Assembly (NCBI RefSeq): GCF_002849225.1
Contig: NZ_PKMC01000001.1
Span: 956,476 to 1,020,475 of the forward strand
Source of the DNA: Actinomyces sp. UMB0138
GTDB lineage: Bacteria; Bacillota; Negativicutes; Veillonellales; Veillonellaceae
Reading direction: 5' to 3'
DNA: 64,000 bases
Under the pieces are notes generated by a model. It was given only the letters and a program-made list of their open reading frames with translations, was not told where the DNA came from and searched no databases. Positions 1 through 64,000 of this stretch are shown piece by piece. The number at the start of each line of letters is the position of its first letter. Positions within the stretch are counted from its first letter, which is position 1. The translations under genes and the position numbers were made by a program.

Positions 1-1697
1 CCAGTTGGGTCATCGGGGTTGGGGCGCACCAAAGTGTCAATGAACGGCCTGTGCAGGTCTTTCACTTCTACTCCGAAGTCGCGCTCTAGTTCTTCCAGCG
101 AGCCGTATACGTCTACTCGCGGATACTGCGGGTCGTCCGACTTCCACACCGGAATCGGGCTTCCCCAGAAGCGGTTACGCGAGATGGACCAGTCGCGAGC
201 ACCTGCCAGCCACTTGCCGAACTGGCCTTCCTTAATATGGTCAGGCACCCAGGTGATCTGCTCATTCAGCTCGACCATGCGGTCGCGGAAAGCAGAAACC
301 TTCACGAACCAGGAGGAGACTGCCTTGTAAATCAGCGGCTTGCGGCACCTCCAGCAGTGCGGGTAGGAGTGAGCGTAGGACTGCTGACGTACCAGCACGG
401 CTCGCTGCTCGCGAGGAATACGGGCAAGCGGACCCTCGTCGTCTTCAATGCCGCGGCGCAGATCGCGAACAACCTGCTTATTAGCGTCAAATACCTGCAG
501 GCCTTCGTATTCAGGTACCTGCGAGGTGAACTTGCCTGCCTCGTCCACAGGAACGACGGCCTTGATGTCTGCCGCCATGCAAGTAAACATGTCGTCTTCA
601 CCAAAGGCAGGTGCCGTGTGCACCAAGCCAGTGCCATCTTCGGTGGACACGTAATCGGCGCTTACTACCGTAAACGCATTCGGCCCAGGAACTTCGCCCT
701 CTTTGGCCCCATCCATGAAGTAATCAAAGATTGGCGTGTAGCGGCGCCCGAGCAGATCTTTGCCCTTGTATTCAGCTACTACTTGCGGATCCTCGCCCAG
801 CTCTTTGGCATAGTTGGGAGCCAGGGCCTTGGCGATCACAACCTTCTCGCCGGCCAACGGCGAGTCCAGGTCGGATGCTACCGAAATGGTTACGTAGTCG
901 ATGTCTTCGCCAACGGTAATGGCCAAGTTCGACGGTAGCGTCCAGGGAGTAGTCGTCCAGATCAGCGCCAGTTCGCCCGTCTCTAGGCGCAGGCCTACGG
1001 TAACCGTGTTGTCCTGGCGAATCTGGTAGACGTCGTCATCCATCTTCAGTTCGTGGTTGGACAGCGGAGTTTGGTCGTGCCAACAGTACGGCAGCACCCG
1101 GTAACCCTCATATGCCAGCCCCTTGTCGTAGAGCTGCTTGAAAGCCCAGATGACCGACTCCATGTAAGTCACGTCTAGGGTCTTGTAGTCGTTTTCGAAA
1201 TCTACCCAACGGGCCTGTCGGTTGACGTATTCTTGCCATTCGTCGGTGTAACGCAGCACAGAGGAGCGGCAGGTGTCATTGAACTTTTGGATGCCGATGC
1301 CGTCAGGGCCTTCGATCTCGGACTTATCTTCGATGCCCAGGATGCGTTCTGCCTCGAGTTCGGCGGGTAGGCCGTGCGTGTCCCAGCCAAAGCGACGCTC
1401 TACCCGCTTGCCCTTCATGGTCTGGTAGCGCGCGACGGAATCCTTTACGTACCCGGTCAGGAGGTGCCCGTAGTGGGGCAGGCCATTGGCGAACGGGGGG
1501 CCATCGTAGAACACGAATTCGTTTGAGCCGCCCTCGCCCGCATCACGGTTGCGAATCGATTTGCGGAAAGTGTCGTCTTCTTTCCAATAGGCCAGGGTCT
1601 CCTCTTCCATCTGGGGGAAGTTAGGAGAGGAGGCGACTGCGCTATCACGGTGGCGTGGGTAGGCCCCTCGCTTTGCTTCTTGCGGATCCTTGCTCAT
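1..1697 (-). CDS. ileS: isoleucyl-tRNA synthetase, 5' part (gene runs off the left edge)
   Basis: Class I aminoacyl-tRNA synthetase that charges tRNA-Ile in the cytoplasm. About 565 N-terminal residues are present, roughly half of a usual IleRS; the KMSKS loop and anticodon-binding domain lie outside the window. The HIGH-type motif reads PHYGH at residues 74-78, inside the family stretch [15 protein letters not shown]. The editing-domain signatures [10 protein letters not shown] and [10 protein letters not shown] follow. The start is the ATG at 1697, preceded by AAGGAGACC, a good ribosome site. It lies downstream of a T-box leader on the same strand, so the gene is expected to be induced when uncharged tRNA-Ile accumulates. 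No frameshift is visible in the part shown. Confidence 0.97.
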
Positions 1698-1868
1698 GGT
1701 CTCCTTTTCCTCTGCTTCGAGGACGACATGAGCCGCGGTACCACCTCGGTTGCCACCTAAACCCTGCGTCAAGATGGCCACTCATTGCAGCTGTGTCGGG
1801 CTTACCCGCTGGGGTCTACTTAGTTACCCGTTCTTCCCAGTGCTCCCCGGTGATTGCCGGATCAATGC
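1698..1868 (-). promoter_or_regulatory. T-box leader of ileS (translational, very short stem I)
   Basis: The minus strand carries the T-box core AACCGAGGTGGTACCGCGG at 1751-1733, which pairs with the tRNA acceptor end. Upstream, a small hairpin CCGG-CAATCA-CCGG (1860-1847) displays ATC, an isoleucine codon, at 1854-1852 as the likely specifier. This stem I is far shorter than in Firmicutes T-boxes. No U-run terminator follows. Instead a CCTC/GAGG hairpin sits just before the AGGAG site of ileS, which fits control of translation, as known for actinobacterial ileS T-boxes. Exact stem boundaries are my inference. Confidence 0.88.
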
Positions 1869-1874
1869 CCCTCC

Positions 1875-1902
1875 AGTGTAACTATGGCTCCAGTACCAGC
1901 AA
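1875..1902 (-). promoter_or_regulatory. probable promoter of the ileS T-box leader
   Basis: On the minus strand, TTGCTG (1902-1897), a 16-nt spacer and TACACT (1880-1875) form a SigA-type promoter. The predicted start near 1868 is right at the beginning of the T-box structure. Inferred from sequence only. Confidence 0.5.
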
Positions 1903-1940
1903 AACCGTATTCGCCTTTTGGGAATTGTGGTGTTAGCCAC

Positions 1941-2693
1941 CTACTTTTTGCGTGCGACGAGCGTATTTGTAGCTTGCGCGGTAGGTCTGATGATAACCGA
2001 ATCGATATTTACGTGGACTGGGCGGGATAGACACCAGCAGATCAAATCCGCTACGTCCTCGGCAGACAGCGGATTGTCGACTCCTTCGTAGACCTTGTCG
2101 GCTGCCTCCTGCGAGCCAAGTCGGTTCAGGGAGAACTCTGCTGTCTTCACCATGCCGGGAGCGATCTCTATTAACCGCACATCTTCGCCCACCAGTTCTT
2201 GACGCAGCGTTAGCGGAATCATTCTTTCCGCATGCTTTGCGGCCACGTAACCGCCTCCACCAGGATAGGTATCGTGTGCGGCGGTGGAGGTAACGAAAAC
2301 CAGGTCTCCGCCCTCGCGCAAGTTAGGCAGAAACGCTTTGGTGACGTTTAGAGCAGTGGAGACGTTGCGAGAATACATTTCCTGCCAGTCCTCAACGGTG
2401 GTATCCGCGATCAGATCTTGCCCCACCGCGCCGCCGGCAATATTTACTACTACCCGCACGTCCGTGCCCAAGGACTGAGCCATTTTGCCCACTGCCTCTT
2501 TGTCCTTGAGGTCACACACATAGTATTCGCAGCCGGTTTCCTTGGCGAGCGCCTCCAGTTTGCTTTGCCTGCGAGCTACTGCCACCACAGACCAGTCACT
2601 TGCTGCCAGAGCCCTGACGGTTGCGGCCCCGATGCCGGATGAAGCTCCTGTTACCACTACTTTCCCGCCGCGCGGATTTGCATATCGATCCAT
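1941..2693 (-). CDS. short-chain dehydrogenase/reductase (SDR), classical type
   Basis: NAD(P)-dependent cytosolic oxidoreductase of 250 aa, the usual length for a classical SDR. The Rossmann motif TGASSGIG is at residues 15-22, an NAG-like element reads NIAGG, and the catalytic Ser136, Tyr149 and Lys153 (YVAAK) are all present. It resembles the YdfG-like SDRs that act on hydroxy acids or small carbonyls, but the substrate cannot be told from sequence. On the minus strand TAGATT lies about six nucleotides before the ATG at 2693, so the message may be leaderless. It is a single gene, divergent from proC. Confidence 0.85.
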   Translation of the reverse strand: MDRYANPRGGKVVVTGASSGIGAATVRALAASDWSVVAVARRQSKLEALAKETGCEYYVCDLKDKEAVGKMAQSLGTDVRVVVNIAGGAVGQDLIADTTVEDWQEMYSRNVSTALNVTKAFLPNLREGGDLVFVTSTAAHDTYPGGGGYVAAKHAERMIPLTLRQELVGEDVRLIEIAPGMVKTAEFSLNRLGSQEAADKVYEGVDNPLSAEDVADLICWCLSRPVHVNIDSVIIRPTAQATNTLVARKK

Positions 2694-2769
2694 ATCTCTA
2701 ATCTAACGCTGCTTTCCCTGGCTGGCTGGTTCAATGGCTTGGTAAATTGGAGGAAACTTAGGAGGACGA

Positions 2770-3585
2770 ATGCTAACAGTAGGAATTTTGGGCACGGGCT
2801 CCATGGGCAGCGCCATTGCCCGTGGCGTCGCTGCAAACGGCAAGGAAAAGTTTCGGCTATGTCTTTACGCGCGCCGGAAGGAATCGTCTGCTCCACTTGC
2901 CGAAGAACTAGGTGCGGAAGTCGCAACCGACCCGGATGATCTGGTAGCCAAGAGCGATATTACGGTAATCGCTGTAAAGCCCTACCAAGTAAACGGCGTG
3001 CTCAGTAAACTTGCAGACCCCAAACAGACCATCATTGTTTCGGTTGCTGCGGGCCGTTCCCTTGCCACCTTGCAAGAAGACCTCCCCACCGATGCAGACG
3101 GGCTAGTTCGCGTGATGCCCAACGTAAACGCCTCCCTTGGCAGGTCAATGTCCGGCCTCGCAGCCAGCGAAGACACCTCCCCAGAAGCCCTTGAGAAGGT
3201 AGTCCAGGTGTTTGATTGCTGCGGTAACACCGAGGTCATTTCTGAGGACCTCTTCCCGGCATTTGCTGCCATTGCCGGATGCCTGCCTGGATGGATTTTC
3301 CAACTGATCGATTCTTTTGCCCGGGCAGGACTAGCCCATGGCATTCCCAAAGCTCAGGCAGTACGCATCGTCGCCACCGCCATGGCAGGTACGGCTGAAA
3401 ACGTGGAAGCCCAAGCAGCTAAAGGGGAACTCACTCCGACTGATCTGGTCGATACCGTCCTCTCCCCCGGCGGGACCACTGTCGCCGGACTCCTGGCAGC
3501 CGAGGCAGCTGGGCTATCTAACGCAGCAACTGCTGCGGTAAACGCGGCAGTGCAAAAGGACAACGAACTGTCTAGGGCAAAGTGA
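2770..3585 (+). CDS. proC: pyrroline-5-carboxylate reductase
   Basis: Catalyses the last step of proline synthesis, the NAD(P)H-dependent reduction of 1-pyrroline-5-carboxylate to L-proline. The 271-aa length is normal. The nucleotide-binding motif GILGTGSMG lies at residues 5-13, followed by the AVKPYQ and VRVMPNVNA signatures of the family and the C-terminal dimer-domain stretch VLSPGGTTVAGL. The ATG at 2770 follows the strong ribosome site AGGAGG. The stop codon overlaps the GTG start of the MFS transporter, so the two genes are translationally coupled. Confidence 0.96.
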   Translation: MLTVGILGTGSMGSAIARGVAANGKEKFRLCLYARRKESSAPLAEELGAEVATDPDDLVAKSDITVIAVKPYQVNGVLSKLADPKQTIIVSVAAGRSLATLQEDLPTDADGLVRVMPNVNASLGRSMSGLAASEDTSPEALEKVVQVFDCCGNTEVISEDLFPAFAAIAGCLPGWIFQLIDSFARAGLAHGIPKAQAVRIVATAMAGTAENVEAQAAKGELTPTDLVDTVLSPGGTTVAGLLAAEAAGLSNAATAAVNAAVQKDNELSRAK

Positions 3586-4820
3586 ATCCTTTACGTAAAC
3601 TCATTCGCCCGATTTATGCACCGACCGTAATCTTTGCGATTGGCTCGGGAGCCGTGGCACCACTTATCGTGCTTGCCGCTCTGCAGATCGGGTTCACGTC
3701 CTCGCACGCATCCACCGTGATGGCATATTACGGCGTGGTTGGCGTTATCGCGGCCCCCTTGGTAGGCCATGTCTTGCTTCATTCCACTGACAAGCGCGGC
3801 CTGATGGGAGCAACGGCGATAGCCGCTATCTCGTTGGCAATATGCCTTTTCTCGCTGTATTCACCCGGCACGGTAGCAAAGGTCGGCTACGTAATCGGTC
3901 TGACCGGTATCGCAGTAGCGGCCTCTGTATGGGCGATCGCCCGGCAGTCCTATCTTGCCGACAACATTGATTCCCGATACCGGGCAACTGCCCTTTCGAT
4001 GCTGGGGGGCATGATGCGGTTGGGCGTCATGGCAGGTCCTGCCTTGGGTGCTGCCATGGTGGCTTGGGCCGGCATCCCGTCAGTGTTTTGGCTACACCTA
4101 ATAACAGCGCTGATAGCAGGCGCTATGATCGCAATCTTCCTGGTGCCGGAGCCGGGACGGGCGAAAACCGCCCAGACTGCGGCAAAGAAGTTAAATCGGA
4201 AAATCCGGCGAAAAGCCGACTCAGTTTCCACTGCAATTGCAGCTTTTGCAGGCATGTCGATGCACATAGTAAGAGCGAATCGAAACGTGCTGATTCCACT
4301 GTGGGGAGCGCACATGGGGCTCTCCCCCACGCTGATCTCTGCTACTTTCGCTATCTCCGCCGCCCTCGATGTGGCCATGTTCTACCCCGCTGGCAGACTC
4401 CAAGACCGCTACGGCCGCTTGGTGGCTCTACTTCCCGCCTACCTGATCATGGGCAGTGGATTCTTAGGGCTGGTGCTAGTAGACGGCAAGATGGCGTTCC
4501 TGATATTTGCTTCTTTGGTTGGATTCGGCAACGGTTTCGGCTCGGGCATTGTCATGACTATGGGCGTAGACATGTCCCCGGACGTATATCGCGAACGGTT
4601 CTTGGGGTGGTGGACTGCAATTACCCAGGCGGGTAGCGCCGCCGGCCCCCTATTCGTAGCAGTTCTTACCGACACGGTGGGTCTGGCCGGGGCAATGTGG
4701 GCCACTGTAGCAGTGGCAGCAGTAGCTGCCCTGTGGGTGGGATCCCTATTCCCTCTTGCCTACAGGCGACTAGGCCTCAACACAGCAGGCCGAGAGCTTA
4801 CTTCGAGTTCGCTCGAATAA
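3582..4820 (+). CDS. MFS transporter
   Basis: A 412-aa integral membrane protein of the major facilitator superfamily with about twelve hydrophobic segments. A charged central loop (roughly residues 195-215, rich in Lys and Arg) separates the two halves. The motif between TM2 and TM3 is degenerate (STDKRGLMG), and GRLQDRYGRL in the second half is the repeat of this motif. The GTG start at 3582 overlaps the proC stop (GTGA). The substrate is unknown; drug or metabolite efflux is the usual guess for this group. The 3' end overlaps the convergent thrC by 23 bp. Confidence 0.85.
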   Translation: MNPLRKLIRPIYAPTVIFAIGSGAVAPLIVLAALQIGFTSSHASTVMAYYGVVGVIAAPLVGHVLLHSTDKRGLMGATAIAAISLAICLFSLYSPGTVAKVGYVIGLTGIAVAASVWAIARQSYLADNIDSRYRATALSMLGGMMRLGVMAGPALGAAMVAWAGIPSVFWLHLITALIAGAMIAIFLVPEPGRAKTAQTAAKKLNRKIRRKADSVSTAIAAFAGMSMHIVRANRNVLIPLWGAHMGLSPTLISATFAISAALDVAMFYPAGRLQDRYGRLVALLPAYLIMGSGFLGLVLVDGKMAFLIFASLVGFGNGFGSGIVMTMGVDMSPDVYRERFLGWWTAITQAGSAAGPLFVAVLTDTVGLAGAMWATVAVAAVAALWVGSLFPLAYRRLGLNTAGRELTSSSLE

Positions 4821-6222
4821 AGTCTTTTACCTTCTGCGCGTCATTCGGAAGAGCTTCGACCCGCCGCGGCCCATCCATGATCCCCACGAAACGGGCCGGT
4901 ACCTCTGGCTCATGCCCAGTAGCCTCTTCGATGGTATCGGCAAATTTGACGGGCAAAGCAGTCTCCAGGACCACCACGGGGCCACCGCAGCGATCGCGCA
5001 GCTGTTCGGCAACGTGCAATCCGTCGGCAGTATGAGGATCTATTTGCACGCCCTGCCTATCCCAATCGCGAATCTGCTCGATGCGATCAGCGTGGGTGGA
5101 GGACCCACTGATGAATCCGTAGTCTGCTACCTTCGCGAAAGCCGGCGAATCGGACAGGTCGAATAGTCCTTTTTCTGCCAGCTGCCGACCAAATAGGTCC
5201 GCAGTTGCCTTTCCGTCGCGGTCCAACAGATCAAAAATAAAGCGTTCGAAATTCGAGGCTTTAGAAATGTCCATCGACGGGGAGGACGTCGCCAGCGTTT
5301 CGCTGGCAGGACGCACGCGATAGCGGCCTGTGCGGAAGAACTCCTCTAGTACATTGTTCTCGTTTGTAGCGACTATCAGCTTGTCGATTGGCAGCCCCAT
5401 CTGCCTTGCAATATGTCCTGCACAGACGTCGCCGAAATTACCGGTGGGAACACTAAAAGAGACCTTGTCTCCGATCCGGTTAGCCACTCGTAGGTAGCAG
5501 CTGATGTAGTAAACCAGTTGTGCTAATAGTCGGGCCCAATTGATGGAGTTGACCGCACCAATCGAATAGGAGCGCTTGAACTCTAGGTCACCTGCGATCG
5601 TCTTAACGATGTCCTGACAGTCGTCGAACACCCCATCGATTGCCAAATTGTGGATGTTGGGCTCGGTAAGCGAGAACATCTGTGCCTGTTGAAAAGGGCT
5701 CATCCTGCCCGCCGGCGTCAACATGAACACCTTGATGTTCTTCCTCGAAGCCATTGCGTACTCTGCCGAAGAGCCCGTGTCCCCCGAGGTAGCCCCCAAA
5801 ATATTGAGGGACCTTGCCTTCTTCGCCAGTACCCACTCAAATAGTTCTCCGAGCAGCTGCATTGCCATATCTTTGAACGCTGCTGTGGGACCGTTAGAAA
5901 GGTGGGCCAGCCACAGCCCTTCCCGCAGCTGCGAGACGGGCACGATTAGAGGATCAGAGAATTTGTCATTGCCATAGGCCCTGGCACAGATCTGTTCCAG
6001 ATCCTTGTGGCTTATGTCGTCGATGTACAGGCTAAGCACTTTTGCCGCGAGCGCACTGTAGCCGTCCTCTTTTAGCAGGACCGCCCATTCTTCCAGCGTC
6101 TTCGCATCCAATTGGGGGTATTCCGCGGGCATGTAGAGGCCCTCGTCCGGAGCCAGCCCTTCGAGCAGGATCTGGGTAAAAGTACGCGGGGCGCCGCCAC
6201 CTCGAGTAGATATGTATCGCAC
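4798..6222 (-). CDS. thrC: threonine synthase
   Basis: PLP enzyme that converts O-phospho-L-homoserine to L-threonine. At 474 aa it belongs to the longer, fungal/E. coli-like class (N-terminal MRYISTRGG and LLEGLAPDEGLY). The PLP-lysine region reads GPTAAFKDMAMQLL and the phosphate-binding part LGATSGDTGSSAEYA. The start is a GTG at 6222, four bases after the stop of the histidine kinase gene, so it is probably transcribed with the two-component pair even though the functions look unrelated. The 3' end overlaps the MFS gene from the opposite strand. Confidence 0.95.
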   Translation of the reverse strand: MRYISTRGGGAPRTFTQILLEGLAPDEGLYMPAEYPQLDAKTLEEWAVLLKEDGYSALAAKVLSLYIDDISHKDLEQICARAYGNDKFSDPLIVPVSQLREGLWLAHLSNGPTAAFKDMAMQLLGELFEWVLAKKARSLNILGATSGDTGSSAEYAMASRKNIKVFMLTPAGRMSPFQQAQMFSLTEPNIHNLAIDGVFDDCQDIVKTIAGDLEFKRSYSIGAVNSINWARLLAQLVYYISCYLRVANRIGDKVSFSVPTGNFGDVCAGHIARQMGLPIDKLIVATNENNVLEEFFRTGRYRVRPASETLATSSPSMDISKASNFERFIFDLLDRDGKATADLFGRQLAEKGLFDLSDSPAFAKVADYGFISGSSTHADRIEQIRDWDRQGVQIDPHTADGLHVAEQLRDRCGGPVVVLETALPVKFADTIEEATGHEPEVPARFVGIMDGPRRVEALPNDAQKVKDFIRANSK

Positions 6223-6226
6223 GGGC

Positions 6227-7690
6227 TCAGTCTACCTTGGCAGTGGCCTCCGCCGGATTATCTTTCCTCTGATTGAACGAGGCCTCGAAGGTGGCTCCCC
6301 CTAGTTCTGGCTCCTCTAGCAGGCGGAGTTTACCACCGTGGGCTTCCACTATGGCGTGGGCAATGGACAGTCCAAGCCCGGTGGATTCGCCCGGTTTACG
6401 CGCTGAATCGGCGCGGGCGAAGCGGTCAAATATCTTCTTTTTGTCCTCTTCGGCAATCCCCGGCCCATCGTCGCTTACCGTAACTATTGCGCGGCCATCT
6501 TGACTGCGTAGGGATACTCGCACCAGTGTGCCCTCAAGCGTGTGCTGGTATGCGTTAGCAGTAAGGTTTGCAAAGACCTGCCGGAGGCCAGCTTCGTTTC
6601 CAATTACTTCAATGTCTTCTGCGCCCTCGGCCAGATTCAAATCCCACTTGTGGCTAGGGGCGCTTACTGCCGCGTCAGCTACCGCATCCACAGCTAGTCC
6701 CGCGAGCGGTACAGGTTTTACTTCCACTTTCCTACCGGAGTCTATGCGGGCTAGCAGTAAAAGATCTTCTACCAAGGCTCGCATTCGTTCCGCTTCTGAA
6801 GCAATCCGCGATACTGCTTGGTTGGGGCTCTCCCCCAGATCTGTGCCCGCTAAAAGCTGGGCGTATCCTCCGACCGTAGCTAACGGGGTACGCAGTTCGT
6901 GGGAGGCATCTGCGACAAATTGTCTTAGCTTTTCTTCGCTGCGCGCTCGGGCTCCAAGAGAGCGTTCGACGTGATCAAGTGCTACGTTGAGCGCTTTTGC
7001 CATCTCGCCCGCCTCGGTTTCGGAGGCGGCTAAGGCTGCTGGGGCTCGCGTGTTGAGGACGGCCCCGGACAGATCCTGTCTGGTTACCTGCCGTGCGACC
7101 TTGGTAACGGTGCGAATGCCGGCTAGTTCGCGGCGAACCAGCACCCTTGCCAGCAACCAGGCCAATGCCAGCCCGCCGATACCGTAGAGGGCGGAAAGGC
7201 CACCAAAGAACACCAGCACATTGTCGACTCGCTCTAACGGCTCGCCCGCCAGTACCTGAATGCCCTTTCCGTCGGCTGAAGGCAGTTTCGCCTCGAGTAC
7301 CCGGTAGTGTCCCAAGCCGCTAATCCAGGTAGAGGACGGCGTTTCTTGGGCCGCCTGCAGGAATTCTTCCGCCTGCGAATCACTAATCTGCACAATGGCC
7401 AGGTCCGAGTCGACCTTGCCAGCGAGCATTAGGCCGCCCTTGCGGATCAGATGCACCGACCCGCGCGATAGTCCGGGGTTCTGCAGCGAGTGCGACAGGG
7501 ACCCCCCGGAGGGGTCGGCTTTCATCTCTGCCTGCCCTAGCGAAGAGCGCAGCGTGTCATCTACCTGCCCTACGAGCACCTGCCGCAGGGTAACTCCTGC
7601 CAGTCCTCCAACAAAGAGCAGCAGACATATGCCGACCAGCAACACTAGCGCTGGTAGGCGTAGCCCTAAGGAGCGGTATTTACGCTTCAT
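6227..7690 (-). CDS. sensor histidine kinase
   Basis: Membrane sensor of a two-component system, 487 aa. There are transmembrane segments at about residues 11-34 and 157-182, flanking an extracytoplasmic sensor region of about 120 residues. A HAMP region follows, then the HisKA dimerisation helix with the phosphoacceptor His264 in DASHELRTPL. The ATPase domain shows the N box (NLTANAYQH), G1 (DDGPGIAEED), F box (FDRFARAD) and G2 (STGLGLSI). It starts 11 bp inside the end of the response regulator gene, so the two form a coupled pair. The signal it senses is unknown. Confidence 0.93.
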   Translation of the reverse strand: MKRKYRSLGLRLPALVLLVGICLLLFVGGLAGVTLRQVLVGQVDDTLRSSLGQAEMKADPSGGSLSHSLQNPGLSRGSVHLIRKGGLMLAGKVDSDLAIVQISDSQAEEFLQAAQETPSSTWISGLGHYRVLEAKLPSADGKGIQVLAGEPLERVDNVLVFFGGLSALYGIGGLALAWLLARVLVRRELAGIRTVTKVARQVTRQDLSGAVLNTRAPAALAASETEAGEMAKALNVALDHVERSLGARARSEEKLRQFVADASHELRTPLATVGGYAQLLAGTDLGESPNQAVSRIASEAERMRALVEDLLLLARIDSGRKVEVKPVPLAGLAVDAVADAAVSAPSHKWDLNLAEGAEDIEVIGNEAGLRQVFANLTANAYQHTLEGTLVRVSLRSQDGRAIVTVSDDGPGIAEEDKKKIFDRFARADSARKPGESTGLGLSIAHAIVEAHGGKLRLLEEPELGGATFEASFNQRKDNPAEATAKVD

Positions 7691-8411
7691 CGGCAGCCGC
7701 AGGTTTCATAACGTAGCCCACCCCGCGCACGGTGTGGATCATAGGCGGACGACCGGCATCAATCTTTTTCCGAAGGTACGAAATGTACAGCTCTACCACG
7801 TTAGCTTTTCCGCCGAAATCAAAGTGCCACACGGCGTCCAAGATTTGTGCCTTAGAAACTACCTTTGAAGCGTTCTGCATCAAGTATTCACACAGGTCAA
7901 ACTCTGTCTTCGTGAGTTCGATCAGGCTGCCTGCTCGCGCCAATTCGTGCCGATCTACATTCATCTGTAGATCGCCCACTGTAAGTACGGTCTCTTCTAC
8001 CTGTGCTGCCAGGCCACCGGCTCGTCGCACCAACGCTTCAAGGCGGGCTTCGACCTCGTCTAGATTGAATGGTTTCGTCACGTAGTCATCGGCACCTGAG
8101 CGCAGTCCCTGCACCCGATCTTCGACGGCATCTAGCGCAGTCAGTAACAGGATTGGCAGATTCGGGAGGTCTCTGCGGATGCGTTCCATTGCTTCTAGTC
8201 CGTCCATCCCAGGCATCATTATGTCGAGGACGGCGGCGTCGGGATCCAGTTTGCGCGCTGCCTGCACTGCCCCGAAGCCGTCAGTAACGGCGTGGGTGCG
8301 CCACCCTCTGGATTGCAGGGCCTGTGAGAGGAGGTCAGCGAGCATAGGCTCATCGTCTGCAATGAGTACGAGCGGGGCACTTCCATCAGCATGTTGGGGT
8401 AGGTGTGGCAT
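7680..8411 (-). CDS. OmpR/PhoB-family response regulator
   Basis: Partner of the kinase encoded just downstream. The receiver domain carries the acidic pair in LIADDEP, the phosphoacceptor Asp in VLDIMMPGMDG, the Thr of LLLTALD and the Lys of YVTKPF. A C-terminal winged helix (LTKTEFDLCEYLM ... VRGVGYVMK) binds DNA. The reading frame is open to an ATG at 8444, but AGAGAGG lies six bases before the ATG at 8411, so I chose that start (243 aa). Domain order and size match TcrX/PrrA-like regulators. Target genes are unknown. Confidence 0.9.
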   Translation of the reverse strand: MPHLPQHADGSAPLVLIADDEPMLADLLSQALQSRGWRTHAVTDGFGAVQAARKLDPDAAVLDIMMPGMDGLEAMERIRRDLPNLPILLLTALDAVEDRVQGLRSGADDYVTKPFNLDEVEARLEALVRRAGGLAAQVEETVLTVGDLQMNVDRHELARAGSLIELTKTEFDLCEYLMQNASKVVSKAQILDAVWHFDFGGKANVVELYISYLRKKIDAGRPPMIHTVRGVGYVMKPAAADEA

Positions 8412-8601
8412 TGGCATCCTCTCTTTCCCTACAACTGTACCCATATGGATTGTGTGCCTGATTGGCTATACCTGTGTGCAAACTATGAACGATTAATCCC
8501 ACACCTGCCATTGCCGCCCCCTTAGCTAGCCTCATCCGCTCCTGGTCGCGGTACACTAGACCGGACAAAGCCGAAGCGCGGAACACCCCCGCGCCCTAGC
8601 T

Positions 8602-11268
8602 ATGGAGCGTATTTTGACAACTGAACTGAAGATGCTGGAAAGTCCGGCGGTTCCCAGCAAGGTGAGCCCGGACGGCCTAGAGGAAAAGTGGACAAGGGCT
8701 TGGGATGAAAACCATACCTATACCTTTGACGTAAACACCGACCGCAAGAAGGTATATTCGATCGACACCCCACCGCCGACCGTATCGGGGTCGCTGCACG
8801 TGGGCCACGTCTTCAGCTACACTCACACAGATTTGATGGCGCGTTACAAGCGCATGCAAGGCTATTCCGTCTTCTACCCGATGGGGTGGGACGACAATGG
8901 CCTGCCCACTGAACGTCGCGTGCAGAATTACTTCGGTGTCCGGTGCGACCCGTCTCTTCCGTATGATCCGGATTTTGTGCCGCCACACAATGGCACTGGC
9001 AAGTCCATCAAGATGCGCGACCAGGTACCCATCTCGCGCCGCAACTTCATCGAATTGTGCGTAAAGCTCACTATCGAGGACGAAAAGCAATTTGAGTCTC
9101 TATGGCGCCAGTTGGGCCTGTCCGTGGACTGGGCCCATACCTACCAGACCATAGGCAAGAAGGCACAGAAGGTAGCCCAGGCTGCCTTTATTCGGAACGT
9201 GAAGCGGGGGGAGGCTTACCAGTCCGAAGCTCCGGGACTGTGGGACGTAACCTTCAAGACCGCGGTGGCACAGGCTGAATTGGAAGCTCGCGACTACCCG
9301 GGTAGCTACCACGCCCTCGCTTTCCACCGCACCGATGCGGACGAGGACGTAGTTATCGAGACGACCCGCCCCGAACTGCTAGCTGCTTGCTGCGCCCTCA
9401 TTGCCCATCCGGACGATGAACGTTACCAGCACCTGTTCGGCAAGACGGTAAAGAGCCCCGGTTTCGAGGTTGAAGTACCCGTGTTGGCCCACCCTGCCGC
9501 CGAAATGGACAAGGGCGCTGGCATCGCCATGTGCTGTACTTTCGGCGACCTAACCGACGTGCAGTGGTGGCGCGAACTGGATCTGCCTACTCGAAACATC
9601 CTGCGCAAGGATGGCCGTATCATTGCCCAGACCCCAGAGTGGATTACTTCTGATTTAGGCAAGAAGCTATACGAAGAGATGGCCGGCAAGACCACCTTCA
9701 GCGCCCGCAAGGCGGTAGTGGAAGCTCTGACTGCTTCCGGCGAAATGATCGGTGAGCCGAGGCCGACTCAGCGAATGACCAACTTCTTCGAGAAGGGCGA
9801 CAAGCCTCTAGAAATCGTGATGAGTCGCCAGTGGTACATCCGCAACGGCGGCAAGGATTACACCCGCGAAGGTAAATCGCAGAACCTAAACGAAGAGCTG
9901 ATCAGCCGCGGCAACGAACTGGTCTTCCACCCGCAGTTCATGCACGTCCGCTACGACAATTGGGTACGCGGCCTGAACACGGACTGGCTGGTCTCGCGCC
10001 AGCGCTTCTTCGGCGTACCTATCCCCCTGTGGTACAAGGTAGACCAGAATGGTGAAGTCGACTACGACGCGGTTTTGACTCCTAGCGAGGACGCCCTCCC
10101 GATCGATCCTTCTATTGATGTGCCCGAGGGCTACACCGAGGACCAGCGTGGCCAGGCGGGCGGATTCGTTGGCGAAGTGGACATTCTAGATACTTGGGCG
10201 ACTTCTTCCCTGTCACCGCAGATTGCGGCTGGCTGGCTCACTGACCAGAAGCTCTTTGATGCGGTATACCCAATGGATCTGCGTCCGCAAGGCCAGGACA
10301 TCATTCGTACTTGGCTCTTCTCCACCGTTGCTCGCGCTCACCTTGAATTTGACGCACTGCCCTTCTCGCACACCGCTATCTCGGGCTGGATCCTGGATCC
10401 GGACCACAAGAAGATGTCGAAGTCCAAGGGCAACGTGGTCACCCCTTCCGGTCTGCTCGAAAAACACGGCTCCGACGCGGTCCGCTACTGGGCTTCCTCG
10501 GCAAGGCTGGGTACTGACGCGGCCTTTGAAGAGGCGGAGATGAAGGTTGGCCGCCGGCTAGCTATGAAATTGTTGAACGCCTCGAAGTTCGCTCTTTCGA
10601 TGGCTGGCGAGTCTATTGATCTGGACCCGGCAAAGGTAACCTTGCCGGCTGACCAGGCAGTAATTGCCAAGCTGGTCGAGGTAATCGACAAGGCTACTGC
10701 TGCCTTCGAAGACTACGACCACACCCGCGCTCTGGAACAGGCAGAGTCCTTCTTCTGGTCCTTCTGCGACAACTATCTAGAGCTGGTCAAGGACCGCGCG
10801 AATAACTTCGAGGGTACCTACAGCGAAGCAGATGTGGCCTCCGCCCGCTGCGCGCTAGCGATCGTAGTGGACAATGTAACCCGCTTGCTGGCGCCGTTCC
10901 TGCCCTACGCTGCCGAGGAAGTTTGGTCCTGGTACCGCGCCGGTTCGGTGCACACTTCGCCTTGGCCGGACGGGGCTGATCTTCGCGAGGGCGGCGGCAA
11001 CACGGCTCTGCTCGATGCGGCAGGCCAGGCTATGGCGGCGTTGCGCAAAGTCAAGTCCGAGGCGAAGGTCTCGCAGCGTACTCCTTACTTGCACGTGTCT
11101 TTGTTGGTACCCGAACAGATGGTGCCGGCAATCCAGGAAGTCCGCCCAGATATTGAGGCCTCGGCTAAGGTAGAGGGTGAACTGACTATCTTGCCAGCCG
11201 ATCAGGAAACTGTTACCACTGGCGAATTTGAGCTTGGCGAACCTCCTGCCAAGCGGAACAGGAAGTAA
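8602..11268 (+). CDS. valS: valyl-tRNA synthetase, archaeal-like type
   Basis: Charges tRNA-Val. The protein is 888 aa with HVGH at residues 66-69 and KMSKS at about 604-608. The region after the HIGH motif reads FYPMGWDDNGLPTERRVQ, the pattern of archaeal ValRS, whereas typical bacterial enzymes have a GTDHAGIATQ stretch there; I take this as a transferred archaeal-type enzyme, as seen in several actinobacteria. The start used is the ATG at 8602; TTG or ATG codons further in (8614, 8632) are possible. A TACACT -10 element lies at 8552. The gene is followed after four bases by the acyl-CoA ligase. Confidence 0.95.
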   Translation: MERILTTELKMLESPAVPSKVSPDGLEEKWTRAWDENHTYTFDVNTDRKKVYSIDTPPPTVSGSLHVGHVFSYTHTDLMARYKRMQGYSVFYPMGWDDNGLPTERRVQNYFGVRCDPSLPYDPDFVPPHNGTGKSIKMRDQVPISRRNFIELCVKLTIEDEKQFESLWRQLGLSVDWAHTYQTIGKKAQKVAQAAFIRNVKRGEAYQSEAPGLWDVTFKTAVAQAELEARDYPGSYHALAFHRTDADEDVVIETTRPELLAACCALIAHPDDERYQHLFGKTVKSPGFEVEVPVLAHPAAEMDKGAGIAMCCTFGDLTDVQWWRELDLPTRNILRKDGRIIAQTPEWITSDLGKKLYEEMAGKTTFSARKAVVEALTASGEMIGEPRPTQRMTNFFEKGDKPLEIVMSRQWYIRNGGKDYTREGKSQNLNEELISRGNELVFHPQFMHVRYDNWVRGLNTDWLVSRQRFFGVPIPLWYKVDQNGEVDYDAVLTPSEDALPIDPSIDVPEGYTEDQRGQAGGFVGEVDILDTWATSSLSPQIAAGWLTDQKLFDAVYPMDLRPQGQDIIRTWLFSTVARAHLEFDALPFSHTAISGWILDPDHKKMSKSKGNVVTPSGLLEKHGSDAVRYWASSARLGTDAAFEEAEMKVGRRLAMKLLNASKFALSMAGESIDLDPAKVTLPADQAVIAKLVEVIDKATAAFEDYDHTRALEQAESFFWSFCDNYLELVKDRANNFEGTYSEADVASARCALAIVVDNVTRLLAPFLPYAAEEVWSWYRAGSVHTSPWPDGADLREGGGNTALLDAAGQAMAALRKVKSEAKVSQRTPYLHVSLLVPEQMVPAIQEVRPDIEASAKVEGELTILPADQETVTTGEFELGEPPAKRNRK

Positions 11269-11272
11269 CTCC

Positions 11273-13141
11273 ATGAGTGATCCGTTCCAACCAGAAGAAG
11301 AGGAAGTGGCCCCGATCCCCTTGACCGACGTGGTTGAGTGGACTGGCCCAACCCTGGCCAAGGTGGAACCGCACCAGACTGTCCCGTGGATCTTGCGCGA
11401 TAGGGCTGAAAGGGCACCGCACCAGACACTGATTGACCGAAAGTCGCAGTTGGGTGGTTCTTGGATCCACTTGAGCGCAGCCGAGTTCCTTACCGAGGTT
11501 AACTCTGTGGCTGCCGGCCTTATCGGCCTCGGTCTAAAGCCCGGCGATCGCATGGCGATTATGGCGCACACCAGCTACGAGTGGACTCTGTTGGACTTTG
11601 CCGCGCAGAGCGCCGGCCTTGTTCTGGTTCCGATCTACGAAACGGACTCGGCAGAACAGATTGCCTGGATTCTAGAGGACGCAGATCCGACCCTCGTCGT
11701 CACTGAGACGATGGTGCTGAAGCGCCTGGTAATGTCCGTGCAGGACAAGGGCAAGTCGCTAAAGAAGATTCTGTCCCTGGACGACTCTGCCATCATTCAG
11801 ATTCTGGAGGTAGGCAGGTCTGTTCTTCCTGAAGAAGTCGACCAGCGAGTTGCGGAACTATCTACCGACGACCTTTCGTCTATCGTGTACACCTCGGGAA
11901 CGTCTGGCCGGCCCAAGGGAGTCGAGCTGACTCACGGGAATTTCACTCACCTGGCGCTAAACGGGATGAAGTGGATGCACGAGATCGCAGCTCCCAAGTC
12001 TTCCAGGCTGTTGCTGTTCTTGCCGCTAGCTCACGTGTATGCAAGATTCCTGCAGATGTTCCAAATCGCGGGTAACGGCGTGCTCGGCCACACTCCGAAC
12101 ACCGCTAACCTCCTTGGTGACCTAGCCTCCTTTAGGCCTAGTTACATCCTGGCAGTGCCCCGCGTCCTCGAGAAGATCTACAATGCCGCCGAGGCAAAGG
12201 CTGATTCCCACAGGATCACTCGGCGCCTGTTTGCTGCGGCAGCCAAGACGGCAATTGAATACTCTGAAGCCCTTGACACTGAGGCGGGCCCGTCACGTTC
12301 GTTGAAAGCGCGGCGCGAGTTCTACGACAAGCTGGTGTTTCACAACATCACCAAGCTGTTGGGACCGAACGCGAAGTATGTCATCTCTGGGGGCGCTCCC
12401 CTTGGCCGCCGCCTGGGCCACTTCTTCCGAGGGCTGGGCGTTACCATTCTCGAGGGCTACGGTCTTACCGAGACTAATGCTCCCCTGGCAGTAAATACTC
12501 CGCGGCTCACCAAGATCGGCACCGTTGGTCCGCCGATTGCCACGGTTAAGGTCCGGATTGCTGACGACGGCGAAGTGCTGGTAAAGGGCCCTTCCGTTTT
12601 CCGGGCTTACCACAATGCCCCTGAACGGACCAAGGATGCTTTCACCGAGGACGGCTACTTCCGCACCGGCGATCTTGGTTCCTTGGACATGGACGGTTAC
12701 CTGTCCATTACGGGACGCGAAAAAGAAATCATCGTTACTGCTGGCGGCAAGAACGTTGTCCCAGCAACGCTCGAAGATTCCCTTCGCGGTCACCCTCTGA
12801 TCAGCCAGATTATGGTGGTAGGCGATCAGAAACCGTTCATCTCAGCTCTGGTGACACTCGATACCGAGATGCTACCCAAGTGGCTGAAGAACCGAAATTT
12901 GCCCAACATGGACGTTACGGATGCTGCCCGTCACCCCGAAGTGCTGGCAGCACTAGACCGGGCCATTGCCAGGGCAAACAAGCAGGTTTCTAGGGCAGAG
13001 TCCATTCGCAAGATCAAGGTCCTGCTAACCGACTTTACTGTTGAAAACGGTCTACTTACTCCCTCGTTGAAGGTGAAGCGCTCAGCAGTCCTGCATCGTC
13101 ACGCCGATGAGGTAGCCGAGATCTATTCGACCAAGAAGTAG
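11273..13141 (+). CDS. long-chain fatty acid-CoA ligase (AMP-forming)
   Basis: Adenylate-forming enzyme that activates fatty acids to acyl-CoA at the membrane face. From the ATG at 11273 it is 622 aa; the frame is open further upstream into valS, but this ATG follows AGGAAG and fits the family. The AMP-binding signature YTSGTSGRPKGVELTH, the motif GYGLTETNAP, the hinge region GYFRTGDLG and the catalytic-lysine region KNVVPATLE are all seen. It resembles FadD15-type ligases of actinobacteria. It lies four bases after valS, so they are probably co-transcribed. A strong terminator follows. Confidence 0.9.
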   Translation: MSDPFQPEEEEVAPIPLTDVVEWTGPTLAKVEPHQTVPWILRDRAERAPHQTLIDRKSQLGGSWIHLSAAEFLTEVNSVAAGLIGLGLKPGDRMAIMAHTSYEWTLLDFAAQSAGLVLVPIYETDSAEQIAWILEDADPTLVVTETMVLKRLVMSVQDKGKSLKKILSLDDSAIIQILEVGRSVLPEEVDQRVAELSTDDLSSIVYTSGTSGRPKGVELTHGNFTHLALNGMKWMHEIAAPKSSRLLLFLPLAHVYARFLQMFQIAGNGVLGHTPNTANLLGDLASFRPSYILAVPRVLEKIYNAAEAKADSHRITRRLFAAAAKTAIEYSEALDTEAGPSRSLKARREFYDKLVFHNITKLLGPNAKYVISGGAPLGRRLGHFFRGLGVTILEGYGLTETNAPLAVNTPRLTKIGTVGPPIATVKVRIADDGEVLVKGPSVFRAYHNAPERTKDAFTEDGYFRTGDLGSLDMDGYLSITGREKEIIVTAGGKNVVPATLEDSLRGHPLISQIMVVGDQKPFISALVTLDTEMLPKWLKNRNLPNMDVTDAARHPEVLAALDRAIARANKQVSRAESIRKIKVLLTDFTVENGLLTPSLKVKRSAVLHRHADEVAEIYSTKK

Positions 13142-13152
13142 CAGACATAAAT

Positions 13153-13190
13153 TTGTGGGGGGAGCATTTTTGCTCCCCCCACAATTGTTT
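13153..13190. terminator. convergent intrinsic terminator
   Basis: A perfect 14-bp stem TTGTGGGGGGAGCA / TGCTCCCCCCACAA (13153-13166 and 13171-13184) with a TTTT loop. It lies between the plus-strand acyl-CoA ligase and the minus-strand chorismate mutase and can serve both. Confidence 0.88.
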
Positions 13191-13515
13191 AAGCCTTCTT
13201 TGACTCCTGGCGAATGCGGACGTGGTGGTGGATTACCTCGTCAACAATGAAGCGAAGGAATTTCTTCTCAAAAGCAGGATCCAGCCCGGATTCAGCCGCT
13301 AGCTCTTGCAATCTAGCTACCTGCCGCCGCTCCCGATCCGGATCCGCCGGAGGCAAATCAAGCCTAGCTTTTAGGTGCCCTACTTTTTCGGTGCAACGGA
13401 ATCGTTCAGCAAGAATGTGCACAAGCGCGGCATCAATGTTGTCGATGGTTGCTCGCAGCTGAACTAGTTCTTCAGGAAGGTCACTCCCCTCCTGCAAAGT
13501 CTGATCTGCACTCAC
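13189..13515 (-). CDS. chorismate mutase (AroQ type)
   Basis: Converts chorismate to prephenate for phenylalanine and tyrosine synthesis. The 108-aa all-alpha protein has the AroQ pattern: LRATIDNIDAALVHILAERF (active-site Arg and helix 1), KVGHLKARL with the catalytic Lys, and DPDRERRQVARL. It is a stand-alone domain, not fused to prephenate dehydratase. The start at 13515 overlaps the stop of clpX by one base, so it is probably translated from the clpX message. The link between clpX and aromatic synthesis seems to be only positional. Confidence 0.9.
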   Translation of the reverse strand: MSADQTLQEGSDLPEELVQLRATIDNIDAALVHILAERFRCTEKVGHLKARLDLPPADPDRERRQVARLQELAAESGLDPAFEKKFLRFIVDEVIHHHVRIRQESKKA

Positions 13516-14777
13516 TACGCGCTCCGTTCTGCCCGCCGCTGTGAGGGATCCTCCCTAACTAGCCTCGCGGTTGCTCCTTCGGTGATCACCTCTGGGGTGA
13601 TAACCACTTCTGTGACTGTGGGATCAGACGGTACTTCAAACATGGTGGTTTTCAAAACTGATTCCATGATCGAAGACAGCCCCCGCGCGCCAGTGCCCTG
13701 CGCAGATGCCAGCTTGGCAATCTCGCGCAGTGCCTCTTCCGTGAAGGTAAGCTTCACGTCGTCTAGCTCAAACAAACTTACGTACTGCTTCACCAGGGCG
13801 TTCTTGGGTTCGGTAAGCACCCGCATCAACGCTTCCTCGTCTAGAGCAGAAACAGTGGTGAGGACGGGAAGACGCCCGACGAATTCTGGAATCATCCCAA
13901 ATTTGTGTAGATCTTCGGTAGTGACCTGAGCATAAAGATCCCCGTGCTCAGACTTAGATTTCAGATCCGACCCAAAGCCGGTGCGGCGCCGCCCCAGCCT
14001 CTCTTGGACAATATCCTCGATACCAGCGAATGCTCCGGCGGCAATGAATAGGATGCCCGAAGTATCTATCTCGATAAACTCCTGGTGGGGGTGCTTTCTT
14101 CCTCCCTGAGGCGGTACGGAAGCAACCGTCCCCTCAATAATCTTGAGCAGGGCCTGTTGTACGCCCTCGCCCGAGACATCGCGCGTAATAGAAGCGTTCT
14201 CGCCTTTACGCCCGATCTTGTCGATCTCGTCAATATAGATGATGCCGCGCTCGGCGCGCTTTACGTCCCCATCTGCCGCCTGGATTAGTTTCAGCAGAAT
14301 ATTCTCGACATCCTCGCCTACATACCCGGCCTCGGTAAGAGCTGTCGCATCGACAATCACGAACGGCACTCGCATCATCCGGGCCAAAGAACGCGCCAGG
14401 TGGGTCTTGCCAGTGCCTGTTGGCCCCAGCATCAAGATGTTGGACTTGGTCATGTCCAGATCGATCTCTTTGCCCCCGTCGCGGGCGCGGACCCTCTTGT
14501 AGTGGTTGTATACGGCCACCGCGAGTGATCTCTTAGCACTCTCCTGGCCGATTACGTACTGGTTCAGGAAGTCATAGATTTCGATGGGCTTGGGGATTCG
14601 GTTGAGGTCCTGGGTATCAGAATGGCCCAATTCCTCTTCAATTATCTCGACACACAGCTGAATACACTCGTTGCAAATGTAAACCCCAGGCCCAGCAATG
14701 AGCTTACGAACCTGCTTCTGAGACTTGCCACAAAAAGAGCACTTCAGAAGATCAACGCTTTCAGCAGATGTGGCCAC
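13515..14777 (-). CDS. clpX: ATP-dependent protease ATPase subunit ClpX
   Basis: AAA+ unfoldase that feeds substrates, including ssrA-tagged proteins, to ClpP. I start it at the GTG at 14777, preceded by GGGGAGGGG; the frame extends further upstream but that part is unlike the family. This gives 420 aa. The N-terminal zinc domain has Cys13, Cys16, Cys35 and Cys38. Walker A is GPTGTGKT at residues 118-125, and Walker B is [11 protein letters not shown] terminator separates it from clpP2, so it is likely to have its own promoter. It could be the machine that degrades the viral form of the prophage repressor described below. Confidence 0.96.
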
Positions 14778-14814
14778 GTTTTCCCCTCCCCGATCGTCAC
14801 CTTCTACCCTACGC

Positions 14815-14856
14815 AAAAAAGCGGGTGAAGCGCGATATGCCACGCACTTCACCCGC
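14815..14856 (-). terminator. intrinsic terminator after clpP1-clpP2
   Basis: On the minus strand, stem GCGGGTGAAG/CTTCACCCGC (14856-14847 and 14830-14821) is followed by a run of six U (14820-14815). It lies between the clpP2 stop and the clpX start, so clpP1-clpP2 and clpX are probably separate transcripts. Confidence 0.85.
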
Positions 14857-14872
14857 CAATTAGAGCAATGAC

Positions 14873-15523
14873 TTAGGCCTCTAGTCGCTTGATCTTGCGC
14901 GACTGCAGCACCTGGTCGATCAGACCGTATTCCTTAGCTTCTTCTGCCGTTAAGATCTTGTCACGCTGCGTATCAGCATGAATCTGTTCGGCAGTGCGCT
15001 TGGAGTGGCGAGCAAGCGTGTTGTCCATCCACTCGCGCATCCGGTCGATCTCGTTTGCCTGCACCTCAATGTCCGAGGCCTGAGCGTAACCACCCTGGCC
15101 GGCGAGCGCAGGCTGGTGAATAAGTACGCGGGCGTTCGGTAGAGCCAGGCGGCGGCCCGGACTACCAGCTGCAAGCAGGACGGATGCGGCGGAGGCGGCC
15201 TGCCCCAGGCACACTGTCTGGATTTCAGGTTTGATGTACTGCATGGTGTCGTAGATGGCTGTCATTGCAGTAAAGGACCCACCAGGGCTGTTGATGTACA
15301 TCGTGATAAGAGAATCCGGATCCTGCGATTCCAGCACTAGCAGCTGCGCCATCACATCGTCAGCGGAGGCGTCATCTACCTGAACGCCCAAGAAAATGAT
15401 CCGATCCTCAAATAGCTTAGTGTAGGGATCCGAACGCTTGAACCCGTAGGCGGTGCGCTCTTCAAACTGAGGCATCACGTAGCGTGCCTGCGGCAGCGAG
15501 GCTGCAAAACCCATATTGTTCAT
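14873..15523 (-). CDS. clpP2: ATP-dependent Clp protease proteolytic subunit 2
   Basis: Serine peptidase subunit of 216 aa. The catalytic triad is Ser111 (GQAASAAS), His136 (LIHQPA) and Asp188 (TQRDK). The INSPGGS oxyanion-side motif is at about residues 77-83. In actinobacteria ClpP1 and ClpP2 form a mixed tetradecamer that works with ClpX or ClpC1. GGAGG lies just before the ATG. It is 9 bp downstream of clpP1, so the two are one operon. Confidence 0.96.
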
Positions 15524-15532
15524 CTTTGCCTC

Positions 15533-16162
15533 CTACTTGTTAGTTCCAGCGTTGATAGCAGAGGCATGCTCGACCACGTGGTCAACAAAACCGTATTCCA
15601 GTGCCTCCTGAGCTGTAAACCACTTGTCGCGATCCGAATCGACTTCAATCTGCTCAAGCGATTTGCCAGTACGGTCAGCAGTAATTTGCGCAAGCGTCTT
15701 CTTCATCTGCAAGATCAGATCCGCATTGATACGAATATCCGCAGCCGTTCCTCCGATACCGCCGGAAGGCTGGTGCATCATTACGCGAGCGTGCGGGGTG
15801 ATGTAGCGTTTTCCGGGAGCCCCCGCAGTCAGGAGCAGCTGCCCCATAGAGGCCGCCAGGCCTACCGCGACAGTTGCCACGTCAGGCTGCACCAGCTGCA
15901 TGGTGTCGTAAATAGCCATCCCACCGGTGACCGAGCCACCCGGGCTGTTGATGTAGAGGAAAATATCGGCTTCCGGATCCTCGCCTGCCAAAAGCAGCAT
16001 CTTCGCGCAGATCTCGTTAGCGTTTTCGTCTTCCACGGCGGAACCGAGCCAAATAATGCGCTCTTTTAGCAGACGCTCAAACACAGCGCTTCCGGGAGCG
16101 CCCGGTGCCGGCTGTTCTGCAGCTACTGGATTTGTCACTACGTCCTCCAAGGTCTTTTTCAT
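15533..16162 (-). CDS. clpP1: ATP-dependent Clp protease proteolytic subunit 1
   Basis: 209-aa partner of ClpP2. The triad is Ser105 (GLAASMGQ), His130 (VMMHQPSGG) and Asp179 (DSDRDK). A 25-residue N-terminal extension rich in Pro and Ala precedes the core and may be a processed propeptide, as known for actinobacterial ClpP subunits. No strong Shine-Dalgarno is visible before the ATG at 16162. The gene is separated from tig by a terminator and starts the clpP1-clpP2 unit. Confidence 0.96.
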
Positions 16163-16248
16163 TGCTAGGTAATACGGTACCTACTTCCCGCGAATATACC
16201 TGCACTAAATACCGTCTTTTCGCTATGGGCACAGGAAGCGGGTATAGG

Positions 16249-16276
16249 AAAAGTGGGGGCCAAAGCCCCCACTTTT
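16249..16276 (-). terminator. intrinsic terminator after tig
   Basis: Stem AAAAGTGGGGGC / GCCCCCACTTTT with a four-base loop. On the minus strand it ends in a T-run and lies just after the tig stop codon. Confidence 0.85.
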
Positions 16277-16288
16277 CATCTACAAGAC

Positions 16289-17650
16289 TTACTTGTCTTC
16301 TTCACCCTTGTCTTCTTCTTCTGCGGCTTCTTCTGCAGCGGCCTCGGCGGCAGCTTCAGCAGTAGCCTTTGCTTCCTCTTCAGCCGGATCCTTGGTGAAC
16401 TCGGACAGATCTACAGCGTTGCCGTCCTCGTCTTCGACCTCGACCTCGCGGAGCACCTTGACAAGTGCCTTGTTGCGGGCCATGTCGCCGGCCATCGCCG
16501 ACATCTGCTGCTGTGCGTTCTCTCCACCGAGCAGCTGAGAGGGATCAATGCCGTAAGCCTGGGCAGTCTGGAAGATGAACTCCAACAGCTCCTGCTGAGA
16601 AACCTGCACCTGCTTCTCGGCGACTAGCTTGTCGAGCAGCAGCTGGTCCTTCAGCGAAGCCTCGATTGCCTTCTTAGCCTCTTCCTTTTCCTCATCCGAA
16701 GCGGACTCGTCTACGCGGGCCTCAATCTCGGACTTCAGGATGTCCTCGGGCAGCGGCACCTCAGTGTTGTCGCGCAGGTGCTCCAGGACACGATCGCGGG
16801 CCTGGACAGCCTGCTCGCCAGCCTTGCCCTGCTCGACATTCTTGCGCAGGTCGGCGCGCAGCTCTCCGATGGTGTCAAACTCAGAAGCCATCTGAGCAAA
16901 GTCGTCATCAGCTTCCGGCAGCTCCCGGACCTTCACGGAGCGCAGCTTCAGGTGCACCTTGCCAGCTTCGCCCTCGTGGTCGCCACCGCGCATGGTGGTG
17001 TCAAAATCGGTCTCCTCGCCGGCAGACATGCCCTCAAGGGCCTCGTCCATCCCCTCCATCATGGAGCCGGAACCGACCTCGTAGGAAACGCCAGAAACCG
17101 AATCGATTTCCTCGCCCTCGACCGAAGCGTTCATGTCGATAGAAACGAAGTCGCCCTTCTGGGCCGCACGCTCAACACCCTTCAGGGAGCCGAAGCGAGT
17201 GCGTAGCTGATCCAGCTCTGCCTCCACGTCGTCATCAGAGACCGAAACGTTGTCGACCTTGATCTTCAGGCCGTCGGTAGAAGCAATCTCGAACTCGGGC
17301 ATGATCTCGACTTCGGCGGTGAATACCAGCTTCTGATCTTCGCCCTTGCCAGTCGGAATATCAGTTACCTCGATGGCAGGCTGAGCCAACGGCTGCACCT
17401 TTGCCTCGGCCAGAGCCTGGCTGTAGAAATCAGACATCTTCGAGTTGATCGCCTGCTCGACGACATAGGCGCGACCAATGCGACGATCAATAATCTGCGG
17501 AGGCACATGTCCCTTACGGAAGCCAGGAACGTTGACCTGCTGGCCAACCTCCTTGTATGCCTTATCCATTGCGGGCTGTAGCTCTTCAGCTGAAACCTCT
17601 ACGGTCAGCTTGACCTTGGTCTTCGCAAGGTTTTCAACAGTGGTCTTCAC
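16289..17650 (-). CDS. tig: trigger factor (ribosome-bound chaperone, peptidyl-prolyl isomerase)
   Basis: Binds at the ribosome exit tunnel and helps nascent chains fold. I prefer the GTG at 17650 (protein begins MKTTVENLAKT, the family N-terminus, with GGAG nine bases upstream) over the TTG at 17665; this gives 453 aa. The ribosome-binding signature GFRKGHVPP, the central FKBP-like domain (about residues 160-250) and the helical C-terminal domain are all present. The last 35 residues are a Glu/Ala-rich acidic tail. Its position next to clpP and clpX is conserved in many bacteria. Confidence 0.96.
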   Translation of the reverse strand: MKTTVENLAKTKVKLTVEVSAEELQPAMDKAYKEVGQQVNVPGFRKGHVPPQIIDRRIGRAYVVEQAINSKMSDFYSQALAEAKVQPLAQPAIEVTDIPTGKGEDQKLVFTAEVEIMPEFEIASTDGLKIKVDNVSVSDDDVEAELDQLRTRFGSLKGVERAAQKGDFVSIDMNASVEGEEIDSVSGVSYEVGSGSMMEGMDEALEGMSAGEETDFDTTMRGGDHEGEAGKVHLKLRSVKVRELPEADDDFAQMASEFDTIGELRADLRKNVEQGKAGEQAVQARDRVLEHLRDNTEVPLPEDILKSEIEARVDESASDEEKEEAKKAIEASLKDQLLLDKLVAEKQVQVSQQELLEFIFQTAQAYGIDPSQLLGGENAQQQMSAMAGDMARNKALVKVLREVEVEDEDGNAVDLSEFTKDPAEEEAKATAEAAAEAAAEEAAEEEDKGEEDK

Positions 17651-17831
17651 AGTTTCGAACTCCAAATGTATCTACGTTATTCCGGCTAAAGTGCCAATCC
17701 CTCTGATACTAAAGCAAAACCCCACCTATAAGGAAACGCGCGGGCAAAGCTGTGAGCTGTTACGCCTTTTAAAACTCACTGCCAACAACCAAAACGCTCG
17801 TTTTAGGCGAGTCTACGGATATGGACAAAAT

Positions 17832-17860
17832 TTGCCTACGCAACCTTCACTCGTTAGCAT
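17832..17860 (+). promoter_or_regulatory. promoter giving a leaderless leader-peptide transcript
   Basis: TTGCCT (17832-17837), 17-nt spacer, TAGCAT (17855-17860). Transcription would start about seven bases on, at the ATG of the leader peptide (17868), so the message would have no 5' UTR. Inferred from spacing; no Shine-Dalgarno is present to offer another route. Confidence 0.6.
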
Positions 17861-17867
17861 GGTCGGC

Positions 17868-17954
17868 ATGGCTAAGAACACTAACGCAGTACAGTCCGCC
17901 ACTATGGCTATGGATACCTGTATGTGTATGTGCATGTGCCACATGTGTCGCTAG
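17868..17954 (+). CDS. Cys/Met-rich leader peptide (cysteine-responsive attenuator)
   Basis: A 28-codon open frame that ends with alternating cysteine and methionine residues (DTCMCMCMCHMCR), five Cys codons in eleven positions just before the stop. There is no ribosome site, but the ATG is where transcription from the promoter above should begin, so it is probably a leaderless short ORF. Leaderless polycysteine ORFs that control downstream sulfur genes are known in mycobacteria. Here the next genes are a transsulfuration enzyme and an amino-acid importer. The alternation with Met is unusual and may let the ribosome sense both sulfur amino acids. The frame is open further upstream, but nothing there looks coding. 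Confidence 0.75.
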   Translation: MAKNTNAVQSATMAMDTCMCMCMCHMCR

Positions 17955-17967
17955 TCGATTTTTCCTA

Positions 17968-17993
17968 GCGCTTCAATAGGCGCCCCGAGCGCC
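17968..17993 (+). promoter_or_regulatory. candidate attenuator hairpins after the leader peptide
   Basis: GGCGC-CCCGA-GCGCC (17979-17993) is a perfect 5-bp stem followed by a pyrimidine-rich stretch. GCGC at 17968-17971 can pair instead with the left arm (17980-17983), so two exclusive structures are possible. The U-run is weak, so the effect may be on transcription or on translation. Structure is inferred by eye. Confidence 0.4.
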
Positions 17994-18059
17994 AATTCTC
18001 TTTTCCTTCCTGCTGGAGCAGTATATCCAGTCACTCCCCCTACGCTGAGTGGATTCAAC

Positions 18060-19238
18060 ATGTCTAAACGCAATACCCCTCTATCCATTGCTACCCGCGT
18101 CGTAAACGACTTCTCTGCAGCGCGGCCCCATGATCAGTATCAAGCAGTAGTACCACCCATTTATCTCGCCTCCACCTTTGCTCAACATGCCGACGGGACC
18201 CCAGCGGCCTACGGTTATCAGCGCAGCGGCAATCCCACCCGCGGTGCCGTCGAATCAGCGGTAGCTTACGTCGAGGGCGCCGAACACGCCCTCGCTTTCG
18301 CTACGGGAATGGCTGCAAGCGCAACTATTTTCTCTTCCCTAAAGGCAGGCGACCGGGTACTGCTAACCTCCTCCGTTTACGGCGGCACTTTCCTGTTTGC
18401 AGAGAAGTTCTTCGAGGCACGAGCCATCGAATATCAGTTCGTGCCCGACTTCAACGCGATAACTGAAATCCCTTCTGACACCGCCCTTATCTTCGTCGAA
18501 TCGCCCACCAACCCCACTTTGCGAGTCACCGACATTGCGCACGTAGCCGGCCTGGCGAAGCAAAGCGGCGCGAGGGTAGTAGTCGACAACACCTTCTCTA
18601 CCTCCTACCTGCAAGACCCACTCGCACTCGGGGCAGATGCGGTCGTTTACTCGGGAACAAAGTACCTGGGAGGGCACTCTGACGTCCTGGCAGGCTTCAT
18701 CCTCACCAATGATGAGGAATGGTATGCGAGCTTGAAGATTGCCTCAAAAGCACTGGGCAATCCCCTTTCTCCTTTCGACTCCTACTCCATCCTGCGCGGC
18801 CTAAAGACTCTAGTTATCAGGATGGACCGCCAACAGCAGAACGCCCTCGAACTACGAAAAGCACTAGAAGAGCACCCCGCAGTCGAGCGCGTCCTTACAC
18901 CCGGGTGGTATTCAGAAAAAGAGGCTCAAATCCACGCTCGCCAATCGCATGGCGACGGCGCCCTCTTCTCATTTGAGCTGAAGAAAGGCATCGATTTTCA
19001 CACCTTCGCCTCCCACCTCAACATCATTCGCTTTGCCGTATCGCTGGGCTCGGTAGAAACCCTAATTTGCCACCCGGCCACCATGATCCACGAAGACCTG
19101 ACCCCCGAAGAACGAGAAAAGGCAGGCATCTCGGATCAACTGCTCCGCCTCGCTGTAGGAATTGAGGACGTGGCAGACCTGCGCGCCGATCTACTTGGAG
19201 CGCTTTCTTATGTAACCCCACTAAATAACGAGGAATAA
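18060..19238 (+). CDS. cystathionine gamma-lyase / gamma-synthase family PLP enzyme
   Basis: Cys/Met metabolism PLP enzyme, 392 aa, the usual length. The PLP lysine is Lys201 in VYSGTKYLGGHSD; the phosphate contacts YGYQRSGNPTR and the substrate-side SLGSVETLICHPA motif are intact. Family members interconvert cystathionine, homocysteine and cysteine, and sequence alone does not separate lyase from synthase or sulfhydrylase. The leader peptide and the linked cystine-type importer favour a role in getting or recycling cysteine. The ATG at 18060 has no strong Shine-Dalgarno. The stop overlaps the start of the binding protein (TAATG). Confidence 0.88.
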   Translation: MSKRNTPLSIATRVVNDFSAARPHDQYQAVVPPIYLASTFAQHADGTPAAYGYQRSGNPTRGAVESAVAYVEGAEHALAFATGMAASATIFSSLKAGDRVLLTSSVYGGTFLFAEKFFEARAIEYQFVPDFNAITEIPSDTALIFVESPTNPTLRVTDIAHVAGLAKQSGARVVVDNTFSTSYLQDPLALGADAVVYSGTKYLGGHSDVLAGFILTNDEEWYASLKIASKALGNPLSPFDSYSILRGLKTLVIRMDRQQQNALELRKALEEHPAVERVLTPGWYSEKEAQIHARQSHGDGALFSFELKKGIDFHTFASHLNIIRFAVSLGSVETLICHPATMIHEDLTPEEREKAGISDQLLRLAVGIEDVADLRADLLGALSYVTPLNNEE

Positions 19239-20020
19239 TGAAAAAGACACTACGTTTCATTGCCGCCAGCACAATCGCAGCACTTGCACTAGTAGGCTGC
19301 TCTAGCTCCGCCTCGGATTCCGCTAAGAAAATAGAGTCTGAAGGCAAAATCCGGGTCGGTATTGAAGGCACCTTCGTCCCCTACGGCTACCATGATCCTT
19401 CGGGCAAGCTAGTGGGCTTTGAGGTAGAAATTGCCAAGCAGATCGCCAAATACATGGGAGTGAAACCCGAGTTCATTGAAACTAAGTGGGATTCGCTCAT
19501 TGCAGGCCTGGACACCAATAAGTACGACATCGTAATCAACAACATCAACCCGACCGAAGAACGCAAGCAGAAGTATGACTTCACCAAGCCATATGCTCTT
19601 TCTCGTCCGCAGATCCTGACCAAGGAAGACTCGGACATCAATTCGCTTGCGGACATCAAGGGCAAGAAGTGCGCCCAAACTCCCTCTTCGGACTATGGTC
19701 AGACTGCCGCCAAGGCGGGCGCAAATGTAGTTCCCTCCCAGGGCTTTTCCGAATCGACCCAGTTGATTGCCAACGGTCAGGCTGACTGCACGGTCAACGA
19801 CGTGGTCACGGTAGCTGCCTTCTTGAAGAAGAACTCCCAGAAGGGTTTCCGCGCCGTGGACGTTCCCGACGCGGAACCAGTAAAGATCGCGATCATGCTC
19901 CCGAAGCATCAGGAGGAGCTAAAGAAGAAGCTCAATGCCTCCATCTCTAAGGGACAAGATAACGGAGCATTCTCGTTGATCTTCATCCAGCAAATCGGCG
20001 AAGATATCTCCCCCAAGTAA
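19238..20020 (+). CDS. amino-acid (probably cystine) ABC transporter substrate-binding lipoprotein
   Basis: 260-aa extracellular solute-binding protein of family 3. The signal peptide ends in a lipobox (LALVGC) with the lipidated Cys21. The two-lobed binding fold shows IRVGIEGTFVPYGYHD and the family stretch GFEVEIAKQIAKYMG. Starts inside the stop of the PLP enzyme. The Cys-rich leader and the transsulfuration gene upstream suggest cystine or a related sulfur amino acid as ligand; this is an inference, since glutamine- and histidine-type binders look alike at this level. Confidence 0.85.
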   Translation: MKKTLRFIAASTIAALALVGCSSSASDSAKKIESEGKIRVGIEGTFVPYGYHDPSGKLVGFEVEIAKQIAKYMGVKPEFIETKWDSLIAGLDTNKYDIVINNINPTEERKQKYDFTKPYALSRPQILTKEDSDINSLADIKGKKCAQTPSSDYGQTAAKAGANVVPSQGFSESTQLIANGQADCTVNDVVTVAAFLKKNSQKGFRAVDVPDAEPVKIAIMLPKHQEELKKKLNASISKGQDNGAFSLIFIQQIGEDISPK

Positions 20021-20028
20021 GGACTCTA

Positions 20029-20697
20029 ATGCATACAATCACGCTTTGGATCGAGGCCTTTCCGCAGTTGCTTGCGGCAACCGCCAAGGTCACTATCCCC
20101 CTATCGCTCGTTTCGTTCGTAATCGCGCTGTTGCTAGGTATCGCGACCGCCCAGCTGAGGCTGTCTAAACTGGCCGCGGCCCGGTCCATTGCGTGGTTGT
20201 ATGTATGGATTTTCAGGGGGACTCCCGTCCTCGTCCAACTATTTATCGTCTTCTACGGCCTCCCAAAACTAGGCGTCTCCTTCTCTCCATGGACCGCCGC
20301 AATCGTTACTTTCTCGCTTAACTCGGGTGCCTACATTGCCGAGGGCGTGCGCGGGGCGCAACTGTCCATCCCCGCCGGCCAATGGGAAGCTGCCTCAACG
20401 CTGCGGCTAAGTCATTGGCAAACACTGCGCCACGTCATTGGGCCGCAGATCTGGCGCATTGCCTTGCCCCCACTCGGAAATGAATTTGTGAACCTAGTAA
20501 AGTCCACCTCGCTTGCCTCGGTAATCACGATCTCCGATGTGTTCCAGGTAGGCCAGCAGATCACCGCCCGCACCTACGAACCGCTCATTCTTTACACCGA
20601 GGTAGCAGCCATCTATTTAGTCATTTGCACGGGCCTTACATGGCTGCAGGGCTACTTAGAAAAGAAAACTTCAAAGTATGTGGTAACCAATGATTAG
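20029..20697 (+). CDS. amino-acid ABC transporter permease (HisM family)
   Basis: 222-aa inner-membrane permease with about five transmembrane helices. The family N-terminus (LLAATAKVTIPLSLVSFVIALLLG) and the coupling-helix EAA loop (EAASTLRLSHWQTLRHVIGPQ) are clear. It lies nine bases after the binding protein and overlaps the ATPase gene by eight bases, so the three importer genes are coupled. Confidence 0.92.
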   Translation: MHTITLWIEAFPQLLAATAKVTIPLSLVSFVIALLLGIATAQLRLSKLAAARSIAWLYVWIFRGTPVLVQLFIVFYGLPKLGVSFSPWTAAIVTFSLNSGAYIAEGVRGAQLSIPAGQWEAASTLRLSHWQTLRHVIGPQIWRIALPPLGNEFVNLVKSTSLASVITISDVFQVGQQITARTYEPLILYTEVAAIYLVICTGLTWLQGYLEKKTSKYVVTND

Positions 20698-21415
20698 CAT
20701 CAAAGACCTCTCAAAATCCTTCCCCGGCAAAGCGCATGCCCTAGATGGGGTTTCCGCTTCTTTCGCCCCCGGAAAAACGACAGTGATTGTTGGCCCTTCC
20801 GGATCGGGTAAATCAACTCTTCTGCGCACGCTCAACCTGCTCGAAATACCAGATGAAGGCCATCTACAGGTGGAAGACGCCGAGTTGGCTTTCCCCACGA
20901 AGGTCAGCCGCGCAGCCAAAGAGAACCTCCGCCAGCACTCGGCCATGGTCTTCCAGGGCTACCACCTGTTCCCCCACCTAACAGTTAGGCAGAATGTCGA
21001 GCTAGCTCCGAAAGTTTTGAAACGAAAGGGCCCTCTCGACACAGAACGGCTGCTCCAAGATGTAGGCATGGCCGAAAAGGCCGACTCTTATCCCGCTGCC
21101 CTTTCTGGCGGGCAGGCACAGCGCGCCGCTATCGCAAGGGCAATGGCGCTAGAACCAAAGTACCTTTTTTGCGACGAGCCAACCTCCGCCCTCGACCCGG
21201 AACTAGCCGCCGAGGTATCGAAAGTGTTGACCAAACTCGCTGCCCGCGGCCAAGGATTAGTAGTGGTCACGCACGACATGTCTTTTGCCCGCAGGGTTGC
21301 CGATGCGGTGCTGTTACTTATAGATGGAAAGATATATTTCGACGGAACGCCCCAGGAATTCTTCAATTCCACGGACGAACGAATCGTACAGTTCCTGTCG
21401 GTATTCGAGGGCTAA
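20690..21415 (+). CDS. amino-acid ABC transporter ATP-binding protein (GlnQ family)
   Basis: 241-aa ATPase of the polar amino-acid importer. Walker A GPSGSGKST is at residues 35-43, the Q-loop reads MVFQGYHLFPHLT, the signature is LSGGQAQRAAIARA, Walker B is YLFCDEPTSALD and the switch His is in VVTHD. The middle segment (LAFPTKVSRAAKENLRQ) is of the cystine/arginine importer type. It ends the cysteine-controlled unit and overlaps the convergent DUF2316 gene by four bases. Confidence 0.93.
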   Translation: MISIKDLSKSFPGKAHALDGVSASFAPGKTTVIVGPSGSGKSTLLRTLNLLEIPDEGHLQVEDAELAFPTKVSRAAKENLRQHSAMVFQGYHLFPHLTVRQNVELAPKVLKRKGPLDTERLLQDVGMAEKADSYPAALSGGQAQRAAIARAMALEPKYLFCDEPTSALDPELAAEVSKVLTKLAARGQGLVVVTHDMSFARRVADAVLLLIDGKIYFDGTPQEFFNSTDERIVQFLSVFEG

Positions 21416-21702
21416 CGCTCGTCGCGCACGCCGAACCACCCTCTGGCGCTGCGCCGAGCCCTCTCGGTCAACTTGCTGAACGGGTAGACTTCCCCACCGG
21501 CATCTTTGACTGCCGTCTCGAGCTTGTCGCGCAAAAGCCACACGAGGGCGGGATCGCACCCCGGAGCCAAGGACAAAGTCTGGCGGGTAGTGGCCACGTC
21601 CAACCCGGCGCGGTCAGCAAGGCCTTCTACGCCGAGTCCACTACGTTTTAGATTCTCTGCTAGTTCGGCGGCGGTATTGGCGGTTTCCTGACGATCCAGC
21701 AT
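21412..21702 (-). CDS. DUF2316 family protein
   Basis: Small 96-aa protein of unknown function. The family pattern is clear: an N-terminal part with NLKRSGLGVEGLADRAGL that looks like a helix-turn-helix, DPALVWLLRDKLETAV, and the C-terminal SARGWFGVRD. It may bind DNA, but this is not shown. It ends four bases inside the importer ATPase gene on the other strand and lies upstream of the ABC ATPase gene on its own strand, with only 11 bases between them, so it may head the operon or be read separately. Confidence 0.75.
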   Translation of the reverse strand: MLDRQETANTAAELAENLKRSGLGVEGLADRAGLDVATTRQTLSLAPGCDPALVWLLRDKLETAVKDAGGEVYPFSKLTERARRSARGWFGVRDER

Positions 21703-21713
21703 AAAAATCCCAA

Positions 21714-22391
21714 CTACTTTGAATCAGACCTGGTTAGTCTACCCCTGTCAATCTTGTATATCGACTGGGCCCAGTTCAACGCCTCTAGATCGTGTGTCAC
21801 CATGAGCACCGCATGTTTTTGCTCGGCCTCTTCTGCCAGTAGATTCATGACCAGTTCTGTGCTTTCAGAATCCAGATCCCCAGTGGGCTCATCGGTAATA
21901 ATCAGCTCCGGCTCGTTCACTAGGGCCCGGGCAATAGACACCCGTCGCAATTCCCCACCAGAGAGCTCGCTGGGCATCGCTAAAGTCAAGTCCGCTATCC
22001 CGAGCTTCTTCATCAGCTCCAATGCTCTAGGTAGCACTTCGTCCTCATCCTTGTCTGCCATAGCGGCAGGCAACAGCACGTTTTGCAAAATAGTCAGAGA
22101 CGGCAGCAGGGAAGACTGCTGGGTGACATAGCCGACCGTCTTATTGCGCAGATGAGAGATTTCGCGGTCAGTTAGCTCTGCCAGATCTTTCCCGCAGATG
22201 TGCACGGTTCCAGTATCGGGTTCCAAAATACCCGTGAGCAGGTTTAGCAAGGTAGTTTTGCCGTTGCCGGAGCGGCCGACGATAGCTACGAATTCGCCCT
22301 CGTCAATAGTTAGATCTACTTTGTCTACTGCCGCAAACGGCTTGCCACGGCGCACAAAAGAACGGCTAAGTGCCTTAGCTTCTAGAATCAT
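21714..22391 (-). CDS. ABC transporter ATP-binding protein (LolD/MacB type)
   Basis: 225-aa ATPase of the type that works with FtsX-like permeases. Walker A GRSGNGKTT is at residues 39-47, the Q-loop is in TQQSSLLPSLTI, the signature LSGGELRRVSIARAL, Walker B LIITDEPTGDLD and the switch MVTHD. It follows the FtsX-like permease by two bases. Such pairs do not import nutrients by the usual route; they move lipids, peptides or work as mechanotransmission devices. Confidence 0.9.
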   Translation of the reverse strand: MILEAKALSRSFVRRGKPFAAVDKVDLTIDEGEFVAIVGRSGNGKTTLLNLLTGILEPDTGTVHICGKDLAELTDREISHLRNKTVGYVTQQSSLLPSLTILQNVLLPAAMADKDEDEVLPRALELMKKLGIADLTLAMPSELSGGELRRVSIARALVNEPELIITDEPTGDLDSESTELVMNLLAEEAEQKHAVLMVTHDLEALNWAQSIYKIDRGRLTRSDSK

Positions 22392-22393
22392 GC

Positions 22394-23605
22394 CTACTCC
22401 CCTGCCCTAAAGGTCAGATAAGTTTCCTTAGAAAGGACTTTTCGCGTGGCCAATGCGGCCGCAATAACGGCGGTAAGAGTCGAGAATATTAGGCAAGCCA
22501 GCGCCAAGCAAATTCCCGTTGCCCATCCGGTGGGCAAATATGGCAATTGCATATTTGACTGAATGAGTCCCGCGAAGGGGTACATGATTAGTGCCCCTAG
22601 GAATACGCCCACGGCGCCGCCGCTAGCTCCTAACATGGCAGCTTCCGTCATTAGCAGCTTCACCAGTTCGGCTTTTCTGGCTCCCAGGATTCGCAGGGTC
22701 GCTAGTTCTCTCTTGCGCTCGTTGGCGGTGGCCGCGAACACCGCGACCAAAACGATAATTCCGGTCACCCAAAATAGTCCTAGGAAACCGAACATGTAAT
22801 TAGTAGTAGATCCCAGGGTGGCCTTCATCTTTGAGGTCAGCCCCGCAGGAGTTACTGCGCCCACCTCACGCATATCGCCCATGGCATTGATGTAGGCGGC
22901 TACGTCCTCCGCTTGGTAGCCCTTCTCTACTTCAACCAACACATTCGACACAGCCTTGTCGACGCCCGCCACAGCGGGACGGCCAACGGCTTTCGAATAG
23001 CTGATCACCATCTTCGTGGTATTCGGATTGATAAATACGGAGTTGTCAAAGCTCGTGCCGGTGGGGGCCAGATGGGCTGCCACGGGGAACTGGTGATTGA
23101 ACAGCTTAATATTGCCGTTCTCCGCAGGGACGATGTTGGCGCCCGCGATTACTTGCCCGTCTTGCAGCTTGTCGGAATATTGGGAACGAATCCACGGCGC
23201 AATAACGAAGTCTGTTTTAGGGTCAAATCCAATGATCTGAAGCTGGGTGGCGCAGCATGGCGCCTTCAGCGAAGAAATGTAGGTTTGCGTGGTTACGTTC
23301 TTTACCCCCGCCACTTTCTTCACGGAGGGCGTCGGGTCCTTCTTGAAATAGAAGGTTCCGGGATTGCCCTTCGTGAAGATCCCAGCGGCTTCCTTTTCTG
23401 CACCCTTGGGGACGACCATGATGTCGGCTCCCATTCGCGCCTTCACGCTGGACAGCCCTGCCTTCATCGAAAGTGCTGCCAGAGATCCGCCAAAGAAGAC
23501 GAAGGAAAGGACTGCTACGACGACGATCAGTCCGACTGTGCGACCGGGCTTCGCCGATAGATTCTTCTTGGGTAGCTTTCCTAAAGTGACGAGGTTTGTA
23601 GACAT
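22394..23605 (-). CDS. FtsX-like ABC permease with Cys-rich outer domain
   Basis: 403-aa membrane protein with one N-terminal helix, a large extracytoplasmic domain (about residues 50-265) and three C-terminal helices, the MacB/FtsX layout. The conserved cytoplasmic stretch ANERKRELATLRILGARKAEL is typical. The outer domain carries the motif APCCATQLQIIGF with two adjacent cysteines. Together with the iron box upstream, this suggests a role in metal or redox chemistry at the cell surface; that is an inference. FtsX-like permeases of this kind are known in the FTR1-P19 iron loci, but neither FTR1 nor P19 is in this window. Confidence 0.85.
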   Translation of the reverse strand: MSTNLVTLGKLPKKNLSAKPGRTVGLIVVVAVLSFVFFGGSLAALSMKAGLSSVKARMGADIMVVPKGAEKEAAGIFTKGNPGTFYFKKDPTPSVKKVAGVKNVTTQTYISSLKAPCCATQLQIIGFDPKTDFVIAPWIRSQYSDKLQDGQVIAGANIVPAENGNIKLFNHQFPVAAHLAPTGTSFDNSVFINPNTTKMVISYSKAVGRPAVAGVDKAVSNVLVEVEKGYQAEDVAAYINAMGDMREVGAVTPAGLTSKMKATLGSTTNYMFGFLGLFWVTGIIVLVAVFAATANERKRELATLRILGARKAELVKLLMTEAAMLGASGGAVGVFLGALIMYPFAGLIQSNMQLPYLPTGWATGICLALACLIFSTLTAVIAAALATRKVLSKETYLTFRAGE

Positions 23606-23607
23606 TA

Positions 23608-24012
23608 CTACTTAGTTTCAGCTCCGTTGCGTAGATCGAGGTATGCCACTACTGCGCTGATAACGATAGCTAGTACGCTCAGAACCAGTAGCGTCGGGCG
23701 GGTAAGTGAGTGACAGTGCATCATAGCCATACCACAAACGCCAATCAGCTTGGTGACAATGGCAATTTCGAGCGCCGCCACGAGGACGACTGCAATGGAT
23801 AGGCCTGCGCGTACCTTTGGCGCAACGAAGAGTGTAATCAGGCCGAGCAGGGCTATCACAACGCCAATGCCGAGGGAGGCCTGAGCAGTCCAGTGGCAGG
23901 GCATGTAGTCGCCCGGCTCACCCATGCACACAGGTGCGAAGGTGAAAGGAGCAACAGCAATCAAGATACCTAGAGCTAATGGGGAGATAGCTCCGATTAG
24001 TTTAGTTTTCAT
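23608..24012 (-). CDS. DUF4418 family membrane protein
   Basis: 134 aa from the ATG at 24012 (the frame is open 15 codons further but a GAAAGAGAAG site precedes this ATG). Four hydrophobic segments are seen. Conserved Cys, Met and His residues face the ends of the helices (FAPVCM, DYMPCHWTA, CGMAMMHCHS), which is the family hallmark and could bind a metal. It is the first gene of the DUF4418, permease, ATPase operon and stands directly behind an iron box. Function is unknown. Confidence 0.8.
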   Translation of the reverse strand: MKTKLIGAISPLALGILIAVAPFTFAPVCMGEPGDYMPCHWTAQASLGIGVVIALLGLITLFVAPKVRAGLSIAVVLVAALEIAIVTKLIGVCGMAMMHCHSLTRPTLLVLSVLAIVISAVVAYLDLRNGAETK

Positions 24013-24071
24013 CGCTTCTCTTTCGAAGGCTATTTGGACAGCAAAATTGTGTCCCACCCAACCCGATAAAG

Positions 24072-24090
24072 CAAGGTTAGCCTTACCTTT
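24072..24090 (-). promoter_or_regulatory. iron box (IdeR/DtxR-type operator)
   Basis: On the minus strand the site reads AAAGGTAAGGCTAACCTTG. I count 14 matches out of 19 to the consensus TTAGGTTAGGCTAACCTAA, with the central GGCTAACCT intact. It lies about 60 bases before the DUF4418 start, so the operon is probably repressed when iron is plentiful. The regulator gene is not in the window. Confidence 0.8.
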
Positions 24091-24235
24091 TTCATATTTT
24101 CGTCGTGAAGGTCACACGGCGTAGCGAAAACAGGCATGACTTGCGCGAATGCACTTTCGCGTGCTTTTGAGTGTTTTTTCTGCCGGACTGTTAGCGATGG
24201 ATTTGTGCTTACGGCTAGAGCCGGCTTTTATTTAG

Positions 24236-24309
24236 TGGAGCGAGTGACGGGAATCGAACCCGCGTCATCAGCTTGGAAGGCTGAGGTTTTACCATTAAAC
24301 TACACTCGC
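24236..24309 (-). tRNA. tRNA-Gly(UCC)
   Basis: Complete cloverleaf on the minus strand. Acceptor stem GCGAGTG/CACTCGC, anticodon loop CTTCCAA with anticodon UCC, T-loop GGTTCGATTCC. The CCA end is encoded (24238-24236). Confidence 0.95.
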
Positions 24310-24414
24310 GTGTTCGCCATCTGGCGACTGGATCAGTGTAGCGTACTGTTTTCAGTTTTCCTAATCGAAGTTAATTTTCCTATTCCTCTTCGGTGGGGTA
24401 TATTGTACGAGCCG

Positions 24415-24488
24415 CGGGGTGTGGCGCAGCTTGGTAGCGCGCTTGCTTTGGGAGCAAGATGTCGCAGGTTCAAATCCTGTCACCCCGA
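24415..24488 (+). tRNA. tRNA-Pro(UGG)
   Basis: Complete cloverleaf. Acceptor stem CGGGGTG/CACCCCG, anticodon loop TTTGGGA between CTTGC and GCAAG, giving anticodon UGG; T-loop GGTTCAAATCC. CCA is not encoded. The 3' end is part of a duplicated 72-bp segment. Confidence 0.95.
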
Positions 24489-24553
24489 CGAACGAGGCCG
24501 AAAAAGGGCGAGAACGGGAGTTCTCGTCTTTTTTTGTGCCGAGTGAGGAAGGG
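24482..24553 (+). repeat. direct repeat copy 1: tRNA-Pro 3' end plus terminator
   Basis: 72 bp beginning in the acceptor stem of tRNA-Pro. It contains an intrinsic terminator (stem CGAGAAC/GTTCTCG at 24509-24526, then seven T). A second copy lies 97 bp downstream with two mismatches. Confidence 0.9.
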
Positions 24554-24578
24554 GTCGTAGGGAACGTGGTGACCGAAT

Positions 24579-24650
24579 ACCCCGACGAACGAGGCCGAAA
24601 AAGGGCGAGAGCGGGAGTTCTCGTCTTTTTTTGTGCCGAGTGAGCAAGGG
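24579..24650 (+). repeat. direct repeat copy 2: tRNA-Pro end remnant plus terminator
   Basis: Matches copy 1 at 70 of 72 positions. It begins with the last bases of the tRNA-Pro acceptor stem but no tRNA body precedes it. One change makes the terminator stem CGAGAGC/GTTCTCG, where a G-U pair keeps the fold. It looks like the scar of a tandem duplication or of an element that once used this tRNA end. Confidence 0.85.
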
Positions 24651-24671
24651 CGGGACTGCCCCGCGAGGCTG

Positions 24672-24704
24672 ATAAAAAAATCCCCGCACCGAGGTGCGGG
24701 GATT
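24672..24704 (-). terminator. intrinsic terminator after rpmF
   Basis: On the minus strand, AATCCCCGCACC/GGTGCGGGGATT (12-bp stem, two-base loop) is followed by a T-run. It lies about 17 bases after the rpmF stop. Confidence 0.9.
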
Positions 24705-24720
24705 GCAGTTATGAAACCGA

Positions 24721-24903
24721 CTAGGCGTCGATCTCGTTAGCCGGCTCAAAAAGACCTAGCTTTGCTGCTTTGGCTAGACGACGAGGCATTACAACGTCGC
24801 GGCCACCTGCGCGAACAGACTGCAGATCAGTCAGCTTAGCCTTCCAAGTCGACCGGCGCGTACGAGTATTTGCGCGGGACATCTTCCGCTTCGGTACTGC
24901 CAT
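24721..24903 (-). CDS. rpmF: 50S ribosomal protein L32, cysteine-free form
   Basis: 60 aa, beginning [21 protein letters not shown], the typical L32 N-terminus. The frame is open upstream, but the ATG at 24903 follows AGGAG. The two CxxC pairs of the zinc-ribbon form are absent; the C-terminal half reads [16 protein letters not shown], as in the zinc-independent actinobacterial form. Such versions often replace the zinc form under zinc shortage, but many actinobacteria carry only this type. I see no clear Zur site. An inverted repeat TCGTGC/GCACGA lies in the 5' region at about 24924-24942. Confidence 0.92.
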
Positions 24904-25056
24904 TTGGCCGCTCCTTCCAGGGCTCGTGCACTTTTGGCACGACTTAACTTTCGAGGGGTAGCCTGCGGCCACCACTTAGACAACTCATATACCCTAACAT
25001 TTGTGCCGGCTAAACCGGAATACGCGCCCTTTGCAATAGGTCACATTTGTGCAGTT

Positions 25057-25692
25057 TCATAGCGGAATTTCAACAGTTTTTGTGGCTTGGTAGCTTGTTT
25101 GCCCCGCTCCCCTAGTGAGCGCTTCTACTTCTTCTTCGAGTTTTTTGACTTCATTTTCACTTATTGGCAGGTGCATTGTTGCGAGTCTTGAACCGTAGGT
25201 GACTTCACTTATTTGCCATCCCGCGCCGCGCAGGGCCGCTTCTACTTTCCCTGCCACCGCATGTTCTACTCCCACGTTCCATATTTGGCGTTCCTCTAGG
25301 CGCACTAGTTTTGCCCGTTTCACTGCTTCGACTACGGAGTCGGTGTACGCCCGCACCAGCCCACCGGTGCCCAGTTTGATTCCACCGAAATACCTGGACA
25401 CTATCGCTACTACATCTATTAGTTCTCGGCCGCGGAGGGCTTCAAGCATTGGAGCACCGGCGGTGCCCGAGGGTTCTCCGTCGTCGCTGGAGCGTTCGAT
25501 GGGGAGGCGGCCGTCCGCCCTCACAATGAACGCGGTGCAGTGATGGCGAGCATCGGAATACTCTTTGCGCACGCCCTCGATGGCTTTGCGCGCGCCTTCT
25601 TCGTCCCTAACTCGCACCATGGTGGTAATGAATTGGGATCGCTTGATCTCTATTTCATTGCGGACGGGAGAGACTCGTAGAGTTTTCACCAA
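25057..25692 (-). CDS. YigZ/IMPACT family protein (UPF0029)
   Basis: 211 aa. The N-terminal UPF0029 domain has the family signature DDGEPSGTAGAPMLEALRG, with SRYFGGIKLGTGGLVRAY after it, and a C-terminal DUF1949-like domain follows. The eukaryotic relative IMPACT affects translational control through GCN1; the bacterial role is not settled. It stands alone, divergent from the cysK leader. Confidence 0.92.
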   Translation of the reverse strand: MVKTLRVSPVRNEIEIKRSQFITTMVRVRDEEGARKAIEGVRKEYSDARHHCTAFIVRADGRLPIERSSDDGEPSGTAGAPMLEALRGRELIDVVAIVSRYFGGIKLGTGGLVRAYTDSVVEAVKRAKLVRLEERQIWNVGVEHAVAGKVEAALRGAGWQISEVTYGSRLATMHLPISENEVKKLEEEVEALTRGAGQTSYQATKTVEIPL

Positions 25693-25742
25693 ATTGCTCC
25701 TTTCTGACCCCCTAGCAGTTGCATTTCTAATAGCAAGATAGT

Positions 25743-25771
25743 TTGCGCCAGTTGTCTACAACCGCTAAGTT
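25743..25771 (+). promoter_or_regulatory. probable promoter of the cysK leader
   Basis: TTGCGC (25743-25748), 17-nt spacer, TAAGTT (25766-25771). It lies about 40 bases before the leader-peptide start. Predicted from sequence only. Confidence 0.45.
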
Positions 25772-25809
25772 TATCTTGGACCTTGTAAGTACGAGCAGCA
25801 GGAGGGGCT

Positions 25810-25863
25810 ATGAACGTCATCGTTGTCGCTACCATCGCCACCAGCTGCTGCCAGTGTATCTAG
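25810..25863 (+). CDS. Cys-rich leader peptide upstream of cysK
   Basis: A 17-codon open frame, MNVIVVATIATSCCQCI, with three Cys codons in its last five positions (25846-25851 and 25855-25857). It has a strong ribosome site, AGGAGGGG at 25800-25807. A terminator hairpin begins at the last base of its stop codon. This is the arrangement of a transcription attenuator that senses charged tRNA-Cys. Unlike the other cysteine leader in this window, it is translated from a normal 5' UTR. Confidence 0.8.
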   Translation: MNVIVVATIATSCCQCI

Positions 25864-25905
25864 GGTGCCCGAATAAGGTTTGCCTATTTCGGTCCACCCA
25901 TTTTT
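25863..25905 (+). terminator. attenuator terminator in the cysK leader
   Basis: Hairpin with paired blocks GGGTG/CACCC, CCGAA/TTCGG and AGG/CCT around a TTTG loop, followed by ATTTTT. It lies between the Cys-rich leader peptide and cysK. A ribosome paused at the last Cys codon would cover its left arm and allow read-through; a released ribosome would not. Confidence 0.75.
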
Positions 25906-25954
25906 ACCCATTTTCTGAATTCACTTACACACCTATTTTTACAAGGATATTTAT

Positions 25955-26887
25955 ATGACCATCGCAGCTAACGTTTCTGAACTGGTAGGCAAGACTCCGC
26001 TAGTAAAGCTCAATAAGATCGCGAAAGACATTCCCGCCGAGGTCGTCGCAAAGGTCGAGGCCTTCAACCCTGCGTCCTCGGTCAAGGATCGCATTGCGGT
26101 AGCAATTATTGATGCCGCCGAGGCTTCCGGAGAACTGCCCGCAGGCGGCACCATCGTGGAATCCACTTCGGGTAACACCGGCGTCGCACTGGCAATGGTC
26201 GGCGCTGCCCGCGGCTACAACGTTGTTGTAACCATGCCGGAATCCATGTCGAAGGAGCGTCGCATCTTGATGCGCGCTTTCGGCGCCGAACTGGTGCTGA
26301 CTCCCGCTTCTGAGGGCATGCAGGGAACCGTAGATGCAGCAAAGAAGATTGTTGAGGAGCGCCGCGGAGCGGTGCTGGCTTCCCAGTTCACCAACGAAGC
26401 CAACCCTAAGATCCATCGCGAGACTACTGCCGAAGAGATCTGGGCTGACACCGATGGCAAGGTTGACGCATTCGTTGCCGGCGTCGGCACTGGCGGCACA
26501 GTTTCTGGCGTGGCAGAGACCCTGAAGAAGCACAACCCAGACATCAAGATTTTCGCAGTTGAACCTGCAGAATCTCCGCTCCTCAGCGAAGGCAAGGCGG
26601 GCCCGCACAAGATTCAGGGAATTGGCGCTAACTTCGTTCCCAAGAACTACAACAGTGATGTGGTCGACGAGGTACTGACGGTGCCCGGAGACGAGGCAAT
26701 CGCAACTGCACAGAAGCTGGCCCGCGACGAAGGCCTGCTAGTTGGCATTTCTGCTGGCGCTGCCACCTATGCCGCGCTGCAGGTCGCCTCTCGCCCCGAA
26801 TTCGAGGGCAAGCGCATTGTCACGCTGTTGCCCGACACTGGCGAGCGGTACCTGTCCACCCCACTTTTTGCTAAATTCGCAGAATAG
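25955..26887 (+). CDS. cysK: O-acetylserine sulfhydrylase (cysteine synthase A)
   Basis: PLP enzyme that makes cysteine from O-acetylserine and sulfide. It is 310 aa, with the PLP lysine Lys44 in ASSVKDRIA and the substrate loop TSGNTG at residues 71-76; the PLP phosphate loop GTGGT is also present. The ATG at 25955 follows ACAAGGATATTTAT (a modest ribosome site). It is 44 bp upstream of cysE, so the two enzymes, which bind each other in the cysteine synthase complex, are encoded together. Expression is probably set by the Cys-rich leader and terminator. Confidence 0.97.
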   Translation: MTIAANVSELVGKTPLVKLNKIAKDIPAEVVAKVEAFNPASSVKDRIAVAIIDAAEASGELPAGGTIVESTSGNTGVALAMVGAARGYNVVVTMPESMSKERRILMRAFGAELVLTPASEGMQGTVDAAKKIVEERRGAVLASQFTNEANPKIHRETTAEEIWADTDGKVDAFVAGVGTGGTVSGVAETLKKHNPDIKIFAVEPAESPLLSEGKAGPHKIQGIGANFVPKNYNSDVVDEVLTVPGDEAIATAQKLARDEGLLVGISAGAATYAALQVASRPEFEGKRIVTLLPDTGERYLSTPLFAKFAE

Positions 26888-26931
26888 GAACTAAAAGCGC
26901 CTAGAGCGCCAGGAAGGGAGACAATATCAAA

Positions 26932-27519
26932 ATGCACACTCACCCCAAAGGCTCCCTCCTGGCGCTTTTGCGCGAAGATGTAGAAACCGCCCAGAAGCGC
27001 GATCCGGCCGCAAGGTCGAAAGTAGAAGTTGCGCTCACCTACCCGGGCGTCCACGCGCTGTGGGGCTACCGCATGGCGCATTCCCTGTGGAAGAAGAAAC
27101 ATCCTCTTGCCGCCCGCGTGATCTCGTCCCTAGCGCGAGTGCTCACCGGGGTCGACATTCACCCGGGAGCCACTATTGGGCGGCGCCTTTTCATCGACCA
27201 CGCAGTAGGAACGGTAATTGGCGAGACTGCACAGGTCGGCGAAGATTGCGTCCTGTTTCACCAGGTAACTTTAGGAGGAGTCTCGATGACTCCTGGGAAA
27301 CGCCACCCCACCATTGGGGATCGAGTGATGATCGGATCCGGAGTAAAGGTGCTGGGCCCCATCGAGGTGGGCTCGGATTCGAAGATTGGCGCAAATGCCG
27401 TAGTAACCAAACCCGTGCCCGAGCGCACTGTAGCTATCGGGATTCCTGCAAAAAACTCCCCTTTGACAAGACAAGAAAACGACGAAGACCTGATAATAGA
27501 CCCAACGCTATACATTTAG
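26932..27519 (+). CDS. cysE: serine O-acetyltransferase
   Basis: Acetylates serine with acetyl-CoA, the step before CysK. The 195-aa form lacks the long N-terminal extension of the E. coli enzyme. The left-handed beta-helix shows hexapeptide repeats and the catalytic His-Asp region (IDHAVGTVIGETAQVGEDC) followed by HQVTLGG. A ribosome site AGGAAGGGAG lies upstream. The C-terminus ends in LIIDPTLYI; a terminal Ile is the feature that lets CysE bind the CysK active site. Confidence 0.95.
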   Translation: MHTHPKGSLLALLREDVETAQKRDPAARSKVEVALTYPGVHALWGYRMAHSLWKKKHPLAARVISSLARVLTGVDIHPGATIGRRLFIDHAVGTVIGETAQVGEDCVLFHQVTLGGVSMTPGKRHPTIGDRVMIGSGVKVLGPIEVGSDSKIGANAVVTKPVPERTVAIGIPAKNSPLTRQENDEDLIIDPTLYI

Positions 27520-27526
27520 GACTGCA

Positions 27527-28423
27527 ATGGGTAACTTCAACGAATTCCTGATCGAAATCATCGACGGCGACGCTGCCGCATGGGACAAGGCGACCCAAAT
27601 TTTGAGCCGCAAGCTCGCTCCCACTTCCTTTTCCGGCGCGTTCTTCCTGCTGCGCCAGGCTGGCCACCCGGATCGAGTCACCGTCGCCGATATATATGCT
27701 CTAGAGGCCGCTGGGCATCCACTGAACAAATCCCAGATTGAAGCCGTTTTTGCCGATGAAGACGGAAGTATAGCCGCGGCACTAAGCGCTTTGGCTCCGA
27801 CTGCACAGTTGGCCAATATGCCACAAGAGGCCCTGGCTGCCCAAGGTGAAGTAGTGGCGGTAGTAAATGCCCTCACCCAGACTGCGGACCTGCGCCCCAG
27901 CCAGGCTCGTGCCCTGGCTGCCAGATTGCGCCCCGAAGTGATCCCCGCCCTCACTAAAGGGATGCGGAAGGCACTGGACTTAGAAGGCGAGCTTCCCGAA
28001 CAAGTAGCCCAAATCCGAGACCTGGTAACAGACGCCAACTTGCGTCATCAGTTCCACTATCTGCGTCTTGCCGCGCAGGTCCCCTCGGAATTAGGAGACC
28101 TGGTGGTTTTGCAGGTGCTTGCCGAAGAAATCTGGGCAGAGAACAAAATTGCCCAGGCCGCTCAGAAGGCTGCTAAGAAAGCCGAGAAGGCCGCGAAGGA
28201 GGCTTTAGCTAAAGGCGAAGAACGCGCCCGCTCGCTACTAAGTGAACAGGAAAAGCAACGGCAAAAAGCTGCAGAGAAGGCTAATAAAGAGAAGAAGAAA
28301 CGCGCCAAAGCTGCTAGGCGCAAAGAACTCAAGGCACAAGAGGAAGCCGCATTCCAGGCAGAACGCAAGCGGCTAGAAAAAGAGCTGGCGTCTTCTCCGT
28401 TCTCGAATATCTCTAAGCTGTGA
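27527..28423 (+). CDS. unrecognised protein with charged coiled-coil tail, in the cysK-cysE operon
   Basis: 298 aa, not recognised. Residues 1-200 look globular and alpha-helical with repeated Leu/Ala heptads (for example SAALSALAPTAQLANMP, LRPSQARALAARLRP). Residues about 205-285 are a run of Lys, Glu and Ala (KKAEKAAKEALAKG, KANKEKKKRAKAARRKELK) that should form a long helix or coiled coil and may bind RNA or ribosomes. No membrane segment or signal peptide is seen. It starts seven bases after cysE, so it is co-transcribed with the cysteine genes, but nothing links it to sulfur chemistry. Confidence 0.7.
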   Translation: MGNFNEFLIEIIDGDAAAWDKATQILSRKLAPTSFSGAFFLLRQAGHPDRVTVADIYALEAAGHPLNKSQIEAVFADEDGSIAAALSALAPTAQLANMPQEALAAQGEVVAVVNALTQTADLRPSQARALAARLRPEVIPALTKGMRKALDLEGELPEQVAQIRDLVTDANLRHQFHYLRLAAQVPSELGDLVVLQVLAEEIWAENKIAQAAQKAAKKAEKAAKEALAKGEERARSLLSEQEKQRQKAAEKANKEKKKRAKAARRKELKAQEEAAFQAERKRLEKELASSPFSNISKL

Positions 28424-28457
28424 CACATCCACTATGCCTTCGGGATACCCTGAGGGC

Positions 28458-30425
28458 ATGAGTGCAAAGTTAATTGCTGGAGTAATAGAGCCGGAAGCCC
28501 AAGATAAGTCCGTTCGCCCTCAGGATGACTTCTACAGGCATGCGAACGGCGCTTGGATAGACGAGCACGTAATTCCCTCAGATCAGGCTGCCGACGGCGA
28601 GTTTCACCAGCTTCGGCAGAACGCGTTGAGGCAGTGCCGGGAATTGATCGAATCGTGCGGAGATTCTGACGAGGAACGCAAGATTTCGATCCTCTACCGC
28701 GCCTACACCGATCTTGACGCAATCGAAAAAGCAGGCACACAACCTTTGCAGGAGCATCTACGCCTGATTGAGCAAACTCAACGAGCAGACTTTGAAACCT
28801 TGCTGGGAAAGCTCGGCCGCGAAGGCCTGTGTGGTTGGCTCGATGTGTTTGTCGACGCCAGCCCCGATGATCCCGAGACGAATATGTTGAAGGTATACCA
28901 GGGCGGCCTCGGCCTCCCCGAGAAGGCCTACTACGAGGACGAGTCCTACGAAGAGGTGCGCGGACAGTACCGCGACTATATTGCCCAAATTTTCACCTTG
29001 GCAGGTTTTTCCGAGGAGGCAGACAGGGCTCAGTCCGTATTCAATTTTGAGCGCGCCCTTGCGAAGGCCCACTGGCCAATCGCCGAGTGCAGAGACGTGG
29101 CAAAGACACACAATCTTTTGCCTGCCTCCCAGCTGAAGGAGCTTGCTCCTGATTTCGATTGGGATCAATGGTGGGAAGCCTCTGGGATAGCCCCCACTAC
29201 TCTGCACGTATACCAGCCATCCTTCATTGAGGGCGCAGGCAAGGTGTGGGCGCAGGCTACGGATGAGCAAATCCGCGATTGGCTGCGCTTCCATGTGATC
29301 TCTGCGCAGGCCTCCCAGCTTCCGGAGGCTTTCAGGAAAGCCCGCTTTGATTTCTATGGGCGCAAGCTGTCCGGGCAAGAAGAGATGCCACCACGGTGGA
29401 AGTCAGCAGTAAGTTTCGTCGATTCCGCGGTGGGTTTTGCCCTGGGCAAGCTCTACGTGGCGAAGCACTTCCCGCCAGAGTCCAAGAAGCTGATCGACGA
29501 GCTAGTTGAAGACCTGCTGGCCGCGTACAAGGAAGCGATCTCGACTCTCGACTGGATGGGCCCGCTAACCCGCGAGCGCGCGCTCGAGAAACTGTCGTTG
29601 TTTACCCCGAAGATTGCCTACCCGGATAAGTGGCGCGACTATTCTAAGTTGGAGCTGTCCGAGACCGATTCACTTCCGCAGCTATCGCAGAAGGTGGCGG
29701 AGTTCTATTTCAACCGCGAGGTCGGAAAGATTGGCAAACCGGTAGACCACTCTGAGTGGTACATGACTCCGCAGACTGTGAATGCTTACTACAGTCCTTC
29801 TTCTAACGAGATTGCTTTCCCGGCAGCAATTTTGCAGGCACCTTTCTTTGCTCCTGACGTCGATGCGGCTGTTAATTATGGTGCGATTGGTGCTGTTATT
29901 GGTCACGAGATCGGGCACGGCTTCGATGATCAGGGCGCCAGGTACGACGGGCACGGGGCTTTGCATAATTGGTGGAGTAAGCAGGACGAGGCGGCTTTTA
30001 ATGCCCGCACCTCATCGCTGATTGACCAGTATTCGCAATACAGCCCTGCCGCGCTCGACGACAAATTCAAAGTGGATGGGCGCCTTACAATTGGCGAAAA
30101 TATTGGCGATCTAGGTGGCCTTGGAATAGCTCTTAGGGCGTACAAAAAGCACTTGGAAAAGGAGTCCCTGACTTTGCAGGATGCCCCAACTATTGATGGG
30201 CTTTCCGCATTGGAACGCTTTTTCTATTCTTGGGCTCGTATTTGGCGGTCGAAGAAACATAATGAGCTAGCTATTCAACTTTTAGCGACCGATCCGCATT
30301 CCCCGGATGAATTTAGGTGCAATGGCGTTCTGCAGAATCTTGATGAGTTCGCAGATTGCTTCCATGTTCAGCCCGGAGATGGAATGTGGCGTGATCCTGC
30401 AGATCGTATCAGGATTTGGTCTTAA
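28458..30425 (+). CDS. pepO: M13 family zinc endopeptidase (neprilysin/PepO type)
   Basis: 655 aa from the ATG at 28458 (an in-frame ATG at 28434 is less likely because MSAKLIAGV fits the family start). The zinc site is HEIGH at residues 483-487, with the third ligand Glu547 in ENIGDLGG and the substrate motif NAYYSPSSNEI. The usual N-terminal element DFYRHANGAWID is present. There is no signal peptide or membrane anchor, so it acts in the cytoplasm on oligopeptides. Followed by the M1 aminopeptidase, which would complete peptide breakdown. Confidence 0.93.
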   Translation: MSAKLIAGVIEPEAQDKSVRPQDDFYRHANGAWIDEHVIPSDQAADGEFHQLRQNALRQCRELIESCGDSDEERKISILYRAYTDLDAIEKAGTQPLQEHLRLIEQTQRADFETLLGKLGREGLCGWLDVFVDASPDDPETNMLKVYQGGLGLPEKAYYEDESYEEVRGQYRDYIAQIFTLAGFSEEADRAQSVFNFERALAKAHWPIAECRDVAKTHNLLPASQLKELAPDFDWDQWWEASGIAPTTLHVYQPSFIEGAGKVWAQATDEQIRDWLRFHVISAQASQLPEAFRKARFDFYGRKLSGQEEMPPRWKSAVSFVDSAVGFALGKLYVAKHFPPESKKLIDELVEDLLAAYKEAISTLDWMGPLTRERALEKLSLFTPKIAYPDKWRDYSKLELSETDSLPQLSQKVAEFYFNREVGKIGKPVDHSEWYMTPQTVNAYYSPSSNEIAFPAAILQAPFFAPDVDAAVNYGAIGAVIGHEIGHGFDDQGARYDGHGALHNWWSKQDEAAFNARTSSLIDQYSQYSPAALDDKFKVDGRLTIGENIGDLGGLGIALRAYKKHLEKESLTLQDAPTIDGLSALERFFYSWARIWRSKKHNELAIQLLATDPHSPDEFRCNGVLQNLDEFADCFHVQPGDGMWRDPADRIRIWS

Positions 30426-30492
30426 CACTAAAGGCCCAAAAAGTGCAACAATATAATCAACCCATTTGTAAAGAAAACTAGAGGGAGGCTCA

Positions 30493-33030
30493 ATGCCCGG
30501 GCAAAATTTAACCCGCGCTGAGGCAGTATCAAGGAAAAACGTCGTAGACGTACATTCCTACGATGTTGCCCTTGATCTTACGCAGGGCGAGGAAACGTTC
30601 AGGTCCCACACGGTAGTCACTTTCTCTGCTACCGAAGGTGAAAGCACCTTCATTGACCTGATTTCCCCCTTCGTGCACCGGATCGTTCTGAACGGCAAGG
30701 AACTCGAGACTGGACTACACCAGGATTCCCGCATTGCCCTTTCTGATCTTCAGGATTCAAACACGCTCGAGGTCGCAGCGGACTGTGCTTACATGCACAC
30801 CGGCGAAGGTATGCACCGTTTCGTTGATCCGGCAGACGGGCAGGCCTACGTATACACCCAGTTTGAGGTGCCCGATTCGCGGCGCGTCTTTGCTGTTTTT
30901 GAACAGCCTGATCTGAAGGCTACCTTCAAGTTCAAGGTCACTGTTCCGGCCGGCTGGGTAGTGTTCTCGAACTCCATTACTCCTGCCCCGCAGAAGGACC
31001 AGGATGCTTGGACTTACGACTTTGAGCCCTCCGAAAAGATCTCCTCTTACATCACCGCCATCGTTGCGGGACCGTACAAGGGAGTGACAGATCAGCTGAC
31101 TTCCTCCGACGGCCGCACCATTCCGCTTGGTGTCTACTGCCGTGCCTCTCTAGAAGAGCACCTTGACGCCGATCGCATCATCGACGTGACCAAGCAGGGC
31201 TTTGGTTTCTACGAGAAGATGTACAACCGGCCGTACCCATTCACGAAGTATGACCAGATCTTCGTACCCGAGTACAACGCCGGCGCAATGGAGAACGCAG
31301 GCTGCATTACCTTCCGTGATCAGTACCTGTTCCGCACTCCCCCGACTCGCGCCCAGCTCGGTACCCGTGCCAACACCATCTTGCACGAACTGGCACACAT
31401 GTGGTTTGGCGACCTGGTCACCATGAAGTGGTGGAACGATCTGTGGCTGAATGAATCTTTCGCCGAGTTCATGTCTCACCAGTGCTCCGCAGAAGCCACT
31501 GAGTATGAGGATGCTTGGACCGCTTTCGGTTCTAGGAAGGCTTGGGGTACCACCCAGGATCAATTGCCTTCTACGCACCCAATTGCTGCCGAGATCAATG
31601 ACCTGAACGACATCGAGGTCAACTTCGACGGGATCACCTATGCAAAGGGCGCTGCTGTGCTGCGTCAGTTGGTGGCATACGTGGGCCGCGAGAACTTCGA
31701 GAAGGGCCTGCACGCATACTTCGACGAGCATGCCTGGGGCAACACCGAGCTAGCAGACCTACTCTCGAAGCTGTCCGAAGCTTCCGGTCGCGATCTAGAC
31801 GAGTGGGCCAAGGTATGGCTGCAGGAAGCAGGCATTACCCTGCTACGTACCAGCGTGTCGACTGACGAGGACGGAACCATCCGCGACCTGTCGATCGTGC
31901 AGGAACTACCCATGGAGGGCACTTCTCTTCGTCCTCACCGCCTCACGGTGGGCGCGTACAACCTGCAGGACGGCAAGCTCGTGCGCACAGCCCGGTGGGA
32001 GCTGGATGTGGATGGAGCCCGCACTCCTGTAAGCGAGGCAGTGGGAACCAAGCGTCCTGACGTCATCGTCTTAAACGACGAGGATCTGGGCTACGCAAAG
32101 ATCAGGCTAGATGAGGACTCCTTCAAGTTTGCCCTCGATCACATTGGCGATTTCGAGGATCCTCTCCCCCGCTCTGTCGTTATGCAGAGCCTGTGGGATC
32201 AGTGCCGCGACGGACAGATCAGCGCTCGCGCCTACATCGACGCTTCTCTTCCTTCGGTGGCAGCGGAAACCGATTCAGCACAGCGGGCCCTGGTTGCTTC
32301 GCACATGATCGCGGCCGCAACCGTGTATTCCAACCCGGCTACCCGCGATCAGACTGTAGCAGACCTGTCCCGAAGGCTACACCTGATGGCAGTAGCCCAG
32401 CCGTCTGGTTCCGACGCCCAAAAGCAGCTGCTGCTTGCCGCCGCCCATGTGGCTGTCGGTGCAGAGCTGGATTGGCTCAAGGCGCTGCTAGATGGTTCAG
32501 AGACCATGACGGGGATCGAAATTAAGTCTGAAGTTCGCTGGACCCTAATTCGCGAACTGGCTGCTGCGGGTGCCATCGATGAAGCATTCATCGATGAGGA
32601 GTTGGCAGCTGACGACACCTTGTCGGGCCGCGAAGAGGCCGCAGCCTCGAAGGCATCCCTACCCTCTAACAGGCAGGGGGCGCACGAGCGCATGCTCTCT
32701 GACACCTCGATCCCGAACGGTACGCTATCCGAGATGCTCTCGGCATACTCTTCTACCGGATGGCGCAACCCTGGCGACACTGCCCATATCGACCACTACT
32801 TCGAGCAGATCAATTCTGTGTGGGACTCTTTCACCTTCCACATGGCCGAGGACATCATCAACGATTTGTTCCCGGATCAGCTAGTTGGTCTTCCCGGCGA
32901 AGATGTAGTTGCCCAGGCAGAGAAGTGGCTACAGGAGAACGAGCAGGCTACTCCGGCGCTGCGTCGTTGCATCATCGAGTGCTTGGACTTCGCAAAGCGT
33001 GCCAGCAAGGCTCAGGCTGCTGACAAGTAG
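30493..33030 (+). CDS. pepN: aminopeptidase N (M1 family)
   Basis: 845-aa zinc metallopeptidase that removes N-terminal residues from peptides. The substrate-anchoring motif GAMEN is at residues 264-268, the zinc motif HELAH at 298-302 and the third ligand Glu321 in NESFAE. The C-terminal ERAP1-like helical domain is complete. The ribosome site GGGAGG stands before the ATG. It ends in a strong terminator. The length and domain order match the actinobacterial PepN. Confidence 0.96.
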   Translation: MPGQNLTRAEAVSRKNVVDVHSYDVALDLTQGEETFRSHTVVTFSATEGESTFIDLISPFVHRIVLNGKELETGLHQDSRIALSDLQDSNTLEVAADCAYMHTGEGMHRFVDPADGQAYVYTQFEVPDSRRVFAVFEQPDLKATFKFKVTVPAGWVVFSNSITPAPQKDQDAWTYDFEPSEKISSYITAIVAGPYKGVTDQLTSSDGRTIPLGVYCRASLEEHLDADRIIDVTKQGFGFYEKMYNRPYPFTKYDQIFVPEYNAGAMENAGCITFRDQYLFRTPPTRAQLGTRANTILHELAHMWFGDLVTMKWWNDLWLNESFAEFMSHQCSAEATEYEDAWTAFGSRKAWGTTQDQLPSTHPIAAEINDLNDIEVNFDGITYAKGAAVLRQLVAYVGRENFEKGLHAYFDEHAWGNTELADLLSKLSEASGRDLDEWAKVWLQEAGITLLRTSVSTDEDGTIRDLSIVQELPMEGTSLRPHRLTVGAYNLQDGKLVRTARWELDVDGARTPVSEAVGTKRPDVIVLNDEDLGYAKIRLDEDSFKFALDHIGDFEDPLPRSVVMQSLWDQCRDGQISARAYIDASLPSVAAETDSAQRALVASHMIAAATVYSNPATRDQTVADLSRRLHLMAVAQPSGSDAQKQLLLAAAHVAVGAELDWLKALLDGSETMTGIEIKSEVRWTLIRELAAAGAIDEAFIDEELAADDTLSGREEAAASKASLPSNRQGAHERMLSDTSIPNGTLSEMLSAYSSTGWRNPGDTAHIDHYFEQINSVWDSFTFHMAEDIINDLFPDQLVGLPGEDVVAQAEKWLQENEQATPALRRCIIECLDFAKRASKAQAADK

Positions 33031-33045
33031 CATTTGTTAGTAACT

Positions 33046-33076
33046 GTGGAGGGGCGCTAAGCGCCCCTCCACTTTT
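33046..33076 (+). terminator. intrinsic terminator after pepN
   Basis: 12-bp perfect stem GTGGAGGGGCGC/GCGCCCCTCCAC, loop TAA, then TTTT. It separates pepN from the convergent PTS permease gene. Confidence 0.9.
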
Positions 33077-33110
33077 ATGCTTGAGGGCGCCTTCAGATCC
33101 GCAGCGGAGG

Positions 33111-34502
33111 CTACTGACTTTTCTTTGCCTTCTTCTTAGAGGAGCGGCCGGGGGTAGGAATATCGAAATACCTAATCGCACCCGTGAAGAGCACGTAATA
33201 GATCAGGAAGTAGGCCACAGCTAGTAGAAGCACCAGCAGAGTGCCGGTAGCACCCGAGCTGGACAGTTCCGCCGACCGGGTAAAGTTCAGCAGATAGTCC
33301 ACTCCCCCAGCGCTGAAGGAATAACCGCTACGAATTCCGAGCGCTGCACAGATCATCATTGATGATGACACCAAAAAGGCATGAATTAAATAGAGCGGTA
33401 CGGCAGCGTACGCAAAAGCAAACTCGATGGGCTCGGTAATCCCAGTTAGGAAGGAAGCGACTGCCCCAGAGAGCATCAGCGCTCCCACCCGTTTGCGCTG
33501 TTTCGCGCCGGCACACCTATACATGGCCAGTGCCGCCCCTGGCAGCCCACCCATCATGATTGGGAACATGCCCGTCATATATGCGCCCGGCACATATCCG
33601 GCGGGTTCGAAGGTGCCTAGTTGGCCCGAGAAAAAGCACGAGAAGTCCCCGTGCATGATCTCCCCGCTAGGAGAGGTGCACGTGCCTAGTGTAAAGAAGG
33701 GAACCGCGTTCGCGATGTGGTGGAGTCCGAACGGCAGTAGTAGGCGCTGCACAAGCCCAAAAAGACCCGCCGAAGCGACAGCGCTATTACTTTGGGTCAT
33801 TACTACCCCGAGCCCTTCGGCAAACACTGTCCGGAAAATCGGATAGATGAGGGCCATAGCAACCCCCAGCAGGAGGCAAGCGCTGGTAACAACTAGGGGG
33901 ACGAACCTTCTTCCTGAGAAGAACGCGAGTGCCGAGGGCAGCCTTGTCTTATAGAACCGCGCCCACAGATAGGCAGTTACAAGGCCGACCAGTATCCCCC
34001 CGAAAACGCCATAATTAATAAGTTCTTGGCCGCCTATTCCGCACAGGCCTATGGCATCTTTCGCCTGATAGTCGATTGGAATATATTTCGACGCTGTTCG
34101 CAAGCAAGCCACCTGTTTTTCGGTCAGCGCCCCAGGTTCCCCAAGGATATGCGGAGATAGGGTGCGCAAGACGCCTGCAAATGTGAAGTATCCGATTATT
34201 GCGGCCAGTGCCGTGGATCCATCAGATTTTTTTGCAAAGCCTATTGCCACGCCTACCGCGAATAGCAAAGGCAAGTTTTCGATCACTGCGTTTCCCGCAG
34301 CTAGCAGAACTTCTGCCACCGGGATGAGGGCGGAGATAGAGGCTCCCACTCCCCGTTCGCCCAGCATATCGGCCTGCCCAAAGCGGACAAATATCGCTGC
34401 TACCGGCAGAACCGCAATGGGTAGCATCAAGGAACGCCCTAGACGCTGGGCAAGCGAGAATAACTTACCTCGCAGTGCTGCGCCTCGCTTTTTCCTATCC
34501 AT
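33111..34502 (-). CDS. PTS sugar permease EIIC, glucose/N-acetylglucosamine family
   Basis: 463-aa membrane permease with about ten hydrophobic segments. The family motifs are LMLPIAVLPVAAI near the start, VAIGFAKKSDGSTALAA, LLPFGLHHIANAVPFF and GITEPIEFAFA. There is no fused IIB or IIA domain; those parts are separate genes next door. The charged C-terminus (RSSKKKAKKSQ) ends the protein. TAGGAGCAATGA precedes the ATG. The sugar is not certain: malQ beside it suggests glucose, maltose or maltodextrin products. Confidence 0.9.
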   Translation of the reverse strand: MDRKKRGAALRGKLFSLAQRLGRSLMLPIAVLPVAAIFVRFGQADMLGERGVGASISALIPVAEVLLAAGNAVIENLPLLFAVGVAIGFAKKSDGSTALAAIIGYFTFAGVLRTLSPHILGEPGALTEKQVACLRTASKYIPIDYQAKDAIGLCGIGGQELINYGVFGGILVGLVTAYLWARFYKTRLPSALAFFSGRRFVPLVVTSACLLLGVAMALIYPIFRTVFAEGLGVVMTQSNSAVASAGLFGLVQRLLLPFGLHHIANAVPFFTLGTCTSPSGEIMHGDFSCFFSGQLGTFEPAGYVPGAYMTGMFPIMMGGLPGAALAMYRCAGAKQRKRVGALMLSGAVASFLTGITEPIEFAFAYAAVPLYLIHAFLVSSSMMICAALGIRSGYSFSAGGVDYLLNFTRSAELSSSGATGTLLVLLLAVAYFLIYYVLFTGAIRYFDIPTPGRSSKKKAKKSQ

Positions 34503-34674
34503 TCATTGCTCCTACCGGCGTTCCTCTGCCAGCTTTTCACAAGTATATCCTTATCGCTTTTTACTTCCCGGACGCGACTGAGTATCGCTTCAGGTAATCC
34601 GGTATTTTGCAGAGTCGATCTAGGTTCACTTTTGCGAACCTAATGATAGGCTCTTTATTAGTTGGATTTGTGTA

Positions 34675-34691
34675 ATGACGATGATCGTCAT
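34675..34691 (+). promoter_or_regulatory. perfect 17-bp palindrome before EIIB
   Basis: ATGACGATGATCGTCAT is a perfect inverted repeat with a one-base centre. It ends one base before the GGAGGG ribosome site of the EIIB gene, so it could be an operator or an RNA hairpin that affects translation. Confidence 0.5.
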
Positions 34692-34704
34692 GGAGGGACT
34701 GAAA

Positions 34705-34941
34705 ATGGAGCAGGCGAAGAAGATTCTTGAGGCTCTCGGTGGAGATTCCAACATTGTTGACATGGAGTCTTGCATTACCCGCCTCCGCGTCGAGGTTGCT
34801 GACCCGACCAAAGTGGACCAGGATGCTCTTACCGAATCTGGCGCCTTTGGTGTAGTTGCCGTAGGTAGCGCTATTCAGGTTGTTGTTGGTCCTACCGCAG
34901 ATCAGGTAGCCGACCAAATTGCCGAACTACGTAACAAGTAG
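34705..34941 (+). CDS. PTS EIIB, glucose family (first copy)
   Basis: 78-aa single-domain IIB protein; the phosphorylated residue is Cys23 in MESCITRLRVEV, and DPTKVDQDALTESGAFGVV and QVVVGPTAD are family features. I use the ATG at 34705, which follows GGAGGG, over the ATG at 34675. Its stop overlaps the GTG of the IIA gene. It would pass phosphate from IIA to the sugar carried by the IIC encoded on the opposite strand. Confidence 0.9.
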   Translation: MEQAKKILEALGGDSNIVDMESCITRLRVEVADPTKVDQDALTESGAFGVVAVGSAIQVVVGPTADQVADQIAELRNK

Positions 34942-35390
34942 TGCGGACACAGGTTTACGCCCCGTTCGCGGGGCGTATTTTGTTGCAGTCACAGATCCCA
35001 GATCCCGTTTTTAGCCAGGGCCTGGTGGGTCCGGCATTCGCCCTCGTGCCCACTCCGTCCTCAGAATTTGTGGATGTAGTAAGTCCGGTTGCGGGTACGC
35101 TCACTCGCGTCATGCCTCATGCCTTCGTGGTAAGCGTCGGCAAAAAGACGGGAATAATGGTTCACCTAGGCATAGACACGGTCAAAGCCCCCGAAGGGGC
35201 TTTTATGCCAGTTCTTCAGCAGGGACAGCAGGTATCTGCAGGGCAGACGGTATGTCGTATGGTGCCCGACATGCTCGCGCAGGTGGGCACCTCGGCAGTG
35301 TCCCCCATTGTTGCCATGGGTGGACAGTTCGAGGACGTTACAGACACCGAGGTCCAGGCAGGCCAGGCGCTTGCCCTACTGGTTGATTGA
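34941..35390 (+). CDS. PTS EIIA, glucose family (Crr-like)
   Basis: 149 aa. The phosphorylated His is His75 in GIMVHLGIDTV, with the second active-site His60 in VMPHAF. The GTG start at 34941 shares a base with the EIIB stop, so the pair is coupled. Proteins of this type can also regulate other sugar systems, but nothing here shows that. The 3' end overlaps malQ on the opposite strand by 15 bp. Confidence 0.9.
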   Translation: MRTQVYAPFAGRILLQSQIPDPVFSQGLVGPAFALVPTPSSEFVDVVSPVAGTLTRVMPHAFVVSVGKKTGIMVHLGIDTVKAPEGAFMPVLQQGQQVSAGQTVCRMVPDMLAQVGTSAVSPIVAMGGQFEDVTDTEVQAGQALALLVD

Positions 35391-37475
35391 GTGCTCGACG
35401 GCGTTCGCCAAAGAGCGGAAGCGAGCACTGTCCCAGAGCTGTTCCACGCTCACCGGTTTACCGCTTCCATCGCCTAGAGGGATTCTCCAGTTAGGGTATT
35501 CCTGATCAGTACCGGGCTGATTTTGTAGTCTCCGCTCGCCCAACGCGTCAGCCAAGGACACGCATACCAGCTGAGCGCTACCGGAACAGATATAGCAGTT
35601 CATCGCCTCGATAACACGCTGCTCATCGGTGCGCTCTGCCGGATCTAGATAGCCCTGCTCCTGCAAGGTCCGCAGCATCGCTTCGCGCTTCATCTTTGCA
35701 TCTTCGCGCGCCTCCTGCGGGGTTACCTCTAGCAAACCCAAGGATTCGGCCAAGTCCACGTGCACCTCATTCAGGTACCCGGCAGTCGGGGCCATGTCGT
35801 GCGTGTGCACAGAAGCAAGCTGATTCGCCCTCTTCCCAGAGGGCGGGAAGGGAACGCCGGCATCATCTACGTCAAACCACAGCACCGAAGTGCCAAGGAT
35901 GCCGCACTCTGCCAGGTAATCCCTCACCCACGGTTCTACCGTGCCCAAGTCTTCGCCGACCACTACTGCACCTGCCCTGTATGCTTCCAGAAGCAAAATC
36001 CCCACCATGGCGTCATGGTCGTAGCGCACATAGGTGCCCTCGGCTGGGCTAGCAGCTGAATCCGGGATCCACCACAGGCGGAATAGCCCCATAATGTGGT
36101 CGATTCGCACTGCTCCCCCAAGCGAGCAGGCGCCGGCTATCATCTTCCGCAACGGTTCGTAGGCGCGCTCCTCCAGTTTGTCGGGACGCCAGGGCGGCTG
36201 CGACCAATTCTGGCCCAGCTGGTTGTACATGTCCGCAGGGGCCCCCACACACATGTGCTCCGCAAACACCTCTGGATCGAACCAGCGATCTGCCGCAAAG
36301 GGGTGCACACCAACAGCCAAATCGTGCATGATGCCGATTTCCATCCCAGCATCTTTCGCTCGATTCTGGGCTTGCTGCAGCTGATCGAACACAATCCACT
36401 GCAGCCACCGGTGGAATTCGATCCGCTCCTCCAAACCGCTCAGCTGCTCAGCAATGGTGTCGCTAGAGCGTGGCGCTAGCTTTAGCAAGCCATATTTTTC
36501 GACTAGTACGCACCACTGGGCAAAGGAATCCAATGCCGAGCCCGAGCGTTGCACAAACCTTTCGTAAGCAATCTGCCGACTCGGTTCCCGGTGAGCCCGG
36601 AACACAATAGCCAGGGCCTTACGCTTGGCCTCCCAGACTCGGTCGCGGTCGATCAAGCCGTCAGCATCATAGCCAGCCTGTTTCTTCAGAGCCTCTATCT
36701 GCGCCCGCTCCGCATCGCTAAGCCAAGCATATTCGGGGATCGTCTCTACGTTTATGTACAAAGGCGAAACAAACTGCCTCGACACGGGCAAGTACGGGCT
36801 GGGAGCAATCGGAGCTGCCGGAGAAGAAGCATGTACCGGATTGATCAAGAAGAAATCAGCACCCTGCTGGGCTCCAATCGCCGCAAGGTTAGTAAGGTCA
36901 TTCGCGTCCCCAAAGGCCCACGAGTGCTTCCCCGTAACCGAATAGAGCTGTGCTGTAAGCCCCCACGACCTCTTGGACAAAGTGGGCAAAGCAGAGGGCG
37001 CCACGGCGAGCGGGGCGGTAAAAACGCCCTCTTCTAGATGCGCCACAAGGCGGTGCCATCCGAGCGGCAGGTCGGCAGGAAGTTCGAACGACGCCTCCCC
37101 AACCATTTTTCCTTCAATGTCGCGTGGGGGAACCCATCTGTCAATCTGTTGAAGAGTGCGAGATCCACCCTCTTCAAGTGCAACCTCAACCCATACGGAA
37201 GTGCCATTAGGGACATGAACGGCAACAAAGTCAATGCGCCCTTGCCGATGCACCCGACAGGAGGGAAGAACCTTTTTCCAAGGTGCTTGATCCACCCGCA
37301 AGTGGGCAGCATAGAGTTCTTCATCAGAGTTAATTGAGTATCCCAAAGAAGAAAGAACTGCCAGTAGCGTCTGCACGGACACTTGCACGTGATTGCCGGA
37401 ATAACCCCAGTATTCGGTTGCAATACCGCATTTATGAGCCAGTGAGCGCAAAGAGCCTACGTCGGAAAGCCCCAT
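35376..37475 (-). CDS. malQ: 4-alpha-glucanotransferase
   Basis: Amylomaltase of family GH77 that rearranges maltodextrins and releases glucose. 699 aa, the length of the longer actinobacterial/E. coli-type enzymes with an N-terminal extension. The nucleophile region is GGAVRIDHIMGLFRLWW, the acid/base region VVVGEDLGTV and the third carboxylate HTHDMAPTAGY. It starts within the stop of the second EIIB gene (TAATG), so glucose uptake and maltodextrin metabolism are co-expressed. Confidence 0.93.
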   Translation of the reverse strand: MGLSDVGSLRSLAHKCGIATEYWGYSGNHVQVSVQTLLAVLSSLGYSINSDEELYAAHLRVDQAPWKKVLPSCRVHRQGRIDFVAVHVPNGTSVWVEVALEEGGSRTLQQIDRWVPPRDIEGKMVGEASFELPADLPLGWHRLVAHLEEGVFTAPLAVAPSALPTLSKRSWGLTAQLYSVTGKHSWAFGDANDLTNLAAIGAQQGADFFLINPVHASSPAAPIAPSPYLPVSRQFVSPLYINVETIPEYAWLSDAERAQIEALKKQAGYDADGLIDRDRVWEAKRKALAIVFRAHREPSRQIAYERFVQRSGSALDSFAQWCVLVEKYGLLKLAPRSSDTIAEQLSGLEERIEFHRWLQWIVFDQLQQAQNRAKDAGMEIGIMHDLAVGVHPFAADRWFDPEVFAEHMCVGAPADMYNQLGQNWSQPPWRPDKLEERAYEPLRKMIAGACSLGGAVRIDHIMGLFRLWWIPDSAASPAEGTYVRYDHDAMVGILLLEAYRAGAVVVGEDLGTVEPWVRDYLAECGILGTSVLWFDVDDAGVPFPPSGKRANQLASVHTHDMAPTAGYLNEVHVDLAESLGLLEVTPQEAREDAKMKREAMLRTLQEQGYLDPAERTDEQRVIEAMNCYICSGSAQLVCVSLADALGERRLQNQPGTDQEYPNWRIPLGDGSGKPVSVEQLWDSARFRSLANAVEHSINQ

Positions 37476-37720
37476 TACTTGTCCTTTTCAAGATCGTTGA
37501 GTTGTTCGGCCAGTTCATCAGCACTAGGCCCAATTACCACTTGCACTACTTTTCCCGAGCGCACGACACCGACGACGCCATCGCATCTAAGTCCCGAATC
37601 ACTAACTGCCGAGGGATCGGCTACCTCAACCCGTACACGCGTAATGCACCCGACTATGCTAACAATATTGTCGCGCCCGCCCAGGGCCTGCATAATTGCA
37701 TGCGGATCCGGCATTTGCAT
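37475..37720 (-). CDS. PTS EIIB, glucose family (second copy)
   Basis: 81 aa from the ATG at 37720, chosen because AAAGGGGG lies just before it. Phosphorylated Cys25 in VGCITRVRVEV. It is clearly a paralogue of the IIB at 34705. Coupled to malQ by an overlapping start and stop. A second IIB with no second IIC or IIA in the neighbourhood may work with the same permease, or serve as a regulatory phosphate acceptor. Confidence 0.88.
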   Translation of the reverse strand: MQMPDPHAIMQALGGRDNIVSIVGCITRVRVEVADPSAVSDSGLRCDGVVGVVRSGKVVQVVIGPSADELAEQLNDLEKDK

Positions 37721-37834
37721 ATGTCCCCCTTTGTACTTAGCCCTACTAATCATAGCTGAAGTGACACATATTACTAATCGGCACTACTGTGCCCAGTTTT
37801 CGCATCTTCTTCCGCATACTGGTTTGATAGAGGC

Positions 37835-38776
37835 ATGACTGATCCAATTCAGATACCAGCCGTTCATGAAGAACCAGTCTCATCCGTGCTTCGCGCAATG
37901 CAATTGCGCCCGCTCGGCACGGACAGCTTTGAGGCTGACTCCCTACCCCAAACGGCAAACCGCATTTACGGCGGCCAAGTTCTTGCCCAAGCCCTACTAG
38001 CCGCCAGCGCGACAATCGAAGATTCGCCATCAGATCCACGGTTACCCAATTCCTTCCATGCGTACTTCATGCGGGTCGGAGACAACACAATCCCGGTTAG
38101 CATCGACGTGGATAGGCTGCGGGACGGGCATTCTTTCTCGACTCGCCGCGTAGATGTGATTCAGCGCGAAAAGGTCATCTTGACCATGACCTCATCGTTC
38201 CAAAAAGTTCAGCCTGATCTGTCCACCCAAATCCAGATGCCTGATGTGCCCGAACCCGAGGACGTGCCGAATTCCCTAGAGATGTTCCGCGACCAGGGCA
38301 ACCCCGTATCTAAGTATCTTGGCAAGACGGCGGCTTTCGAGATGCGCCACGTCGCGGGCAGCCTCTACTTCTCAGAAAGGACAGAGCCGCTTGCGAAGGG
38401 GGCAACCTGGATTCGCCCTCGCGGAGCAAAACTGCCATCGTGGACGCCCCAATCGGTGCACCGGGCCCTACTTGCTTACGTTTCGGACCAGTTCATGCTC
38501 GAACCGGTAATCCGTTCCAATGGTCTTACCTGGCGTACCCCAGGGATGGCAGTAGCTAGCCTCGACCATGCCATGTGGTTCTACCGCAGCGTAGACATCA
38601 ACGATTGGCACCTGTTCGTCCAGGAGTCGCCCACTACGTGGGGGTCTAGAGGACTTGGAATAACAAAGGTATTCAACTCCACCGGGCGGTTGGTAGCAGT
38701 CGCTGCCCAGGAAGGAATGATCCGTTCTAACGTTCCCACCGGAGACTGGGTCCTTCCAGAGCCACCGCTGCACTAG
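37835..38776 (+). CDS. tesB: acyl-CoA thioesterase II
   Basis: 313-aa double-hotdog thioesterase that hydrolyses acyl-CoA to free fatty acid and CoA. The family N-terminus ANRIYGGQVLAQALLAA and the C-terminal stretch HLFVQESPTTWGSRGLG ... QEGMIR are conserved. It stands alone between a divergent IIB gene and a two-way terminator. Confidence 0.93.
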   Translation: MTDPIQIPAVHEEPVSSVLRAMQLRPLGTDSFEADSLPQTANRIYGGQVLAQALLAASATIEDSPSDPRLPNSFHAYFMRVGDNTIPVSIDVDRLRDGHSFSTRRVDVIQREKVILTMTSSFQKVQPDLSTQIQMPDVPEPEDVPNSLEMFRDQGNPVSKYLGKTAAFEMRHVAGSLYFSERTEPLAKGATWIRPRGAKLPSWTPQSVHRALLAYVSDQFMLEPVIRSNGLTWRTPGMAVASLDHAMWFYRSVDINDWHLFVQESPTTWGSRGLGITKVFNSTGRLVAVAAQEGMIRSNVPTGDWVLPEPPLH

Positions 38777-38789
38777 GCGGAGTACAAAG

Positions 38790-38826
38790 AAGGGGGCCGG
38801 GATTCGTACCATCCCGGCCCCCTTAT
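38790..38826. terminator. convergent terminator between tesB and ettA
   Basis: 13-bp stem AGGGGGCCGGGAT/ATCCCGGCCCCCT with a seven-base loop, lying between two genes that converge. Confidence 0.85.
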
Positions 38827-38836
38827 GCTCGCTTAC

Positions 38837-40519
38837 TTAGCCGCGAGTGAGCTTGCGGTGCGTCACCCGATGCGGGCGCGCTGCTTCTTCGCCTAGGCGA
38901 TCAATCTTGTTCTTTTCATACCCTTCGAAGTTGCCCTCGAACCAGTACCAGTTCGCCTGGTTCTCTTCGGTGCCTTCATAGGCAAGGATGTGAGTGGCAA
39001 CGCGATCCAGGAACCAACGGTCGTGGGTGATGACCACCGCACAGCCGGGGAATTCCAGAAGCGCATTTTCTAGGCTTGCCAGAGTTTCCACATCGAGGTC
39101 GTTGGTAGGCTCGTCGAGCAGCAGGACGTTTCCGCCTTGCCGAAGCGTGAGAGCAAGGTTCAACCGGTTACGTTCGCCACCGGAGAGCACACCTGCCGGC
39201 TTTTGCTGATCTGCTCCCTTGAAACCAAACGCTGACACGTACGCCCTAGAGGGCATCTCTACCTTGCCGACTTCGATGTAGTCCAGCCCATCCGAAACTA
39301 CTTCCCACACCGTCTTATTCGGGTCGATGCCCGCGCGGTTCTGATCTACATACGACATCTTTACGGTCTCGCCAATGCGGAGCGAACCGCCGTCCAGGGG
39401 CTCAAGCCCAACGATGGTCTTGAATAGCGTAGTCTTACCCACGCCGTTCGGCCCGATGATACCCACTATGCCGTTCCTGGGCAGCGAGAACGACAGCCCG
39501 TCAATAAGCACTCGATCTCCGAAGCCCTTCTTCAGGTCCTTGGCCTCGATAACCAAATTGCCAAGACGTGGCCCAGGCGGGATTTGGATCTCTTCGAAAT
39601 CAAGTTTGCGAGTCTTCTCGGCTTCCGCAGCCATTTCCTCGTAACGTTCCAGACGGGCCTTAGATTTCGCCTGCCGGCCCTTAGCATTGCTCCGGACCCA
39701 GGCAAGTTCATCTTTCAGCCTCTTGGCGAGTTTGGCATCCTTGCGCCCCTGGACCTCTAGGCGATCTTTCTTCTTCTCGAGGTAGGTGGAGTAGTTGCCC
39801 TCATACGGATAGAGGTGGCCGCGATCAACCTCGGCAATCCACTCGGCTACGTGATCCAAGAAGTAGCGGTCGTGGGTGATGGCAATTACCGCACCGGGGT
39901 AAGAATGCAGGTGCTTTTCTAGCCAGAGCACACTCTCGGCATCCAAGTGGTTAGTAGGTTCGTCTAGCAACAGCAAGTCTGGAGCCTCGAGCAGCAGCTT
40001 GCAGAGGGCGACACGGCGCCGCTCACCGCCAGAAAGAACCTTCACGGGAGTGTCGGGAGGCGGACACCGAAGAGCGTCCATCGCCTGCTCCAACTGAGAG
40101 TCCAGATCCCAAGCGTTGGCAGCATCGATCTCGTTTTGCAGGGTGCCCATCTCTTCCATCAAGGCATCGAAGTCTGCATCCGGATTGGCCATCTCGGCAC
40201 TGATCTCATTGAACCGGGCAATTTTGGACATCATGTCGCCAACGCCCTGCTGCACATTTTCCAGAACCGTGGCATCGTCATCCAACACCGGTTCCTGCAT
40301 CAGAATTCCAACAGTGTACCCAGGAGTCAGACGGGCCTCGCCGTTGGAAGGCTCATCGATTCCAGCCATGATCTTCAAAATAGAAGACTTACCTGCACCG
40401 TTAGGGCCAACCATGCCAATCTTTGCGCCCGGCAGGAAGGCCATGGTCACATCGTCAAGGATTAGCTTGTCGCCAATCTTTTTCCGAGCGCGCACCATGG
40501 AGTAAATGTATTCAGCCAC
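38837..40519 (-). CDS. ettA: energy-dependent translational throttle protein EttA (ABC-F)
   Basis: 560-aa soluble ABC-F ATPase that binds the ribosomal E site and gates the first elongation step according to energy charge. Two ATPase halves are seen: GPNGAGKSS with LSGGERRRVALCKLL and DEPTNHLD, then GPNGVGKTT with LSGGERNRLNLALTL and DEPTNDLD. Between them lies the charged P-site tRNA interaction motif (about residues 240-310). No membrane segment. Confidence 0.96.
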   Translation of the reverse strand: MAEYIYSMVRARKKIGDKLILDDVTMAFLPGAKIGMVGPNGAGKSSILKIMAGIDEPSNGEARLTPGYTVGILMQEPVLDDDATVLENVQQGVGDMMSKIARFNEISAEMANPDADFDALMEEMGTLQNEIDAANAWDLDSQLEQAMDALRCPPPDTPVKVLSGGERRRVALCKLLLEAPDLLLLDEPTNHLDAESVLWLEKHLHSYPGAVIAITHDRYFLDHVAEWIAEVDRGHLYPYEGNYSTYLEKKKDRLEVQGRKDAKLAKRLKDELAWVRSNAKGRQAKSKARLERYEEMAAEAEKTRKLDFEEIQIPPGPRLGNLVIEAKDLKKGFGDRVLIDGLSFSLPRNGIVGIIGPNGVGKTTLFKTIVGLEPLDGGSLRIGETVKMSYVDQNRAGIDPNKTVWEVVSDGLDYIEVGKVEMPSRAYVSAFGFKGADQQKPAGVLSGGERNRLNLALTLRQGGNVLLLDEPTNDLDVETLASLENALLEFPGCAVVITHDRWFLDRVATHILAYEGTEENQANWYWFEGNFEGYEKNKIDRLGEEAARPHRVTHRKLTRG

Positions 40520-40588
40520 TGGCTCTCCGTTTCAAAGTTCCAGATTTTTCATCAACGCCTTCACCATACCGGCAATTGCGCCCCTTCC

Positions 40589-41179
40589 CTACCCCAATGC
40601 GCCCATGTCAGATTGGTTTTCCTCACTAAGGGCGTATTCGCCCTTCCCAGCAGCGGCATCTGCCAGCGCTTTGACTGGGTCCGATTGTTGCAAAGTGGCC
40701 ATTTCTGGCCTATCCACCTGCCACGGGTCAGGCACTGTTTCGGATCCGGCTGACTTCGTAAGATCTCTGTCAGTTTTTTCTGCACCGGAAATGGAATGGA
40801 CAATGTAGTTGCCCTTATCGTCACAGGCCCTAAACCAAATGTAGTTTCCAGCCGTCAGATCAATAGCCACTCTGCTCAGATAGATGCAAAAGTCTTGATG
40901 CTCCTGGCCCTGCGCATCGGTCCACCGCTCCAGGCGAGGCTGCCCGGTAATTACCAGCCCCATGCCGCGCCTAACATTTGCCTTCACCGCACGCCCAAGT
41001 CGCCCCCAGGCCTTCACTGAGTACCAGATAGTCTCCAGTTCCTCCCAGCCATTTTCTGTCCGTTTAGTAGGCGTACATGCTAGTCGGAACCGGGCGTAAT
41101 CAGTCTGATTAGGATCTTGCCCTACCGCCGGGTCGGCCCCTACATAACCTGCCAAAGTAATGTCGTATGGTCGCGTCAT
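40589..41179 (-). CDS. ssb: single-stranded DNA-binding protein
   Basis: 196 aa from the ATG at 41179, which follows GGAGGATGCG. The N-terminal OB fold (about residues 1-110) has the SSB pattern FRLACTPTKR, WYSVKAWGRLGRAVKANVRRGM and VITGQPRLERW. The C-terminus (EENQSDMGALG) is not the usual DDDIPF acidic tip, so this is probably a secondary SSB or a recombination/competence type. It is the last host gene before the prophage. Confidence 0.85.
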   Translation of the reverse strand: MTRPYDITLAGYVGADPAVGQDPNQTDYARFRLACTPTKRTENGWEELETIWYSVKAWGRLGRAVKANVRRGMGLVITGQPRLERWTDAQGQEHQDFCIYLSRVAIDLTAGNYIWFRACDDKGNYIVHSISGAEKTDRDLTKSAGSETVPDPWQVDRPEMATLQQSDPVKALADAAAGKGEYALSEENQSDMGALG

Positions 41180-41360
41180 CGCATCCTCCAAGATGTTGTG
41201 ATTTTACTTACGCAACCATCATGGAGATTACCCATTATTCTATTCGCGCACTAATAACAAGCGGCCTGAAACAACCACGACTGCGCCCTCTGTGGATAGA
41301 CTTTCCCGGCAAACCACGGCGCAAACACGCAACCTTGGGATGCGACTTCCGGCCTGGATA

Positions 41361-41402
41361 AGTGGCGCCCCCGACAGGACTCGAACCTGCAACCTCGGGA
41401 TT
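41361..41402. repeat. attL core
   Basis: 42 bp identical to 57451-57492. It is the 3' part of the tRNA-Arg gene (from the anticodon loop to CCA plus two bases) without the 5' half. Left of it is host DNA, right of it phage. Confidence 0.93.
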
Positions 41403-41408
41403 GGCATT

Positions 41409-41437
41409 TTTACCCCTTTTCACTTGCCGCTTAATAT
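41409..41437 (+). promoter_or_regulatory. candidate integrase promoter
   Basis: TTTACC (41409-41414), 17-nt spacer, TAATAT (41432-41437), about 38 bases before the integrase ATG. It could express the integrase in a lysogen, where the repressor promoter is no longer upstream. Weak -35. Confidence 0.35.
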
Positions 41438-41474
41438 TTCTCTAATCCACAGGGCCTAAGGAAAAGAGTTAAGA

Positions 41475-42287
41475 ATGAGTAAGCATACCCCGCCGGCCTG
41501 GGCCGGGCTCATTAGTGAGTGGGAGGTCTCTCTTTATGCGGCGGGCCGGTCTGTCGAGACTGTCAGAATGCGGACCGATTGGATAAAACGGTTAGCGCGG
41601 GCTATGGAGCCAGCCGGGCCCGGCGAGGTTACTTCGGCTATGTTTGCTAAGTACTCCGGCCGGGCGACCTGGTCTGTGAATACTCGGAAAAGCGTGCATG
41701 ATTCGGCGCGTCTTTTTTACACTTGGGCGTTTCAGACTGGGCGAGTGAGTGAGGCGCCTGTAATCCCTGGGATTAGGAAGGGCCCGGCCGCCCCTCATCC
41801 CGCCGATGACTTTTCTTATCAAAAGGGCTTGCATTCTACCGATCGGCGAGTCTGGCTCATGGTCAGGTTAGCCGCCGAGGCGGGGCTTCGTCGCGGTGAG
41901 GTTGCCAGGGTAAATACTTCTGATCTGATTGCTGATCTAACGGGCCGGTCGCTGATTGTGCATGGTAAGGGTGGTAAGCAACGGGTTGTCCCGATCTCGG
42001 ATGACCTTGCCGGGGCGGTTGAGGACGCCGGGCCGGGGTATGTATTCCCCGGCCGCGATAGCGGACATCTCTCGCCTGCGTGGGTTGGCAAGCTAGTTGG
42101 GCGGGCAATGCCAGCAGGTGTTACTATGCACGCGCTTAGACACAGGTTCGCTTCGCGCGCGTATGCTGCGAGCTCGAACCTGGTCGCGGTGCAAAAGCTG
42201 TTGGGTCATGCCTCGCCAGATACAACTATCCAGTACATTGCGGTGCCGGCCTCAGAGCTTAGGGCCGCCGCGCTCGGCGCGGCTTAG
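41475..42287 (+). CDS. int: phage tyrosine integrase
   Basis: 270-aa site-specific recombinase. The N-terminal SAM-like core-binding domain spans about residues 8-95. Catalytic residues: Arg139 (GLRRGEV), Lys165 (HGKGGK), His219 and Arg222 (HALRHR), His245 (LLGHAS) and Tyr254 (TIQYIAV). It lacks the arm-binding N-terminal domain of large integrases. The last residues are AAALGAA, which resembles an ssrA-like degradation tag. It lies 72 bp from the attL core; in the excised phage it would be directly downstream of the repressor gene on the same strand. Confidence 0.94.
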   Translation: MSKHTPPAWAGLISEWEVSLYAAGRSVETVRMRTDWIKRLARAMEPAGPGEVTSAMFAKYSGRATWSVNTRKSVHDSARLFYTWAFQTGRVSEAPVIPGIRKGPAAPHPADDFSYQKGLHSTDRRVWLMVRLAAEAGLRRGEVARVNTSDLIADLTGRSLIVHGKGGKQRVVPISDDLAGAVEDAGPGYVFPGRDSGHLSPAWVGKLVGRAMPAGVTMHALRHRFASRAYAASSNLVAVQKLLGHASPDTTIQYIAVPASELRAAALGAA

Positions 42288-42582
42288 GACATCTTTTGCA
42301 TTCCCTTTCTATTTGGTAGATGCGCCCGCGTAGCTCATTGTGCGTGTTCACCTCGTCTAGATAGAGCGTATTTACCTGCGCAGTCAGCGCTTGTACCATT
42401 TCGGCTATTTCACCGACTCGGTCGACAAGTGAGGGCCCGTCTGGAGGCCGTAAGTCTTTTGTTTCAGCTTTGATTTGATCGGTGCGGCGGTAGGTGGCCA
42501 GGGCAGTTATTAGAGCGCCAATACCGCCAAGGCCGCCCAAAGCGCTAATTATTGGGGCGATCTGATCCATTATCTTCATCAT
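42259..42582 (-). CDS. phage membrane protein with coiled coil (second holin-like protein)
   Basis: About 107 aa from the ATG pair at 42582 (MMKIMDQIAP); the frame is open further but overlaps the holin gene. One hydrophobic segment (IISALGGLGGIGALITALATY) near the N-terminus is followed by a charged helical tail (about residues 40-100) ending in basic residues. It is next to the holin and endolysin genes, so a lysis role (second holin or spanin-like) is likely. It overlaps the 3' end of the integrase gene by 29 bp on the opposite strand. Confidence 0.65.
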   Translation of the reverse strand: MMKIMDQIAPIISALGGLGGIGALITALATYRRTDQIKAETKDLRPPDGPSLVDRVGEIAEMVQALTAQVNTLYLDEVNTHNELRGRIYQIERECKRCPKPRRARRP

Positions 42583-42781
42583 CTCGGTGTTTTGGGGTAT
42601 GCGCGAGGGCAGTCCCAGTCCCCAGGACAGCGGCTGCCAGAGCGAGCCATAGAGCGGCCTGTGTAGCCTCGAGGACTCCATAGGCAATGAGGAGAGGGAC
42701 AAGAGCTGTAACGATACCGTAGAGGTAGCGGCGGGCGGCCGGTGGGATCGGTGGCAATCCAGGGGCGCGGTGTTTACTCAT
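42545..42781 (-). CDS. putative holin
   Basis: 78 aa with two hydrophobic segments (about residues 21-38 and 42-58), a short Pro-rich N-terminus and a very hydrophilic C-terminus (HTPKHRDDEDNGSDRPNN). Size, topology and position three bases after the endolysin gene fit a class II holin that opens the membrane for the amidase. Confidence 0.75.
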   Translation of the reverse strand: MSKHRAPGLPPIPPAARRYLYGIVTALVPLLIAYGVLEATQAALWLALAAAVLGTGTALAHTPKHRDDEDNGSDRPNN

Positions 42782-42784
42782 GGG

Positions 42785-43702
42785 TTATTTCCCTTTCGAA
42801 AAGCGCGAGTTAACGATCCGCTGCAATGCGGCGATCGCGGGTGAGGGGCCATCTAGGCGCCCGTCGATAGGCGTTTTATAGTAGGTTTGCATGGCTTTTA
42901 TAGTCGCTGGGCCAATCAGGCCGTCGCAGGTCGGAGCCGGCATATTCCAGAGTTTTTGCAAGTGCAAGATAAGGGCAGAGCCGGCTGGCTGGTCGGTCCA
43001 TTCCCACCCGGAGGTTAGGCCGGGATTACACCCTCGCCAGGCTCTCGGCTGGGATGAGACCAGGCCGTCGGCCGGGGTACCGAAAAACTGTTGGAAGACT
43101 CGAGTAGTCTCGGTACCCCAGTACCCATCAGGGGCAAGGCGGGCGGCCGAGGCGGTCGCGGGGCTCTTTGGGTATTTACCTACTGGGGCAGCCCCGTCGG
43201 CTTTGAGTTTGCCGGGGTGGTCCGGGTCAACGGCTGGGTAAAGCTGCGCCGCCCGGTCTCTGATCTGGGTTAGCAAGCCGAGGTATTTCCCAGGGCAGGT
43301 GGTCGGGACCCATGAACTATGAGGCAGCGGGGTTTTACCGGCTAAGTGCGGGTACCAGTGCCAAAGCACGGCCAGTAACATTGCCGCCGATTCTCTGGTC
43401 GCGGGGTCTGCGTGTGGGTTGAGCTCGATCGCGATAGTCGAGTTATTCCCCGCCCTTGTCCCAGTGGACCAGGTCCGATCAGAGCACGCGGCGAGGCAGT
43501 AGACGAGATCATGAGAGATAACAAAATGAGCTGACACGCCGGCGGTCTCACTCATGAAAAAGTCAGCGACGGCGGTCGCGGCGGTCCTCTTGTTGGCATA
43601 TTGGGAGGGATCGCCGAAGTGATGGAAGGTTACAGAAACGCGGGCATTTCCACCTGCCCACCGGTTAGGCGTGGTCAAGTTAGTTCGATATTCAAATCCC
43701 AT
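42785..43702 (-). CDS. phage endolysin, N-acetylmuramoyl-L-alanine amidase with peptidoglycan-binding repeats
   Basis: 305-aa lytic enzyme. The N-terminal Amidase_2/PGRP domain (about 1-150) has the zinc ligands His27 or His28 (TFHHFG), His128 and Cys136 (HSSWVPTTCPGKYL). The C-terminal half has two peptidoglycan-binding-like repeats, ending in GRLDGPSPAIAALQRIVN. There is no signal peptide, so the holin must release it. It cuts the amide bond between muramic acid and the stem peptide. Confidence 0.9.
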   Translation of the reverse strand: MGFEYRTNLTTPNRWAGGNARVSVTFHHFGDPSQYANKRTAATAVADFFMSETAGVSAHFVISHDLVYCLAACSDRTWSTGTRAGNNSTIAIELNPHADPATRESAAMLLAVLWHWYPHLAGKTPLPHSSWVPTTCPGKYLGLLTQIRDRAAQLYPAVDPDHPGKLKADGAAPVGKYPKSPATASAARLAPDGYWGTETTRVFQQFFGTPADGLVSSQPRAWRGCNPGLTSGWEWTDQPAGSALILHLQKLWNMPAPTCDGLIGPATIKAMQTYYKTPIDGRLDGPSPAIAALQRIVNSRFSKGK

Positions 43703-43705
43703 TTT

Positions 43706-44089
43706 TTAGCCTTTCTGCATGGAAGTTAGACGCCAGCCGACGGTCCCGAGGGCGCCGGTGTTATTGGAAGCGATTTGTAGAACTCGGCAGTTAACGGTCC
43801 CCTCGACAAGGGCAGTCGAGCAGGTTTGAACGAAAGTGAAGCCGGTAGTTGAGGCCGCGAAAGCCTCGAAGTAGTACCCATCGGGGGGAATGTAAGGGGC
43901 GGGTAAGCGTAGAGTCGCGACATAGCAGTCGCCTTTTTGGGAGTAGCTAAACTTAGGGATGGACCGAAAAAGCCCGCTAACTTCGTACTCTTTGCCCTCG
44001 ATGACTACCTTATTAGCGCGATTTGTCTCGGCAAAAGACTTGTTAAGGTCCTCGGCGGTGAGTATTTGGCCGGGCGTGTACTGTTTCAT
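43706..44089 (-). CDS. phage tail-associated protein, function unknown
   Basis: 127 aa. The first part (QILTAEDLNKSFAETNRANK) is helical and the rest mainly beta, with aromatic-rich strands (PPDGYYFEAFAASTTGFTFVQTC). This form and its place between the large tail protein and the endolysin suggest a tail tip or receptor-binding part. Start and stop overlap the upstream tail gene by four bases (ATGA). No known family recognised. Confidence 0.6.
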   Translation of the reverse strand: MKQYTPGQILTAEDLNKSFAETNRANKVVIEGKEYEVSGLFRSIPKFSYSQKGDCYVATLRLPAPYIPPDGYYFEAFAASTTGFTFVQTCSTALVEGTVNCRVLQIASNNTGALGTVGWRLTSMQKG

Positions 44090-45681
44090 CTAATTTGTCC
44101 TTTCATGGGTTGGGTAAGCTCTAGGGCAATTTCCCACCGGTAGGGAGTTATCCGGTGTTTTATGCCAACAATTAGGCCGCGCATGGTCTCACCACGCGCG
44201 GTTACTCGTGCAGTTAGCATGGTCTCGAGCATGACAGCGGCGGCCATCAATGCGCCTTTATGGGAGGTTCGTGTCTTAGTGGAGGCAAGGAGGGTTATCT
44301 CGGCGGGCGGTGGAACCTGTTCGGCTTGGCGGATCAGAGCGGCTAGGACACCCGATATTTGGTCTTGCCTGTACAGCATGAGATCTAGGGATGCTCTAGC
44401 GCCCCTGTAGGGCACATCAGAGCGGGAATGACTGACGGTCTGGTCAGTTTGTTCCCACTCGAGACGCTCGGTATCCCATCGTGCCGAGTGATTATTAGCC
44501 TCGATGTCTGTTACAGCTGTTGAAATCTCCCAACCGGTCGCGGCTTGCGTGTAGGACCAGACGTGGGCATCCGGGTCGGTTTCGGCCTCGTCGGTAAGGT
44601 GGAAGGGGAAAGGATCCCTAAGCTCGGGCTCAGCAGAGATCAGCAGGCGCCCGTCTCGGTCTACGCGCCAGAAGCCACCTACCGAGGCGGTTAGGGCGTC
44701 GAGGTAATTAGCAAGGCTAGTTTCCCAGGTGGTAGGGGCTAATTCGATCTGGCTGGTACCGTTTATCCAGTATTGGCGGCCCCTTGCTGATCCCATAAGG
44801 CGCCGGGTCCGATCGGGGAATAACTCGGCCCCGTTGCGTCCTTGGTATGGTCCTATCGCGCCGTAGCGGGTAATGTTAGCGAGCTCGGCAACTGCATCAG
44901 CAGCGGTGATCTTGACGTGGTACGGAACGGCCGAGCCGGGCCGGGCGGGGTCATATTTTAGATTGATTACCTCTCCAGTAAAGATGGCTTGGCGGGTTGG
45001 CCAATGTACTAGCCTTATCGGGGTGCCTTGCCGCATGCCGGTAACGCGCGGGTCAAGGCCGCCGGCTGCTGTTACTTCCATGGTCCCGGCGCGGGCTTTA
45101 CGGACCGGACCAGCCGCGTCATTGCCCCTGGATGTTTCAATATTGGTTACAGGGCTAATAATGTTTTGCCAGGCCACTGTGCGCACGGGGGCTTGTAAGC
45201 GGCCCTGATTGAGCCTGGAACGGTCAAGGATGAAGGTATCGCCGCCGGCGGCGGGTCGGTCGAGTGCGTCCACGTTCAGGCGGGAGGTACCAAGATAGAA
45301 GGCGCCGAGGCCTTTTACTGGTAGGTAGGCAAACAGTCCGAGGACCTGGGCCGGGTGTGGCTCGGCGTTGATTTGGGCGTGGTCGGTTAGGGTGAATTTC
45401 TGCAATGTCAGTGAGGCCGGCCCGGTCATTATTACCTCGACCTCGGCCGTCTCGGCTGTGAAGGTGTGGGTTACTTCCTCGCCGGGGCTGGCTGGGTAGG
45501 ACCTACCAGGCAGAGAGTAAAAGACTTTCTCGGCCGCGAGAGCATTAATAGTGTATTTGTGGCCTGCGATAAGGTCGGTAGCAGTAAAGACTGCGCGCCC
45601 GGCTTGGGTTAGATCAAATACGTATGGGTTTTGAAATCGTGGGGTTGGCGTGAAATCGTGCCAGCTAACAGGGAGTTGCAT
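44086..45681 (-). CDS. phage minor tail protein (distal tail/tip)
   Basis: 531 aa from the ATG at 45681, which follows GGAGG and lies just past the tape-measure stop; the frame opens earlier but overlaps. Mainly beta structure. The position directly after the tape measure, and the central segment GTPIRLVHWPTRQAIFTGEVINLKYD that looks like a distal-tail or gp27-like barrel, suggest the tail tip. In siphoviruses the gene here usually encodes the distal tail or tail-lysin protein. I see no peptidase motif. Confidence 0.7.
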   Translation of the reverse strand: MQLPVSWHDFTPTPRFQNPYVFDLTQAGRAVFTATDLIAGHKYTINALAAEKVFYSLPGRSYPASPGEEVTHTFTAETAEVEVIMTGPASLTLQKFTLTDHAQINAEPHPAQVLGLFAYLPVKGLGAFYLGTSRLNVDALDRPAAGGDTFILDRSRLNQGRLQAPVRTVAWQNIISPVTNIETSRGNDAAGPVRKARAGTMEVTAAGGLDPRVTGMRQGTPIRLVHWPTRQAIFTGEVINLKYDPARPGSAVPYHVKITAADAVAELANITRYGAIGPYQGRNGAELFPDRTRRLMGSARGRQYWINGTSQIELAPTTWETSLANYLDALTASVGGFWRVDRDGRLLISAEPELRDPFPFHLTDEAETDPDAHVWSYTQAATGWEISTAVTDIEANNHSARWDTERLEWEQTDQTVSHSRSDVPYRGARASLDLMLYRQDQISGVLAALIRQAEQVPPPAEITLLASTKTRTSHKGALMAAAVMLETMLTARVTARGETMRGLIVGIKHRITPYRWEIALELTQPMKGQIR

Positions 45682-45683
45682 GG

Positions 45684-48254
45684 CTATCTGCCTCCATTTA
45701 CGCGGGTCCATTGATCGAGCGCGTCGCGGATACGCCGCCCTGTTTCAGGGGTAGCGTCGAGGGCTTTTACTTCGAGATTGATCGAGTAGTTATTAACAGT
45801 CAGGCCGCCGCCAGCAGGTAGCAGTCCCGCCTCACCAATGCCTGGGACTTTCAGACCGGAGGTTAGCCCGCTTAGGGATGCCCGAACGGCGCTGTAGCGG
45901 TCCTCGAGCCCGTCGATAAACCCGCCAATGATTAGACGGCCATTGTCCCTAAGGAGGCGCGCGTCTTTACTCGCTGGGCCCTTCCAGGAAGGCAGCAGGT
46001 TAGTTAATCGAGACAGAGTAGAGCGCACCCTATGAAAGACCGACATTATACCGTCGATAAATCCCTGAATTAATGATCGGCCAGCCCAGGTGAGCGCAGA
46101 GCCGAGATTACCCACAGCAGAGACGGCCCGGCCGGGTAAGCCGGCGATCCATCCGACCGCTCTGGAGATTCCGTTGCTGATAGTTCCGGTAAAGCGGCTC
46201 ATTGCGCCTTGTACCCCGGCGGTAATACGGGACCAGCCCGCCGAGAGTTTGCCGGTAATACCAGCTACGAAGGAAGCGATACCGCGTGCGATCCCACCGA
46301 TTACGCCGAGGACGGTCGATGAGAAAGCCGACCACATAGACCGGCCGATCGCGAGAGCACCGTTTAGCACACCGGATATTAGCCCGGCGGCTGTTGAGAC
46401 TGCACCGGCAAGGACAGAGGCTAGGATCTGGGCGAGGGTCGAGATAACCGAGATTATCGGGGTGACGATCGGCAAAAGTGCGCTAAGGGCAGCGTTTAGG
46501 ACGTCGGCTACGATCTGGGCGACTAGTCCGAGGGCGTTTACCAGGGTTGGCAGTATTGGCATGAGCGCGGAGAGAACAGTCATTACAAGCTGGCCAATAG
46601 CTGGAAGTAAAGGCGATAGTGCTCTTAGCAGGGTGCCGACTACCTGGGCAACCGTGCCTAGCAGCTGAGCGATAGATGGCAGGGTAGGCAAAAGAGCTTG
46701 GATGACTTGTACAACGAAGGTAATTAGCATTGGCAGCAGCGGTGCTACCGCCCCAATTAGGGCGGTGAAAGCGTCAACGATCCCAGTCAGTAAAGGGGTA
46801 AGCTGCGGAAGGACCGGAACCAGAGCAGATACTACTTGGCCTATGAGCTGTGCCAGTACGGGCAAAAGCTGTGCCAGAGCGTTTGAGAGGGCCCCGGCAA
46901 GGAGACCGGCAATATTGGTAAAGGCCTCGGCAAGTTGTGGCAGTACGGGCAGGATTGCTTGTAGCGCGCTCATAAGGAGTTGACCGACCGCTAGGGCTAT
47001 CTGCCCTAATACTTGGCCGATCTGAGCGCCGAGGGGGGCCAAAGTCTGAAAGATGATACTCATCGGTGACAGGGAGGTCACTAGCTGGCCAATCAGCGGG
47101 GCCGCCTGGGATAGGGCCGGGCCGAGGGTGGAAGTGAGCATGTCGCCAAGCTGGGACAGGGCCGGGCCGGCCGTCTGCATTACTGAGCTAAGGAAGGAGC
47201 CTAGCCCCTGGGCTATCGGAGCGAGAGCGGGGCCAATCTGAGCCGGTAGAGTACTTAGAGCGCCGGTGATCTTCTGCCCTATCTCAGAGGTCCTAATCCT
47301 AGATAGGCCTTCGGAGAGTTTAGCCATTCCGGCCTCGGCGGTCTCGGCCGCCGCGCCGAGCTTGTCTTTTAGCCCGCCGGTAAGCTTTTCCCCGAGACCG
47401 TCGAGGACGGCCTCCAAACGCGGTCCAAGCCACTCAGCAAGCCTTTGCACGGCCGGAGCGATCGCTGCCGTGACGTTATCGACGGCGACAGTCATCTCAA
47501 AAAGGGCTTTTTTCACGGCTGGGAATACAGGCGAGACAGCAACCTCACCAAGCCGGTTTATCGCGGCCATGAAATTAGCGAACTGGCCACGCGTGGTATC
47601 TGCCATTACCTTGCCGGTGCCCCCGACCGTGTCCTCCATAGCGGCTAGGAAGCCGGCGAGATCGACTTTACCGGCGGCTACCATCTTTCGGAGCTCGTCC
47701 GCTGTTACGCCGTAGTGGTCGGCAAGCTTTTTATAGATTGGGATGCCCCGGTCGGCTATCTGATTCATTTCCTCAGCCGATACGCGGCCGTTAGTTGCGA
47801 CTTTGCCGAAGATAGCGCCCATTTCGCCCATGCCAACCCCGGCAATTTGAGCCGAGTCAGCTACAAGGGTCAGGTATCGGGTCATGTCTTTACCGGGTTT
47901 GATGCCAGCAGCGAAAGCCGAGGCCGCCGCCGTGGAAGCCTCATCGAGACCGTAGGCTGTTCCCTTTACGGCTTTGAGTGCGTCCGCTGAGATCTGTTTT
48001 ACCCTGCTTGCTGAGACCCCAAGGGCGGTGAGTTTCTTGGTCGCGTCCTCGAGTTTCATCGCGCGTGCAAAGCCGCCTTTTGCGGCAAGGCCGGCTATCG
48101 CGGTCCCAATCCCTACGGCGGCGCCAGCGCCGAGCTTGCCAATGGTGCCGAGTTTCGCGCCGAAACTTTTCGAGGTTTTGGCGGCGTCTTCAAAGCCTTT
48201 TGTAAAGTCTTTCACCTCGGCAAGGAGAGAGACGATAACAGTATGTTTAGCCAT
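45684..48254 (-). CDS. phage tail tape measure protein
   Basis: 856 aa, the largest gene of the prophage. The N-terminal TP901-type tape-measure domain includes AAASAFAAGIKPGKDMTRYL and GKVATNGRVSAEEMNQIADRGIP. The middle (about 330-650) is a long series of Leu-Pro-rich hydrophobic near-repeats (VLPQL, ALLPIV, QLLPVLAQLI). The C-terminal part is glycine-rich (IQGFIDGIMSVFHRVRSTLS). Its length sets tail length; 856 residues predict a tail of somewhat over 100 nm by the usual 1.5 angstrom per residue rule. Confidence 0.93.
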   Translation of the reverse strand: MAKHTVIVSLLAEVKDFTKGFEDAAKTSKSFGAKLGTIGKLGAGAAVGIGTAIAGLAAKGGFARAMKLEDATKKLTALGVSASRVKQISADALKAVKGTAYGLDEASTAAASAFAAGIKPGKDMTRYLTLVADSAQIAGVGMGEMGAIFGKVATNGRVSAEEMNQIADRGIPIYKKLADHYGVTADELRKMVAAGKVDLAGFLAAMEDTVGGTGKVMADTTRGQFANFMAAINRLGEVAVSPVFPAVKKALFEMTVAVDNVTAAIAPAVQRLAEWLGPRLEAVLDGLGEKLTGGLKDKLGAAAETAEAGMAKLSEGLSRIRTSEIGQKITGALSTLPAQIGPALAPIAQGLGSFLSSVMQTAGPALSQLGDMLTSTLGPALSQAAPLIGQLVTSLSPMSIIFQTLAPLGAQIGQVLGQIALAVGQLLMSALQAILPVLPQLAEAFTNIAGLLAGALSNALAQLLPVLAQLIGQVVSALVPVLPQLTPLLTGIVDAFTALIGAVAPLLPMLITFVVQVIQALLPTLPSIAQLLGTVAQVVGTLLRALSPLLPAIGQLVMTVLSALMPILPTLVNALGLVAQIVADVLNAALSALLPIVTPIISVISTLAQILASVLAGAVSTAAGLISGVLNGALAIGRSMWSAFSSTVLGVIGGIARGIASFVAGITGKLSAGWSRITAGVQGAMSRFTGTISNGISRAVGWIAGLPGRAVSAVGNLGSALTWAGRSLIQGFIDGIMSVFHRVRSTLSRLTNLLPSWKGPASKDARLLRDNGRLIIGGFIDGLEDRYSAVRASLSGLTSGLKVPGIGEAGLLPAGGGLTVNNYSINLEVKALDATPETGRRIRDALDQWTRVNGGR

Positions 48255-48381
48255 GTTTAGCTCTTTCTTTCACTAGCTGGCAAAAGGCGGTGTATTCGGC
48301 GAGGGTAAGGGCGCGGTATTCGGACGGGGGTAGGCCTGTCGCTAGGCAGAAGGCGGCTAGTCGCCTAGCGGCTGGGTAGGG
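48247..48381 (-). CDS. frameshifted C-terminal part of the tail assembly chaperone (GT product)
   Basis: In the -1 frame relative to the upstream chaperone gene, an open stretch continues past its stop and encodes LPPSEYRALTLAEYTAFCQLVKE, the typical C-terminal part of siphovirus GT chaperones. It has no own start codon and overlaps the tape-measure start. I infer a -1 frameshift near GACCCT (48383-48378), but no textbook slippery heptamer is present, so the exact site is open. Confidence 0.55.
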   Translation of the reverse strand, partial: PYPAARRLAAFCLATGLPPSEYRALTLAEYTAFCQLVKERAKHG

Positions 48382-48629
48382 TCCGGCTCGTCCTCGACGC
48401 CGAGGACGGTCTCGACGATGCCCTCGACCTTGCTCACTGGCAGGGCGCGGATATCCTCGAGTGTTTCGCCGGTGCCGTTACGGCGGGCGGCAATGTATGC
48501 GAGGGCGATTAGTAGGCCAGCTTTAGGGGTGCCAGGGCTACCCATTTCGTCCATTGGTAGTCCGCTAATTTTTTCAAATTGTTCGAGTTCGCCCATGGTC
48601 AGGCGGTCAAGCATTGCGGAGGTGTCCAT
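48357..48629 (-). CDS. tail assembly chaperone (G product)
   Basis: 90 aa, with a conserved helical centre (LGELEQFEKISG-like MGELEQFEKI, PGTPKAGLLIALAYIAARR) and an acidic C-terminus. Its place just before the tape measure is the standard place of tail chaperones, which bind the tape measure during tail assembly. A longer product made by frameshifting is likely. Confidence 0.75.
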   Translation of the reverse strand: MDTSAMLDRLTMGELEQFEKISGLPMDEMGSPGTPKAGLLIALAYIAARRNGTGETLEDIRALPVSKVEGIVETVLGVEDEPDPTQPLGD

Positions 48630-48633
48630 TTTC

Positions 48634-49038
48634 TTATTTCATTCCGTTCTTTTTTAGTAGTTTCTCGATGCCCTCATCGAAGGCGCGGAATTGTGCGGCG
48701 CGGGTATCTCGGAGGGCTTGGTCGAGGAAATGCACCGCGCGGATACGCCGGCGCGGCCACCCGTAGTTAATTACCGGAGCGTATGGCACGCGCGCCCCGC
48801 CGGCCCTCGATACAGCCTTAGTTTTGCCTCGGCCGGCTCTGAGAGAGCCTTTTAGCCGCCCGGTCTTTAATGGGACGAGTCCGGCGGCGCGGCGTACTAC
48901 AATCATGCCGACAGAGTGCATTAGATCACGCATGTCCGTTGCGGCCGCGCCGGCCCGGTTCAAGTCCCTAATAGTCTCGTTTAGGCCGCTAATGCGGGCG
49001 TTTAAGCCAGCGTATTTGCCGCCCTTGTCTCGACTCAT
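48634..49038 (-). CDS. HK97 gp10-like head-tail/tail completion protein
   Basis: 134 aa with a helical N-terminus (LNARISGLNETIRDLNRAG), then VVRRAAGLVPLKTGRLKGSLRAG, which is the gp10-family hallmark, and a final PYAPVINYGWP. In the HK97 group this protein completes the joint of head and tail. It lies out of the usual order, after the major tail protein. Confidence 0.7.
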   Translation of the reverse strand: MSRDKGGKYAGLNARISGLNETIRDLNRAGAAATDMRDLMHSVGMIVVRRAAGLVPLKTGRLKGSLRAGRGKTKAVSRAGGARVPYAPVINYGWPRRRIRAVHFLDQALRDTRAAQFRAFDEGIEKLLKKNGMK

Positions 49039-49040
49039 TT

Positions 49041-49472
49041 TTAGCCCAAAGGCGCGGCGGTACCGCCTGTGAGGGTCCAGTCCTCGACGGGTAGCTCGAG
49101 CTCAAAAGTCGCAGTCTCGTTAACCTCTGTAGACAAGGCCGGAGGCTTTTCAATCGTGCATTTACCGGTAACGTGCGGCTGGTCGTCGGTGGGCTTTTCA
49201 TTACCGTGTACCGCGATCATAAACGGGACTGTTTCACCAACGTGATCGAACAGGAAGCGCCAAAGCGAGGCTTTAGCGGTCGACTGGATACCGGCGACTT
49301 TTAGCTGCATCGGGGTTCCGCCTACGTTGATGGACCCGAAGGTAGCGGAATCGTCTTTATCGACCGGTTCCAGGGTTACAGAGGACATGTCTGGCCAGTA
49401 TTCGGTCTCGTTTAGTTTGAATCCTAGGCGCTTGCCGCGGATGCGGGGAGACTCTTTGAGTTTGGAAGCCAT
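49041..49472 (-). CDS. major tail protein
   Basis: 143 aa, mostly beta, with the start MASKLKESPRIRGKRLGFKLN and a C-terminal TATFELELPVEDWTLTGG. Its size and place after the tail terminator and before the chaperones and tape measure fit the tail tube protein of short siphoviruses. AAAGGCAAACTATT precedes the ATG (weak ribosome site). Confidence 0.7.
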   Translation of the reverse strand: MASKLKESPRIRGKRLGFKLNETEYWPDMSSVTLEPVDKDDSATFGSINVGGTPMQLKVAGIQSTAKASLWRFLFDHVGETVPFMIAVHGNEKPTDDQPHVTGKCTIEKPPALSTEVNETATFELELPVEDWTLTGGTAAPLG

Positions 49473-49487
49473 AATAGTTTGCCTTTC

Positions 49488-49853
49488 TTAGAGGGTGATC
49501 GTCGTGTGTATGATCGCGGCGGGCCAGGCCGGCCCGGCCCCAATCTGGAGAGTTTCTAGGGTTGTGGTCTCGGCCTCGAGGTCCATGTCGAGGTCTTCGA
49601 GAATCTCACCAAGGGCTAGGACGGCCCCGGCCGCGTCCTCGCTATTGGGTGATATGAGGGCGGGCTCGAACTTGTAAGATCGCCGTTCATAAGTGATCGG
49701 GGTTATCTCGGTTGGCGGGGCAATAAATAGGATTATTTGATCGGCTGCCAGGGCTGGGATCACCTCTGCCGGGTCTGTGATGATCGGGACGCCGGTCCCC
49801 TCGAGGGCCTCAGCGGCGGCCTCAGCCATTGCATCTATTGCGGTTTGTATCAT
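49488..49853 (-). CDS. phage tail terminator-like protein
   Basis: 121 aa from the ATG at 49853, which overlaps the stop of the connector gene (ATGA). It has a first helix (IQTAIDAMAEAAAEALEG), then beta strands (QIILFIAPPTEITPITYERRSYKFEPALISP) and a last helix/strand pair, like HK97 gp11/gpU tail terminators. Confidence 0.65.
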   Translation of the reverse strand: MIQTAIDAMAEAAAEALEGTGVPIITDPAEVIPALAADQIILFIAPPTEITPITYERRSYKFEPALISPNSEDAAGAVLALGEILEDLDMDLEAETTTLETLQIGAGPAWPAAIIHTTITL

Positions 49854-50167
49854 GCTAGGCCCGCCCCTTTCAGCCACGGGGCAAGGATCGGGCGGGCCGG
49901 GGTTAGCGGGTCCAGGGCTGGCCTATAGTATGCTGGCGCGCTCTCGATCCCCTCGCCTAGGCCTGGCTGGGCCGATTGGGCACGCCGAGCCCAGAGATTA
50001 CCGGCGACCTGCAAGATTGCCTGGTCTTTTACTTCTTCCGGTACGGAGGCGGTGCCGATGTGACGCTCGACGGTTCCGGTCGCGGCGGTAAGGCAGGAGA
50101 CAACAAAAGCCTCGTCGGCTTTTGGCCCGGCCCGCAGGTATGCTCGTAGCTCGGTAGCGGTAACCAT
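49850..50167 (-). CDS. head-tail connector (gp6-like)
   Basis: 105 aa, all helical. The family start MVTATELRAYLRAG with AFVVSCLTAATGTVERHIG is followed by VKDQAILQVAGNLWARR, the core pattern of phage gp6-like adaptors. It directly follows the capsid gene, as expected. Confidence 0.75.
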   Translation of the reverse strand: MVTATELRAYLRAGPKADEAFVVSCLTAATGTVERHIGTASVPEEVKDQAILQVAGNLWARRAQSAQPGLGEGIESAPAYYRPALDPLTPARPILAPWLKGAGLA

Positions 50168-51751
50168 TTATTCGGCCTTGGTAAAGGTGATTGGTCGGAT
50201 AGCGGCCGGGGCGGGCTCGAAATGAGCGGCGTACCCATAGACGGCGAAGTCCTTGGTAAGGTCCAAGACGTTCGTGTCCTGCAACCTTAGAGGCGCGCCG
50301 GGCGCTTCCTTGATCGCGATTGCTTCCTTGGCAAAGCCAGCAGCAGCATTACCCGCCCAGCCTGGCACGCGCACAACAGAAAGGTTAGCGAAGGTCGCGC
50401 TACCTGTAGCAACTGTTAGGGTGCCCTGTTGGCGATCCGGCGCGCCGGTAAACTGTAGCGCCTTTGGCGTGTATTCGAGCTTGGCAAGGGCAGCGTAGAC
50501 CGCCGGCGAGACCGCGATCCCGTCTAGCGGGTAAGGGGTGTCGTCATAGGCGGCAAGTAATGCAAGGATCGTGTCGATCCATTCGTTCACGGTGCCAGCG
50601 GTGATCGAGCCGACAGCAAGGGCAGTGTTAGCTTTCACCCGTTCGGTAAAGACTGAGCGGGTTTTCGCTTCGATCTGCCTACCGTATTCGAGGGCCTGCA
50701 GGTAGAGGAGGTCATCCAGTAGGGAGACGCTCGAGCGGTCAATGGCCTGGAAGCTCATTTTACCGGCGCCGCCGTAAGTTAGGACCGGGGCGGACTTGAC
50801 TTCATACTGGGCGGGCTTGCCAAGGGGCAGCGGGTCCCCCTCGTTGGCCTGTACCCCAACCTTGACAGTGCTCTCTCCTTTACGCTGAGCGTACTCGACC
50901 GTCATCCCCTCGGCGGGCAGGTCGGTTGTGTGGGTGAAAAGGTTGGTCACGGGCTGTTTTAGCTCGATGCGCCGCTCGAGATTGCCAAGCCAGGCAGGGC
51001 GGGCGACGGTATCGCCGATGACCGCGCCCTCATATGCGCGCTTGGCGAGCTCGGTCGCGCCAGGACGGGATTCCTTGCCAATTAGGGCGTGAGCATACTC
51101 ACCAAGAGAGCGGAATACGAAGGGGATGCCCTCGGTCTCGTCTGGTCTGGTGGCTTCTCGCAGCTGGGCGAGGTCGCGGCTGAGGTCCTCGACCTGTTCC
51201 CTTAGCGGGTCGGTCACGGTGGTCAGGTCGGAGCGGGTCAGGGTCTGGGTCTCAGTTGGCATGGTTGGCCTTTCTCTAATTTCTGTAATCTGGGTGGTTT
51301 CGTATGCTGGGAACTCGACAACCGAATACTCTCGAGCTTTGACAGCCGTCCAGGTTATGAGGGTGGCCTCGTCCTGGACGGTTTCGGTGTGCTCGAGGCC
51401 GTCAAATCCTATGGACATGCGGGTTAAGACACCGTCAGTTATGAGGGTTGCGATATCCCGCCCGCGCGCGGTATCGCTAATCTCAGCAGTAATGACGCGG
51501 CCGGCGTCCGTGTCCTCGGCTTTGATAATTCGGCCGATCGGCTCGGTATGCCCATAGCGCAGTATCGCGCCGGTGTCATCGATAGAGCCGGGCGCGAACT
51601 TCTCTTTGAGGCCGTCCCAAAGAGTCGTCTCGGTATCGTACGGGACAGCAAGCGCGGTAATGGTCCGTCCTTCGGCCCCGCCGGTGTTATCGGCGGTAAG
51701 GTCAGCCAGAGCGCGGGTCTGTAGTCCCTCTAGCGGGCTAGTGTTCTGCAT
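50168..51751 (-). CDS. fused HK97-type prohead protease and major capsid protein
   Basis: One 527-aa reading frame holds two functions. Residues about 25-160 are a HK97-family S78 protease, with catalytic His68 (RYGHTEP) and Ser113 (LTRMSIGFDG). A linker with a charged helix (REQVEDLSRDLAQLREA, about 180-200) matches the capsid delta/scaffold domain. Residues about 210-527 are the capsid fold. No separate protease or scaffold gene is present, so the fusion explains part of the small genome. The start overlaps the portal gene by 14 bp. Confidence 0.85.
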   Translation of the reverse strand: MQNTSPLEGLQTRALADLTADNTGGAEGRTITALAVPYDTETTLWDGLKEKFAPGSIDDTGAILRYGHTEPIGRIIKAEDTDAGRVITAEISDTARGRDIATLITDGVLTRMSIGFDGLEHTETVQDEATLITWTAVKAREYSVVEFPAYETTQITEIRERPTMPTETQTLTRSDLTTVTDPLREQVEDLSRDLAQLREATRPDETEGIPFVFRSLGEYAHALIGKESRPGATELAKRAYEGAVIGDTVARPAWLGNLERRIELKQPVTNLFTHTTDLPAEGMTVEYAQRKGESTVKVGVQANEGDPLPLGKPAQYEVKSAPVLTYGGAGKMSFQAIDRSSVSLLDDLLYLQALEYGRQIEAKTRSVFTERVKANTALAVGSITAGTVNEWIDTILALLAAYDDTPYPLDGIAVSPAVYAALAKLEYTPKALQFTGAPDRQQGTLTVATGSATFANLSVVRVPGWAGNAAAGFAKEAIAIKEAPGAPLRLQDTNVLDLTKDFAVYGYAAHFEPAPAAIRPITFTKAE

Positions 51752-52889
51752 TGGTTTGATCTTCCTCGAGTGGGTTTAAGCCCTCGATCTTTCGGACTTC
51801 GTTAGGCGTTAGGAAGCCGTTTCTAAGGGCGATCTCGTGGGCTTGATAGCGCGTTAGGGTATCGGGGCGTAGGAAGGCCTCGAAGTTGAATCGGATGGTT
51901 TGCCCATTCGGGGCGAGGGCGGTGAGGGCTTCCTCGATCTTCCGCGTGTAAGTCATTAGGGTGAAGCGGATAAAGCTCAACCATTCTTGTTCGAGGTTGG
52001 AATAGGTCTTGCTTCCGCCCTCGACAGCGGCGAGCATGAGCGAGGCAGGTATACCGAAAAGTCGGCTAATGTCGACCGCGCTCATCTTCCTGCCTTCGAT
52101 CCATTGGGCATCGCGGGGGTTGATGAAAAGGGGCGTGTAATGCATTCCCTTGGACAGGACTCGCACACGGGCGGGGTTGTCCTCGACCGGCAAGGGCACC
52201 CCGTCGGCGTCCCGGTAGTTCCACGCGTTGCGCATGGCTTTTAGCTGGTCTTGGGTTGCGTCCTGGTCGGTAGTCAAGATTCCGGCTGGCTGGCCACTAT
52301 CGCGGAAATACTTAGCGGCATAGTCGCGCATGTCCAAAGCGCCGGCGAGCTCGACGCGGGCGGCCTGGATCGGGCCGAGACCAAAGAGAGAGCCGGGCAG
52401 GGGCATTAGCGCTAGGTGCTGGATACGGTCCGCGCCGTAGGTCCGGCCCCGATACGAAACTGTTTTTGCCCCGGTTTTTGGGTCTACAATCGGGGTGGCT
52501 TCGGCGGGGTTGAGGGCCTCGAGTAGCATGTCCCGGCCTTGTCCGGTTGCCATAATGTAGGCATTTCCCCCGGATGCTAGGGACAGGGCAAGGGCCTCGA
52601 GGAAGTCGGAGCGGGATTGATGTAGGTTCGGGCGGCGAACGTACGGGGGAACTCCCTCGGTGACGGTAGTGCCGGATCGCTCGACTTGTAGGGGTAGCTG
52701 GGCGACGGAGGTCGCGATGATCTGGATCGCGCGATAGACACCAGACAGGCCACATGCCGCCGATACCGAAAGCGAGGCGTTTTCGGAGCGTCTTAGGGCC
52801 GGAGGGATGCTTATCCCAGCCCCGCCGGCAGCTTGTCGGGTTGCGGTTGGGCCTTTCAGCCATTGGCTAATCGCGCGGGTAATGCTCAT
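51738..52889 (-). CDS. HK97-family portal protein
   Basis: 383 aa, the dodecameric ring at the packaging vertex. The family stretch SGVYRAIQIIATSVAQLPLQV is near the N-terminus, then LEALALSLASGGNAYIMA, MRDYAAKYFRDSGQPAGIL and SRLFGIPASLM, all typical of HK97 gp3-type portals. It overlaps the protease-capsid gene and follows the terminase. Confidence 0.92.
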   Translation of the reverse strand: MSITRAISQWLKGPTATRQAAGGAGISIPPALRRSENASLSVSAACGLSGVYRAIQIIATSVAQLPLQVERSGTTVTEGVPPYVRRPNLHQSRSDFLEALALSLASGGNAYIMATGQGRDMLLEALNPAEATPIVDPKTGAKTVSYRGRTYGADRIQHLALMPLPGSLFGLGPIQAARVELAGALDMRDYAAKYFRDSGQPAGILTTDQDATQDQLKAMRNAWNYRDADGVPLPVEDNPARVRVLSKGMHYTPLFINPRDAQWIEGRKMSAVDISRLFGIPASLMLAAVEGGSKTYSNLEQEWLSFIRFTLMTYTRKIEEALTALAPNGQTIRFNFEAFLRPDTLTRYQAHEIALRNGFLTPNEVRKIEGLNPLEEDQTNAEH

Positions 52890-52970
52890 AGCCCAGAGGC
52901 TAGGCCGCCGGGCGCGCGTTTGGCCAGGCTGGGCAACCGTTACAGGCCTTTACGGGCCTTTACGATCCGC

Positions 52971-54407
52971 CTAGGCTACGATCAGCGGGGTTACCTCGGC
53001 GACTTGGTGCGTATGGGCATATATGCCTATCGAGAGAGCGATTAGGGAGGGTATCGGAGCGGTCGACCGGTCGCGGTCGAATAGATCAACTCCGTTGCGG
53101 CGGCGTATTTGGGCGTTAGCGATAGCGATCCGAAAAGCTTTTGATCCGTCTTGGATTAGCTTTGCCTCGTCACGGGCGGCAGTTAGGAGAGTCTGATCGG
53201 CAAGGGCACGCTCGGAAAAGCTAAGCGCCTTAACGGGTAATTGGTCGGCGAGTGCGTCAACAAGGCGGGCGGCGGGGCCTTTCGAGTCAGCGGCAAAGAC
53301 TTTTACCCCGCGCGCGGTAAGGTCCTCGAGGTAGTCTTTTACCCACCCGGTACCGGGGGCTTGGTGCAATAGCTTGCCGACGGGCCGGCCGGTCGGGGTG
53401 GTCCATGAGGCAACTACCGCTGCGCACTCATTACCGGCGGCGAGATCAAACCCTACTGTCACGTCCTCCAGGGCCGGCGGGGCCAGCTTGGGAAAGTCCT
53501 CGGCGAGTAGGTCCCAATCCTCCAAAGGCATGAGGGTCGCAGCAACCTCAGTAAGCCGGTTACAGTATGCTCTAAGCCATTCCCCTCTCGGTAGGTCGAT
53601 TTCATCGCGGAGGGCTTCCTCGGTAATCGTGTTACCTAAAGCGGGGTGAAAGGACCACCAGACGGCCGGATCGTATGGGTCGGCGCCCTCGGCCATTTCC
53701 CAGCTAAAATAAGCCAGGCGCGGGGTTTCACCTTTCAAAGACGCGCCAACCATACCGTTCATGAACGTTGATGCGGCCGTCCCTTTGGTCGAGGTGTACC
53801 ACCGCTGCGCTTGGCCGTGTAGGGTGATCTGCGCGGGTCTGATCCCGCCCATAATCGCCCGGCCCTGATCGGCGGTAAAGTTCCAGATCTCATCGAGATC
53901 AACGTACGGGGTGGTTTCACCGTGGACGGCTTCCTCGTTCGGGGTGAACTGGGCCAGGTCAGCGCCGTTACAGGTAAGGGTTAGGCCGGCGTCGCCTTTA
54001 CCCCGCCGAGGGTGAAAAAGAGGCCCAATTATAGAGTGATCTACCGCGTCGACCATGTCTAACATGCGCTTTGAGGCGTGTTTTTGGGTCTGGGCGGTGC
54101 AGAAAAGATGAGTAGCCGGGTTTATTACCATCCGGTACACGCGCAACGGTCTAAGTAGGGTTGTTTTACCGGATTGGCGCGGGGTCGATACAAGCACATC
54201 GTTGTAATGGTAGACTCGCCGCCCTCTCGAGTCACGGCGGTATTCTGTTCCGATAGCCCATATGTGCCGTTGGTAGGGCATGGGTTCAAAGCCGAGGGCA
54301 CGGGCAACGCGGGTTATAGAGGGTTCCTCGGTGTAATAAGAGTAGTCGCGGCGGGGCGCGTGAGCTGGGGCGGGGAAATGCGTAAAAGTCCGAAGTGTAG
54401 TAGCCAT
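52971..54407 (-). CDS. terminase large subunit
   Basis: 478-aa packaging motor. The ATPase domain has Walker A TPRQSGKT at residues 75-82 and Walker B YVDLDE at 168-173. The nuclease domain begins with GFDLAAGNECAAVVASW, where the Asp is a metal ligand. This type (PQRQSGKT-like) is common in actinophages that package by cos ends, but the packaging mode is not proven by sequence. It starts eight bases after the small subunit. Confidence 0.93.
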   Translation of the reverse strand: MATTLRTFTHFPAPAHAPRRDYSYYTEEPSITRVARALGFEPMPYQRHIWAIGTEYRRDSRGRRVYHYNDVLVSTPRQSGKTTLLRPLRVYRMVINPATHLFCTAQTQKHASKRMLDMVDAVDHSIIGPLFHPRRGKGDAGLTLTCNGADLAQFTPNEEAVHGETTPYVDLDEIWNFTADQGRAIMGGIRPAQITLHGQAQRWYTSTKGTAASTFMNGMVGASLKGETPRLAYFSWEMAEGADPYDPAVWWSFHPALGNTITEEALRDEIDLPRGEWLRAYCNRLTEVAATLMPLEDWDLLAEDFPKLAPPALEDVTVGFDLAAGNECAAVVASWTTPTGRPVGKLLHQAPGTGWVKDYLEDLTARGVKVFAADSKGPAARLVDALADQLPVKALSFSERALADQTLLTAARDEAKLIQDGSKAFRIAIANAQIRRRNGVDLFDRDRSTAPIPSLIALSIGIYAHTHQVAEVTPLIVA

Positions 54408-54415
54408 GAGCGAGC

Positions 54416-54766
54416 CTAATCAGTTGGTGCCACGTCGAAGGGGCCGGGTTCGTCCGTGTCAGCGGCGAAAAGCTCGGTAAGCCGATCAATCACACTTACT
54501 TCCTCGCTTTTTGGCTCTGGAAGGCGGGCCGATACCTCGTTCAAAGCTTTTATGAGGTTGGCTTGCCCGCTTGCGGCGTCTGTTGGTTTGATCCGGTCTA
54601 CCGCGCGGGCTGATCTGAGGACCAGAGTTTTTAGGCCGGCCTGGGCCGCGTTCATTACCCCGGTTTTTTCTAGGTATTCGATCTGGGTTTTAAATGATTG
54701 CTCGACATCGCCGATAATCTCATTTTTTTCTGGGGTTTTTACGCTAAATAATGCCAATTCATCCAT
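54416..54766 (-). CDS. terminase small subunit (probable)
   Basis: 116 aa, helical, acidic at the C-terminus (DTDEPGPFDVAPTD). The segment EQSFKTQIEYLEKTGVMNAAQAGLKTLVLRSARAVDR resembles actinophage small terminases. Position immediately before the large subunit supports the call. No clear helix-turn-helix is seen. Confidence 0.65.
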   Translation of the reverse strand: MDELALFSVKTPEKNEIIGDVEQSFKTQIEYLEKTGVMNAAQAGLKTLVLRSARAVDRIKPTDAASGQANLIKALNEVSARLPEPKSEEVSVIDRLTELFAADTDEPGPFDVAPTD

Positions 54767-54908
54767 ACTGGGCGGGCCTTCTTTCGGATGGGTTTCAGGC
54801 CGGTTTTAATAGTGGGTTTGGGGAGGGAAGTCCGGCAGGGGCGAGGTGGAGCCGCCCCAGCCTCGAGCGAAAAAACACGCCCGCGCGGCCAGCCGTAACA
54901 TCGCGGTC
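54767..54908. other. intergenic stretch between HNH gene and terminase (candidate cos region)
   Basis: 142 bp, one of the longest non-coding stretches in the prophage, exactly between the HNH endonuclease and the small terminase, where cos sites of HK97-like phages usually lie. I see no clear repeat that marks the cut. Confidence 0.3.
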
Positions 54909-55187
54909 TCATGTGAAGTATCCAAGCCCAGACTCGATTAGGCCCCCCGGCCCCGCGTATCCGCGATTACCGACCGAGCTATTACAGCGCCGATGGGCCG
55001 GCCGGCAAGACTCGAGGGTCGTCAGCCCGCCTTTAGACCTCGGTGTTAGATGTTCGACGGACTCATCGCCCGGCCTGATCGGTAGACCACAGATGCAGCA
55101 GCGCCAGCCATACAGCCGGAGCAACTCGAGAGTGAACGCGCGGCGCGCTTTACCAGACCGAGTGAGCCAGTCCTCGCCGCACCTCAT
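54909..55187 (-). CDS. HNH endonuclease
   Basis: 92 aa. CCICGLP and CRPAHRRCNSS give the two Cys pairs of a zinc-stabilised HNH fold, with the catalytic part in ESVEHLTPRSKGG (His in EH, Asn/His in HRRCN). HNH proteins coded next to terminase help cut concatemers during packaging in the HK97 group. Overlaps the preceding gene by four bases. Confidence 0.88.
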   Translation of the reverse strand: MRCGEDWLTRSGKARRAFTLELLRLYGWRCCICGLPIRPGDESVEHLTPRSKGGLTTLESCRPAHRRCNSSVGNRGYAGPGGLIESGLGYFT

Positions 55188-55402
55188 GATATTACCCCAG
55201 TAGCGGGCAGTGTACCGCCCCGGCGCCGCTCGGTAATATACCTGGCCACATCCGCCGGGACGTACCGTACTGACCTACCCACCTTGACAAAGGCGGGGCC
55301 GGTACCCCGCTTCCTCATATGCGAGAGCTGGCAAGGTGACACGGCTAGCACCTCGGCGGCCTCGGCCGGGGTCCAAAGGCGATTATCATTAATCGGTCTC
55401 AT
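55184..55402 (-). CDS. helix-turn-helix DNA-binding protein (candidate excisionase)
   Basis: 72 aa with a MerR/AlpA-like winged helix: WTPAEAAEVLAVSPCQLSHMRKRGTGPAFVKVGRSVRY, then VARYITERRRGG. This is the fold of phage recombination directionality factors, so it may be the excisionase for the integrase at the far end. It could also be an early-gene regulator. Part of an early minus-strand run with overlapping starts and stops. Confidence 0.65.
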   Translation of the reverse strand: MRPINDNRLWTPAEAAEVLAVSPCQLSHMRKRGTGPAFVKVGRSVRYVPADVARYITERRRGGTLPATGVIS

Positions 55403-55592
55403 AGCCCTGGATATCCATCCGATAAGTCGCTACACCAATACGAAGGATGTCCCGCGCCGATGCGAGAGCGTTAGAAAAGCTAATCTGCTGGCAACTCATC
55501 GAATACGGCGAGCCGCCCGCTATCCGGTGCATACCGTCAGTCAATAGATCAATAGCCATCTTAGCCGCTTCGATTTCTTCGACTTCTCTCAT
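55389..55592 (-). CDS. small phage protein of unknown function
   Basis: 67 aa, not recognised. Acidic N-terminal helix (REVEEIEAAKMAIDLL), two Cys residues at most and no membrane segment. Overlaps the genes on each side by four and 14 bases, so it is clearly translated as part of the early run. Confidence 0.55.
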   Translation of the reverse strand: MREVEEIEAAKMAIDLLTDGMHRIAGGSPYSMSCQQISFSNALASARDILRIGVATYRMDIQGYETD

Positions 55593-56434
55593 GCGCGCTT
55601 CCTCCTTGCCATTGCAAGAGCGAGGGCAGGCCCGGCGTATCCCTGCTTCTCGAGCTGTGCGACATCCGGGTCAGCAGAAGTACCCATAAGAGCCGGCTCG
55701 GCCGCTGCAGCCGGGTTTAGTGCCCCGCCTGCTGCTTTGTTGCGCTGCGCGTCCCACTCGGCAAACAGATTAGGCGGTAAGTGGTTTAGCTTGCATTGCG
55801 GACACCGATCAGGGCGGGCAAAGCCGTGGGAGCAATGCACGCCCGCTAATCGATCTGGCGAGATACTCGGAATAGCTGGCATTTCTTTACCTTTCTTAGG
55901 TGAGATACTTCGGCGGTGAGTTGAGTGGGTACACTCACCACCCTTTAAGGTGTGAGGGTCTTTACCTAGTTCTTCTTGGTCTGAGCTGGGTAAACGCTTG
56001 CCGCGATTTCTGAAACACAGTTTGTACAGATTGGCCAAGCGCTTTGAGGTCTCGAGGCGGTGCCGGCGAGTGTTCTCGTCATTGATCGGGCGGGCAAGAT
56101 TAATCAGGGCAGCAAGGGCGCGTTTAGAGACACGGAATGTGCCAGCAGTGGGCTTGCCATCAATAACACCGCCCCGGTTCCAGGTAATGACACCGAGGCC
56201 CTCGAGTACCCAAAGACAACGCCGTGTCCAGTCCTTTGAAAGGCCGGTACGGACGCTAATCTGATACGCTGTACCCCGTCCGCTCAAACTCGGCGTTTTG
56301 TAAAGATGGTCCACTAGAGCGCGCAGTGTTGAACGCACCCCTTGCCATCGGCGACCGGTCAGAGGGCCCCAACCGGCATGTGAGAGCATCCCTATAAGCA
56401 TCGGGCCGGGCATCCCAGCGGTAGCGGGCCTCAT
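55589..56434 (-). CDS. phage winged-helix protein (probable replication initiator)
   Basis: 281 aa. Residues about 30-100 form a winged helix (LRALVDHLYKTPSLSGRGTAYQISVRTGLSKDWTRR region, GLGVITWNRGG wing). The middle is basic (HRLETSKRLANLYKLCFRNRGKRL). A short CSHG/CPQC zinc-like motif is near residue 210. Its place in the early region and domain order fit the replisome-organiser proteins of small temperate phages. No helicase or polymerase is encoded, so host machinery must be recruited. Confidence 0.6.
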   Translation of the reverse strand: MRPATAGMPGPMLIGMLSHAGWGPLTGRRWQGVRSTLRALVDHLYKTPSLSGRGTAYQISVRTGLSKDWTRRCLWVLEGLGVITWNRGGVIDGKPTAGTFRVSKRALAALINLARPINDENTRRHRLETSKRLANLYKLCFRNRGKRLPSSDQEELGKDPHTLKGGECTHSTHRRSISPKKGKEMPAIPSISPDRLAGVHCSHGFARPDRCPQCKLNHLPPNLFAEWDAQRNKAAGGALNPAAAAEPALMGTSADPDVAQLEKQGYAGPALALAMARRKRA

Positions 56435-56649
56435 GCGCCCATCTCGATTGAGTCAAGGATGAATAGACCGAGCGCCGCCCAAAGGCAAGCAATCGAGGAC
56501 AACAGGAAGATAGCTACTCCATAAGACCGGGTAATCGGATCAGCTCCATATAGGCCAAACCAAACGCCTAGCACGCCCCCGATAATGAAAAGGACGGTCA
56601 GCAGCAGCAGGCCCCAAATCAGGACGCGACGAACTTTAATAGCCCTCAT
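56431..56649 (-). CDS. small phage membrane protein
   Basis: 72 aa with two transmembrane segments (about residues 9-33 and 44-65) joined by a short loop. N-terminus basic (RAIKVRRV). Location among early genes, away from the lysis genes, suggests superinfection exclusion or a host take-over role rather than a holin; this is a guess. Confidence 0.55.
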   Translation of the reverse strand: MRAIKVRRVLIWGLLLLTVLFIIGGVLGVWFGLYGADPITRSYGVAIFLLSSIACLWAALGLFILDSIEMGA

Positions 56650-56845
56650 CACTCGACTCCTTCTCGAGAGTGCGGCTAATAAGCTTCTCGACTAACAGGG
56701 CCCGTGTCTCTAGATCCCTAAGGGCATATTCGACACCTACCGGTAAATCCCTACCCATGTAAGCCACGCCAAGGACCGGCAAAACCTCGCCTAGGGCATC
56801 GGCAGCATCATGCAAAGACCTAAAACGATCCGGGTTACTCATCAT
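56636..56845 (-). CDS. small phage protein of unknown function
   Basis: 69 aa from the ATG pair at 56845 (AGGGGGCG upstream). Sequence MMSNPDRFRSLHDAADALGEV then a helical acidic C-terminus (LEKESSDEGY). Overlaps the stop of the cro-like gene, so it is read with it. No family recognised. Confidence 0.5.
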   Translation of the reverse strand: MMSNPDRFRSLHDAADALGEVLPVLGVAYMGRDLPVGVEYALRDLETRALLVEKLISRTLEKESSDEGY

Positions 56846-57095
56846 CACGCCCCCTAATCGGGTGAGGCGACTCAGCCGTAACACCAGCAAGAAAACGGGG
56901 TGTTATGACCAACTGAATGCCTAGGCCAGCCAGGGCCTCGAGATCAGCGACGCTAAACGCCGTAAGCCCGTTGAGGCGCCGATTAAAGGAAGGTTGCGAC
57001 ATACCTAAACGGGAAGCTAAGACCGACTGCGAAATCCCTTCGGCGGCCATATACTCGCGCACTCGATCGCACACGTTCGTTTGAGTAGTGTTCAT
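56835..57095 (-). CDS. Cro-like helix-turn-helix regulator
   Basis: 86 aa from the ATG at 57095 (MNTTQTNVCDRV). The helix-turn-helix reads ISQSVLASRLGMSQPSFNRRLNG at about residues 18-40. It is divergent from the repressor and first in the early minus-strand run, as lambda cro is. The promoter (TTGTAA, 17 nt, TAGCAT) ends seven bases before the ATG, so its message may be leaderless. The open frame further upstream overlaps the promoter and is unlikely to be used. Confidence 0.8.
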   Translation of the reverse strand: MNTTQTNVCDRVREYMAAEGISQSVLASRLGMSQPSFNRRLNGLTAFSVADLEALAGLGIQLVITPRFLAGVTAESPHPIRGRDDE

Positions 57096-57206
57096 ATTGC
57101 GTATGCTATGCATTTTTCGCACAACTTACAAGCATGTAATTATCAATTATGCAATAAGATGCTCCACACCTTGCTAGACTATGCGCTAATCGAATAAGGT
57201 AACAGC
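57095..57206. promoter_or_regulatory. repressor/cro divergent control region with operator-like repeats
   Basis: Minus-strand cro promoter: TTGTAA (57131-57126), TAGCAT (57108-57103). Plus-strand repressor promoter: TTGCTA (57171-57176), 18-nt spacer, TAAGGT (57195-57200), start near 57207. Three related sites follow TATGCNNTAA: 57148-57157 (TATGCAATAA), 57180-57189 (TATGCGCTAA) and, on the other strand, 57103-57095 (TACGCAATA). One overlaps the cro start site, one the repressor promoter spacer. Inferred by eye. Confidence 0.6.
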
Positions 57207-57494
57207 ATGAGCACTACACTATTGGCGAGACCGACCTCGGCAGGCGATATCACTACCCTTAATATCAAGCTGCTTTTAACGCGGGCAGGATGGACCGGAT
57301 CAGATTTAGCAAGGGCGTTAAGGATCAATCAGACTCAAATCTCTAACCGAATGACCGGGAAGACAGAGTGGAAGATCAGCGACCTTGAGTCGATCGCAAC
57401 ACTATTCAACACAACCCCTTGGGCACTCATGACGCCTGCGCCCGGTGACGAGTGGCGCCCCCGACAGGACTCGAACCTGCAACCTCGGGATTAG
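57207..57494 (+). CDS. prophage repressor, C-terminus set by integration (attR lies inside the gene)
   Basis: 95-aa helix-turn-helix protein (ELKLLLTRAGW-like IKLLLTRAGWTGSDLARALRI, then NQTQISNRMTGKTEWKISDLES). Residues 83-95 (WRPRQDSNLQPRD) are encoded by the att core, and the TAG stop uses the last core base plus two host bases. In the circular phage, attP would instead read on into the left end and add WHFYPFSLAA before TAA at 41432-41434, a 105-aa form ending in LAA. That is an ssrA-like tag. The message is probably leaderless. This mirrors integration-dependent immunity of mycobacteriophages BPs and Brujita. Confidence 0.85.
   Translation: MSTTLLARPTSAGDITTLNIKLLLTRAGWTGSDLARALRINQTQISNRMTGKTEWKISDLESIATLFNTTPWALMTPAPGDEWRPRQDSNLQPRD
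57451..57492. repeat. attR core
   Basis: 42 bp identical to attL. It forms the 3' part of the intact tRNA-Arg gene and at the same time the 3' coding end of the prophage repressor on the other strand. Confidence 0.95.
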
Positions 57495-57528
57495 AAGGCC
57501 CTTGCTCTATCCATTGAGCTACGGAGGC
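57453..57528 (-). tRNA. tRNA-Arg(UCU), site of prophage insertion
   Basis: Complete on the minus strand, 76 nt with encoded CCA (57455-57453). Acceptor GCCTCCG/CGGGGGC, D-arm GCTC-GAGC, anticodon loop CTTCTAA with UCU, T-loop GGTTCGAGTCC. The anticodon stem is short (three clear pairs). The prophage restored the 3' half, so the gene stays functional. Confidence 0.93.
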
Positions 57529-57687
57529 AACGCCCCCACTTTAGCGGCTTTGCCACAGAAATTACTACTCTGACTACCCCTACCCGGCGGGATAGGGATG
57601 TTATTTGGGGCACTACCGCCCTTCCACCCGGTCCCGCAGTTACAACCAGTGAGCAAAACGTAACCGAAAAGATCTAGTGTTAGATGT

Positions 57688-58347
57688 ATGAGTAGTGAAA
57701 AAACTGTCCAGGGCACTCCCCTGGTGTGGATAGATTGCGAGATGACCGGCCTCGATTTGGACAAGGACTGCCTAATTGAGGTGGCGGTAATTGTTACCGA
57801 TGCAAATCTAAAGATGCTCGATGCTGGCTTCGACATCTTGATCAAGCCACCACAGAGCGCGCTCGACAACATGAATGACTTCGTGCGCAACATGCACACC
57901 ACTTCCGGTCTTCTGGAAGAGCTGGATGGTGGAGTCGACGTTGCCACTGCGCAACAGGCAGTGCTTGACTACATCAAGCGTTTCGTCCCTACCGCAGGTA
58001 AGGCACTCCTGGCAGGCAATTCCATTGGCACTGACAAGACTTTCCTAGCCAAGGAAATGCCCGAAGTAATCGACTACTTGCACTACCGAGTAATTGACGT
58101 ATCGTCCGTGAAAGAGCTTGCCCGCAGGTGGTACCCACGCAGCTTCTTCCACGCTCCCGAGAAGCACGGTGGGCACCGAGCACTTGCCGACATCATCGAA
58201 TCACTTCAGGAACTGCGCTATTACAAAGAGCTACTGTGGCCACACGACGATGGGCCGACCAGCGAGGAGTGCAAGCAGGTAGCGAAGGAAGCAGTAGAGC
58301 ACACCAAGCAAGAAACCGAGGCGCTCGGAGACCCCGAGGTTCGCTGA
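57688..58347 (+). CDS. orn: oligoribonuclease
   Basis: 219-aa DEDDh 3'-5' exonuclease that degrades very short RNAs and pGpG. The acidic residues are in WIDCEMTGLD (Asp, Glu), GNSIGTDKTF (Asp) and the C-terminal KHGGHRALADIIES (His, Asp). The length is slightly above the E. coli enzyme because of a charged C-terminus (EEDCKQVAKE-like). It is an essential-type host gene just outside attR. Confidence 0.95.
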   Translation: MSSEKTVQGTPLVWIDCEMTGLDLDKDCLIEVAVIVTDANLKMLDAGFDILIKPPQSALDNMNDFVRNMHTTSGLLEELDGGVDVATAQQAVLDYIKRFVPTAGKALLAGNSIGTDKTFLAKEMPEVIDYLHYRVIDVSSVKELARRWYPRSFFHAPEKHGGHRALADIIESLQELRYYKELLWPHDDGPTSEECKQVAKEAVEHTKQETEALGDPEVR

Positions 58348-58437
58348 TCCCTATGGTGAGGTGAAACACGCCCTCAGTTTTTTGCTTCTTGGCACCAACA
58401 TTGTGTAACATCTAATCCGTTGCCTGTTGGTGACAAT

Positions 58438-58514
58438 GGTGGCTGTAGTTCAGCTGGTAGAGCACCTGGTTGTGGTCCAGGACGTCGCGGGTTCGAGTCC
58501 CGTCAGCCACCCCA
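58438..58514 (+). tRNA. tRNA-His(GUG)
   Basis: Cloverleaf with the extra G at position -1 paired to C73, acceptor GTGGCTG/CAGCCAC, anticodon loop TTGTGGT (GUG) and encoded CCA. Confidence 0.96.
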
Positions 58515-58518
58515 GTCT

Positions 58519-58547
58519 GGCGGCTAGCGTAAGCTAGCCGCCTTTTT
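58519..58547 (+). terminator. intrinsic terminator after tRNA-His
   Basis: 10-bp stem GGCGGCTAGC/GCTAGCCGCC, loop GTAA, then five T. Confidence 0.92.
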
Positions 58548-58633
58548 GTTTAACTGCTCAGCAAGGCCCGCCCCCTACTGCCCCTTACAACAATCACGCT
58601 GAACTGGACAAACTTGCCTAAGAGAAACGTTTG

Positions 58634-58657
58634 GAACTAAAGTTCGTGTAGTCGAAC
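58634..58657 (+). promoter_or_regulatory. overlapping inverted repeats upstream of mntH
   Basis: GAAC-TAAA-GTTC (58634-58645) and GTTCG-TGTAGT-CGAAC (58642-58657) share the middle arm. They lie just upstream of the -10 element TATGCT (58671-58676), a place suited to a metal-responsive repressor such as MntR. The sites do not match the iron box found before the DUF4418 operon. Confidence 0.5.
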
Positions 58658-58681
58658 AATCTAACACGGGTATGCTAAATA

Positions 58682-59932
58682 ATGTCTACAGCTACACTTG
58701 AAAAATCTGCCCCGGAAGCAACCGGGGCAAAAGCGCGAATGATTGCGCTCCTTGGCCCTGCATTCGTTGCCGCTGTTGCGTACGTCGACCCCGGCAACGT
58801 CGCAGCAAACATCACTGCCGGCGCAAAGTACGGCTACCTCCTGGTATGGGTACTGGTGCTAGCCAATGCGATGGCGGTTCTAGTTCAGTATCAGAGCGCA
58901 AAGCTCGGCCTAGTAACAGGAAAGTCCCTCCCCCAGCTACTCGGGGACCGCATGGCCAAACGGTCGCGCATTGCCTTCTGGCTACAAGCCGAGATCGTAG
59001 CTGCCGCTACCGACCTTGCTGAAGTTATTGGCGGGGCTATCGCCCTGAACTTGCTCTTCAATGTTTCGCTCCTGACAGGCGCAATCATCACCGGCTTCGT
59101 ATCGATTCTGTTGCTGCTGGTACAAGGAGAAGATCGCCAACACATTTTTGAACGTGTGGTGCTCGGATTGCTCCTAGTTATCACCTTCGGATTCATGGCT
59201 GGCCTCGTGCTAGATCCGCCCTCTGCAAGCGGTACCCTAGGCGGCCTAGTTCCGCGCCTAAAGGGCACCGAGACAGTTCTGCTTGCCGCCTCCATGCTGG
59301 GCGCAACAGTAATGCCTCACGCCATCTACCTTCACTCCTCGCTGGTAAACCACCGTTTTGCAGATCGCTCACACAGCTTGAAGCGACTGCTGCGGGCCAG
59401 CAAGTTTGACGTTACTTGGGCACTAATTCTTGCCGGATTAGTAAATATTGGTCTTCTGCTACTTGCGGCCTCTTCCCTATTTGGCGTAAAAGGCACTGAC
59501 ACTATCGAGGGCGCACACGGAGCCATCGTTTCCCACCTTGGCAGTGGAATGGGAATCATCTTTGGCATTGGTCTTCTAGCCTCGGGGCTAGCGTCAACTT
59601 CCGTGGGTGCATACGCAGGGTCGGAAATTATGTTGGGACTGCTGCACGTCAAGGTCCCCTTGGTAGTGCGCAGACTAGTAACCCTAATTCCCGCACTAAT
59701 TATCGTGGGGGCCGGCATGGACCCAACCCTCGCTCTCGTATGGAGCCAAGCGCTACTGAGCGTGGGCATTCCCTTCGCCATCATCCCTCTAATGCGTTAC
59801 ACCGCGAAGAAAGAGATCATGGGCGAATACGTTGATTCCACCGCAATCAAGGTAATCGGATTCATCATCACCGCGCTGATTGTCTGCCTGAACCTTGCTC
59901 TGCTCTACCTAACAGCAGCAGGTATCGAATAG
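58682..59932 (+). CDS. mntH: Nramp-family divalent metal transporter
   Basis: 416-aa proton-coupled importer of Mn2+ (and Fe2+) with eleven hydrophobic segments. The metal site motifs are DPGNVAAN in TM1 and MPHAIYLHSS in TM6. TATGCT lies five bases before the ATG, so the message is probably leaderless. The inverted repeats upstream suggest metal control. It is a single gene with a strong terminator. Confidence 0.95.
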   Translation: MSTATLEKSAPEATGAKARMIALLGPAFVAAVAYVDPGNVAANITAGAKYGYLLVWVLVLANAMAVLVQYQSAKLGLVTGKSLPQLLGDRMAKRSRIAFWLQAEIVAAATDLAEVIGGAIALNLLFNVSLLTGAIITGFVSILLLLVQGEDRQHIFERVVLGLLLVITFGFMAGLVLDPPSASGTLGGLVPRLKGTETVLLAASMLGATVMPHAIYLHSSLVNHRFADRSHSLKRLLRASKFDVTWALILAGLVNIGLLLLAASSLFGVKGTDTIEGAHGAIVSHLGSGMGIIFGIGLLASGLASTSVGAYAGSEIMLGLLHVKVPLVVRRLVTLIPALIIVGAGMDPTLALVWSQALLSVGIPFAIIPLMRYTAKKEIMGEYVDSTAIKVIGFIITALIVCLNLALLYLTAAGIE

Positions 59933-59943
59933 GCCCTACACAC

Positions 59944-59985
59944 AAAGGTGCTCCGCCACAGTTACTGTGGCGGAGCACCTTTTTA
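59944..59985 (+). terminator. intrinsic terminator after mntH
   Basis: 18-bp perfect stem (AAAGGTGCTCCGCCACAG and its complement) with a TTA loop and T-run. The reverse strand also ends in A/T, so it can serve the convergent ATP-grasp gene. Confidence 0.93.
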
Positions 59986-60014
59986 CGTAAAATACGGGCG
60001 AGGCCCCGAGATCT

Positions 60015-60929
60015 TTACCAGAAAGCACGCATTGCAATACCGTCGGCAAAGGTGTCGAGCGCGCCCTCCGTGTCCTTCAAATAAAGGAGCGCATCCACTA
60101 GCGAAACTTCCATCACGTAGTAGCCGCCCTTGCCGTCCTCGACTAGGTCGATGCGGTTAAACAAGAACTGCTCGTCGCGTCCTAGGCGAGCCCTCACATG
60201 CGCGTGCAGCGCGGTACGGATCTCTTCGCCCCAATGCCACTCTCGTTCGGTACCGGTCTGGGACACAATCACCTCGTCATAGATCTCGTCGTCGCGAGTC
60301 TCGGCAGGATGCAGCATCGCCCTCTTCTTCACGGCGTGAGAAATGATCCCGTTGATGTAAACCAGAGACATTTCGCCATGCTCGTCTACCTCATCAATGT
60401 AGCGCTGCACCATCACGGTCTCGCCACTGGACAGAAGATCCATAGCCTGTGCAAGCGCCTTCTGCCTGTGCGAAACAGTATTGGCAGTGTAACGGCCCAT
60501 GTCCCGACCGCCTGAGGAAACCGCCGGTTTGATCACGAAATCGCCGCTGGCAGGGAAACGAGAATGCACCTGGTGCTTAGTAAGCCCCATGCTGGGTTCA
60601 AGCCACGTAGTAGGAATTATGCGAAGCCCCAGCTTTTCCAGCTGCTGCAAGTAGTGCTTGTCCGAATTCCATTCCTGAATATCGGGGTGATTTAGCAACC
60701 TGGGTACGGAATGCGCCCACTGTAGATATTCCTTCCGCCTGCGCGGATAATCGCGTACCGAACGAGTAACCTGCGCAGCAGAATCCGACCAGTCCACCGA
60801 CTTGTCGTCCCAGCACACTACATAAGGGTCCAAGCCGCGATCCGAGAGAGCATCAAGGAGCCCCTCGTCATCGCTTTGCAAGTTTGGAAATTCGGTACAT
60901 GTCACCAAATTTAGCCGCGGTTTGCTCAT
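60015..60929 (-). CDS. ATP-grasp ligase of unknown substrate
   Basis: 304 aa with the ATP-grasp fold: PAVSSGGRDMGRY (ATP-binding lysine region FVIKPAVSSGG), VMVQRYIDEVDEHGEMSLVYINGIISHAVKKR and the metal-binding end FLFNRIDLVEDGKGGYYVMEVSL. The N-terminal domain is short. It lies 14 bases after ddl on the same strand and is likely co-transcribed with it. It resembles RimK-like or peptide-ligating enzymes, but the acceptor is unknown. A cell-wall or amino-acid ligation role is possible because of the neighbour. Confidence 0.8.
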   Translation of the reverse strand: MSKPRLNLVTCTEFPNLQSDDEGLLDALSDRGLDPYVVCWDDKSVDWSDSAAQVTRSVRDYPRRRKEYLQWAHSVPRLLNHPDIQEWNSDKHYLQQLEKLGLRIIPTTWLEPSMGLTKHQVHSRFPASGDFVIKPAVSSGGRDMGRYTANTVSHRQKALAQAMDLLSSGETVMVQRYIDEVDEHGEMSLVYINGIISHAVKKRAMLHPAETRDDEIYDEVIVSQTGTEREWHWGEEIRTALHAHVRARLGRDEQFLFNRIDLVEDGKGGYYVMEVSLVDALLYLKDTEGALDTFADGIAMRAFW

Positions 60930-60943
60930 TATTTCTATACCCC

Positions 60944-62056
60944 TTAACGCAGGCCCTGAGGGCGCTGTAAAGCTAGTTCGATTAGTTTGGTAATAAGGTC
61001 AGAGTAACTCATACCTGCCTCTTGCCATAGCAGCGGATACATAGAAAACGGCGTGAAACCGGGCATAGTGTTGATCTCGTTTACAGTGATCTGCCCTGTC
61101 TCAAGATCAGCGAAACAATCCACTCGGGCTAGTCCCTCGCACCCCATGGCATCAAAGGCCGCCACCGCAATGTCCTGAGCCTTCTTCATGAGCTCATCCG
61201 GCAGCGGCGCCGGGATGACCAGAGAAACAGCATCGTGATCGACGTACTTGGTCTTGTAGTCATAGAACTTCTGCTCGTTCTTGACCTCAATTTGCCCCAA
61301 AACCGATGCTTTCGGCTGTTCTCCGGCAGGAGCGCCCAACACCGCGCATTCCACTTCGATCCCCTTAGTCAACGCTTCGACGATGACACGCGGATCGTGC
61401 CTGCGTGCCTCCTCGATCGCTGCGGGAAGATCTTCTACGGCCGTAACCTTTGTGATCCCTAGCGATGAGCCAGCGCGAGCCGGCTTTACGTATACCGGCA
61501 GCCCTAAGGCCCCCAGCCGATAGAGGACTCCATCCTGATCACTGCGCCACTGATAGTCAGTTACCAGCTGCCAGCGGCCGGCCGGAATTCCCTGCTCGGT
61601 AAGGATAGTTTTGGTAGTCGGCTTGTCCATGCAAGCAGCAGAGGCGAGCACTCCACAGCCTACGTACGGCAGCCCCGCCATCTCGAGCATGCCCTGAATG
61701 GTGCCGTCTTCGCCATACGGTCCGTGCAGAAGAGGAAAAACCACATCGACATTTCCCAGATCTGCAGCTTCTACGATCTCGCCCTCTTCCAAAATGATTT
61801 CGAGGGCGCGCCCCTCGCCTGGAACGATGTCCATCCGCGACTTGTCTCCGGCGATAGTTGCCCCGCTGTCGCCCTCAAGCCGGTACAACGTCGGGTCGTC
61901 GGGCACATTTACCCACTTTCCCTCCGGAGTAATTCCGACCGTAAGGACGTCAAACTTAGAACGGTCGATGTTCTCGAGGACACCCGCTGCGGTAGAGCAT
62001 GAGATTGAGTGCTCACCAGAGCGACCGCCAAATACAATCAGCACACGCGGTTTCAT
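60944..62056 (-). CDS. ddl: D-alanine-D-alanine ligase
   Basis: Joins two D-alanines for peptidoglycan. 370 aa from the ATG at 62056 (MKPRVLIVFGGRSGEHSIS, the family start); a GTG six codons earlier is also possible, and no clear ribosome site marks either. Motifs: Glu of the N-terminal GGRSGEHSIS, the ATP-binding YVKPARAGSSLGI, the EVECAVLG and the C-terminal metal site ARVDCFADLETGQITVNEINTMPGFT. Confidence 0.95.
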   Translation of the reverse strand: MKPRVLIVFGGRSGEHSISCSTAAGVLENIDRSKFDVLTVGITPEGKWVNVPDDPTLYRLEGDSGATIAGDKSRMDIVPGEGRALEIILEEGEIVEAADLGNVDVVFPLLHGPYGEDGTIQGMLEMAGLPYVGCGVLASAACMDKPTTKTILTEQGIPAGRWQLVTDYQWRSDQDGVLYRLGALGLPVYVKPARAGSSLGITKVTAVEDLPAAIEEARRHDPRVIVEALTKGIEVECAVLGAPAGEQPKASVLGQIEVKNEQKFYDYKTKYVDHDAVSLVIPAPLPDELMKKAQDIAVAAFDAMGCEGLARVDCFADLETGQITVNEINTMPGFTPFSMYPLLWQEAGMSYSDLITKLIELALQRPQGLR

Positions 62057-62120
62057 TTGGGAAGAGTTCACCGTTTTACGGTACCGCAGTTTTCCCCTTC
62101 TTCCCGTACAACTTGCCTTG

Positions 62121-63104
62121 CTAAACAAGTTTGATGTCTACACCGTCCATCTTGCGTGATCTACCCATCAGATATTCACCCATATCAGCTATGGAACCGC
62201 CTTCAAATACTACTTTCGCTACTGCTTCAGTGATAGGCATCTCTATTCCGCGAGCCCGCGCAATAGTGATCACCGCCTTTGCAGAACGGGCCCCTTCAAC
62301 CACACCCGCCGAGACTTTGAAGGCTTGCTCCCGGGCCATTCCGGATCCCATGTTGAACCCAAAAGTAAAATTTCTAGACTTTGCTGACGAACAGGTAGCT
62401 ACTAGATCTCCGACACCAGCCAGCCCGAGGAACGTTGCCTCATCTGCCCCCAGTGCTTTTCCAAAGCGAGCCATCTCTGCAAGCCCACGGGTGATCAGCA
62501 TGGAGCGAGTATTTGTCTGATACCCCATTCCAGCAGCAGCCCCTACCGCCACCGCAATGACATTTTTGACTACTCCGCCGACTTCGGCGCCAATCACATC
62601 CGTCGAAAGATAAGGCCGAAACAGCGGCGTAGAAAAGAGCGGGCATACCTGCTGCGCCCGCGCCAAATCCGAACATGCTGCTACCGCGCCAGCCGGCTGC
62701 CCTTCTGCGATCTCGGCAGAAAGATTTGGTCCAGAGACCACCACGACCTGACTGCGATCAATCCGCAAAGCATCGGCTAACACGTCTGCCATAAAGAGGT
62801 TCGTTTCTGCTTCTAGCCCCTTAGACAAGGACACCACAGTAACGTCTTTTGGCAGTGCCAGTCTGCTAGCTACCTGACGTACCGCAGCCGATGGCAAAGC
62901 CATCACTAGGACGGATTGGCCTGTGAGCACCCGGTGCAAATCAGTGGAGGCAAAACAGCTTGAATCGAGTCCCTGAAAAGATCGGGAATTACGCGCCCAA
63001 ACGCTGACTTTCGTACCCGCTTGCACCATCAGCGATGCAAATACTTTGCCCCAAGCGCCGGCCCCAATAATCGCAGCTTCTTTGCTTGTTCCCACGCCCG
63101 CCAC
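62121..63104 (-). CDS. gpsA: NAD(P)-dependent glycerol-3-phosphate dehydrogenase
   Basis: 327 aa. Makes sn-glycerol 3-phosphate from dihydroxyacetone phosphate for phospholipids. The nucleotide motif is IIGAGAWGKVFA, the catalytic Lys is in EVGGVVKNVIAVAVGAA and the family signature GLAEMARFGKALGA is clear. It lies 32 bases after plsC on the same strand, so G3P supply and acylation are grouped. Confidence 0.96.
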   Translation of the reverse strand: MAGVGTSKEAAIIGAGAWGKVFASLMVQAGTKVSVWARNSRSFQGLDSSCFASTDLHRVLTGQSVLVMALPSAAVRQVASRLALPKDVTVVSLSKGLEAETNLFMADVLADALRIDRSQVVVVSGPNLSAEIAEGQPAGAVAACSDLARAQQVCPLFSTPLFRPYLSTDVIGAEVGGVVKNVIAVAVGAAAGMGYQTNTRSMLITRGLAEMARFGKALGADEATFLGLAGVGDLVATCSSAKSRNFTFGFNMGSGMAREQAFKVSAGVVEGARSAKAVITIARARGIEMPITEAVAKVVFEGGSIADMGEYLMGRSRKMDGVDIKLV

Positions 63105-63136
63105 GTTATCACCTGCCCGTTATTGCCTCAGCCACG

Positions 63137-63898
63137 CTAGTCAAAAGGCTTACGCAACCGCTGCCAAATAGACCGCTTCTTGTACGGACGCTTGGAACGA
63201 GATTTCTTAGTTGGTTCGAACGGCTGGGCCGGAGGTACTTCCCCGCGAATCTGAGCAACCCCCTGCGTTAGGGCTTTCATGATTCGTGCAGTCGCCTCTT
63301 TGACAGCCTCGTGATCTTCGACGCCTCGCTCGTACAGATCCTCTAGGTATACCGGTTCCATCGCCCTCATCGTGATCTTCGTCGGGGGATACAGCTTCCA
63401 CTTCGACGACCGCTGCGGGAGCACTTCTAGGGCGCCCCACTGTGCGATAGGGATAACGGGAACATGCGTGCGCAGGGCGAGCCTTGCTGCCCCGGTTTTT
63501 CCCCTCATAGGCCAGAAATTCGGATCCTCGGTAAGTGTCCCCTCAGGGAAAATACCGACACATTCGCCAGCCAGCAAAGCCTTCTCAGCCCCTGCCAGGG
63601 CATCACCGGCCCTGTCGGAACCTCGGTATACGGGCACCTGCTTGCACTTCCGCATGATGGCTCCCAACACCGGAATGTCGAATAACTCAGCCTTTGCAAG
63701 CATCCTAGGCGGGATTCCGGCCTCACCTAGAAAATACATGAAAGTCAGCGCATCGAAATTAGTGGCATGGTTAGACACGGCAATGAAGCCACCTTCCGGC
63801 AGATGCTCTTGGCCAGCCCAATCCTTCTTAGTAATAGCCGCCACCGCAGTCTTGGCAACATTGAAACAGAATTTGTAGAAAGATCCGAACTCTCGCAT
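63137..63898 (-). CDS. 1-acyl-sn-glycerol-3-phosphate acyltransferase-type (PlsC-like)
   Basis: 253 aa. The acyltransferase motifs are SNHATNFDAL (block I, in place of NHxxxxD), VPVYRGSDR (block II), GIFPEGT (block III) and VPVIPIAQWG (block IV). The basic C-terminus (KKSRSKRPYKKRSIWQRLRK) suggests membrane contact. It could act in phospholipid synthesis, adding the second acyl chain to lysophosphatidate, but glycerophosphate or other lipid acceptors cannot be excluded. Confidence 0.9.
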   Translation of the reverse strand: MREFGSFYKFCFNVAKTAVAAITKKDWAGQEHLPEGGFIAVSNHATNFDALTFMYFLGEAGIPPRMLAKAELFDIPVLGAIMRKCKQVPVYRGSDRAGDALAGAEKALLAGECVGIFPEGTLTEDPNFWPMRGKTGAARLALRTHVPVIPIAQWGALEVLPQRSSKWKLYPPTKITMRAMEPVYLEDLYERGVEDHEAVKEATARIMKALTQGVAQIRGEVPPAQPFEPTKKSRSKRPYKKRSIWQRLRKPFD

Positions 63899-63903
63899 GG
63901 GCC

Positions 63904-64000
63904 CTATTCTACAGGCGCTAGCACTTTCAATCTTTGCGACGCAGTGGCCACCTCAACGCTCCCTTGCCAAAGCGCATCGCCGTCGGCATACGCAACAATG
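63904..64000 (-). CDS. 3' end of a probable diacylglycerol kinase-like lipid kinase (runs off the right edge)
   Basis: Only the last 31 codons are visible. They read AYADGDALWQGSVEVATASQRLKVLAP, which matches the C-terminal YADGE...LRVL pattern of bacterial DgkB/YegS-type lipid kinases. The stop lies five bases before the plsC start, so it is in the same lipid operon. Confidence 0.5.
   Translation of the reverse strand, partial: IVAYADGDALWQGSVEVATASQRLKVLAPVE

Follow-up and report, generated by a model that had tools for sequence, protein, structure and literature searches.

In the 64,000-nucleotide stretch of DNA that was analysed (the window), we found a small prophage whose attachment site lies within its own repressor gene, and the view that this locus constitutes an integration-dependent immunity system is well supported. 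Because the attachment site sits in the repressor gene, the free phage encodes a tagged repressor of 105 amino acids, whereas the prophage encodes a tail-less form of 95. We consider it likely that the PFSLAA end makes the viral form a target of ClpXP, and that the shorter form is stable and keeps the prophage silent. The two reading frames, the order of the genes, all four attachment sites and the tag, together with its recurrence in relatives, can be read directly in the DNA.

Repressor forms and attachment sites

The prophage is bounded by a 42-bp direct repeat. The features of the element on which the analysis rests are as follows (positions within the window; strand given where one applies):

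41361..57492: prophage, 16,090 bp plus the second copy of the 42-bp core, delimited by the repeat, the rejoining, the empty site and the attP form
41361..41402: attL core, 42-bp direct repeat
57451..57492: attR core, 42-bp direct repeat
57453..57528, reverse strand: tRNA-Arg(tct), whole at attR (ARAGORN) and restored on integration
57207..57494, forward strand: repressor gene, prophage form; ATG start, 95 aa ending ..DSNLQPRD before the stop, Cro/C1-type HTH
57492..57494, forward strand: TAG stop of the prophage form, the last base of the core followed by host AG; antisense of tRNA nt 35-37
41402..41434, forward strand: 3' end of the viral repressor, separated from it in the prophage (WHFYPFSLAA plus TAA) and joined to it in L034 (see below)
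57123..57206: intergenic control region between the repressor and the Cro-like gene
56835..57122, reverse strand: divergent Cro-like HTH gene; phrog_4583 E 3e-12, start codon provisional
41475..42287, forward strand: tyrosine integrase, 270 aa, C-terminus ..AAALGAA; Pfam Phage_integrase E 1.6e-18
55184..55402, reverse strand: excisionase-like HTH_17 protein; HTH_17 E 5.9e-8, phrog_66 E 4.6e-8, phrog_4691 E 0.0017

The repressor matches the Pfam families HTH_3, HTH_31 and BetR as well as phrog_4583, transcriptional repressor (E 4.4e-16). A first-pass annotation of this DNA had proposed that the 95-aa prophage frame stops at a TAG made of the last core base and two host bases, and this is what we found; the stop needs both host bases. 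Its statement that the frame enters attR at codon 83 holds for the start of the tRNA, but exact identity begins in codon 82, two bases before that. When the core is joined to 41403, the frame is kept, as the annotation had also proposed, and the ten residues WHFYPFSLAA are added before a TAA at 41432-41434, so that the viral protein of 105 aa ends ..DWHFYPFSLAA. The crossover codon is TGG in the viral form and TAG after insertion. With the core (57451-57492) inside 57207-57494 and the attP junction seen in L034, attP lies within the repressor reading frame. One copy of the short repressor in the protein collection (P0001) reads DSGLQPRD where the window has DSNLQPRD (57471-57476); this change would sit in the T-loop of the tRNA.

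All four attachment sites were located, attL and attR in the window, attP in IMG/VR and attB in G001, the nearest genome. Repeat comparison and ARAGORN assign the 42-bp core to the 3' portion of tRNA-Arg(tct). This gene is also whole at the unoccupied site in G001, where 60 nt are identical on each side. The flanking DNA in G001 matches that of the window at 99.4% and 99.98% identity, so G001 probably belongs to the same species as the window strain. The first-pass annotation had named a broken frame at attP among the observations that would speak against the switch; the first 1,486 nt of IMGVR_UViG_2808606529_000003 match the predicted junction exactly and keep the predicted frame. A segment of 10,285 nt from this record (L034) shows one mismatch to the prophage. 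The record is a single contig, trimmed at gene boundaries, and may represent either excised or tandem phage. It was the only match to the attP pattern in viral contigs, and the attL pattern was absent from the viral contigs searched. Alignment and relative searches among viral contigs likewise gave this record as the only close relative, besides distant HTH matches. The other prophage genes form a small siphovirus-like set, comprising portal, prohead protease, tape measure, major tail protein and holin.

In the attP form, the integrase start codon (ATG, 41475) follows the stop of the viral repressor by 40 nt on the same strand, again as had been noted. Residues R139, K165, H219, R222, H245 and Y254, which we take to be catalytic, are invariant in 12 relatives. 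Judged from sequence only, the C-terminus ..LGAA is a candidate degradation signal; AA ends just one of 50 non-overlapping ORFs in the window, namely this integrase. In the prophage, host DNA precedes the integrase, and upstream of it lies a divergent ssb-like gene. The promoter and operator search of the locus yielded weak repeats only; it found no sigma-70 consensus site before the integrase, and none in 57123..57206 between the repressor and the cro-like gene. On the basis of its profile matches, the excisionase-like protein (55184-55402) is a candidate directionality factor. It is encoded here, whereas reviews describe these systems as being without an evident one.

Degradation-type ends and alternative explanations

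The tmRNA tag of the same-genus genomes G001, G003 and G004 is AEHNRTDFALAA. Its end, DFALAA, and the viral repressor end, PFSLAA, have F-x-L-A-A in common, in agreement with the ssrA-like character ascribed to the tail by the first-pass annotation, and the main ARAGORN call ends in LAA at 23 of the 23 tmRNA loci read. The six frames of the window contain 1,837 stop-terminated segments of 20 aa or more. Three of these end in LAA, the viral tail being one of them, and a single one, again the viral tail, ends in FxLAA. The host protease genes that had been reported from the window are indeed present:

13515..14852, reverse strand: host clpX, NCBIfam clpX E 2.4e-179
14873..15523, reverse strand: host clpP, first copy
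15533..16162, reverse strand: host clpP, second copy

Insertion turns the TGG at the crossover into TAG, for which the tRNA-Arg anticodon, read antisense, supplies the two stop-making bases. It also parts the repressor from the integrase, with which it is presumably co-transcribed. In the proposed mechanism, the long repressor would be degraded, probably by ClpXP, and the short form would persist, repress the phage genes and confer immunity. Since the integrase ends in AA too, its lifetime probably sets how often infection leads to lysogeny.

We searched three groups of genomes for relatives of the repressor: 59 near genomes, 9 of which gave a match; 21 genomes that have integrase relatives; and 213 genomes of the family, 31 of which matched at 1e-9. 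Rejoining was tried on 22 prophages including that of the window; 20 gave a core, and G013 and G247 were dropped for lack of one. With the reading frame fixed by the repressor's own frame, the viral repressor ends in AA in 11 of 20 cases and the prophage form in none of 20. The other two frames served as control; of these 40, which include one empty frame, a single one ends in AA (Fisher p 4.9e-6). Collapsing near-duplicates left 10/18 against 1/36 (p 1.7e-5) and restriction to same-contig pairs 8/17 against 1/34 (p 2.8e-4), all three p-values treating related phages as independent. Of the 20 pairs kept, three (G142, G014, G069) span two contigs; the core of G142 stops at a mismatch, which leaves its frame uncertain. 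The strict AA criterion is that of the first-pass annotation; a wider set of tags (AA, VA, AS, SA, LA), chosen after the data had been seen, covers 15 of 20 viral and 3 of 40 control frames. Of the 20 integrases of the rejoined prophages, 8 end in AA; the wider set raises this to 13 and leaves seven untagged. A chance open frame as the source of the tail was rejected on the strength of the control frames and the relatives. The 20 rejoined prophages form a set in which tags can be compared.

Five of the 20 viral repressors carry no tag, namely those of G208 (RAI), G143 (TYS), G024 (HEK), G073 (EHE) and G020 (DHS). Among the 59 near genomes, which were searched first, the closest repressor is that of G024 (53% identical), and yet it is untagged. 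At the G024 attP (L022, L137), a long, hydrophobic viral tail ends WRHEK, and another frame of that stretch ends VAA, the one AA of the control. In G201, G196, G197, G210 and G141 the repressor ends in a tRNA, and the search found no close integrase relative (best about 3e-31, or none at 1e-30).

In the protein collection, 10 of 12 candidates are relatives of the 105-aa form. Three are short and end in QPRD; seven are long, six of them ending in AA and one in VA, and differ in the interior of the tail. Three of the long forms come from contigs as large as this phage (15,848 to 16,073 bp). Of the others, P0008 is on a contig of 235,830 bp and P0002 on one of 31,880 bp, about twice the phage length and perhaps a doubled circle. 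On a Rhodococcus aetherivorans contig (L038/L108), a repressor ending ..ALSAA adjoins the integrase, which is the attP arrangement inside a genome contig.

Searches of phage records gave 571 with a tblastn match to the integrase; PhrostedPhlake (Gordonia, 46.1%) and Angel-type mycobacteriophages (46.6%) stand at the top of the best 40. The repressor matched 63 records, and the best 40 of these 63 are all mycobacteriophages. Several of these 40 matches, e.g. that of Redi, fall on the divergent partner gene, and Angel is absent among them. In five annotated phages the repressor ends in AAA (PhrostedPhlake), KAS (Angel), EVA (Kevin1), EAA (IdentityCrisis) and SAA (Redi), and the Angel integrase as read here ends VAGF. 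The annotated isolate phages have the repressor and the integrase in the same order as here.

Could this be an ordinary tRNA-targeting prophage, in which the repressor merely overlaps the att site, LAA is a matter of chance and both forms are equally stable? The five untagged relatives would fit this explanation, as would the constraint that core and tRNA place on the frame in any case. Yet it does not account for AA in 11/20 viral against 1/40 control frames, for the six AA ends among seven long database forms despite their differing tail interiors, for the rarity of LAA in the window (3/1,837) or for the AA end of the integrase, and we regard it as very unlikely. An origin of the IMG/VR attP junction as an assembly artefact across the 42-bp repeat appears extremely improbable; the record is one contig trimmed at gene boundaries, but relatives contribute seven long forms in the protein collection, three of them on phage-size contigs, and the repressor-integrase order recurs in isolate phages.

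Two further explanations concern what integration does. It might act mainly on transcription, the split of the integrase from the repressor operon locking the prophage in, while the tail would matter little. The prophage integrase behind host DNA, with the divergent ssb-like gene upstream and no promoter-like site found there, is consistent with such an effect; however, it would leave unexplained why AA ends recur in repressors and integrases, and uncoupling and a degron are compatible with each other. Transcription as the main level of action seems unlikely to us. The long form might also have a job beyond instability, such as activating its own promoter. According to an excerpt of PMC4557955, the long BPs repressor, once stabilised, gives a modest increase in Prep activity, and DNA binding is similar for the two forms. 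The G024 tail, moreover, is long, hydrophobic and untagged. Against such a role, to which we assign a very low probability, stand the mere 10 residues of the tail here and the wide variation of relatives' tails in length and sequence except at the end. Our preferred reading remains that of a degradable viral repressor exchanged for a stable one on integration.

Position of the repressor stop in the tRNA

Repressor-like loci with a tRNA beside the stop number 28, with 8/25 and 17/30 from two sets, two from a third and the window itself. The stop falls within the anticodon arm of the tRNA in 26 of them. At 20 loci it occupies nt 35-37 (Arg-tct 7, Asn-gtt 12, Lys-ctt 1); the remaining anticodon-arm stops are at 32-34 (Arg-acg 2), 39-41 (Arg-acg 1, Lys-ctt 2) and 29-31 (Thr-cgt 1). 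The two exceptions are the Bifidobacterium loci L093 and L094 at tRNA-Glu, with the stop at nt 19-21. In both, an open frame of 311 aa with an HTH runs antisense through the tRNA past its anticodon.

When the 46 distinct tRNA genes of G001 are read antisense in three frames, 98 combinations are open through the T arm, and 25 of these stop in the anticodon arm. For the combinations of tRNA and frame in use, it is 7 of 8 distinct ones against 25/98 (p 4.4e-4, a post hoc value obtained with the tRNAs of one genome, G001, and with related loci). We tentatively suggest, with somewhat less than even confidence, that the switch dictates the integration site, in that only tRNAs with an antisense anticodon-arm stop in the repressor's frame may serve, the near-invariant anticodon providing the stop that removes the degron. 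If true, this would be a testable rule linking tRNA choice, reading frame and repressor stop. Within the portion of the literature covered, the passages on integration-dependent immunity do not tie the anticodon to tRNA choice by frame.

Comparison with known systems

Excerpts of PMC4557955 and PMC9262239 describe the BPs switch as having attP in the repressor gene, a tagged viral form, a stop formed at the junction, a tagged integrase, tRNA targets and no evident directionality factor. Besides BPs (cluster G), integration-dependent immunity belongs to clusters I, N and P. As far as these excerpts go, the locus studied here resembles BPs in the position of attP, in the repressor followed by the integrase on one strand, in the divergent Cro-like gene, the tRNA-Arg target, the junction-made prophage stop, the tag of the viral form and, as a candidate only, the C-terminal degradation signal of the integrase. 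On the same basis, it differs in the tail, which has 10 residues rather than 33, and in the prophage stop, which corresponds to tRNA nt 35-37 rather than being a TGA at a cysteine codon. Angel, which we take to be a member of the BPs group, has KAS in place of the canonical LAA found here. Its integrase is 46.6% identical to the one described here, and its repressor (gp33) about 20% in an alignment, homology to BPs gp33 being a criterion for cluster G.

In the Bifidobacterium breve/longum prophages Bb423phi2 and 689b-1, the switch is only predicted, according to the part of PMC6109161 at hand. That part presents them as small elements with a tRNA target, the integrase at attL, the repressor at attR and an ssrA-like tag on the rejoined repressor, all as here; unlike here, the target is tRNA-Met and the tail has 18 residues. 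Passages of PMC5559632 predict the switch for Gordonia phages, with UmaThurman, Twister6 and Wizard at tRNA-Arg and cluster CW at tRNA-Lys. As presented there, they share with our element attP in the repressor, ssrA-like tags and tRNA-Arg among the targets, but have other hosts and, except for cluster CW, larger genomes. The integrase of PhrostedPhlake is 46.1% identical to that of the window. In the best 20 of 172 matches, the terminase of the element is closest to that of the 15.6-kb Arthrobacter phages, Maggie and relatives (35.5% identical over 92%), whose genomes are of similar size. Maggie-type phages are described as lytic in the passages of PMC5559632, whereas the element here has an integrase and a repressor.

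For M. abscessus phages, integration-dependent immunity is also reported or predicted in excerpts of PMC8092301, which mention that some repressors of this class of systems lack an ssrA-like tag and suppose other degradation signals for them. The absence of a tag is therefore compatible with the mechanism, but it weakens the tag as a mark of the switch. We found no publication on integration-dependent immunity in Actinomycetaceae in the part of the literature covered. The idea that the same logic works in another actinobacterial family agrees with the architecture, frame, tag and neighbouring genes; the novelty of the host is weaker than the first-pass annotation implied, since Gordonia and Bifidobacterium cases had already been predicted in the sources cited. 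As far as these sources reach, the locus is a further example of a known switch, a system demonstrated for BPs and predicted for Gordonia and Bifidobacterium. With attL, attR, attP and attB all available in sequence, it takes a lysis-lysogeny switch built on recombination and proteolysis into a further actinobacterial family.
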